A DNA stretch of 27,377 nt from a virus. Each line of letters begins with the position of its first letter. Within the stretch, counting starts at the first letter, position 1. Below are positions 1 to 27,377 of the stretch, piece after piece. A program made the translations under genes and the position numbers. Below the pieces are notes generated by a model, which was not told the DNA's origin, made no database searches, and saw nothing but the letters and a program-made list of their open reading frames with translations. Location of the stretch: the IMG/VR virus record IMGVR_UViG_3300000101_000034, positions 11,008 to 38,384 of that record. The stretch is one strand, 5' to 3'.

Positions 1-138
1 TGTCATGATGATACAGTTATGGCAACAGCTATTGCTTTAGAAACATTACGTACGCACTATGATAAACTAACGCTTAATAAAGTACCGTGGTCTCAACAGT
101 TTTCAATGGAAGATCAAGATGATACTTTGTGGCTATAA
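1..138 (+). CDS. terL: Terminase large subunit, C-terminal end (partial)
   Basis: The window opens inside a reading frame that runs in frame 1 to a TAA at 136-138. The 45 visible residues begin CHDDTVMATAIALETLR. An H-D-D-T/S stretch followed by a helix with MA-A-AL is the usual end of the nuclease domain of phage large terminases, where the last Asp helps hold catalytic metal. The ATPase domain and the rest of the nuclease lie upstream of the window. The gene stands directly before the portal region, as expected for the DNA-packaging motor. The call rests on this short motif and on position. The protein would cut concatemeric DNA and drive it into the prohead through the portal. Confidence 0.75.
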   Translation, partial: CHDDTVMATAIALETLRTHYDKLTLNKVPWSQQFSMEDQDDTLWL

Positions 139-144
139 AATTCC

Positions 145-192
145 AGTGTCCTCACTACTCCGGCGGAAGTAGGGGATAAATCCGCCACCTAC
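145..192 (+). promoter_or_regulatory. Possible structured RNA (pseudoknot-like) in 5' leader
   Basis: The 70-base gap after the terminase holds several complementary segments: AGTG 145-148 with CACT 153-156; CTACT 155-159 with AGTAG 168-172; GGCGGA 162-167 with TCCGCC 181-186; GTAGG 169-173 with CCTAC 188-192. The last two pairs cross, as in a pseudoknot, and the second pair excludes both. The ribosome site of the next gene (AGAGGA, 197-202) starts five bases after the last arm, so folding could affect its translation. The one-base linker between the crossing stems may be sterically tight. No T-run follows, so it is not an intrinsic terminator. Seen by eye only; no covariation evidence. Confidence 0.35.
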
Positions 193-208
193 AAATAGAG
201 GATATTAA

Positions 209-481
209 ATGTCTATAGAAAAATCAGGAGAAACGTTTTCAGGTTATAATAAACCTAAGCGCACTCCTAACCATAAAACTAAATCGCACGCAGTACTTGC
301 AAGATCTGGAGGTAAAGAGAAATTGATAAGATTCGGACAGAAAGGAGTATCAGGTGCAGGAGCTAACCCATCAAGTAAAAAAGATAAAGCAAGACAGAAA
401 TCTTTTAAAGCAAGACACGGAGCTAATATTGCAAGAGGTCCTTTATCTGCAGCTTATTGGGCGGATAAAGTAAAATGGTAA
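209..481 (+). CDS. Small basic conserved phage protein (FSGYNKPKRTP type)
   Basis: A 90-residue, strongly basic protein. The start follows TAGAGGAT at good spacing. It carries ETFSGYNKPKRTPNH near the N terminus, AVLARSGGKEKLIRFGQKGV in the middle, and an end of the type FKARHGANIARGPLSAAYWADKVKW. From memory, proteins with these blocks are common beside terminase and portal genes in marine phages and probably match a domain of unknown function (possibly DUF6321; unverified). The Lys/Arg richness suggests nucleic-acid or DNA-motor contact, but that is inference. It overlaps the next gene by seven bases (475-481), so the two are probably translationally coupled. Confidence 0.8.
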   Translation: MSIEKSGETFSGYNKPKRTPNHKTKSHAVLARSGGKEKLIRFGQKGVSGAGANPSSKKDKARQKSFKARHGANIARGPLSAAYWADKVKW

Positions 482-621
482 AAAGTAAAAAGAGTAAAGG
501 TGTAGACGGCAAAGCATGCTGGAAAGGATATAAACGTATGGGTACTAAAAAGAAAGGTGGCAGGACAGTAGATAACTGCGTGCCAATTAAAAGAAAAGGC
601 CCTTTAAGTAAACGATCATAG
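475..621 (+). CDS. Tiny basic two-Cys protein (48 aa)
   Basis: A 48-codon frame starting at the ATG inside the end of the previous gene and ending TAG at 619-621. The protein has KACWKGYKRMGTKKKGG followed by RTVDNCVPIKRKG. I recognise this CW-GY-R-GTK...NCVP arrangement from short proteins scattered through marine phage genomes. The two Cys (residues 15 and 35) could form a bond or help bind metal, although two alone do not make a zinc finger. Function unknown. It starts in the +2 frame within the upstream gene and lacks its own strong ribosome site, so it probably depends on upstream translation. The recognisable motif and tight packing make it a real gene despite its length. Confidence 0.75.
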   Translation: MVKSKKSKGVDGKACWKGYKRMGTKKKGGRTVDNCVPIKRKGPLSKRS

Positions 622-645
622 ATTGAATGAACCCGGGAGTGGATC

Positions 646-801
646 ATGAATAAAAAAGAAGAAACAAGATTTGTTGCACAGACACATAAGCAGAAGCCTC
701 CAAAGGAATCACATAAGAAACCTTTACCTAAAGCAGGCCAGTATAATGTAAAGAATTTAGAAGACTCTAAAAAGATATATTCAGCTGGAGGAAAATACTA
801 A
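646..801 (+). CDS. Small basic hypothetical protein (51 aa)
   Basis: An ATG at 646, preceded by CGGGAGTGG at good spacing, opens 51 codons ending in TAA at 799-801, which shares its last base with the portal ATG (TAATG). The protein is Lys/Pro rich and low in hydrophobics, likely flexible, with an end of the type YNVKNLEDSKKIYSAGGKY. Nothing identifies its function. It is kept because it has its own ribosome site and fills the gap exactly between two genes, with the one-base stop-start overlap used repeatedly in this window. A structural accessory or DNA-contact role is possible but unsupported. Confidence 0.65.
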   Translation: MNKKEETRFVAQTHKQKPPKESHKKPLPKAGQYNVKNLEDSKKIYSAGGKY

Positions 802-2969
802 TGTCTGCAGATGGATATAAAGAAAAAGTAACTGATGAAGAACTGATTAACGTAATTGACCAGGGAGTAATGAACTCTACAGGCGATTGGTTAAATTCAT
901 CAGACTTAGCACGTGAAAGACTTAAAGCTACCTACGAATATGCAGGTTTAGCTGTATCACATCTAGCACCACAAGGTGTATCAGCTATTGTTGATACGTC
1001 TACTACAGAAGTTGTAGAAGCATATACAGCTGTGTTGTCTGATTTGTTTCTAAGCAACCAGCGTATCGGTAGATTTCTACCATGGGATGATACACCTGGC
1101 GCATTTAAGGGTGCAAAAGATGCTGGAGCCCTAGTAAATTACACTATATTTAAACAAAATAATGGATGGGATATACTAGAACAATGGATGAAATCTGCGC
1201 TATTATGGAAGAATTCTGTAATACGTTGGGGCTATATAGAGGATTATGACTACGTATTTGAAGAATATGACGAGATATCTCAGACTAAGCTAGATGAACT
1301 TTTATCTGATGATAGTAACGAAATTGTTGGCGCACTTGAATTTGAAAATAGAGCAGTCCAACCTAGCGAAGATCCAACAGCAGGGCCAGAAGTAGAGTTA
1401 GTTTATGTAAACGTACGCTGCAGAAAACAGATTAACAAATCAAAAATTAAATTAGAGTTAGTTCCACCAGAAAACTTTCGCATTTCTCGAGATGCTACTA
1501 CATTAGAAGATGCAACATTTGTTGGTATTCAAAGTAGTCTTACTCGATCTGAGATACGTAAGTTCTATCCTGAGATGTCAGAGTCTATAGATAATTGGGA
1601 CGAGCTTGATGGAGAAACTTGGGCAGGTTCATTAGGCTATTCGCAAGATGTTGCTGCTAGAAAAGAAATAACAGGGCAAGAATATACACAAGGCTCAAAC
1701 CAATATACTGGAGAGATGGGATTAGAAGCATTACGTGAAGTTACTATTACGGAATGTTGGATACATGTAGACAGAGACGGTGACGGTATTGCAGAATTAA
1801 AACATATCATATCAGCTGGTACTACTATCTTACATGAAGAAGATGCAACAAGTATACCACTTGCTGATATTGTTCCTATTGATATACCACACGAATACTA
1901 CGGTTTATCAATGGCCGACTTCACTAGATCTTCAACACTCGCATCGACTGCTATACTTAGGGGTTTTGTAGAAAATACTTACCTTACTAACTATGCACCG
2001 AAGCTAGCTGATCCTAATGTTGTAGACTTCTCTGCACTGCAGAATATGAAGCCTAAACAAATCATACCGACTAATGGTAATCCACAAGGCGCTGTATTTC
2101 AGATGCCACCTGAAGCTATATCAACTGGTACTGTACCTTTGCTTGAACACTTACAAATGATTAAGGAACAAGCTACTGGTATGTCTAAAGCTGCACAAGG
2201 TTTAAACGATACATTATATGTATCAGGAAACTCTGAGCAGAAGATATCAGCTGTTCAAACCGCATCTCAAAAACGTATCCAGCATATTGCTAGAAGGTTT
2301 GCAGAGACAGGATATAAAAGATTAATATCTGGTTTGTATGATACATTAAAAGCTTCTATGAAAGGTAAAACAACTTTTAATTTTGCAGGTGTATTCTCTA
2401 CTGTTAATATGGATTTGTTACCAGAGACTATGGATGTAGAAATACTACTAGACATTGGTGAAAATTCTAACAGTACTAAGATAGCAAAGCTTTCTAAGAT
2501 TGGTGGAGAGATACTACCAGGATTAAATCAACAAGGCGCTGGATCTGTAATTAAACCTGCAGCACCAGCAGTATTAGCTACTAAGTTAATAGAAGCTATG
2601 GATATAGATAGTAATGATTTCCTTGAAGATTATACTCAACCTGATTTCCAACAGAAGGCAGCTGAAGCATTACAGCAGCAATCTGAGGGAGCTCAAGCTG
2701 ATGTAGAGAATACTAAACGTTTAGCTACAGCGAATACCGCTTTAGCGGAGGCAAACGTAAATTACACTAACGCTCAGGCAAAGAATACAGTCGATGATAA
2801 CTCTAAGCAATTAGCAGTAGCAATCGATAGACATTTCCAAGAGTGGGCAGATCTTACTATTAAAGCAACTAAGGAAGGCGCAACATTACCGCCTCACCCA
2901 GAATATAGTGAGATCTTAATGATGTCACGAAATTTGCTACAACCTAATAACGAAGGAGAAAATCAATAA
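801..2969 (+). CDS. Portal protein, P22 gp1-like
   Basis: A 722-residue protein, almost the size of the P22 portal (about 725). Twelve copies would form the ring at one head vertex through which DNA is pumped and ejected. The N-terminal part is acidic and helical. The middle carries a conserved block (about residues 350-540) with DIPHEYYGLSMADFT, a run of helices, and GLNDTLYVSGN followed by a QKRIQHIARRFAETG helix, typical of P22-type portals. The last 80 or so residues are an Ala/Gln/Asn-rich helix, as expected for the barrel end. It follows the terminase and tiny genes, and precedes the scaffold and capsid genes. GAGGAAAATACTA gives the ribosome site. The last base of TAA is the first of the next ATG. 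Confidence 0.9.
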   Translation: MSADGYKEKVTDEELINVIDQGVMNSTGDWLNSSDLARERLKATYEYAGLAVSHLAPQGVSAIVDTSTTEVVEAYTAVLSDLFLSNQRIGRFLPWDDTPGAFKGAKDAGALVNYTIFKQNNGWDILEQWMKSALLWKNSVIRWGYIEDYDYVFEEYDEISQTKLDELLSDDSNEIVGALEFENRAVQPSEDPTAGPEVELVYVNVRCRKQINKSKIKLELVPPENFRISRDATTLEDATFVGIQSSLTRSEIRKFYPEMSESIDNWDELDGETWAGSLGYSQDVAARKEITGQEYTQGSNQYTGEMGLEALREVTITECWIHVDRDGDGIAELKHIISAGTTILHEEDATSIPLADIVPIDIPHEYYGLSMADFTRSSTLASTAILRGFVENTYLTNYAPKLADPNVVDFSALQNMKPKQIIPTNGNPQGAVFQMPPEAISTGTVPLLEHLQMIKEQATGMSKAAQGLNDTLYVSGNSEQKISAVQTASQKRIQHIARRFAETGYKRLISGLYDTLKASMKGKTTFNFAGVFSTVNMDLLPETMDVEILLDIGENSNSTKIAKLSKIGGEILPGLNQQGAGSVIKPAAPAVLATKLIEAMDIDSNDFLEDYTQPDFQQKAAEALQQQSEGAQADVENTKRLATANTALAEANVNYTNAQAKNTVDDNSKQLAVAIDRHFQEWADLTIKATKEGATLPPHPEYSEILMMSRNLLQPNNEGENQ

Positions 2970-3271
2970 TGGCACACGTAATTATAGGCGCTGATGGAGT
3001 TGGCGCTGCACAAGCAGGCGGCGCAGTAACAACAACAAGCGGAAATAAAAATGTATTGTTTGTAAACGAAACTGATTCAACAATAACTTTAGATCTTCAT
3101 ATAGGCGGTGCACATCACTCACCAGGTCTATCACATACAATACCTGCTAACAGTTATCTTAACTATTTACATACCGGCTCTCATGGTGCGGCTACAATGG
3201 TTAATGTTAAAACAGCACACGGTACTTCTGCTCAAACAGATGAGCGTGTATATATGTATCATAAAGTTTAA
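2969..3271 (+). CDS. Hypothetical small beta-rich virion-type protein
   Basis: A 100-residue protein, rich in Gly, Ala, Thr and His, starting at a TAATG overlap with the portal and preceded by AAGGAG. After an Ala/Gly-rich N terminus (about residues 8-25) come alternating hydrophobic and polar stretches such as NVLFVNETDSTITLDLHI, with predicted strands to the end. This looks like a small beta sandwich. Position between portal and scaffold, and the fold type, would suit a minor head or decoration protein, but I do not recognise a named family. It could equally be an assembly factor. There are no Cys and no signal peptide. Confidence 0.7.
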   Translation: MAHVIIGADGVGAAQAGGAVTTTSGNKNVLFVNETDSTITLDLHIGGAHHSPGLSHTIPANSYLNYLHTGSHGAATMVNVKTAHGTSAQTDERVYMYHKV

Positions 3272-3274
3272 CTA

Positions 3275-3613
3275 ATGGATAAATATAAAAAGACAGCTGA
3301 GACGAGGCTGGGAAATACAAAATCCTACGGTAATCATAAAACACATCCAGAAGAATTAGCGCGAATGGCTCACGTAAAGGGTCACTTCGCTGCTAAAGAA
3401 AGAGATGAATTTTTTGATGAAGTGTATGGTGAAGTCTTAGTTGACTTCTTTTTAGAGTGGCTTAAGACGGAGCCACATGAAACAAAATCTCGAGAGTTCC
3501 TCTACTCTTCTGCAATGGCACTTGGTAGTGTTAAGGAAAGAATGATAAACTTCGAGATGTATGGGAAAAATATTCCCCACCTTATGGAGGACACAACAGA
3601 TGCGAGAGATTAA
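3275..3613 (+). CDS. Hypothetical helical protein (head region)
   Basis: A 112-residue mostly helical, charged protein. Features include a basic N terminus, AHVKGHFAAKERDEFFDEVYGEVLVDFFLEW in two stretches and an acidic end (MEDTTDARD). It begins three bases after the previous stop with no clear ribosome site, so restart after termination is likely. Its last 14 bases overlap the next gene. Proteins of this size and place occur between portal and scaffold in related phages as conserved unknowns. Function not recognised. The alternating charged and hydrophobic pattern suggests a protein-protein contact role in head assembly. Confidence 0.7.
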   Translation: MDKYKKTAETRLGNTKSYGNHKTHPEELARMAHVKGHFAAKERDEFFDEVYGEVLVDFFLEWLKTEPHETKSREFLYSSAMALGSVKERMINFEMYGKNIPHLMEDTTDARD

Positions 3614-3800
3614 TTATGAACATCTTGCTAAGAATATAAACGAAATGATAAACACACTTGAGTATGATTCATCGAGAAGTGCAGGTAAAACTAAACTTAA
3701 CTCTGATAAACTTATAGACTTATATAATCTACAAGAACGATACTCAAAGATGTTAAAGTCACAATCCCTTTCCCGTAATAAGGAGATGGTAAATGGCTGA
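3600..3800 (+). CDS. Hypothetical small helical protein (66 aa)
   Basis: An upstream ATG at 3561 is available, but the ATG at 3600 is preferred because GGAGG sits at 3586-3590 with a nine-base spacer and the 13 extra N-terminal residues look like read-through of the overlapping frame. The product of 66 residues (MREINYEHLAKNINEM...) is almost all helix with regular hydrophobic spacing, for example DKLIDLYNLQERYSKMLKS, and could form a coiled coil or pack on the scaffold. It overlaps the previous gene by 14 bases and the scaffold gene by 8. Not recognised as a named family. Confidence 0.65.
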   Translation: MREINYEHLAKNINEMINTLEYDSSRSAGKTKLNSDKLIDLYNLQERYSKMLKSQSLSRNKEMVNG

Positions 3801-4896
3801 AACTAATACCGAAGCAACTATAGATTCTACCTTAACTGATGATACTATAGCCGAGGTTAATACTGATTTAACAGCTGATAATTTGCTGGCTGATATTGTA
3901 CGTAATTCTGAATTCGTAGAATCTCTACCCGATGAGCAAGTTCCAGAGTTAGATCCGGAAGAATCAGACGACCAAGACCCAATACAGTCTGAGGAAGCCG
4001 ATAGCGAAGATGTAGAAGAAGTTGAAGAAGAAGCTAATGATGATGAAGAAGAAGATGCCGCGGAAGCCGCTACCGATATATCTGAACCATTTGCCGCTGA
4101 AGATTTAGACTTAGAAGCTAAGGTCATTGTCAAAATTGATGGCGAAGACTCTGAAGTTTCTTTTGGTGACTTAATAAAAGGTTACTCTACTGAACAACAT
4201 CTTTCTAAAAAGGGTCGTGAACTCGGTGACGCAAGAAAACAGATGGACACAGACTACGATACTAAAGTAAAAGAACTTGGCAATATGTCAAAAGCTTCTG
4301 CTGCAGTCTTGTATTCTAATGAACAGCAATTGTCAAAAGAGTATCATGATATTGAAGCGCAAATCGATCAAGCGCGAAAAGACGGTGATACTTACGAAGT
4401 TAACGAACTTAAAGATAAACGTGAACAAGCTCAGAAAAGCTACTGGCAAGCTCGTAATCAACGAGAAGCCTTAGTAAAGCAAGTTACTGAACAAGAACAA
4501 GAAGCTCAACAGAAAGATTGGCAAGCTCAGCTCGCTAATTTTAATGAAAAGATTCCTGAACTTATACCTGACTTTAATGATAAGACAGCTGAAAGCATAC
4601 GAGAGTTTGCTATAGCTGAAGGTATACCTGCAGAGGTATTAGATTCAATAGCTGATCCTGTAATTGTAAAGTTTGTCGATGATTACCGTAGACTTAAACA
4701 AGGCGTGACAAAAGGCGCTGTTAAAAGAAAATCTGCCCCAACTAAAAAGATTCCTGTACGCAAAGCTAAAAGTATAACTAAGCGTAAACAAGATGCTAAC
4801 GAAGCTCAAAGACAAAAGGTCTTGAGTGGACAAGGATCTGACGACGATCAACAGGGATTTTTAAGAGGTCTTGCCGAACGCTCATTGAATCTTTAA
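3793..4896 (+). CDS. Scaffolding-like head assembly protein
   Basis: A 367-residue protein placed directly before the capsid gene. The N-terminal 100 residues are extremely acidic, with long Asp/Glu runs at about 65-95. A short beta-type segment follows (about 110-135, KVIVKIDGEDSEVSFGDLIKGY), then a long helical coiled-coil region rich in Gln, Glu and Lys (about 145-245). The C terminus is basic (about 305-345, KRKSAPTKKIPVRKAKS). Acidic start, coiled-coil middle and basic end are typical of scaffolds, which bind capsid subunits through the charged tail and leave the shell on maturation. AAGGAGATGGTAA provides the ribosome site for the ATG at 3793. The assignment is by architecture and position. 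Confidence 0.8.
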   Translation: MAETNTEATIDSTLTDDTIAEVNTDLTADNLLADIVRNSEFVESLPDEQVPELDPEESDDQDPIQSEEADSEDVEEVEEEANDDEEEDAAEAATDISEPFAAEDLDLEAKVIVKIDGEDSEVSFGDLIKGYSTEQHLSKKGRELGDARKQMDTDYDTKVKELGNMSKASAAVLYSNEQQLSKEYHDIEAQIDQARKDGDTYEVNELKDKREQAQKSYWQARNQREALVKQVTEQEQEAQQKDWQAQLANFNEKIPELIPDFNDKTAESIREFAIAEGIPAEVLDSIADPVIVKFVDDYRRLKQGVTKGAVKRKSAPTKKIPVRKAKSITKRKQDANEAQRQKVLSGQGSDDDQQGFLRGLAERSLNL

Positions 4897-4911
4897 TACC
4901 TTAGGAGGTAT
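4896..4911 (+). promoter_or_regulatory. Hairpin presenting the capsid gene ribosome site
   Basis: ATACC (4896-4900) pairs with GGTAT (4907-4911) around the loop TTAGGA, so the strong Shine-Dalgarno AGGAGG (4903-4908) lies partly in the loop and partly in the 3' arm, six to seven bases before the ATG at 4918. A weak five-pair stem would present rather than block the site. It might also be chance. Confidence 0.35.
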
Positions 4912-4917
4912 CTATAA

Positions 4918-6045
4918 ATGACTACTAATGTCGGCGGACGTATCACAGGTGGACCACAAGGTCCAGCACGTGCTACTTCTACAAACGTCTCTCAAAGAGA
5001 AGACTTAGCTAACTTTATCACTATGATTACACGGGACGAAACTCCGTTCATGTCATCTATTGGTAAAACAAAATCAACCGCTATTTATCATGAATGGCAA
5101 ACAGACACACTAGAGGTTCCAGGCTCTTCACGAATTGCTGAAGGTCAAGATTGGATAGCTCCTGGATCAGGTGCACAAACACCTGCAACAGGCGCAGCAT
5201 TTGATCCGGTTGGACCGTTCCGTACACGTTTAGGTAACTACACACAAATCAATGGTAAAACTATTGCTGTGTCAGGTACTAGACGTGCAGTCGATCAAGC
5301 AGGTGTTGCAGACGAGTATGCATATCAGTTAAAGAAACGTGGTACAGAATTACGACGTGACGTTGAGCATGATATGATTCACTCATTTAACGTATCAGCA
5401 GCTGTCGGTGCACAACCAAATACAGCACGCTCAGCAGGTGGGTATCAATCATTCATCAATGCTGCAGCAACTACTGTATATGCGACTTCACAGTGGGGTG
5501 TACCTAGTGTAGTAAGTGCAGGTACTAATGCAATACGATCAACACTTGGTACTACAGCACAGCCAACAAAAGGCGCTTTAGCGTTAACTGATGTCGATTC
5601 AGTTATGCAGAAGATTTACGAAGCTGGTGGTAAAGCTACTAAGATTATGTTGTCTCCGAAACTACGAAGAGACTTCTCTGATCTAATGGTTAGTGATACT
5701 GGTGTTGTACGAAACATTGACGAAAGCGGAAAACTCCGTCAGTCAGTAGACGTATACATGTCAGACTTTGGCGATCTAATGGTAGTTCCAAACTACATCA
5801 TGGGTCTAGCTAATAGTGTCCAATTTACCAACAGCGCTAATGCGAATCTTGCAGCTACAACTTCTGTTGCAGACTTCTCTGCATTGATCTATGATCCAAT
5901 GTGGTTTAACGTTGCTACACTACGACCTATGCAGGAAGTAGACGTAGGGCAAAAAGGTGACTCAACTGTTGGAATGATGGTTGAAGAATGTACTTTAGAA
6001 GTACGTAACCCTAATGGTTGCGGTGCTATCTACGGTCTTAATTAA
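4918..6045 (+). CDS. Major capsid protein, SU10/DUF5309-like (HK97 fold)
   Basis: A 375-residue protein, the shell subunit. Residues 20-65 carry the family signature: a helix (QREDLANFITMITRDETPF) followed by MSSIGKTKSTAIYHEWQTD. The rest shows the alternating alpha/beta pattern of an HK97-type fold, with the helix VADEYAYQLKKRGTELRRDVEHDMIHSF cut across residues 135-165 and a C-terminal region ending in GCGAIYGLN. No long N-terminal delta domain is present, in keeping with a separate scaffold gene upstream. A very strong ribosome site (TTAGGAGG) and a terminator just after the stop suit the most abundant protein of the particle. Family name is from recognition of the N-terminal motif. Confidence 0.92.
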   Translation: MTTNVGGRITGGPQGPARATSTNVSQREDLANFITMITRDETPFMSSIGKTKSTAIYHEWQTDTLEVPGSSRIAEGQDWIAPGSGAQTPATGAAFDPVGPFRTRLGNYTQINGKTIAVSGTRRAVDQAGVADEYAYQLKKRGTELRRDVEHDMIHSFNVSAAVGAQPNTARSAGGYQSFINAAATTVYATSQWGVPSVVSAGTNAIRSTLGTTAQPTKGALALTDVDSVMQKIYEAGGKATKIMLSPKLRRDFSDLMVSDTGVVRNIDESGKLRQSVDVYMSDFGDLMVVPNYIMGLANSVQFTNSANANLAATTSVADFSALIYDPMWFNVATLRPMQEVDVGQKGDSTVGMMVEECTLEVRNPNGCGAIYGLN

Positions 6046-6051
6046 GACATT

Positions 6052-6087
6052 TGGAGAGCTTGTTAATTCAGGCTCTCCATATTTTTT
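6052..6087 (+). terminator. Intrinsic terminator after the capsid gene
   Basis: TGGAGAGC (6052-6059) pairs perfectly with GCTCTCCA (6072-6079); T-G and T-A pairs can extend the stem to ten. A run of T with one flanking A (6080-6087, TATTTTTT) follows at once. This is a textbook Rho-independent terminator placed seven bases after the capsid stop. It should reduce read-through into the minor genes downstream and so help keep capsid protein in excess. Confidence 0.9.
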
Positions 6088-6110
6088 CAATAGAATCGAG
6101 AGGTTAATTA

Positions 6111-6215
6111 ATGAAAGAGTATTTAACAACTAAGAATATAATAATAGCAATAGCAGCCTGTATTATAATATGGTCTGTAGCAAAAGCAATGATGCCTGTG
6201 GCCGGTGTAGTATAA
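6111..6215 (+). CDS. Small single-pass membrane protein (34 aa)
   Basis: A 34-codon frame after GAGAGG (spacing about seven), ending TAA at 6213-6215. The product has a short charged start (MKEYLTTKN), then one hydrophobic stretch IIIAIAACIIIWSVAKAMM and a short end. It is therefore a single-span membrane peptide. It begins right after the capsid terminator and stops one base before the next ATG. Function unknown: a small holin-like, membrane-docking or superinfection protein are all possible. A good ribosome site and exact fit with the next start argue for a real gene. Confidence 0.6.
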   Translation: MKEYLTTKNIIIAIAACIIIWSVAKAMMPVAGVV

Positions 6216-6216
6216 G

Positions 6217-6507
6217 ATGCCTAGTGGTACTAAAGAAGATGAACGATCTTTTATGAAGCAATATAAAGACGCTAAAAAATTAGTAGCTGGAAGTGTAACC
6301 CCTAGTGGCTCAAAAGGCCCTGTTAGTAGATTAAGAAAAGCTTTAAAAAACAAAAAGAATAAAGCTCTCTTAACACAGTATGGTTCAAGCGCAGGTAATT
6401 CTAGAGCCTTTAATACAGAATATAAAGCAGGTGGCGGTAACGTTGCAAGCTATTATGGCCGAGGCGGCAAAGTAGCCGGCTGTGGACCAGCACAAAACAA
6501 AAGATAA
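6217..6507 (+). CDS. Small basic Gly-rich hypothetical protein (96 aa)
   Basis: A 96-residue basic protein. The N-terminal two thirds are charged and helical with many Lys (KALKNKKNKALLTQYG). The end is Gly/Tyr-rich and flexible (ASYYGRGGKVAGCGPAQNKR). A GGKV-GCGPA type end occurs in small proteins of marine phages, from memory. It starts one base after the stop of the 34-residue membrane gene with no obvious ribosome site, so coupling is likely. Function not recognised; nucleic-acid contact is plausible from the charge. Confidence 0.65.
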   Translation: MPSGTKEDERSFMKQYKDAKKLVAGSVTPSGSKGPVSRLRKALKNKKNKALLTQYGSSAGNSRAFNTEYKAGGGNVASYYGRGGKVAGCGPAQNKR

Positions 6508-6530
6508 TATAAAACCCAGGAGGTAATAAG

Positions 6531-6749
6531 ATGGTAGTTTTTCAACTAGCTAACGGGAACGTTTACCCCGGCGAGAAATGCATATGGCGTACAGCGCAAA
6601 CTGCAACTGGATATAAGTTAACACATTGGGAGCCACATACAAATGTAGCAGCAGGGGCAGCACCGACTGTAAACTCTGCAGCAATAGGTGCTAAAATGGG
6701 ATATATAGGTAAGTCAGGTAGGTTCGTAGCTTATACTGAACCCTTTTAA
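6531..6749 (+). CDS. Hypothetical small protein (72 aa)
   Basis: A 72-residue protein with a strong ribosome site (CCAGGAGG). Predicted as beta-rich, with aromatic residues (CIWRTAQTATGYKLTHWEP), an Ala/Pro-rich middle and a C-terminal GYIGKSGRFVAYTEPF. No recognised domain, signal peptide or membrane span. It sits in the block of small genes between capsid and adaptor, where head-completion or decoration proteins are often coded. I cannot choose among these. Confidence 0.65.
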   Translation: MVVFQLANGNVYPGEKCIWRTAQTATGYKLTHWEPHTNVAAGAAPTVNSAAIGAKMGYIGKSGRFVAYTEPF

Positions 6750-6765
6750 TTAGGTAGGAGAGGAC

Positions 6766-7107
6766 ATGTCTAATTCATCAGAAATTAAATTCCGCGGAAA
6801 ACAAGCGGACGGTAAAAACGGTATGGAAGCATCTTTTGATTTGGAAACAGGTCACGGTTATTTCCAACAAGATGTATCAAAGTTTATAGATCAAGCTAAA
6901 CTAGATAGGGAAAAACAAGAATACTTCGGTATTAAGAAAGGTGGTTACAGAAAGCTAGCTACTATACCAGATGTAATTGCTTTAAAAATATTTGAGGATC
7001 ATAATTTAGATCTACATTCCCAAGAGTTTATGAGTGATCCTAACAATCTTAAAAAATTAAAAACTATATTACATATGGAATACCGTTCTTTACTAGTTAA
7101 TAATTAG
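6766..7107 (+). CDS. Conserved-type hypothetical, head-completion region (113 aa)
   Basis: A 113-residue mixed alpha/beta protein behind TAGGTAGGAGAGG. It begins with a hydrophilic segment (EIKFRGKQADGKNGMEASF), then has a helix with FIDQAKLDREKQEYFGIKK, a helical core (IPDVIALKIFEDHNLDLHSQEF in two parts) and a helical end (LKKLKTILHMEYRSLLVNN). Proteins of similar size and pattern occur directly before the adaptor gene in related phages. No enzymatic motif is visible. A role at the head-tail junction is inferred from place only. Confidence 0.65.
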   Translation: MSNSSEIKFRGKQADGKNGMEASFDLETGHGYFQQDVSKFIDQAKLDREKQEYFGIKKGGYRKLATIPDVIALKIFEDHNLDLHSQEFMSDPNNLKKLKTILHMEYRSLLVNN

Positions 7108-7118
7108 GAGGACCCATT

Positions 7119-7988
7119 ATGGCATTGACCTACACTCAATTAGTCGCTCTCGTGCGTTCGTGGTGTAACAGAGATGATGAAGTAGTAAGCGACGCTATAA
7201 TTCAAGATGCTCTAAAATATGCAGCAGATAAAGCATATCGAACTCTTAGAGTTCCACCATTAGAAAATGTAGCAGTGTATTCTAAAACACTTTTAGAAGC
7301 AGCTACAACAGCGCAAGGTGTTACACCAAGCGTAACAGAAATAATAATACCGTATGATCTCGTAGAGTTTATACAACTAAAAGAAAAGGATTCATCAGGC
7401 GCAACGCTTAGAGTGTTTAATGAAAAACTTAATGTAAGAACATTTAACAATCCGTATGCGGAAGTATATTCGGGTTATAATTATTGGACACGTGAGCGTA
7501 ACGTTATAAAATTTAGCGCAGGCTTTGGACAGGGTGGAAGTAATGCAGATACTGTAGAGTTATATTACTACCGTAGATTACCTGCATTGAATGCTACATA
7601 TGCTGTAACAGTATTAAACTGGAACGCAGGATTTTTAACGGCATCTAGCTCTGGAGTAGCAACTGCAGGAAGACTATGGTTTTCTACTATTAACTCCATT
7701 ACTACAGCCTTTGCAACTCAAGCAGAAGCCGTAGCAGCAGGTGGAGTTCAAACTAACGGATACTTTGTTGGTAACACTACACCTAATTGGTTAAGAGATG
7801 AGAATGAAAGGATTTTATTATTCGGCGCATTAGCAGAAGTATTTTCTTTTGTACAAGAAGACGATCAAGCTGCTAAGTATCAGGCAATGTTTATGAATGA
7901 AATACGTGAGCTCAACGATGAAGACGTTAGACGTAATGCTTCAGGTGGTAACTATCAAATGCAATTTAATGGAAGAGGGTTAATTTAA
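7119..7988 (+). CDS. Head-tail adaptor, SU10 adaptor-like
   Basis: A 289-residue protein that most likely forms the ring under the portal and joins it to the tail nozzle. The N terminus is helical (YTQLVALVRSWCNRDDEVV, then IIQDALKYAADKAYRTLRVPPLE), as in gp6/SU10-type adaptors. A beta-rich central region follows (about 60-200), with VELYYYRRLPAL. The last part is helical (ENERILLFGALAEVFSFVQE, then KYQAMFMNEIRELNDED) and ends in a flexible Asn/Gly-rich tail. This helix-beta-helix layout with YYYRRLP and the GALAE-F helix is characteristic of the family. It has an AGGAGG ribosome site and shares its stop with the next start (TAATG). Confidence 0.8.
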   Translation: MALTYTQLVALVRSWCNRDDEVVSDAIIQDALKYAADKAYRTLRVPPLENVAVYSKTLLEAATTAQGVTPSVTEIIIPYDLVEFIQLKEKDSSGATLRVFNEKLNVRTFNNPYAEVYSGYNYWTRERNVIKFSAGFGQGGSNADTVELYYYRRLPALNATYAVTVLNWNAGFLTASSSGVATAGRLWFSTINSITTAFATQAEAVAAGGVQTNGYFVGNTTPNWLRDENERILLFGALAEVFSFVQEDDQAAKYQAMFMNEIRELNDEDVRRNASGGNYQMQFNGRGLI

Positions 7989-9361
7989 TGACAACACCAG
8001 CAAGACCCGGTTCATTTACCGGAGCGACAGATAATGCAGCTAACGGTGGATTGTTCACTGATACATTGATTGATGGTATTCCAGATATAATTGGAGTTGA
8101 TGTTGACCGTGCAGAAACTGCAGCAACAAATGCGGAAGCATCTGCTACAACAGCTACTACACAAGCTACAAGCGCAACTGCATCGGCAGCTACGGCTACT
8201 ACAAAAGCTGCAGCGGCGTCAACAGATGCAGCAAGTGCATTAGCTTCTAAGACTAGTGCAACAGCTAGTCAGGCAGCTGCTACAGCAAGTCAATCAGCAG
8301 CGGCGGCTTCACAGACTGCAGCGGGAACTTCAGCTACTAACGCTGCTGCTTCTCAATCTGCAGCCGCAAGTAGTGCAACGTCAGCTGCTACATCTAATAC
8401 AAGTGCCGCAGCTAACGCTAACTCTGCAATATCTAGTGCATCAGCTGCTAATACATCGGCAGGTACTGCATCAACGCAGGCAACTGCCGCAGGTAATTCT
8501 GCAACTGCAGCTGCAAGTTCTGCTACAACAGCTGGAAACTCTGCTACTGCTGCAGGTAATTCAGCTACAGCAGCTGCTACTTCAGCTACTAATGCAAGTA
8601 ACTCAGCAACTGCTGCCACAAACAACGGCGCAGCACAGGTTACTCTTGCTGCAGCACAGGTTACTCTTGCGACTGCGCAAGCTGCTATAGCTACTACTAA
8701 AGCAAATACAGCTACAACTCAAGCTAATACAGCTACAACGCAAGCTACAGCGGCAGCTTCAAGCGCTACAGATGCACAAGGATCTGAAGATGAAGCAGAA
8801 AACTGGGCTCAAAAGATTAATGGCGAAGCAGTTACAGGGCAAGGCTACTCATCTAAAGCATGGGCAAGAGGCGGAACAGGTATTGATGGTGCATCAGGTG
8901 GCGGATCAGCTAAAGACTGGGCAACAGACACAACTAATACCGCAGATAATACAGAGTACTCAGCTAAAGAATACGCAATAGGTATACAAAGACGAGGGCA
9001 AGCAAACGGTGGTTCAGCTAAAGACTGGGCTAGCTATGTTAGCGGAGTAGCTAAAGTAGATAACGTTTATAAATCTGCACGTGCTTACGCAATAGATGCT
9101 GCAAACTCAGTAGATAATTTTAATGAAAAATATTATGGCAATTACTCAACTGACCTAGCAGCTGTTCAAGCACATGTTGCAGCTGGTAAGACAGTAGAAG
9201 TAGGCGATTTATATTTTAATACAACTAATAGTACGGTTAAATATTGTACAGTAGTACCTGCAGGCGCAGATGCTGATGGTACATGGTTAGTAATTCAAGC
9301 AACAGATACATCTAACTTTGCAACTAAAGGATTTAGTATTGCAATGTCAATAGCTTTATAG
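7988..9361 (+). CDS. Tail fibre/stalk with long Ala/Ser/Thr-rich shaft
   Basis: A 457-residue protein. Residues 1-40 are a compact N-terminal attachment segment containing DTLIDGIPDIIGVDVDRAE. Residues 41-265 are almost only Ala, Ser, Thr, Gln and Asn in helical repeats, matching the phage tail-fibre repeat type (trimeric coiled-coil shaft). Residues 285-370 hold five related motifs (SSKAWA, SAKDWA, SAKEYA, SAKDWA, SARAYA) separated by Gly-rich turns. The end (390-457) is a small beta domain with GDLYFNTTNSTVKY. Being first of the fibre genes after the adaptor, this is the likely stalk attached to the virion; the attached partners are inferred. A long Gln/Leu frame and an antisense Ala frame over 8256-8690 are by-products of the low complexity. 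Confidence 0.8.
   Translation: MTTPARPGSFTGATDNAANGGLFTDTLIDGIPDIIGVDVDRAETAATNAEASATTATTQATSATASAATATTKAAAASTDAASALASKTSATASQAAATASQSAAAASQTAAGTSATNAAASQSAAASSATSAATSNTSAAANANSAISSASAANTSAGTASTQATAAGNSATAAASSATTAGNSATAAGNSATAAATSATNASNSATAATNNGAAQVTLAAAQVTLATAQAAIATTKANTATTQANTATTQATAAASSATDAQGSEDEAENWAQKINGEAVTGQGYSSKAWARGGTGIDGASGGGSAKDWATDTTNTADNTEYSAKEYAIGIQRRGQANGGSAKDWASYVSGVAKVDNVYKSARAYAIDAANSVDNFNEKYYGNYSTDLAAVQAHVAAGKTVEVGDLYFNTTNSTVKYCTVVPAGADADGTWLVIQATDTSNFATKGFSIAMSIAL
8108..8782 (+). repeat. Low-complexity Ala/Ser/Thr codon tract (fibre shaft)
   Basis: Within the stalk gene, codons 41-265 are built mainly of GCN, ACN and TCN/AGN with short recurring words such as AAxSAT and GNSATAA. 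The DNA is a degenerate repeat prone to slippage and recombination, so the number of shaft repeats may differ between related phages. Confidence 0.7.
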
Positions 9362-9369
9362 GAGGTTCT

Positions 9370-9705
9370 ATGGCACAAAATTTTAGAAGATATATTGAGA
9401 GAGCTATAGGAACTTCGGCAACAGATATTCCGGATGGAGCTAATTTCGATTCATATGATACAATAGTAGGTATTAACTTAGCTAATATTGTAGCAACACA
9501 AGTAAACGTTTCTGTTTATATAGCAAATGGTGGTGCAAATTACTACCTTATTAAAGACGCACCTATACCTGCAGGCTCAGCTTTGCAAGTATTAGATGGT
9601 GGTGCAAAGTTTGTTGTACAATCAGGTGATAGATTATGGGTAGTATCAGATACAGCAAGTTCAATCGACGTTGTTGTTTCAGCAGTCGATGATATAAGTA
9701 CTTAG
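9370..9705 (+). CDS. Small beta-rich virion protein (111 aa)
   Basis: A 111-residue beta-rich protein; the ribosome site AGGAGG overlaps the stop of the stalk gene. Features are an N-terminal helix (NFRRYIERAIG), then strands including YDTIVGINLANIVATQVNVSVYI, YYLIKDAPIPAGSALQVLDG and SGDRLWVVSDTASSIDVVVSAVD. The last block, where an Ig-like or jelly-roll domain would need GDRL-VVSD, is familiar from marine phage structural proteins. It probably forms a small sandwich that binds between stalk and tips or decorates the particle. I do not know a named function. No export signal. Confidence 0.75.
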   Translation: MAQNFRRYIERAIGTSATDIPDGANFDSYDTIVGINLANIVATQVNVSVYIANGGANYYLIKDAPIPAGSALQVLDGGAKFVVQSGDRLWVVSDTASSIDVVVSAVDDIST

Positions 9706-9719
9706 TAGGAGGGTATAAT

Positions 9720-11072
9720 ATGGGTTACGTAGGTAACAAAGCAGATTCTAATTATTCTTCTATTGATAAACAAATTATAACAGGTAACGGAGGAACTGGC
9801 TATACGCTCAGTCACTCTGTTGCTAACGCTAACGAGATTGAAGTATTTGTAAATAATGTAAGACAAGATCCAGGAGTAGCGTATACAGTTAACAATGCTG
9901 CACTGACAATGACAGGCGCAGTAGCTAACACAGATAGCTTTTATGTAGTCTTTATAGGTAAAGCAGTTCAAACTAAAGTACCAGCAGATGGATCTGTGGG
10001 TACAACTAAGATTGCTAATGCAGCTGTCAGTACAACTAAGATTGCTGATGATGCTGTAACAGAAATAAAAACATCTTTTATTGATAGTTCTACTGGTGCA
10101 CTTAACCTTCCAACAGGAACTACAGCTCAAAGACCCGGTTCCCCTGCTACAGGTTCTCAAAGATTTAACACTACAACTGTCAAAGCAGAAATATACAACG
10201 GTACAGAGTGGGCTAGCCTTAATGACTTTTCTCCATATTCTATTGGTTGGTTAGCTGTTGCTGGTGGGGGTGCTGGAGGTGGTACCTCCCAATACGGAGG
10301 CGATGGTGGAGGTGGAGGAGCTGGAGGATTTCGTACTTCTGCTGGAACTTCTGGCGGTGGAGCAAGTGCTGAAAGTGCAATAGATCTTACTAGTTCCAAA
10401 ACTTTTACTATAACAATAGGAGCTGGAGGAGCAGCTACATCGGCAGCTACTTCCCGTGGTGGGAGTGGCTCTAATACATCAATATCCGCCTCAGGATTAA
10501 CTACGATAACATGTATCGGTGGCGGTGGCGGTGGAACACGAAATACAGGTGTGCAAAATGGTCTCGATGGTGGATCAGGCGGTGGTAACGGTCAAAGAGA
10601 TGGAACTCTTGCTACTTCATCGGGAACATCAGGGCAAGGTTTTGGTGGTGGTCAATCGTCTGATGCCGCAGGTGCAAAAGGTGGTGGCGGAGGCGGTGGA
10701 GCTGGAGCAGTCGGTGCGACATCACCAAATAATAACGTTGGGGCTAACGGTGGTGTTGGAGTAGCTTCAACAATTACAGGCTCATCTGTGTACTATGCAG
10801 GTGGCGGAGGCGGAGCTGGAACTTCTGGTGGTACTGGAGGAAATGGAGGAGGCGGTGTTGGGACTAATAGTTCAACTGCTGGAGCTGGGTCTGCTAACAC
10901 TGGTGGCGGTGGAGGCGGCGGTGGAACTGCTGGAGCAGGAGGTACAGGAGTTGTAATATTTAGTATTCCAACGGCTAATTATTCTGGATCTGTAACTGGA
11001 TCACCTACTGTAACAACTTCTGGAAGCAACACGATTATTAAATTTACTGGGTCAGGAACATATATATCATGA
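9720..11072 (+). CDS. Tail fibre/adhesin with Gly-rich domain
   Basis: A 450-residue protein in three parts. Residues 1-85 form a beta domain (MGYVGNKADS, SLHSVANANEIEV-type strands, NNVRQDPGVAYTV) also seen in the 13747 gene product. Residues 86-170 hold VPADGSVGTTKIANAAV repeats and the NLPTGTTAQRPGSPATGSQ to YNGTEWASL module common in phage fibres. Residues 181-409 are more than half Gly in runs of two to eight. Such Gly-rich tips can pack as polyglycine II helices, as known for gp38-type adhesins of some T-even-like phages; whether this one does is unknown. The end (410-450) is a beta segment. Its stop overlaps the next start as ATGA. Confidence 0.82.
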   Translation: MGYVGNKADSNYSSIDKQIITGNGGTGYTLSHSVANANEIEVFVNNVRQDPGVAYTVNNAALTMTGAVANTDSFYVVFIGKAVQTKVPADGSVGTTKIANAAVSTTKIADDAVTEIKTSFIDSSTGALNLPTGTTAQRPGSPATGSQRFNTTTVKAEIYNGTEWASLNDFSPYSIGWLAVAGGGAGGGTSQYGGDGGGGGAGGFRTSAGTSGGGASAESAIDLTSSKTFTITIGAGGAATSAATSRGGSGSNTSISASGLTTITCIGGGGGGTRNTGVQNGLDGGSGGGNGQRDGTLATSSGTSGQGFGGGQSSDAAGAKGGGGGGGAGAVGATSPNNNVGANGGVGVASTITGSSVYYAGGGGGAGTSGGTGGNGGGGVGTNSSTAGAGSANTGGGGGGGGTAGAGGTGVVIFSIPTANYSGSVTGSPTVTTSGSNTIIKFTGSGTYIS

Positions 11073-11383
11073 GTTATTTTGCTAAAGTAGAAAACGGAAT
11101 TGTTACAAAAGTTATCGTTGCTGAAAACAGTTTCTTTAATACATTTGTTGACGATAGCGCTGGGAGTTGGATTGAAACTTCTACAACAGGACATATTAGA
11201 AAGAATTATGCAGGCGTTGGATATTCTTACGATAAAGAAAAAGATGCTTTCATCCCACCTAAACCTTATGCCTCTTGGACATTAGTTGAGGCTACGTGTC
11301 AGTGGCAAGCACCTATAGCATATCCAGATGACGGCAAAGAATATAACTGGGACGAGAGTTCAACTAACTGGGTGGAGGTGTAA
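11069..11383 (+). CDS. Small fibre-partner protein (MSYFAKVENGIV type, 104 aa)
   Basis: A 104-residue protein that overlaps the Gly-rich fibre gene by four bases (ATGA). It begins MSYFAKVENGIVTKVIVAEN, contains RKNYAGVGYSYDKEKDAFIPP and ends in YPDDGKEYNWDESSTNWVEV. This family is very frequent next to fibre genes in marine phages. Its role is not established: a chaperone, tip cap or small structural piece are all possible. The tight coupling to the preceding fibre gene suggests that the two proteins act together. Confidence 0.8.
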   Translation: MSYFAKVENGIVTKVIVAENSFFNTFVDDSAGSWIETSTTGHIRKNYAGVGYSYDKEKDAFIPPKPYASWTLVEATCQWQAPIAYPDDGKEYNWDESSTNWVEV

Positions 11384-11384
11384 C

Positions 11385-12458
11385 ATGGCATTAACTAAAA
11401 TAGGTAAAGAAGGAATTACAGGCATATCCAATGCTAGTAATGCCACTGCGATTACAATTACGTCAGATGAAAATGTAGGTATTGGAACAGGAAGTCCAAG
11501 TGGAAAACTTACTATTGAAGGTACTCAAAACAGTCTTGATAGTCAGTTAAAAGTTACAGCTTCTGGTCAAGTGTCTCAGTACATGGGTGGGAGCAGTGCT
11601 GTTGGACTAGCTCTGGGCCATGACCACGGGAGTTTACCAATAGTTTTTAAAACTGGCGTAAACTCTGGAACAGGTGTTACAGGTTCGGGTACAGAACGTA
11701 TGCGTATTGATGGAACAGGCAACGTAGGAATTGGACTTACAAGTCCTCAAGAATTACTACATTTAAAAGATGGCGATATTGCTGTGGGTAATGGTACAGC
11801 AAGTAATAACGCAGTTATAGGGAAAATTGGGTTTAGTACTGATTCATCAAACTCACGCTTTATTGGTATAGAGTCTTTTAGGGGTAGTGATGCCGCTAAT
11901 GCTGATTTAAGATTTCATACTTATGGTGGTGATGGAAATAACGGTGAACGTATGCGTATTGACACAGCAGGCAACGTAGGAATTGGAACTGCAAGTCCTG
12001 ACTGTATGCTCCATCTCAGCGGCGGTAACGAAGAAGCAAAAATTAAGTTTCAGGTTGGAACTGCTAATGCCGATAAGTTTAAAATTTATGCCTCTACAGC
12101 AGGTAGATTATATGTAAATTCTGACAATGGTAATACAGGTGTCTATCTTACCCACAATGGAACATCATGGACAGGTAATTCAGACGAGACTTTAAAAGAT
12201 AATATAACCTCTCTTGGCACTGTAGGGGACAAACTTAAAAATTATAGAACTTCTTATTTTACTTGGAAGGCTGATACCGAAACACCACCCAAAAGGAATA
12301 TTGGTTTTATTGCTCAAGATTGGGAAACTGATTTTCCAGAAGTAGTGACAAAAAAGGAAGGTGAAACTTTAGGTATGCAATACACAGAAACCATACCTAT
12401 ACTTTTAAAATACATCCAAGAGCTTGAAGCTCGCATCACATCATTGGAGGCAGGATAA
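11385..12458 (+). CDS. Tail fibre/spike with C-terminal S74 self-cleaving chaperone
   Basis: The start at 11385 (GGAGG at 11374-11378) is chosen over an in-frame ATG at 11328, because 11328 lies inside the previous gene. The product is 357 residues. Residues 1-35 are a leader (AITITSDENVGIGT). Two ERMRIDxxGNVGIG repeats follow (residues 104-117 and 188-201). The region 266-357 is an intramolecular chaperone of the endosialidase/S74 class: Ser266-Asp267 and Lys271 (SDETLK) match the Ser-Lys pair that cuts before Ser after trimer folding. NIGFIAQDWE and a final coiled coil (ELEARITSLEAG) follow. The chaperone would be released to leave a stable trimeric spike of about 265 residues. Confidence 0.85.
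   Translation: MALTKIGKEGITGISNASNATAITITSDENVGIGTGSPSGKLTIEGTQNSLDSQLKVTASGQVSQYMGGSSAVGLALGHDHGSLPIVFKTGVNSGTGVTGSGTERMRIDGTGNVGIGLTSPQELLHLKDGDIAVGNGTASNNAVIGKIGFSTDSSNSRFIGIESFRGSDAANADLRFHTYGGDGNNGERMRIDTAGNVGIGTASPDCMLHLSGGNEEAKIKFQVGTANADKFKIYASTAGRLYVNSDNGNTGVYLTHNGTSWTGNSDETLKDNITSLGTVGDKLKNYRTSYFTWKADTETPPKRNIGFIAQDWETDFPEVVTKKEGETLGMQYTETIPILLKYIQELEARITSLEAG
11694..11999 (+). repeat. Imperfect direct repeat in fibre gene
   Basis: GAACGTATGCGTATTGA followed by a GGCAACGTAGGAATTGGA block occurs at 11694-11747 and again at 11946-11999, 252 bases (84 codons) apart. A partial third copy is at about 11475. The repeats encode ERMRID-GNVGIG-SP units and are nearly identical in DNA, so recent duplication or conversion, or strong selection, is likely. 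Confidence 0.75.
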
Positions 12459-13558
12459 TGGCGATAAGCGAAATCAATGATAAGAGCTTAGCAGCATCTG
12501 CTGTTACTGCTACTAAGTTAGCAACATCAGCTGTTGATCTTACATCTAATAAAGTTACAGGTATTTTACCTGTAGCTAATACAGTTGCGAACTTGAGCCC
12601 AGGTAATAACTTAATAATTAATGGTGCAATGCAGGTGGCGCAGAGAGGAACATCAGCTACTGGGATAGGTGCATCAGATAACAATTTTCCTTGTGTTGAT
12701 AGAATGAAAGTTAGGTCAGAACTATCAGCAGGTCGTGCAACTGTTTCTCAAGTAGCAGATGGTCCTAGTGGCTTTACTAAGTGTTTAAAGTTTGCTTGTA
12801 CTACAACAGACACCTCTATTGCGGCAGGCGAAACTTTCTTTTTAACACTTCTCATTGAGGGCCAAGATTTACAGCAATTAAAAAAAGGCACCTCTGATGC
12901 TGAATCAGTTACTTTATCTTTTTATGTAAAAGGTAATGCAAGTGCTACCTATACTTTGGAAATGAAAGATCAAGATAACGGTAGAATTAATACACAAACA
13001 TTTGCAGTCACAACATCATGGAATAAAATATCTTTAACTTTTATACCAGACACAACTGGTGCTTTTGATGACGATAATCTTGCAAGTCTACAAGTAAATT
13101 TGTGGCTTCATGCTGGTTCTACTTATACAGGTGGAACATTTGCTAGTAATACTTGGGCATCAGAAGTCCAAGCAAATAGGGTTAGTTCAAGTTCAACATC
13201 TTTCTTGGACAGCACAAACAGAACATTCTTCATAACTGGAGTACAACTAGAAGTCGGCACAGTAGCCACACCATTTAATCACCGTTCATATGGGCAAGAG
13301 TTGGCTTTGTGTCAGAGGTATTATTACCAGCCAACATCCCGTTTTTATCCGGGGGTAGATAATGCACCCGGAGCTGGTCGTAACTATGTTATTTTCCCAG
13401 TTACCATGAGATCTGCTCCCTCTGTTACTCAGGCAAGTATAAGTGCAGGAACCCTAGGAACAATATGGACGGGAATAGACGTACACAACTATGAATTTAG
13501 TGCGGCCAGACCGGGAATTGGACTAGTCACACCCTATAAATTTGATGCGGAGTTATAA
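12458..13558 (+). CDS. Tail fibre with carbohydrate-binding-like sandwich domain
   Basis: A 366-residue protein with a TAATG junction to the previous gene. Residues 1-45 are a leader with DKSLAASAVTATKLAT. Residues 50-66 hold NLIINGAMQVAQRGTS, the common opening of fibre tips in marine phages and prophages. A beta sandwich follows (about 85-275) with strand pairs such as VTLSFYVKGNASATYTLEM, closing with FFITGVQLEVGTVATPF and NHRSYGQELALCQRYYY (256-290). This layout resembles galactose-binding-like/CBM folds and would bind surface sugars; ligand unknown. The last 75 residues form an extra, more variable tip. A receptor-binding role is inferred. Confidence 0.82.
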   Translation: MAISEINDKSLAASAVTATKLATSAVDLTSNKVTGILPVANTVANLSPGNNLIINGAMQVAQRGTSATGIGASDNNFPCVDRMKVRSELSAGRATVSQVADGPSGFTKCLKFACTTTDTSIAAGETFFLTLLIEGQDLQQLKKGTSDAESVTLSFYVKGNASATYTLEMKDQDNGRINTQTFAVTTSWNKISLTFIPDTTGAFDDDNLASLQVNLWLHAGSTYTGGTFASNTWASEVQANRVSSSSTSFLDSTNRTFFITGVQLEVGTVATPFNHRSYGQELALCQRYYYQPTSRFYPGVDNAPGAGRNYVIFPVTMRSAPSVTQASISAGTLGTIWTGIDVHNYEFSAARPGIGLVTPYKFDAEL

Positions 13559-13560
13559 TT

Positions 13561-13743
13561 ATGGATAATATGATAATAAATTCAGCAAAATACACACTAG
13601 GTGCAGAAGGAAATAACTCTGCTATTAATGCAACCATAGACGGACAAGAGATGTCCGTACCAATGGACCCTGCCAACAGGCACTACGCAGCTATCCTTGA
13701 ATGGGTGGCAGATGGAAATACAATCACAGCAGCAGGAGGATAG
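13561..13743 (+). CDS. Small fibre-partner protein (60 aa)
   Basis: A 60-residue protein starting two bases after the stop of the sugar-binding-like fibre gene. It has IINSAKYTLGAEGNNSAINATIDGQ (in two parts) and VPMDPANRHYAAILEWVADGN. I recognise the pattern (I-A-Y-L-x-x-E-G-N-N-S-A-I-N-A-T-I-x-G, then M-V-P-x-D-x-x-N-R-H-Y-A-I-x-E-W-V) from small genes beside fibre genes in marine phages, where it is uncharacterised. Likely an assembly partner or a minor tip piece. Ribosome site weak; likely coupled. Confidence 0.75.
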   Translation: MDNMIINSAKYTLGAEGNNSAINATIDGQEMSVPMDPANRHYAAILEWVADGNTITAAGG

Positions 13744-13746
13744 GAT

Positions 13747-14220
13747 ATGCCCTATGTAGGCAACCAGCTTGTTGCTGGAGAATTTATAAAGCTAGACTCT
13801 ATAACGGCGTCAGCTACAGCGACCTATGCATTAACAAGAAGCTCAGCAGCATTTAAACCCGCTACTGCAGCTCAGTTAATCGTATCGCTAAACGGAGTAA
13901 CACAAGAACCTGATGACGCGTATAGTGTTAGTGGAAGTAATATAATATTTTCACAGGCCCTTACATCATCAGATGTTATTGATTATATAGTTGCTCTAGG
14001 AGAAATCGGTAACAGTGTAGTTCCAAATGATGGATCTATTACTACTTCAAAACTTTCAAGTACTATTAGCCGTGGAGGCGCAGCAAATATCAGAGTTAAT
14101 CCAAGCAGTTTAACTACTAATACTACAATAGCTAGTGGAGAGAATGCACTAGTAGCTGGACCGTTCACAATTGGATCTAACATAACGTTGACAGTCAACG
14201 GTACATTTACGGTGGTATAG
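13747..14220 (+). CDS. Fibre-like protein with shared YVGN leader (157 aa)
   Basis: A 157-residue protein with a GGAGGATAGGA ribosome site. Residues 1-85 (MPYVGNQLVAGEFIKLDSI, then LIVSLNGVTQEPDDAYSVSG) align by eye with the N-terminal domain of the Gly-rich fibre: YVGN, then a strand with V-LNGV-Q-P-DAY-V, then VPNDGSITTSKL. Residues 100-157 are a short beta stretch (SLTTNTTIASGENALVAGPFTIG) common at fibre ends. It is therefore a fibre made of the shared attachment domain and a minimal tip. It may connect other fibres or be a reduced copy. Confidence 0.75.
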   Translation: MPYVGNQLVAGEFIKLDSITASATATYALTRSSAAFKPATAAQLIVSLNGVTQEPDDAYSVSGSNIIFSQALTSSDVIDYIVALGEIGNSVVPNDGSITTSKLSSTISRGGAANIRVNPSSLTTNTTIASGENALVAGPFTIGSNITLTVNGTFTVV

Positions 14221-14221
14221 T

Positions 14222-15007
14222 ATGAGTCAGATAAATACAGATAAAATAGCTTCCAATTCTGGAGGCACAACAGCATTAACAATTGCTGATAATGGTGGAG
14301 TAACAGCTAGTGGAACAGTAACAGCTACTTCGTATATTGGAAGTGGTGCTAGTCTTACTAGTCTCCCAGCAGCTAACTTAACTGGGACTGTAGCAACAGC
14401 AAGACTTGGTTCAGGAACGGCTGGTACTGGAAACTTTTTAAGAGGTGATGGTTCGTGGCAAACTGCTGGTTCAACAAGTGCTAGTGACTTGACTTCTGGT
14501 ACTCTGCCTACTGCTAGGCTGCCAGCAGGTAGTGTGTTGCAAGTTGTATCAACAACAACTACTAGTCAAAACAGCTTTACAAATACAAATGTTGATGCAT
14601 ACGCAGATATTGGTTTAAGTGTAAATATAACGCCTAAATCTTCTTCAAGCTATTTTTTAATTTCTTGTACTATTGGGATAGGAACTGTCGTAAGTTCGGA
14701 TAGCTGGGGTGGCGTACTATTTTTAAATAGCACTAAAATAGGTAATGGAGCAAATTCTGGCAATAGAAAAGGTGCTTTCCTTAAAGGAATAAAATATGGC
14801 CCTGATCCTAATCACAGTTTTGGTGCTATGAATAGTTTTTTATACAAAACCTCACTAACTCAGGGTACGCAAGTAACCTTTAAAGTGGGTGGGGTTGCTC
14901 AGGGAGGCACTGGATACATAAATAGGTCGTCAAACTTTACAAATACAGCATCCATATACGGTGCAACAGGCTCTTCAACAATATCAGTTATGGAGGTAGC
15001 AGTATAA
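14222..15007 (+). CDS. Tail fibre with TTALTIADNGG leader (261 aa)
   Basis: A 261-residue protein. Residues 1-35 are the shared leader (INTDKIASNSGGTTALTIAD). Residues 35-110 contain the fibre linker LPAANLTGTVATARLGSGTA and FLRGDGSWQ, and a second SDLTSGTLPTARLPAGS copy. Residues 110-261 are a globular beta-rich tip with alternating strands (YFLISCTIGIGTVV, GGVLFLNSTKIGNG). The linker type is known from many phage and prophage fibres. It is paired with the 97-residue gene that follows through a TAATG overlap. A receptor-binding tip is the likely role; the receptor cannot be read from sequence. Confidence 0.78.
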   Translation: MSQINTDKIASNSGGTTALTIADNGGVTASGTVTATSYIGSGASLTSLPAANLTGTVATARLGSGTAGTGNFLRGDGSWQTAGSTSASDLTSGTLPTARLPAGSVLQVVSTTTTSQNSFTNTNVDAYADIGLSVNITPKSSSSYFLISCTIGIGTVVSSDSWGGVLFLNSTKIGNGANSGNRKGAFLKGIKYGPDPNHSFGAMNSFLYKTSLTQGTQVTFKVGGVAQGGTGYINRSSNFTNTASIYGATGSSTISVMEVAV

Positions 15008-15300
15008 TGTTTAAGCATCAAGCTATATATAACACACATGAGAGTGTAATAAGTATTGTTAATGACATACCTAAAGATATTAACGGTTATGTTGTGACTT
15101 TAAATCAATCTTTAGTAGACACAGAAGAAGCTGTACTACAAGCAGCATACGATGCCTTAGAATATTCAAGCCTTCGCAAAGCTAAGTACGACTTACTCAA
15201 TCAAGATGAGATGCGGTATGACGATATAAAAAATTCAACTACAACTTGGATAGATGCCATTGATGCAATCAAAGCAGCTCACCCAAAACCAGCGGCATAG
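15007..15300 (+). CDS. Small helical fibre-partner protein (97 aa)
   Basis: A 97-residue protein overlapping the previous fibre stop by one base. The first 35 residues are beta-like (MFKHQAIYNTHESVISIVND). The rest is helical, with KYDLLNQDEMRYDDIKN and a helix ending in DAIDAIKAAHPKPAA. The R-KYDLL-x-QDEM-YDDI-x-NST-TWIDAID pattern resembles the C-terminal part of tail-fibre assembly proteins (helper chaperones), in which a helical end contacts the fibre. That makes a chaperone role more likely here than for the other small partners, yet it remains inference. Confidence 0.72.
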   Translation: MFKHQAIYNTHESVISIVNDIPKDINGYVVTLNQSLVDTEEAVLQAAYDALEYSSLRKAKYDLLNQDEMRYDDIKNSTTTWIDAIDAIKAAHPKPAA

Positions 15301-15309
15301 GAGGATATC

Positions 15310-16077
15310 ATGACAGGTATAATAAAAACAGATAAGCTCCAAAGCTCTGCGGGTAATGATGCATTAACAGTTGCTAGTAATGGAGTGGTTACTGCAGCTG
15401 GTAACGTGGCTATAAATGGTGCTTCTGCCACTCACCCACTTTCGGTAAATGGTCAAATTAAAAGCACGGGAGCTAATGGTGAAACTTTGCAACTACAAAC
15501 AAGTAGTCAATATAGTGGGATTTCATTTATAGGTTCTGATGGAACTAGAGATGCTATTATCGACTATGACCATACCAATGGTGCGTTAGGTTTAAAAGCT
15601 CACACTAGCTCACACTATATAAACTTTATGACAGGTGGGTACAGTGAAAGATTTAGAATTACTGACAATGGAGTAACCTTCAACGGAGACACAGCCGCAG
15701 CCAATGCTCTCGATGATTACGAAGAGGGGACTTGGACACCTACAGATGCATCTGGTGCTGGTATGACACTAATAGTTTGGCAATCTATTTATACAAAGAT
15801 TGGTCGTAAAGTATTCGTTGAAATTGGTTTTAAACTACCTTCAAATTCAAGCACGGCAGATCTTAAAATTGGTGGACTACCCTATGTGTCAATAGGGGGT
15901 GGAGACAATACAGGTGGTTTTGCACTATCGGGAACAAATTCAGGAAGATCAGATTTATGGCTTGTTGATAGAGGTCTATCATCATTTGGTGCTGGTACCT
16001 ACAATAATGTTTCTGCTAAAAATAATAACTATTCAAATAACCAAATAAAACTTTGCGGCAGTTATACTACAGCATAA
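15310..16077 (+). CDS. Tail fibre with NALDDYEEGTWTPT module (255 aa)
   Basis: A 255-residue fibre. Residues 1-32 repeat the leader (GIIKTDKLQSSAGNDALTVA). A middle part has beta strands (ISFIGSDGTRDAIIDYDH, then SERFRITDNGVTFNGDTAA). At 132-145 is NALDDYEEGTWTPT, a module seen in many marine phage fibres just ahead of the globular tip. The tip (145-255) is beta-rich with a conserved-looking IYTKIGRKVFVEIGFKL segment. Ends in SYTTA. The last 30 residues are Asn/Ser rich. Ribosome site TAGGAGGATATC is strong. Likely one adhesin of the set. Confidence 0.8.
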   Translation: MTGIIKTDKLQSSAGNDALTVASNGVVTAAGNVAINGASATHPLSVNGQIKSTGANGETLQLQTSSQYSGISFIGSDGTRDAIIDYDHTNGALGLKAHTSSHYINFMTGGYSERFRITDNGVTFNGDTAAANALDDYEEGTWTPTDASGAGMTLIVWQSIYTKIGRKVFVEIGFKLPSNSSTADLKIGGLPYVSIGGGDNTGGFALSGTNSGRSDLWLVDRGLSSFGAGTYNNVSAKNNNYSNNQIKLCGSYTTA

Positions 16078-16081
16078 ATTA

Positions 16082-16101
16082 TTACTAGTGGATTCTAGTA
16101 A
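16082..16101 (+). promoter_or_regulatory. Perfect 7-bp hairpin between fibre genes
   Basis: TTACTAG (16082-16088) pairs with CTAGTAA (16095-16101) around TGGATT, in the 41-base gap after the 255-residue fibre gene. No T-run follows, so termination is unlikely. It stands directly before the AGGAGAAA ribosome site of the next gene and may be an RNA processing or stabilising element, or a recombination scar. Confidence 0.5.
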
Positions 16102-16118
16102 CAGACAGGAGAAATAAA

Positions 16119-16364
16119 ATGGCACTAACAGAAAGTACAGTAGAAGATAAGATTGAAATTGTAGGCGAGTATAAACACGTTCAAGTAAGAACTGCTACAA
16201 TTATAAAGAAAGACGGAGTAGAACTTACTCGTAGTTTTTCAAGACACGTTATAGCGCCGAACGCTAACATAAGTTCAGAGTCAACTGAAGTAAAAGCGAT
16301 ATGTAATGCTGTTCATACAGACGCGGTAAAGACTGCGTATGCTGCATACTTAGCATCACTATAG
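16119..16364 (+). CDS. Small fibre-partner protein (81 aa)
   Basis: An 81-residue protein (MALTESTVEDKIEIVGEYKH...). A strand-rich first half with VQVRTATIIKKDGVELTRSF and RHVIAPNANISSESTEVKAI is followed by a helix (CNAVHTDAVKTAYAAYLASL). Proteins of this type (T-DKIEIV-E-KHVQVRT, then RHV-AP) are abundant in marine phages next to fibre genes and have no known function. It has a good ribosome site and lies between two large fibre genes. Assembly partner or minor virion protein. Confidence 0.78.
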   Translation: MALTESTVEDKIEIVGEYKHVQVRTATIIKKDGVELTRSFSRHVIAPNANISSESTEVKAICNAVHTDAVKTAYAAYLASL

Positions 16365-16376
16365 GAGGATATAATT

Positions 16377-17834
16377 ATGGCAGCAACATTAGGTGTTGAA
16401 ACAATACAACATACAAACGGAACAACAGCGTTAACAGTAGGTAGTACTGGTAATGTAGCTGTATCTGGTGATATAATTAAAACTACTGCGGGTACATCTA
16501 ATTTTGCAGCAGGTGCTAATGCTGGTAACTCAATACAAGCAGGAGCTACTCAAAATACTGTTGTAGGGGATGAAGCTGGTACTGCAATTACGACAGGCGA
16601 CCAAAATACTTTTGTAGGTAACATCGCAGGTGATGCTCTTACAGAAGGAAGTTCTAATGTTGCTCTGGGGTATTTTGCTTTAAGTACTGAAACTCACGGT
16701 TCTAACTCAACAGCAATAGGCAGAGGAGCATTAGCTCGTCAAGTTAATGGAAGTGTAACAAATACATACAACACAGCAGTAGGGGCGCAAGCTGGTGTAA
16801 ATGTAACCACAGGCACAAACAACACCATCATTGGTGCAACAGCAGGTGACGCATTAACTGTAGGTAATTCTAATACAGCAGTTGGACAAAACGCATTAAG
16901 TTTAGATACACAAGGTGATCTAAATACTGCAATAGGAATTGGTGCTTTACAGTCTCAAAACTTTACGAGTAGTACAGATTCTTATAACACAGCAGTCGGT
17001 GGTTTCGCAGGAGGCAGCAATACCACAGGACAAAACAACACTTTTGTGGGGGGTCTTGCTGGCAATAAAAACACTACAGCAAACAACAACACAGCAGTTG
17101 GTTACCATGCTGGAAAAGCAATGACTACAGGAGATACCAACTCTGCTTTTGGAAAAGACGCACTAGTAACTTGTACGACAGGAACAAATAACAGTGCGAT
17201 AGGTTCACGTTCATTGAATGACCTTACCTCTGCAGCTAATAACGCAGCTCTTGGAGATTTAGCTGGTGAAAATATAACTACAGGTTCTAATAACACTACC
17301 ATAGGAGTAGGTTGTAATGCAATTACTACGACAGGTGAAAATGTTACAATGGTTGGTCATCTTTGTAGAGCATCAGGCGCAGCTGTTAGCAACGAAGTTG
17401 TTATAGGCAGTAACGGCATGATAGGTAGAGGCGCAAGCACTGCATTTATTAGTGGTGGTAATGGGCCTGTATATGCAGGTAATAATGCTTCATCTTTTTC
17501 TACTACATCAGATAGACGCATTAAGAAAAACATTGTTGATAATAGTGTTGGCTTAGACGCTATTAATAAAATTCAAGTTAGAAACTTTGAATACAGAACA
17601 CCAGATGAAATAGAAGAGTTATCTTCAGATTGTGCTATTTTTCAAGAAGGCGTACAGGTAGGTGCAATAGCACAAGAAATGCAAAAAGTATTGCCAGAAT
17701 GTGTAACTCAAGAAAGTACAGGTGCATATACTGTTCAACAAGAGCCTATGGTCTGGGCGTTAGTAAATGCGATCAAAGAACTATCAGCAAAGAACGATGC
17801 TCTTGAGGCTCGCATCACAGCGTTGGAAGCTTAG
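16377..17834 (+). CDS. Adhesin with YadA-like repeats and S74 chaperone
   Basis: A 485-residue protein. Residues 1-32 are the shared leader (IQHTNGTTALTVGSTGNVAV). Residues 60-340 are about fifteen copies of a unit of mostly 17 residues, N-T-A-V-G-x-x-A-G-x-x-x-T-T-G-x-N, the signature of YadA/Hia head repeats (left-handed trimeric beta roll). Residues 378-485 are an S74 chaperone: Ser378-Asp379, Lys383 (SDRRIK), then GAIAQEMQKVLPE and a coiled coil LEARITALEA. Self-cutting before Ser378 would leave a trimeric stalk-like adhesin. Its chaperone and last helix resemble those of the 11385 gene. Last gene of the array; the next ATG follows its TAG directly. Confidence 0.88.
   Translation: MAATLGVETIQHTNGTTALTVGSTGNVAVSGDIIKTTAGTSNFAAGANAGNSIQAGATQNTVVGDEAGTAITTGDQNTFVGNIAGDALTEGSSNVALGYFALSTETHGSNSTAIGRGALARQVNGSVTNTYNTAVGAQAGVNVTTGTNNTIIGATAGDALTVGNSNTAVGQNALSLDTQGDLNTAIGIGALQSQNFTSSTDSYNTAVGGFAGGSNTTGQNNTFVGGLAGNKNTTANNNTAVGYHAGKAMTTGDTNSAFGKDALVTCTTGTNNSAIGSRSLNDLTSAANNAALGDLAGENITTGSNNTTIGVGCNAITTTGENVTMVGHLCRASGAAVSNEVVIGSNGMIGRGASTAFISGGNGPVYAGNNASSFSTTSDRRIKKNIVDNSVGLDAINKIQVRNFEYRTPDEIEELSSDCAIFQEGVQVGAIAQEMQKVLPECVTQESTGAYTVQQEPMVWALVNAIKELSAKNDALEARITALEA
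16554..17396 (+). repeat. YadA-like head repeat tract
   Basis: About fifteen degenerate 17-codon units inside the adhesin gene. From codon 221 the units start at intervals of exactly 17 residues (221, 238, 255, 272, 289, 306, 323); earlier ones are spaced by longer insertions. Conserved places are Asn-Thr, the hydrophobic-Gly pair and Thr-Thr-Gly. Confidence 0.8.
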
Positions 17835-18053
17835 ATGGATATTGAAACACGTATAAATAAAATGGAGTGGACTTTAGATCGTCACGATGAATCTATAAAA
17901 GAGTTACGATCAGTATCAAAAGAATTAAAAGTATCTTTATATTCTATTCATAAAACATTAATACAGATTAAATGGTTTGCTGTTGGTGCTGCTGTCTTTG
18001 TAGTAGCAGATCAAATGGGAATCATGGGACTGATAGGGCTTATAGGTGGATAA
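17835..18053 (+). CDS. XhlA-like holin candidate
   Basis: A 72-residue protein. Residues 1-45 are a heptad-patterned helix (RINKMEWTLDRHDESIKELR, then SVSKELKVSLYSIH). Residues 48-70 are one membrane span (WFAVGAAVFVVADQMGIMGLIGLIGG) cut at the C terminus. A cytosolic coiled coil followed by a C-terminal span is the layout of XhlA-type hemolysin/holin proteins. Such small proteins are common in marine phage lysis regions. A holin would form lesions in the inner membrane to let out the endolysin, but no endolysin lies in the window. It starts at the base following the stop of the adhesin gene. Confidence 0.65.
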   Translation: MDIETRINKMEWTLDRHDESIKELRSVSKELKVSLYSIHKTLIQIKWFAVGAAVFVVADQMGIMGLIGLIGG

Positions 18054-18244
18054 TGTATACAGCAGTATTACTGATATGTGTACTTGTATCACCTTATAAT
18101 TGTTTTCAAATTAAAGATGACTTAGGTCCTTACACAACAATAGAACAGTGTGCGACTCGTGCCACTGAAATTAAAGATAATTGGGCTATACCTTTACATA
18201 TTCCTTATGGATTTAAATGTATAAGCCTAGGAGAAGGAGTATGA
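18053..18244 (+). CDS. Small exported Cys protein (63 aa)
   Basis: The ATG at 18053 overlaps the previous TAA by one base; the frame is open upstream to 17972, but the sequence from 18053 gives a clear signal-type start (MYTAVLLICVLVSPYNC). The mature part, about 45 residues, has IKDDLGPYTTIEQCATRATEI and FKCISLGEGV. Two or three Cys outside the leader suggest a disulfide-bonded periplasmic protein. A D-L-G-P-Y-T-T-x-E-Q-C-x-x-R pattern recurs in small exported phage proteins, from memory. Function unknown; possibilities are superinfection exclusion or lysis. The stop TGA overlaps the next start as ATGA. Confidence 0.65.
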   Translation: MYTAVLLICVLVSPYNCFQIKDDLGPYTTIEQCATRATEIKDNWAIPLHIPYGFKCISLGEGV

Positions 18245-18672
18245 AATGGATGTTATTAATTTGGTTAACGCTTACATTAGCCGCGTGCTCGAGCTTAGAC
18301 CTATCAGATATTGTTACGGGCGCTGGCGCTACTGGAGCAGCGGTTGTTGCGGCTACTGTAACTTCGAATCCTGTAGTCATTGCTGGAATAACTGCAGGCG
18401 GTGCCATTGCGGGAGGAGTAGCGATGGATGATGCTCCACTGCAAGTAGCAGATTATGGTGGAGCTGATGGTGAAATAAATTCTTTTTATGAACTTATGAC
18501 TTTCGCTATTGCAAACTTCATGCAGCATATGGTTGGCATTGGAATACTACTTGTAGTAATATGGTTCTTAACTGGATACTTAGGTATGCGTAAGCGTAGA
18601 CCAGAAGAAAAGCAATTACAGAAACAGCAGGAAATGCTACTTAATAAGATAGGCAAAATGAGGGATTTTTAA
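18241..18672 (+). CDS. Lipoprotein with C-terminal membrane span (u-spanin-like topology)
   Basis: The ATG at 18241 (ribosome site AGGAGAAGG) is chosen over 18217, since it yields a direct lipoprotein leader. The 143-residue product begins MKWMLLIWLTLTLAAC, with the lipobox LAAC and Cys16. Residues 25-62 are a Gly/Ala/Val-rich hydrophobic tract. Residues 96-116 (MVGIGILLVVIWFLTGYLGM) are a membrane span. Residues 117-143 are a basic, helical tail. An N-terminal lipid anchor in the outer membrane and a C-terminal inner-membrane span is the layout of one-piece spanins such as T1 gp11. It lies beside the holin candidate. Alternative: a glycine-zipper lipoprotein unrelated to lysis. Confidence 0.6.
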   Translation: MKWMLLIWLTLTLAACSSLDLSDIVTGAGATGAAVVAATVTSNPVVIAGITAGGAIAGGVAMDDAPLQVADYGGADGEINSFYELMTFAIANFMQHMVGIGILLVVIWFLTGYLGMRKRRPEEKQLQKQQEMLLNKIGKMRDF

Positions 18673-18673
18673 T

Positions 18674-19354
18674 ATGACACGTAAATTACTTTTCTCAATA
18701 GCATTTGCAGCTTTACTTGCAGGCTTTATGACACCGCTGATGATAACGAAAGCTTGGTCTGCAGATTCTAATACAGTCAGTTCAACTGTTGTAACAGATA
18801 AAGCACCGCCTACAGCTAATGCACCTTCAGTAGTAGTTAATAACTCTGATATATGTAAGTCAGGAGCTGCAGCATCTATACAGACACAGGTACTAGGTAT
18901 AGCTAGTGGTATAACAATCACTGATAAAAATTGTGAAAGACTTAAGCTGTCTAGATCTTTGTATGCTATGGGTATGAAGGTGGCTGCAGTATCGACTCTC
19001 TGTCAAGATCCTAGGGTCTTTGATAGTATGTGGATGTCTGGAACTCCCTGCCCGTTTATGGGTAAGATCGGTGATGAAGCTAAACTTATGTGGCAAAAGA
19101 ACGTAGAGTTTATACCTGAAGAATCTGAGATAAGATTACGTGAAGAGATAGCTATAATTGCTAGAGATGAAGAGGCTATTATAGCAGCTGATAAAATACG
19201 GTTAGATAAAATAGCTGCTGATAAAGAACTTAAGAATAAACATAAAGAAGCTTTAGCGCAATCGCGAGCTCAAGCTAGGGAGTTTCAAGATGCAGATAAG
19301 AAACGTATTTGGGCTAACCCTCTTGGCTTGCTCCTTATGGTCTTACTCCTCTAA
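18674..19354 (+). CDS. Exported four-Cys protein with helical tail
   Basis: A 226-residue protein with a signal peptide (MTRKLLFSIAFAALLAGFMT to AWSA at 30). The mature N-terminal domain carries four Cys (61, 87, 110, 126) in conserved-looking blocks: SVVVNNSDICKSGAAASIQT, ITDKNCERLKLSRSLYAMGM and MWMSGTPCPFMGKIGDEA. These blocks are familiar from secreted proteins of marine phages; function unknown. Residues 150-212 form a highly charged helix likely to be a coiled coil. The C terminus is hydrophobic (WANPLGLLLMVLLL), a possible membrane anchor. Its last 65 bases also encode the start of the next gene in another frame. Confidence 0.75.
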   Translation: MTRKLLFSIAFAALLAGFMTPLMITKAWSADSNTVSSTVVTDKAPPTANAPSVVVNNSDICKSGAAASIQTQVLGIASGITITDKNCERLKLSRSLYAMGMKVAAVSTLCQDPRVFDSMWMSGTPCPFMGKIGDEAKLMWQKNVEFIPEESEIRLREEIAIIARDEEAIIAADKIRLDKIAADKELKNKHKEALAQSRAQAREFQDADKKRIWANPLGLLLMVLLL

Positions 19355-20933
19355 CGCAGCTGAGCCATGTCCATCAGGTACTGTGGGTCTATGTGATCCA
19401 TCTGTATTAGAAACAATTGTAGAAACTATAACTGAGACTTCTCAGAATGATGGGCAAGGTACTTTAACAACAACAGTTACTGTAGTAGACACAACTACGG
19501 TTACAGTTACTAATGCAGACTCAGGTGATATTCTTGATGGTGATAATGGATTTGTGGCTTCTACTAAAGAAGGAGATATGGATTCAGACTGGGGCGGTGA
19601 AGGACCCGCTTCTATGCCGAGTGGCACAGGATGTGGCGCGCTAGGAACAGATAAGTGCGCAACAATAACCGGTAGTGGTAATACAACATCTACAATGGGT
19701 GTGCCTAATATGGGTACAACATTTAAGCAGACTATAGATATATCAGATTTAAATATGAGTAAAGGTGGTAAAACTACATATAGTATTAAAGTAGATAAGC
19801 AAGATGCTAGTGATAGTATATACATGCATATCACAGGTACTAATGGATCTTCAGTAAGCTTTGCAGGAACTGACGTGCTGTCAGCATCTGGCGTTAATTC
19901 AGGTTATGCTGAATATACAGGTGCATTTGACTTTGCAGATAGTCTTACTACAATAATAGTAGAGATAGGTGGTCGAGATATTAACTTAGCGATAGGGCCG
20001 TTATTCGACGACGTTAGTATAAATGTACTATATAATGTAATAAGTACTATTGTATTACAAACAATTACTACTGTTGAGCAATACGTATATAACAATGATG
20101 GAGCTACTGAGACAGAGATAGAGATCGTTAAAGATATATTTGATCATAACGATATAGTAGAACCTACAGATGGTGATATGTATTTTGAACCAATAGAACC
20201 TAATGAAGATATATCTTATGATACTATTGAAACAGAATTAGATATGCCTACATTTGAAGTAGACTTTGAAATGGAATTTGAATTACCAGATTTTGAAATT
20301 GAATTTGATATGCCAGATATAAACGTATCAGATATTGAAATGGAAATGGATTTAGAAGTAATGCCACCTCCAGATATGCCTAAACAACCAGAGCCTGATA
20401 TAGCTCCATCTACTAATGTAGAAAAACCGGAGCCTGAAATGCAGGTAACTGAGGTAAAGCCAGAACCAGAGCCTGAGGTAGAAGCTAAACCAGAGCCAGA
20501 ACCTGAGCCCGTGGATGAGCCTAATAATGATCCGGAACCTGATGTAAAGGAAGAAGTAAAAGAAGAGCCTACGGAAGAAATTAAAGAAATTAAAGAAGAA
20601 CCTAAAGAAATTAAAGTTGTAGATAAAAAAGAAGAGCCTGTTAAAGTTCAGAAGAAAATTGCTAAGCAGAAAGCTGGCAGTAAACTTGTTAAAGATATGG
20701 GCGACGCAAGTAGGTATGATTCAGGTAATCAGTTAAAGACTTTAATTATTATGAATGTTATAGCTGATACTAAAAGCTTCTTTGTATCTAAACAATTTAA
20801 AGAAATAGAAGGTTTTTTCACAAGTGAGGTATTACCAGACAATAGTATACCTGATAACAATGTTGCAGCATACTTATTATATGTTGATGATGGTGGAACT
20901 ATGAGTGATCTAATAGATCTGCAATATAAATAA
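19290..20933 (+). CDS. Large exported protein with Pro/Glu-rich spacer
   Basis: A 547-residue protein starting within the previous gene (AGGGAG at 19277-19282). It has an export leader (MQIRNVFGLTLLACSLWSYS to SNAA at 24; LLAC could also be a lipobox at Cys14). CPSGTVGLCDP follows (27-37), then a Thr-rich stretch, then a beta domain (about 140-250, IDISDLNMSKGGKTTYSIKV, FDDVSINVLYNVIS). Residues 290-360 are acidic strips of D-M-P-x-F-E-x-E-F type. Residues 365-450 are Pro-Glu/Lys-Glu rich, as in TonB spacers that cross the periplasm. The last 80 are a helical domain. Role unknown; could span the envelope or be a virion piece. Confidence 0.7.
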   Translation: MQIRNVFGLTLLACSLWSYSSNAAEPCPSGTVGLCDPSVLETIVETITETSQNDGQGTLTTTVTVVDTTTVTVTNADSGDILDGDNGFVASTKEGDMDSDWGGEGPASMPSGTGCGALGTDKCATITGSGNTTSTMGVPNMGTTFKQTIDISDLNMSKGGKTTYSIKVDKQDASDSIYMHITGTNGSSVSFAGTDVLSASGVNSGYAEYTGAFDFADSLTTIIVEIGGRDINLAIGPLFDDVSINVLYNVISTIVLQTITTVEQYVYNNDGATETEIEIVKDIFDHNDIVEPTDGDMYFEPIEPNEDISYDTIETELDMPTFEVDFEMEFELPDFEIEFDMPDINVSDIEMEMDLEVMPPPDMPKQPEPDIAPSTNVEKPEPEMQVTEVKPEPEPEVEAKPEPEPEPVDEPNNDPEPDVKEEVKEEPTEEIKEIKEEPKEIKVVDKKEEPVKVQKKIAKQKAGSKLVKDMGDASRYDSGNQLKTLIIMNVIADTKSFFVSKQFKEIEGFFTSEVLPDNSIPDNNVAAYLLYVDDGGTMSDLIDLQYK

Positions 20934-20944
20934 AGGAGTTTGCT

Positions 20945-21673
20945 ATGGCAGAAGTAGAATATAAGGGAATAAAAGTAGGCGGCAGCAAACTGCTACTTAT
21001 TATACCGTTACTTGGTACAATAGGTGGTGGGCTATGGGCAGGCTTTGAAGCGTATACACGTTATATCGCCATGGAAGAAAAGATTGCAAACTTTGTATCA
21101 CCTGATTTGTCACACATAGATAATTTCATGGTGAAGACAGAGGGTAAGTTTGAACTACTTGAAGCAGAATTTATATCAGTACAAGAGATACTTGAGACTG
21201 AATTAACCTCGTTAAAAAATATAGACGATGCTACATCTGCTGTTATACGCGAGCAAGTTAATAGTATTAAAGCTACTGCTGCTAAACTGCAGACAGACTT
21301 ACATGATTTACGTATGGACTTGAATCAAGATATAACACACAGTAATGATGTATTAGATAAATCTATAGATAAAGTTAATAGTAATATTGATAAACAAGAA
21401 GCTAGACTTGCTAAACAAGACGATCGTAATAGACAATCATCTGAAGATATTACTAAAGCAAGCTCTGATAATGTCACTATCGTTAGAGGTCTTATAGCTA
21501 GTAGTGAAGAACGCCGGGATAGGGTAGTAGATAGATTAGATGCTAAGATTGCAGAGACGCAAGTACTTATAGATAACATGATAAAAGAGAATAGAAAATT
21601 TGTCGATGGATTAAAAGCAGAGCTAGATACTAAGATTAAAAAAGCTCTTGTTAATCCATTGCTAGGTAAATAA
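20945..21673 (+). CDS. Membrane-anchored coiled-coil protein
   Basis: A 242-residue protein behind TAAAGGAGT. Residues 1-13 are polar (MAEVEYKGIKVGG). Residues 14-36 are a span (SKLLLIIPLLGTIGGGLWAG). From residue 45 to 230 it is almost one continuous helix with heptads, without Pro after the start of the helix and with repeated Asp/Lys/Asn (KSIDKVNSNIDKQEARLAKQ). Likely a trimer or dimer on the membrane, projecting into periplasm or cytosol. The start type (EYKGIKV-GG-KLLL-IPLLG) is familiar from SAR11-phage and related genomes, as an unknown. Last of the exported/membrane cassette. Confidence 0.72.
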   Translation: MAEVEYKGIKVGGSKLLLIIPLLGTIGGGLWAGFEAYTRYIAMEEKIANFVSPDLSHIDNFMVKTEGKFELLEAEFISVQEILETELTSLKNIDDATSAVIREQVNSIKATAAKLQTDLHDLRMDLNQDITHSNDVLDKSIDKVNSNIDKQEARLAKQDDRNRQSSEDITKASSDNVTIVRGLIASSEERRDRVVDRLDAKIAETQVLIDNMIKENRKFVDGLKAELDTKIKKALVNPLLGK

Positions 21674-21676
21674 ACT

Positions 21677-21725
21677 CCCTATTAAATGTCTCCTATAAGA
21701 GGAAGGCACATCAAATTTAATAGGG
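21677..21725 (+). promoter_or_regulatory. Perfect 11-bp inverted repeat burying the nrdJ ribosome site
   Basis: CCCTATTAAAT (21677-21687) is the exact reverse complement of ATTTAATAGGG (21715-21725), with a 27-base loop that may itself fold (TCCT with AGGA). The only Shine-Dalgarno for the next gene, AGGGGA (21722-21727), lies mostly in the 3' arm, nine bases from the ATG at 21736. The fold should thus hinder ribosome loading unless opened. No T-run follows, so an intrinsic terminator is unlikely. Confidence 0.7.
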
Positions 21726-21735
21726 GAATATTAAC

Positions 21736-23451
21736 ATGCACAATATAGACTATCCTGGACCAGTAACTTCGCTATCACAAGAGATCGATGAGATGAAGTA
21801 TAGACAGAAAGGGGAAAGCTTTAACGATAAAATAAAACGAATAGCAAGAGCTTTAGCTGATGATACAGAACATCAGTATAGTCTGGAAGATATTCTAGGT
21901 ACCATGAGATTTCTACCAGCAGGTAGAGTACAATCATCAGTAGGATCTAATAGAATTACCACAGCATATAACTGCTTTGTATCAGGTACAATAGAAGATA
22001 GTATGCATAGTATTATGGAGAAGGCAAGTGAAGCAGCTGAAACAATGCGCAGAGGCGGTGGCATTGGTTATGATTTTAGTAAGATCAGACCAAGAGGCGA
22101 TAAAATTAAATCACTCGATAGCCAGTCTAGCGGGCCTATATCCTTCATGGGTATCTTTGATGCTGTGTGTCAAACCATCGCTAGTTCAGGACACAGACGT
22201 GGGGCGCAGATGGGTGTCCTCAGGATTGACCACCCGGACATTGAGGAATTCATTGCTGCTAAACGTAATTCTGATAAGCTTACTGGTTTTAATATTAGTG
22301 TAGGTATTACAGATAAATTTATGGAGGCCTTAACCAATGATGGGAATGATGATTTTCAACTCAGCTATGAGGGAATCGAATACAAAACAATATCAGCGCG
22401 TGAACTATGGGACTCCGTTATGGAATCGACTTGGGACTGGGCTGAACCGGGTGTACTATTTATTGACCGTATAAGTGAGATGAATAATCTTTTCTATTGT
22501 GAAGAGATAGTAGCTACAAATCCATGTGGTGAGCAACCGCTTCCACCCTATGGTGCGTGCCTTTTAGGTTCGTTTAATTTAACCAAATATATAGTCGACA
22601 ATACATTTAATTTTAAACAGTTTAAAGAAGATATACCGATTGTAGTGCAAGCTATGGATAATGTTATAGACAGAACCATATACCCACTCAAGCAGCAGTC
22701 TGACGAAGCCAAAGACAAGCGTAGAATGGGGCTTGGCGTTACTGGCTTAGCTAATGCAGGGGAAATGTTAGGGATGCCTTATGCGTCTCCTGAGTTCCTC
22801 GTATGGGCTGAAAAAATATTTGCATGTTTACGAGACAACTGCTATAAAGCATCAGCAAAACTAGCTGGTATTAAGGGATGTTTCCCACTTTATAGGGAAG
22901 AATATTTACAATCAAACTTCATTCGCACTTTACCTGCGTCTGTAAAAAAGGAGATACGTGAAAATGGCATTCGCAATAGCCATCTTATTTCTATCGCTCC
23001 CACTGGTACCATTAGCCTTGTGGCTGATAATGTTAGTGGTGGTATTGAGCCAACTTTTAGTCATGCTTATGAACGCATTATTCAAACATTTGATGGTCCT
23101 AAAACGGAAAATGTAGAGGATTATGCATACGCACGTGGAGTAAAAGGCCGATCAGCAAACGATATATCGGTACAAGATCACTTAGCTGTTCTATTATTAG
23201 CACAGCATTATGTAGACTCAGCGTGTTCAAAGACATGTAACGTTGGAGATGATACCTCATATGAAGATTTTAAACAAGTATATGTTGACGCATGGAAAGG
23301 TGGGGCAAAAGGCTGCACTACATTCCGCATGTCAGGTAAAAGATTTGGCATACTTAATACTATAGAAGAAACTGTAGAAATGGCAAAAGAAGAGGGACCA
23401 GTTGAAGCGTGCTTCATAGACCCTCAAACTGGACAAAGAGAATGTTCTTAA
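21736..23451 (+). CDS. nrdJ: Adenosylcobalamin-dependent (class II) ribonucleotide reductase
   Basis: A 571-residue enzyme that reduces ribonucleotides to deoxynucleotides with a thiyl radical made from adenosylcobalamin. The ten-stranded barrel core is complete: YNCF (Cys80), NPCGEQPLPPYGACLLGS with Asn262, Cys264 (radical), Glu266 and Cys275 (redox partner of Cys80), then APTGTISLVADNVSGGIEP, which holds phosphate. Spacing of 184 and 11 between the three Cys matches known NrdJ (188 and 11 in Thermotoga). The enzyme lacks an N-terminal ATP-cone, so allosteric activity control is absent. At the C terminus Cys559 and Cys570 may be the pair that re-reduces the site. It lies within the structural genes, not with replication genes. 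Confidence 0.93.
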   Translation: MHNIDYPGPVTSLSQEIDEMKYRQKGESFNDKIKRIARALADDTEHQYSLEDILGTMRFLPAGRVQSSVGSNRITTAYNCFVSGTIEDSMHSIMEKASEAAETMRRGGGIGYDFSKIRPRGDKIKSLDSQSSGPISFMGIFDAVCQTIASSGHRRGAQMGVLRIDHPDIEEFIAAKRNSDKLTGFNISVGITDKFMEALTNDGNDDFQLSYEGIEYKTISARELWDSVMESTWDWAEPGVLFIDRISEMNNLFYCEEIVATNPCGEQPLPPYGACLLGSFNLTKYIVDNTFNFKQFKEDIPIVVQAMDNVIDRTIYPLKQQSDEAKDKRRMGLGVTGLANAGEMLGMPYASPEFLVWAEKIFACLRDNCYKASAKLAGIKGCFPLYREEYLQSNFIRTLPASVKKEIRENGIRNSHLISIAPTGTISLVADNVSGGIEPTFSHAYERIIQTFDGPKTENVEDYAYARGVKGRSANDISVQDHLAVLLLAQHYVDSACSKTCNVGDDTSYEDFKQVYVDAWKGGAKGCTTFRMSGKRFGILNTIEETVEMAKEEGPVEACFIDPQTGQRECS

Positions 23452-23472
23452 CAATTAAAACGGAGGAGTGAC

Positions 23473-26400
23473 ATGGCAGAAGAAATTATTTCTGTTACAG
23501 ATATAGCATCACAAGGAGTGGTAAAGGACACTCCTCCAGTTGCACTAAGCCCTAATGTATTTACAGACGTACGTAATATTAGATTTAAAGATGGTGCTAT
23601 TAGAAAAATAACCGGTGAGTTATTGCTTAATAACATTACAGAAGACTTAACACCGGCTAATGAAACCTTTGGACAAGTAAGATACTTTGCTGTATGGGAA
23701 AGTCCTAACAGAACTCCTACTGGTTGTTACTATATATGGGTAGTTGATTATGTCAGAGCTAATATAGTTGTTGGACAAAAGGTATATGTGCAAGATCACA
23801 CAGGAACTAAGCGAGATATAACACCTGCTACTATGACAAACGGATTTACGTTTACTATTACAGGTTGGCAACATACTATATTCTCAGGTGGATTTGCTTT
23901 CATTATTAATAATGGAATTGATAGACCTCATTATATATTAGATACTCCAGGTAATACTAATATAGCTAATCTAGTATTAGCTGAGTTACCTGGCTGGGAT
24001 GGGTATGATGTTAACTCTACTGTTATTACAGATACATTTAGTACAGGTAATATACTAACATTTGATTTAGGACAAAAAGTAGATTTTGTAAATACATCTG
24101 TTGAAGTTACTGTAGCAACCGCTGCAAGAACTGCACAAGCAGGTACACCAGCAGGTTCAGGTACTGTAAACACAGCTAACTTTGTGCCAGGTGCTTTACC
24201 AGCTTACGCAAGCCTGCCATCGGTCGGTGCTACTAATTTTCAATTATATAATGACGCAGCCACTAATACAACTATATGTTATATAGGTGGTATGACTGAT
24301 GGTAATGAAGTTATAGTTAAAATAAAATCTCGTGTACCTGTTAATGTAACTGCAGGTATTATACAATCATTCGGTAGTTTACTTGTAGCTGGAGACTTAA
24401 CAGAGAAAAGTAGTGCTAATGGTCAGATTGTTAGACGATTATCTGGTGTTGTTAAGACATCAGATGTAGCAGTGCCAGGCGCTGTACCTAATAACTGGGA
24501 TCCGTTTGCAGCTGGCGTTAGTACAGCTGATGAATTTACACTATCTGAAACAAATGTTATAACTGAGATGAAATCCTTACAAGGTAACATGTATATCTAT
24601 AGTACAAATAGTATACACGTTATGAGACTAACAGGTAATGTTAATATTCCTGTGCAGTTCGGCCCAGTTACTGATGAGTATGGTTGCTTAAGCCGTGGCT
24701 CAGTTATGGAATACGATGGTAAACATTTTGTTGTAGGTAACAATGATCTGTATACTTTCTCTGGTAATCCAGGAAACATACAATCTTTATCTGATGGTAA
24801 GATAAGAGAATACTTTTATAATAATTTAAATCCTATACATGAAGCTAAGATGTTTACACTACTTAACCATCATGAGAATGAGATATGGGTATGCTATCCT
24901 ACACTAGCTTCGTTCAGAGGTGAGTGCGATGAAGCATTACTATGGAACTATAGAGACAATACGTGGACTATAAGAGACCTTAATAACGTAGTATCAGGAG
25001 ATACAGGACCTATTAAAGGTGGAGGAGTACCTACAGCAGTAGTAGCTATCACAGGTAATTCAGGTAATGCTGGATATACTAATGTAGGTAAACGAGAAAC
25101 TCAAACTGTAACTATAAATGGATCATCACCTAAAGCTACAGTAGGTACTAAAGCAATTAAGACAGTTGCCGTTGGTACGTTTAGTAACTTTACAACTGAT
25201 GTTCTTGAGTTAGTAGATGTTACAGTAACAGGTTCAACAGGACCAAGTACTGTTAATGCTATTAATACACTAACGTTTCCTGCTAGCGCTACATTTACAT
25301 ATGATAGAGATGGCTCTACATATCTCGACGGTGGTGCTAGTGCTATCATTAACGGTGATGCATCAATAGGTAACGTAAGTTTTCCTGCAATAACTATACT
25401 TGGTACAAGCCAAGCAGATGGCGCTACAATAAATATGACAATATTCGCTGCTGCAGTAAGAGATTATATAAACAGTAATAATGCTTTGGCTGATTTTACA
25501 GCAACATCATCAACCAATGTACTGACGCTTACTTCAGATGTTCCAGGGCCTAGAGCTTATACTACATCTACTTTTGCGATATCAGGAGGAGCGACAAGCA
25601 ACTTAACAATAGCTACATCTACAGCAGGTGTTGGCGTGTATGGTGTGACAGCAGCTCTTAGTCCTGCTATATCCATGCGAATTACAGCTCCGGCTGTGGC
25701 AGGTGTTCATGCGGCAATTGACGAAACAATACTTACAGCAGTCAATCTTACAAATCAAACGCAGATTCAAGCAGATGTTATCACTAAGCTTCAAGCTCTG
25801 GCTGTTTTTAATGGTAGTAATAGTGCTATATATTCTGTAGGCACTAGTGGTAGTGCCATACGATTTACAGCTATAAACGGTGGTAACTATGGAGCTTTAA
25901 CGATAGCGTTCAGCACTACATACGGTGGTACTTCATATACAGAGACTACATTTGGTGGTAACTTAACTTCTAATATTTCAGTTGTTACAACAGGTGTTGA
26001 CAATAATACACCTCAACCACTAATGACGGTGTCGTTTCCAGACGGTACAACTACAGGTTCAGTAATACTTACAGGTACTCAATCACGAGCATCAGTAGTA
26101 ACTGCGTTAAGTACACTTATAAATGCTAACGCGAATTGGGCCACAAGTACAGGCACAGGATTAGTAACAGCTAATGCAGCAGCAGTTGGTGTACAATCAT
26201 CAAACTTTGATGTAGTTATTACAAGCATAGGCACGTTACCTACAGGATTTGCTAGCTCTACATTTACAGAAGCTCAAACAAGAGCAGGTGTAGCAGCCGC
26301 TAGTACTACAGATACTATAACATTAACGCCACCTATTGGTTCAGCAGTTACAGTAAACTTTAATAACACAGGTACATATCCTGCGTATGATCCTGATTCA

Positions 26401-27377
26401 GGCGGAAGTACAGCACCAGTTACGGCAACTCAAATTGCTACAGCATTACAAGCTGCATGGAATGCGAGTGGATCTAGTACAGCATATTTCTCTGTAGCTA
26501 GAACAGGAGCAGTACTAACTTTCACTAGTGTATCACGAGCTGATATAGTAGGTGAATTTAGTTATTCAGTTGCTCCAGGTAATACACGTACAGGTACTTT
26601 AGTATCTCCGTTAATTACAAACTCAGTTCCAAGTAACATAGTAGTTGTAGCAGGAATAGCTCCTATATTTTCTAAGATGACACGTGTTACAATTACTATT
26701 AATACAGCATCTGGAAGTAGTGTAATATTTGATAGACACTATGGTGAAGGACCTGGTCGATTACTTGATCCAGACTTTACCGCAGGTATAAGCGATTCAA
26801 CTTACGGTGATTCAGGTGCAGCTAGTGATGCAGCATATCTTAATTTATATTATGATCCTGCTAAAGACTTAGCTAGAACTAATACATCAGAGCAAGCTAA
26901 ACCTAATGGTACAGTTGCTAATACTCAAACAGCTTTACTTAAAGTGCTAACAGATATTAGTACACAAGACGCGCTTGAGCTTACACCTGATAGTACATCA
27001 GCTCCAACTAGTATTATAATTAATCCTAGACAATTTGGAAGTACAGCTAAATATGTTACAGGTTTCTCTCCAGCTACAGAGGTTGTAGCCTCAAGAGTAG
27101 CTCCGACAGTACCTCAAATATTAGCCGTTGCTATAGGTAACACAGTTGCAACAACAGGACCTACGTTTAATACTTCTGGTACTGCTATAAATACTACATT
27201 TAATATTGTAAGATCTTGGTCTTCTACGCAAGTTAACCCTAATGAGATATTTCCTATATTCGCACAGAGTGGATATGTCAGTGGTGTATTGTTTAACAGG
27301 TTACGTGCAGCTGACTTAGGTCATGACTTCGGTGGTACGGCTTATATATCATATGCTGAACGAGAGCAGATGTCTAT
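23473..27377 (+). CDS. Tail nozzle-like protein with inserted repeat domains (3' truncated by window)
   Basis: An ATG at 23473 behind GGAGG (CGGAGGAGTGAC) opens a frame that stays open to the end of the window, at least 1,301 codons. The N terminus has LSPNVFTDVRNIRFKDGAIRK, the hallmark of P22 gp10 / T7 gp12-type nozzle (tail tubular B) proteins, with a further beta-propeller-like stretch to about residue 520 including YGCLSRGSVMEYDGKHFVVG and GNNDLYTFSGNPG. Residues ~635-1035 hold four degenerate alpha/beta repeats. After that, from about 1040, comes a different region containing YNLYYDPAKDL-like text and a conserved-looking AQSGYVSGVLFNRLRAADLG, possibly the return to the nozzle. It would extend the adaptor into the short tail. 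Confidence 0.82.
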   Translation, partial: MAEEIISVTDIASQGVVKDTPPVALSPNVFTDVRNIRFKDGAIRKITGELLLNNITEDLTPANETFGQVRYFAVWESPNRTPTGCYYIWVVDYVRANIVVGQKVYVQDHTGTKRDITPATMTNGFTFTITGWQHTIFSGGFAFIINNGIDRPHYILDTPGNTNIANLVLAELPGWDGYDVNSTVITDTFSTGNILTFDLGQKVDFVNTSVEVTVATAARTAQAGTPAGSGTVNTANFVPGALPAYASLPSVGATNFQLYNDAATNTTICYIGGMTDGNEVIVKIKSRVPVNVTAGIIQSFGSLLVAGDLTEKSSANGQIVRRLSGVVKTSDVAVPGAVPNNWDPFAAGVSTADEFTLSETNVITEMKSLQGNMYIYSTNSIHVMRLTGNVNIPVQFGPVTDEYGCLSRGSVMEYDGKHFVVGNNDLYTFSGNPGNIQSLSDGKIREYFYNNLNPIHEAKMFTLLNHHENEIWVCYPTLASFRGECDEALLWNYRDNTWTIRDLNNVVSGDTGPIKGGGVPTAVVAITGNSGNAGYTNVGKRETQTVTINGSSPKATVGTKAIKTVAVGTFSNFTTDVLELVDVTVTGSTGPSTVNAINTLTFPASATFTYDRDGSTYLDGGASAIINGDASIGNVSFPAITILGTSQADGATINMTIFAAAVRDYINSNNALADFTATSSTNVLTLTSDVPGPRAYTTSTFAISGGATSNLTIATSTAGVGVYGVTAALSPAISMRITAPAVAGVHAAIDETILTAVNLTNQTQIQADVITKLQALAVFNGSNSAIYSVGTSGSAIRFTAINGGNYGALTIAFSTTYGGTSYTETTFGGNLTSNISVVTTGVDNNTPQPLMTVSFPDGTTTGSVILTGTQSRASVVTALSTLINANANWATSTGTGLVTANAAAVGVQSSNFDVVITSIGTLPTGFASSTFTEAQTRAGVAAASTTDTITLTPPIGSAVTVNFNNTGTYPAYDPDSGGSTAPVTATQIATALQAAWNASGSSTAYFSVARTGAVLTFTSVSRADIVGEFSYSVAPGNTRTGTLVSPLITNSVPSNIVVVAGIAPIFSKMTRVTITINTASGSSVIFDRHYGEGPGRLLDPDFTAGISDSTYGDSGAASDAAYLNLYYDPAKDLARTNTSEQAKPNGTVANTQTALLKVLTDISTQDALELTPDSTSAPTSIIINPRQFGSTAKYVTGFSPATEVVASRVAPTVPQILAVAIGNTVATTGPTFNTSGTAINTTFNIVRSWSSTQVNPNEIFPIFAQSGYVSGVLFNRLRAADLGHDFGGTAYISYAEREQMS
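25368..26580 (+). repeat. Four degenerate tandem domain repeats in nozzle gene
   Basis: Units start at about 25368, 25669, 26018 and 26312 (spacing 100-116 codons). Each has a strand with a Pro (SFPAIT, RITAPAV, VSFPDGT, TLTPPIG), a helix (AAVRDYINSN, ADVITKLQAL, SVVTALSTLI, QIATALQAAW), a strand (NVLTLTSD, SAIRFTAI, GLVTANAA, AVLTFTSV) and a last strand. DNA identity is low, so the duplication is old. Confidence 0.65.

Follow-up and report, generated by a model that had tools for sequence, protein, structure and literature searches.

Fibre genes that lie side by side in a phage genome, begin alike and end differently raise two questions: whether the common beginning attaches each protein to the virion, and whether it is also the place at which the ends are exchanged. 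Such genes occur in a stretch of 27,377 nucleotides (the window), part of a 44,152-base record of an uncultured virus, a marine phage. A sequence-only reading of the window had proposed that four fibre proteins, encoded at 11385, 14222, 15310 and 16377, share an N-terminal leader, and that this leader is both a common docking tag for a single socket and a recombination site for swapping tips.

The fibre region and the leader family

Genes for portal, scaffold and major capsid protein are present in the virus record. Among the phages listed, Roseobacter phage CRP-7 has the capsid protein closest to that of the record (55.5% identity), all others being below 36%. The fibre region extends from ~9.4 to 17.8 kb of the window and holds the same kinds of gene as Puniceispirillum phage HMO-2011 (Table 1). 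Two of its genes, at 9720–11072 and 13747–14220, have a common N-terminal domain (MxYVGN...NNVRQxPxxAY), a second and longer conserved N-terminus in these arrays, of which HMO-2011 also has two copies. Positions 12458–13743 hold the gene of a MAISEIND...NLIINGAMQVAQRG fibre protein and, behind it, a 60-aa gene; homologues are present in 25 fetched loci, and HMO-2011 has the same pairing. A 547-aa protein at 19290–20933, without a PHROG match, contains an extended stretch rich in acidic residues and proline (EPEPEPE...KEEP). Ten fibre-region proteins gave no match to PF03906 (the T7 gp17-type fibre N-terminal domain) at E values up to 1. That the region is the target of a diversity-generating retroelement was rejected, since no match to PF00078 (reverse transcriptase) was found in the 44-kb record, itself possibly incomplete.

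Table 1. Features of the fibre region (positions in the window)
Feature	Position	Strand	Remarks
111-residue beta-sandwich virion protein, the socket of the sequence-only reading	9370..9705	+	pLDDT 91
MGYVGN fibre protein	9720..11072	+	N-terminal domain homologous to that of 13747; each gene matched by both HMMs
S74-ending fibre protein, weak MALT-like start	11385..12458	+	among the four proteins first listed; outside the leader family
MPYVGN fibre protein, candidate anchor	13747..14220	+	directly upstream of slot 1; PHROG tail fibre 1.9e-30
Slot-1 leader, type T1 MSQINTDKIASNSGGTTALTIADNG	14222..14296	+	codons 1–25; HMM iE 2e-5
Slot-1 tip, predicted TNF/C1q-like jelly-roll, lectin-like	14522..15004	+	AlphaFold residues 101–261 mostly high pLDDT
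Small companion gene of slot-1 tip, putative fibre chaperone	15007..15300	+	about half of homologues immediately follow a tip of this family
Slot-2 leader MTGIIKTDKLQSSAGNDALTVASNGVVTAA	15310..15399	+	codons 1–30; HMM iE 3e-9
Slot-2 tip (GDTAAANALDDYEEGTWTP type)	15400..16077	+	same tip type in slot 1 of L092
Small companion gene of slot-2 tip (phrog_6228)	16119..16364	+	co-occurs with LDDYEEG tips
Slot-3 leader, type T2 MAATLGVETIQHTNGTTALTVGSTGNV	16377..16457	+	codons 1–27; HMM iE 8e-11
Slot-3 shaft/tip, beta-roll repeats and C-terminal Peptidase_S74 chaperone domain	16458..17834	+	PF13884 1.4e-11, residues 378–443

All four open reading frames are present in the window, and the three leader strings quoted in support of the original claim are exact. 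The likeness is real for three of the proteins. Shuffle tests limited to residues 1–45 gave p = 0.0005 for 14222 with 15310, p = 0.001 for 14222 with 16377, and p = 0.0015 for 15310 with 16377. In a profile alignment the similarity likewise holds for these three, with the values given in Table 1. Their middle and end parts differ, as had been said. The motif itself needed redrawing: the conserved block begins earlier than was proposed, at (I/L)(K/G)(V/T)(D/E)x(I/L)Q, and ends between Gly25 and about residue 30.

The three window leaders, Lederberg_70 and HMO-2011 gp31 served as seeds of the profile, which was then run in iterations against every fetched locus. Many of these loci were collected by similarity to the leader, the MxYVG protein or the 111-residue protein, and pairs of loci are not independent; fetching by leader similarity selects neither for tip divergence nor for gene order. 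At iE < 0.01 the profile matched 235 times in 23,972 reading frames and was N-terminal in 230 (98%). Three of the remaining five matches fall in two proteins (one in the overlapping loci L093 and L232, one in L224) in which the second half of the leader is tandemly duplicated; in the other two, a leader and tip are joined to the downstream end of an MxYVG protein. Among relatives the consensus is MxSILxVDxIQxTxGTxAxTIDSSGxV, ~25–27 residues in length. Nine leaders searched against Pfam gave no match; in PHROGs four families matched weakly, the best (1.2e-4) being the tail fibre family phrog_11355. A sequence search of the PDB with the leader profile returned nothing better than a pectate lyase at E = 0.05, which is chance level.

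A block this short, and this rich in T, A, G, V and S, could in principle arise by convergence of low-complexity beta-rich sequence. For 14222, 15310 and 16377 this is refuted: same-composition shuffles rarely match the scores of the three, and profile matches are N-terminal almost without exception, with internal shaft repeats scoring far below N-terminal leaders. As an account of the leaders we consider convergence highly improbable.

Convergence does account for the fourth protein. The start at 11385 is an internal ATG of a reading frame listed from 11328, and its first 45 residues gave p = 0.24 against 14222, 0.45 against 15310 and 0.024 against 16377. The leader HMM found no match in it. 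Moreover, the protein has three internal fibre-shaft repeats of the GNVGIGTxSP type (residues 30, 112 and 196), and the part that resembles the leader (ENVGIGTGSPSGKL, residue 30) is the first of these. On these grounds 11385 was rejected as a member of the family, and the proposed set of four reduces to three. Its sequence does no more than hint at a distinct, MALT-type start (iE 1.4). The protein ends in a Peptidase_S74 domain (PF13884, 6.4e-11). Its gene occupies a further swapped slot, between the MGYVGN and MAISEIND genes: window positions 11385–12458 and positions 8176–8658 of L092, a close relative, both have MALT-type starts, with an S74 fibre in the window and a TNF-like tip in L092.

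Leader types, their order and candidate partners

Leaders come in three types, T1 (SKLYVDEIASKTG), T2 (SIIGVETLQHTNGTTA) and T3 (SILKVDSIQ), and the usual order of the array is MxYVG-T1-T2-T3-MALT. Directly adjacent pairs in relatives number 39 for MxYVG followed by T1, 44 for T1–T2, 61 for T2–T3 and 40 for T3–MALT; the reverse, T3 before T2, was seen four times. The window and L092 share a variant order: T1, a T3-like leader, then T2. At the DNA level each window leader is 78–93% identical to its same-slot counterpart in L092, as against 53–66% to its neighbors in the same genome (baseline for random pairs 50%, SD 4%). Leaders are slot-specific, and their order is mostly fixed.

This bears directly on the docking tag. 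Had all leaders been one tag for a common socket made by the 111-residue protein, the presence of the 111-residue gene upstream in most of these arrays would be explained; but the types are specific to their slots and mostly fixed in order, and of the 26 loci in which the 111-residue gene is followed by at least 8 kb of sequence, 12 had no detected leader. The fold points the same way. A structure search with the model of the 111-residue protein ranked first the trimeric cement protein of Helicobacter phage KHP40 (Z 10.6, background 7–8). A protein whose predicted fold is most like those of capsid cement and turret proteins is a weak candidate for a socket. The single-socket proposal is thus not borne out, and we think it improbable. 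(The 111-residue protein is found in at least 575 loci in IMG/VR; PHROGs calls its family unknown.)

A better and more consistent candidate for the partner of the leader is the MxYVG protein. Its gene is the one directly upstream of T1 in the 39 cases counted above, and natural fusions place an MPYIG domain in the same reading frame as a leader and tip (L157, ORF at 11834; L148, ORF at 12038). Judged from sequence, slot-specific and ordered leaders are better suited to separate addresses, or to stacking in order, than to a single socket. Along these lines the leaders might be address codes that place up to four different exchangeable adhesins, in a set order, in a heteromeric stack borne by the MxYVG fibre, the ~25-residue tags being DNA exchange points as well; in this full form we regard the proposal as rather unlikely.

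Alternatively the leader may dock nothing: it would be only the first turn of the shaft of a trimeric fibre and, as a beta-repeat or cap that sets the register of the fold, would be conserved for trimer nucleation. Its second half does obey the grammar of shaft repeats, the L092 slot-1 leader runs directly into GNVGIGTASPSQKV, and the unit duplicated in tandem inside the L093 and L224 proteins is HTNGTTAATI. The leader also lacks a confident monomer fold, having a pLDDT of 43–48 in the model of 14222, in which the tip is confident. The first half of the leader (SILKVDxIQ, SIIGVETLQHTNG) is, however, rare inside proteins, and the slot-specific, ordered types also speak against a mere shaft cap. 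We hold this reading to be possible, with appreciable weight, but not the favored one.

Tips and the mosaic boundary at the leader end

What follows the leaders is diverse. Tips of 151 non-redundant leader proteins fall into 25 families, the two largest of which are found behind all leader types; they include C1q domains (recognized by Pfam), the TNF/C1q-like domain of 14222, S74-ended shafts and others. Leaders identical at 23 or more of 25 positions form 308 pairs, and in 189 of them the tips belong to different families. Companion genes tend to go with the type of tip, not with the slot. The slot-1 tip gave its best fold matches to the C-terminal domain of Pgp3 (Z 14.2) and the lectins PLTL (13.2) and BC2L-C (12.7), with C1q domains at 9–10: its predicted fold is a TNF-like jelly-roll, like that of the sugar-binding lectins PLTL and BC2L-C.

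The comparison with L092 locates the change. Identity between the two genomes is ~89–91% both across the head genes and in the surroundings of the MPYVGN gene. In slot 1, 11–15 bases of each 15-base block are identical up to codon 25, and 2–6 from codon 26. In slot 2 only codons 1–30 match (84 of 90 bases) and the flanks are unrelated on both sides, while in slot 3 identity is high to about +44 (~codon 15) and has faded by codon 30. The leader end is a mosaic boundary, and that part of the original proposal which saw in the leader a boundary for tip swapping is upheld. A piece of the slot-2 tip gene of the window, together with gene 16119, matches the slot-1 tip gene of L092 and its companion: the DNA of 16119 is 80% identical to that of the gene behind the same tip in L092.

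The pattern extends to other relatives. In a set of 32 loci with the run MxYVG-T1-T2-T3 there are 85 pairs, not independent of each other, in which the MxYVG DNA is at least 90% identical. Median amino-acid identity of the tips in these pairs is 0.23–0.25, the same as in distant pairs, so that tips stand at background where the neighboring gene is nearly unchanged; this, and the occurrence of the same tip families behind all leader types, supports tip swapping. The leaders of the same pairs have amino-acid identities of 0.88 (T2), 0.52 (T1) and 0.56 (T3). The low values for T1 and T3 indicate that part of the leader is exchanged too, and since leader DNA in close pairs is less identical than the neighboring MxYVG gene, leaders are not specially protected DNA. 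Position profiles of T2 fall from a DNA identity of 0.65–0.8 within the leader to ~0.3 past codon 30, and upstream of the start, more than 15 bases out, they stand at 0.26–0.29. Several pairs of loci have leaders that are 95–98% identical as isolated islands of 75–110 bases, and in pairs with leader DNA 95–97% identical the sequence is mostly unrelated both 5′ and 3′. One pair (L195 and L217) is 100% identical over 2.5 kb of DNA that lies further downstream, yet its tips, which lie between leader islands, do not match.

Recombination between leaders of one genome is an unlikely source of this mosaic. Within the window genome the longest exact stretch common to leaders is 8–9 nt, and these short matches, with the 53–66% identity noted above, make leaders poor sites for intragenomic recombination. 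The sequence comparisons make it likely that exchange took place between phages, at matching slots.

We therefore favor, as the probable explanation, an adhesin array in which N-terminal leader connectors seat interchangeable tips that are exchanged between phages. Each gene would consist of a conserved connector of 25–30 residues and an interchangeable tip, often followed by a small cognate companion gene; the second half of the connector (ALTIxxxGxV) can be read as the first beta-repeat of the fibre shaft. Tips, with their companion gene, would pass between phages by recombination that uses leader DNA and the start region as short homology, or that joins nearby, and selection would retain those junctions that keep the leader intact. 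On the tail, each adhesin trimer would be seated by its leader protein, and the most likely site is the MxYVG fibre protein or a place beside it.

Relation to known systems and significance

That a conserved leader marks the point of tip exchange is known in outline from the tail fibres of other phages. In T-even phages, Tetart et al. (1998) reportedly described swapping of the distal tail fibre adhesin, with conserved short motifs marking the points at which specificity segments are exchanged. Those motifs lie within one adhesin, whereas the constant block of the present array stands at the N-terminus and recurs in several genes that follow an order.

A closer parallel is the tail-spike complex of the Ackermannviridae, in which several receptor-binding proteins per phage (TSP1–4) have conserved N-termini (XD/TD domains) and exchangeable receptor-binding parts; their conserved 5′ ends permit exchange through homologous recombination, as has been shown experimentally (PMC11414711). 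There too conserved N-termini have position-specific roles and C-termini are variable, and the leader proteins share this division into conserved N-termini and exchangeable C-terminal parts. The N-terminal parts of the tail spikes, however, are full folded domains with known partners, whereas the leader has ~25 residues and a partner that is only a candidate; unlike the tail spikes, the adhesins here are small (median 173 aa). Gp10-like XD domains were not among the Pfam and PHROG matches of the fibre proteins, obtained with general models rather than XD-specific ones.

Closer to the window, the HMO-2011 array (gp28–gp42) has a homologue of the 111-aa gene, two MPYIG genes and several small fibre proteins with leader-like starts, but its order is different (T3-like before T2) and it has more small fibre genes. 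In pelagiphage C1q proteins the N-terminal end is reported to recruit more metavirome reads than the C1q domain (PMC3909814); in that account of marine-phage C1q proteins in metaviromic islands no mention was found of the leader family, slot types, order or mixing of tips. A limited literature search found no description of the family, its slot types or its order. Conserved N-termini with exchangeable tips are thus known; this leader family, its slot types and their order appear to be new.

The short leader profile, absent from Pfam, provides a sequence handle for the receptor-binding genes of abundant uncultured marine phages. The exchange that it reveals is both extreme and orderly: close relatives often differ in three consecutive tips, with leader types and order kept. 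If leaders are addresses, host range would be a combinatorial property readable from sequence, and if the address-code stack holds true, each marine phage would carry a combinatorial set of receptor specificities.

Follow-up and report, generated by a model that had tools for sequence, protein, structure and literature searches.

The gene that begins at position 23473 of the window (the whole stretch of 27,377 nucleotides analysed here, from IMG/VR record IMGVR_UViG_3300000101_000034) is, as judged by profile alignment, a tail nozzle gene of the LUZ24/SU10 type, and its product carries a large modular insertion at the position where related nozzles clamp a short tail fibre. Since the gene for that fibre has apparently been lost and the insertion lies at the dock, a plug-in fibre has perhaps been swapped for a built-in arm. 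We lean, by a small margin over even chances, towards the explanation that a covalent modular arm replaced the docked short fibre on the nozzle.

The open reading frame covers 1,301 codons and is still open at the window end, as the preliminary description had stated. Read past 27377 in the 44,152-base record, it stops after codon 1,427 (codon 1302, just past the window, contains one N), an unusual length for a nozzle, as had also been claimed. The assignment to nozzle proteins was borne out: residues 1-514 align with positions 1-355 of the LUZ24-type profile (hhalign, E 6.8e-44), and this N-terminal core also matches phrog_3287 (3.2e-46) and PDB 9nwi_Y (2.7e-35). Residues 1249-1427 align with LUZ24 377-513 (hhalign, probability 87.7, E 3.4e-6), the closing C-terminal platform segment, and this part of the model matched the nozzle C-terminal parts of SU10 and Pa223. 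In the model of a second family member, L074, the region expected to form a seven-bladed propeller is poorly predicted (mean pLDDT 65.7), and the best match in a fold search with this low-confidence region was 8zkk_O (Z 11.7 but rmsd 13.3). Between the two core parts, about 734 residues (515-1248) stand for LUZ24 356-376, a loop of about 20 residues. A C-terminal extension is ruled out by the return of the nozzle core at residue 1249: the extra units, which had been described as following the conserved N-terminal part, form an internal insertion, with the core back at 27217. The core itself holds a smaller extra segment (residues 176-290) that has no LUZ24 counterpart and is the most variable part among four-module proteins (mean identity 64 %).

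23473..25014, + strand: N-terminal part of the nozzle core (residues 1-514, platform strands and propeller; hhalign, phrog_3287, 9nwi_Y)
23998..24342, + strand: second, smaller extra core segment (residues 176-290; hhalign gap, segment identities)
25015..27216, + strand: the insertion as a whole (residues 515-1248), located at the dock of the short tail fibre (hhalign, SU10 dock loop, aromatic triplet count)
27217..27375, + strand: nozzle core resumes (residues 1249-1301, and on to 1427 beyond the window; hhalign, model)

The insertion gave no confident family match in Pfam, PHROGs or NCBIfam, the best being phrog_18992 (without assigned function; best value 0.0012, 14 of 40 members), so that a standard long nozzle family, the alternative considered in the preliminary description, did not emerge. 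A tblastn search of the insertion against 50,697 phage records returned no match at E up to 1, and searches of openly licensed papers listed no report of such a nozzle insert. A scan of genome contigs found no relative, and neither did a scan with the Mel-JY34 nozzle as sole query. The base composition does not mark the insertion as foreign (GC 0.37-0.42 inside it and 0.36-0.40 in the flanks, which do not clearly differ). A recent DNA duplication is likewise unsupported: direct repeats are short and weak only, in line with the earlier remark that the units lack close DNA identity.

The insertion holds four divergent modules with one strand/helix order, and likely a fifth. This description draws on an AlphaFold2 model of residues 505-1427 of L004, an orthologue 91 % identical to the window protein, in which the order strands-helix-strands occurs four times (pLDDT by block mostly 80-93) and probably once more. 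The units had been placed from 25368 onwards; their actual start is near 25147-25198.

25147..25173, + strand: strand (residues 559-567) common to two-module and four-module proteins, presumably the first strand of M3 (DSSP E55-63 of the model)
25198..25605, + strand: module M1 (residues 576-711), helix near 655-669 (model, held-out HMM)
25606..26010, + strand: module M2 (residues 712-846), helix near 762-774 (model, held-out HMM)
26011..26304, + strand: module M3 (residues 847-944), helix 872-884 (model, fold search of the L074 counterpart, held-out HMM)
26305..26658, + strand: module M4 (residues 945-1062), helix 985-998 (model, held-out HMM)
26659..27216, + strand: probable additional module M5 (residues 1063-1248), divergent and carrying an extra loop (order of strands and helix in the model, weak profile match)

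The four units of like secondary-structure order, already noted from the letters, are thus recovered by the model and, with unequal clarity, by leave-one-module-out HMMs, for which reversed decoys reach about 0.1. M4 was clear in the window protein, at iE 3.2e-5, though L040 gave only 0.70. M2 was found weakly at the right place in both (0.031 in L040, 0.44 in the window protein), and M1 (0.29) and M3 (0.49) at the right place in L040 only, the whole of M1 going unrecovered in the window protein. With the scores of M1-M3 weak, the case for divergent repeats draws less on sequence than on fold order and register. Pairwise comparison of module profiles was also weak (best pair R1-R3, probability 28.9 %; R1-R5, 2.1 %). 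The R1-R3, R1-R4, R3-R4 and R1-R5 alignments begin in the register of the model helices. In several pairs, R3-R4, R2-R3 and R2-R5 among them, the forward match scores no higher than its reversed control, so sequence alone is no proof of homology for all units.

One module, the M3 counterpart in L074, has a predicted fold that it shares with tail-sheath, flagellin and T7 nozzle-tip domains. Residues 558-662 of the L074 model match 8i4m, the P-SCSP1u nozzle (Z 10.0, rmsd 2.3, 89 aligned), and residues 554-667 match the Milano sheath (Z 9.1, rmsd 2.8, 105 aligned). Similar matches were obtained with the outer domains of the tail sheaths of Milano, 7-7-1, Mu and A-1(L) (Z 8.0-10.7) and with those of flagellin FliC/FliD (Z 8.7-8.8 for 4nx9 FliC). 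The sheath and flagellin domains belong to different proteins and assemblies, and a common fold is no sign of a common function. As to an Ig-like fold, the fold search gave antibody-like matches at Z 3-4, confined to model residues 88-219. A conceivable relation to a named flagellin motif family was confirmed by no search and is not used here.

The insertion is a conserved trait of a family of 68 distinct genes, with two-module, four-module and long versions (44 four-module, 5 two-module and 3 long among the complete insert-bearing genes). The insert-bearing proteins form one clade, on which the two-module label needs two changes; the base of this tree is loosely ordered, and a single change is also compatible with it. 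In two-module proteins residues 575-850 are cleanly missing, residue 574 being joined to 851. The modules are not hypervariable, with mean identities of 66-75 % versus 77-79 % in the N-terminal core. The proteins L087 and L088 share 62-68 % identity across the core, with 30 % in residues 176-290, but 88-93 % from the linker through M3 and M4, a pattern that, on these identities, we read as exchange of the linker-M3-M4 cassette.

In the current view, short-tailed phages rely on fibres docked on adaptor and nozzle to sense the host. The LUZ24-type nozzle (gp56; 9nwi, from Pseudomonas phage Pa223; phrog_3287) is homologous to the present core on both sides of the insertion, and differs from it in having 513 residues, no insert, an aromatic dock triplet and an adjoining short-fibre gene. 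In SU10 the dock loop carries Trp839, 847 and 857 (PMC9509320), and in our alignment this loop falls within the interval where the insertion sits. Of the 80 insert-free IMG/VR nozzles (unthinned, near-copies included), 77 have the spaced aromatic triplet, whereas none of the 44 insert-bearing ones has it. The gene for the short-fibre N-domain follows the same division: where 4 kb or more of upstream sequence was available, it was detected in 38/38 insert-free and 0/41 insert-bearing loci. The detection recovers all 8 known N-domains in a leave-one-out check, at 7e-16 or better. Seven of the 63 insert-free loci with at least 1.5 kb upstream lacked the domain, all seven having under 4 kb, and the 17 further loci of the 80, with less than 1.5 kb, were left uncounted. 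Over whole insert-bearing records of up to 60 kb, which may be incomplete, the domain was found in 0 of 25. Three distant nozzles (DSL-LC04, ctpbd312 and C72C1) had no fibre domain within the stretch searched and were excluded from the dock counts. The slot that holds the short-tail-fibre gene in most named insert-free relatives is filled here by a ribonucleotide reductase gene, which neighbours the nozzle gene in 13 of 13 insert-bearing loci examined (in one, with a 94-aa ORF between).

21736..23451, + strand: ribonucleotide reductase gene, directly upstream of the nozzle gene (phrog_84, 2.3e-134)
7119..7988, + strand: adaptor protein, 289 aa (phrog_2941, 1.2e-19)

The preliminary description held domain gain in nozzles to be rare, a view that finds no support: the nozzles of SU10 and crAss001 are enlarged as well, and T7-type nozzles carry a domain with the fold of one of the present modules. 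The SU10 nozzle gp17 (Kuravirus, 1,005 residues, phrog_14417) belongs to the same core family and is enlarged by four domains; these are Ig-like and lie between propeller blades 2 and 3, with the dock loop and the short fibres retained (PMC9509320). The present insertion, in contrast, starts after residue 514, past the propeller. The crAss001 muzzle gp44 is also an enlarged nozzle, with two Ig-like domains containing nested insertions (PMC10172136). T7 gp12 (residues 146-248) and P-SCSP1u gp23 (148-240) have a domain with the fold of the L074 M3 counterpart (Z 7.4 and 10.0), and T7 gp12 has, like our insertion, its fiber dock between propeller and platform (PMC6702177). These two nozzles differ in having a single such domain, which by residue numbers is the tip leaving blade 3 and not the dock, and in carrying other fibres.

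The explanation that we favour runs as follows. The gene product is the tail nozzle of a short-tailed phage, presumably a hexamer, in which four to five small beta/alpha modules would form a covalent arm. They are inserted between propeller end and C-terminal platform strands, a site that in LUZ24/SU10-type nozzles is the short loop clamping a trimeric short tail fibre. Each of six nozzle copies would contribute one fixed arm, six in all around the nozzle. The arm would supplant the docked fibre, both dock motif and fibre gene being gone, and its length would change stepwise, partly through modules inserted inside modules, with M1 and M2 probably nested within M3. The arms may take over the job of the fibre, be it host contact, bracing or coupling to the opening of the channel; a collar or extra host contacts, as suggested earlier, come close to this and are possible. 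The fuller account, in which a plug-in trimeric fibre gave way to a covalent nozzle arm that grows and shrinks by nested modules, is swappable between phages as a cassette and has modules of the T7 nozzle-tip/sheath/flagellin fold, relocated from tip to fibre dock, is more tentative, and we give it somewhat less than even chances.

Several observations temper the arm explanation. Because the insert-bearing proteins are one clade, dock loss, fibre loss and insert gain may be a single historical event and their link incidental. The models (pTM 0.38 and 0.33) do not place the arm on an assembled nozzle. Several fibre-like genes lie after the adaptor, at 7988-17834, and may make the arm dispensable for host binding. 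These genes would also suit an enlarged external dock that, with an extra adaptor domain, clamps unrelated tail fibres as in T7, whose fiber dock occupies the same place, from propeller end to platform (PMC6702177). The adaptor is indeed longer than its counterparts (289 aa versus 208 in LUZ24 and 207 in JB8, with about 60 extra internal residues in the alignment) and could possibly form a second fibre dock. The moderate variability of the modules, more like that of a structural part than of a receptor-binding tip, speaks against the arm explanation and agrees with such a dock. Yet 734 residues in two to more than five modules go far beyond what a dock needs, that of T7 being one small jelly-roll (PMC6702177), and our fold searches gave no jelly-roll dock match, although one may still exist. 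We regard an enlarged dock as rather unlikely.

The modules could instead extend the tail, folded back in the virion and straightened during genome delivery, as the Ig-like domains of the SU10 nozzle act (PMC9509320); both nozzles have four domains in series, and one module shares its fold with a T7-type nozzle domain. The SU10 domains enter between blades 2 and 3 and not at the dock site, however, and the extended SU10 nozzle is built from nozzle proteins and short fibres (PMC9509320), the latter absent from the insert family, which makes this reading improbable. A passive surface decoration or stabiliser, with fibre loss as an unrelated lineage trait, would fit a single clade in which the correlation is maybe one coincidence. 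That the insertion sits exactly in the dock, with the dock removed, and that the frame stays open across the length variants in 52 complete genes leave it a very small probability.

If the arm explanation is true, a whole uncultured family with covalent arms and without a docked fibre would provide a natural test of the tasks for which short fibres are required, and also of the way force or signal is passed to the channel gate. One fold recurs in sheaths, flagella and nozzles, at different positions, and the two-module, four-module and long versions would be a ready-made series in which arm length can be compared with the host surface.

The nozzle gene, which begins at window position 23473 (+), runs through 1,301 codons and is still open at the window end. 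The window is G000:C1:11008-38384, part of a 44,152-base virus record, and in the remainder of that record the gene reaches its stop after 1,427 codons, with one undetermined base in codon 1302, just beyond the window end. The N-terminal half of the protein matches phrog_3287 (3.2e-46) and the solved nozzle proteins 9nwi_Y (2.7e-35), VP1 gp16 (3-6e-22) and SU10 'Surface protein' (2.8e-11). With hhalign we aligned a profile of 17 family members to one built from seven insert-free nozzles and headed by LUZ24: LUZ24 1-355 aligned to residues 1-514 (E 6.8e-44) and LUZ24 377-513 to residues 1249-1427 (prob 87.7, E 3.4e-6). Since the core is matched on both flanks, some 734 residues (window 25015-27216) replace 21 in LUZ24. 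Upstream of this main insert, a second extra segment of ~110 residues (176-290; window 23998-24342) is the most variable part among the 4-module proteins and is possibly a tip domain.

Lengths of insert-free nozzle proteins (residues)
LUZ24, 513
JB8, 513
Mel-JY34, 529
VPp1, 554
LAh_8, 568
APT65, 559
TacPo2, 581

Modules of the insert (residues of the window nozzle protein, + strand)
M1, 576-711
M2, 712-846
M3, 847-944
M4, 945-1062
M5 (likely), 1063-1248

An AlphaFold2 model of the 91 % identical orthologue L004 (residues 505-1427, 40 sequences, single chain; mean pLDDT 73.6, pTM 0.38, blocks over the modules mostly 80-93) shows a set of strands with a single long helix, recurring four times in the same order. 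The four helices span protein residues 655-669, 762-774, 872-884 and 985-998, and another helix lies at 1151-1162. Sequence support, from HMMs built on three modules and searched for the held-out one, is uneven across modules. Against reversed decoys reaching ~0.1, M4 gave iE 3.2e-5 in the window protein and 0.70 in the insert-bearing nozzle L040, and M2 gave 0.031 in L040 and 0.44 in the window protein; M1 (0.29) and M3 (0.49), both in L040, are thus backed by place and structure, not score. In a model of another insert-bearing nozzle, likewise a single chain with low pTM, the M3 counterpart (L074 554-667, with near surroundings) resembles nozzles (P-SCSP1u, Z 10.0; Kp7, 8.2; T7 gp12 residues 146-248, 7.4), sheath domains (A-1(L), 9.4; Milano, 9.1; Mu, 8.5) and flagellin 4nx9 (8.8). 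The L004 model matched the same folds across the range 53-438, with only ~105-109 residues aligned. In 2-module proteins residue 574 is joined directly to 851, which would be most simply explained by M1 and M2 lying within a loop of M3.

A first collection gave 53 long nozzle proteins, counting that of the window, and distinct insert-bearing genes total 68; the complete ones comprise 44 4-module, 5 2-module and 3 long (2,116-2,137 residues). In L081, one of the long loci, M1 is separated from M2 by an additional ~600 residues. The nozzle proteins at L081 2881-9291 (2,137 residues) and L084 7001-13348 (2,116) include a Gly-rich stretch in these extra residues, which are possibly an adhesin-like domain and had no Pfam match. 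Among 36 four-module proteins (630 pairs), mean identity is 66-75 % in the modules, 77 % in residues 1-175 and 79 % in the propeller. The nozzles of L087 (6992-10492) and L088 (6992-10543) are diverged in the core (62-68 % identical) yet nearly the same in linker, M3 and M4 (88-93 %), which suggests recombination, with the insert exchanged as a cassette between phages.

In SU10, according to PMC9509320, the loop that grips the short tail fibre extends from blade 1 and carries Trp839, Trp847 and Trp857, and four Ig-like nozzle domains enter between blades 2 and 3, away from that loop. By alignment, this loop falls within the interval that the insert replaces. Scanning IMG/VR with a nozzle alignment headed by Mel-JY34 yielded 80 loci, none of them with the insert; the dock interval contains a spaced aromatic triplet (Trp, Tyr or Phe) in 77/80 of these, versus 0/44 insert-bearing proteins. 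At least three Trp were found there in 33 of the 80, and the triplet is YYY in 34, WWW in 22 and FFF in 2. Tyr or Phe often stands in place of all three Trp (L187, L198, L224-L232 and others).

The nozzle-adjoining fibre genes of LUZ24, JB8, SU10, VPp1, LAh_8, APT65 and TacPo2 have a common N-domain, and an HMM from these seven recovers an eighth in Mel-JY34 (5e-17); leave-one-out testing recovered 8/8. Searched against the record that contains the window, this HMM had no match even with E allowed to reach 10. An alignment search found the domain in 0/25 insert-bearing records, five of which are 55-60 kb, and matched all 8 records supplying the model, a check rather than independent evidence. 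In independent loci whose sequence extends 4 kb or more upstream of the nozzle, the domain is present in 38/38 insert-free and 0/41 insert-bearing cases. The upstream neighbour in all 13 insert-bearing loci examined is a ribonucleotide reductase gene (window 21736-23451, +), with a 94-residue ORF between in one.

Elsewhere, fibre-like ORFs follow one another across window 7988-17834; several begin alike ('TDKI...ALTV'-like), and two have what we take to be an S74-chaperone-like end; 16377-17834 matches many tail spike/fibre PHROGs. A 547-residue ORF (19290-20933), with no PHROGs match, has a signal-peptide-like start and, by eye, a Pro/Glu/Lys-rich stretch like TolA/TonB linkers.

Nozzle enlargement as such is already known (SU10, crAss001, T7 tip); in the literature searched we found no report of the insert's place, its module fold, the length series or dock and fibre being missing together. 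The strongest rival to a role as a fixed arm has the insert serving as a large dock that receives unrelated fibres. The T7 fibre dock likewise links propeller to platform (PMC6702177), and the adaptor is enlarged here (289 residues versus 208 and 207 in LUZ24 and JB8). The adaptor (window 7119-7988, +) has ~60 more internal residues than theirs, where a fibre dock could sit. Because the insert-bearing proteins form one clade, the correlation of the insert with loss of dock and fibre may count one event many times; most of the records are also fragments. Both readings build on what is shown, namely modules inserted where the short-fibre dock would otherwise be. In the preferred reading, each of the six nozzle subunits would carry a fixed arm where relatives clamp a fibre trimer, and the six arms might touch the cell surface, serve as braces for the other fibres or transfer force to the propeller gate.
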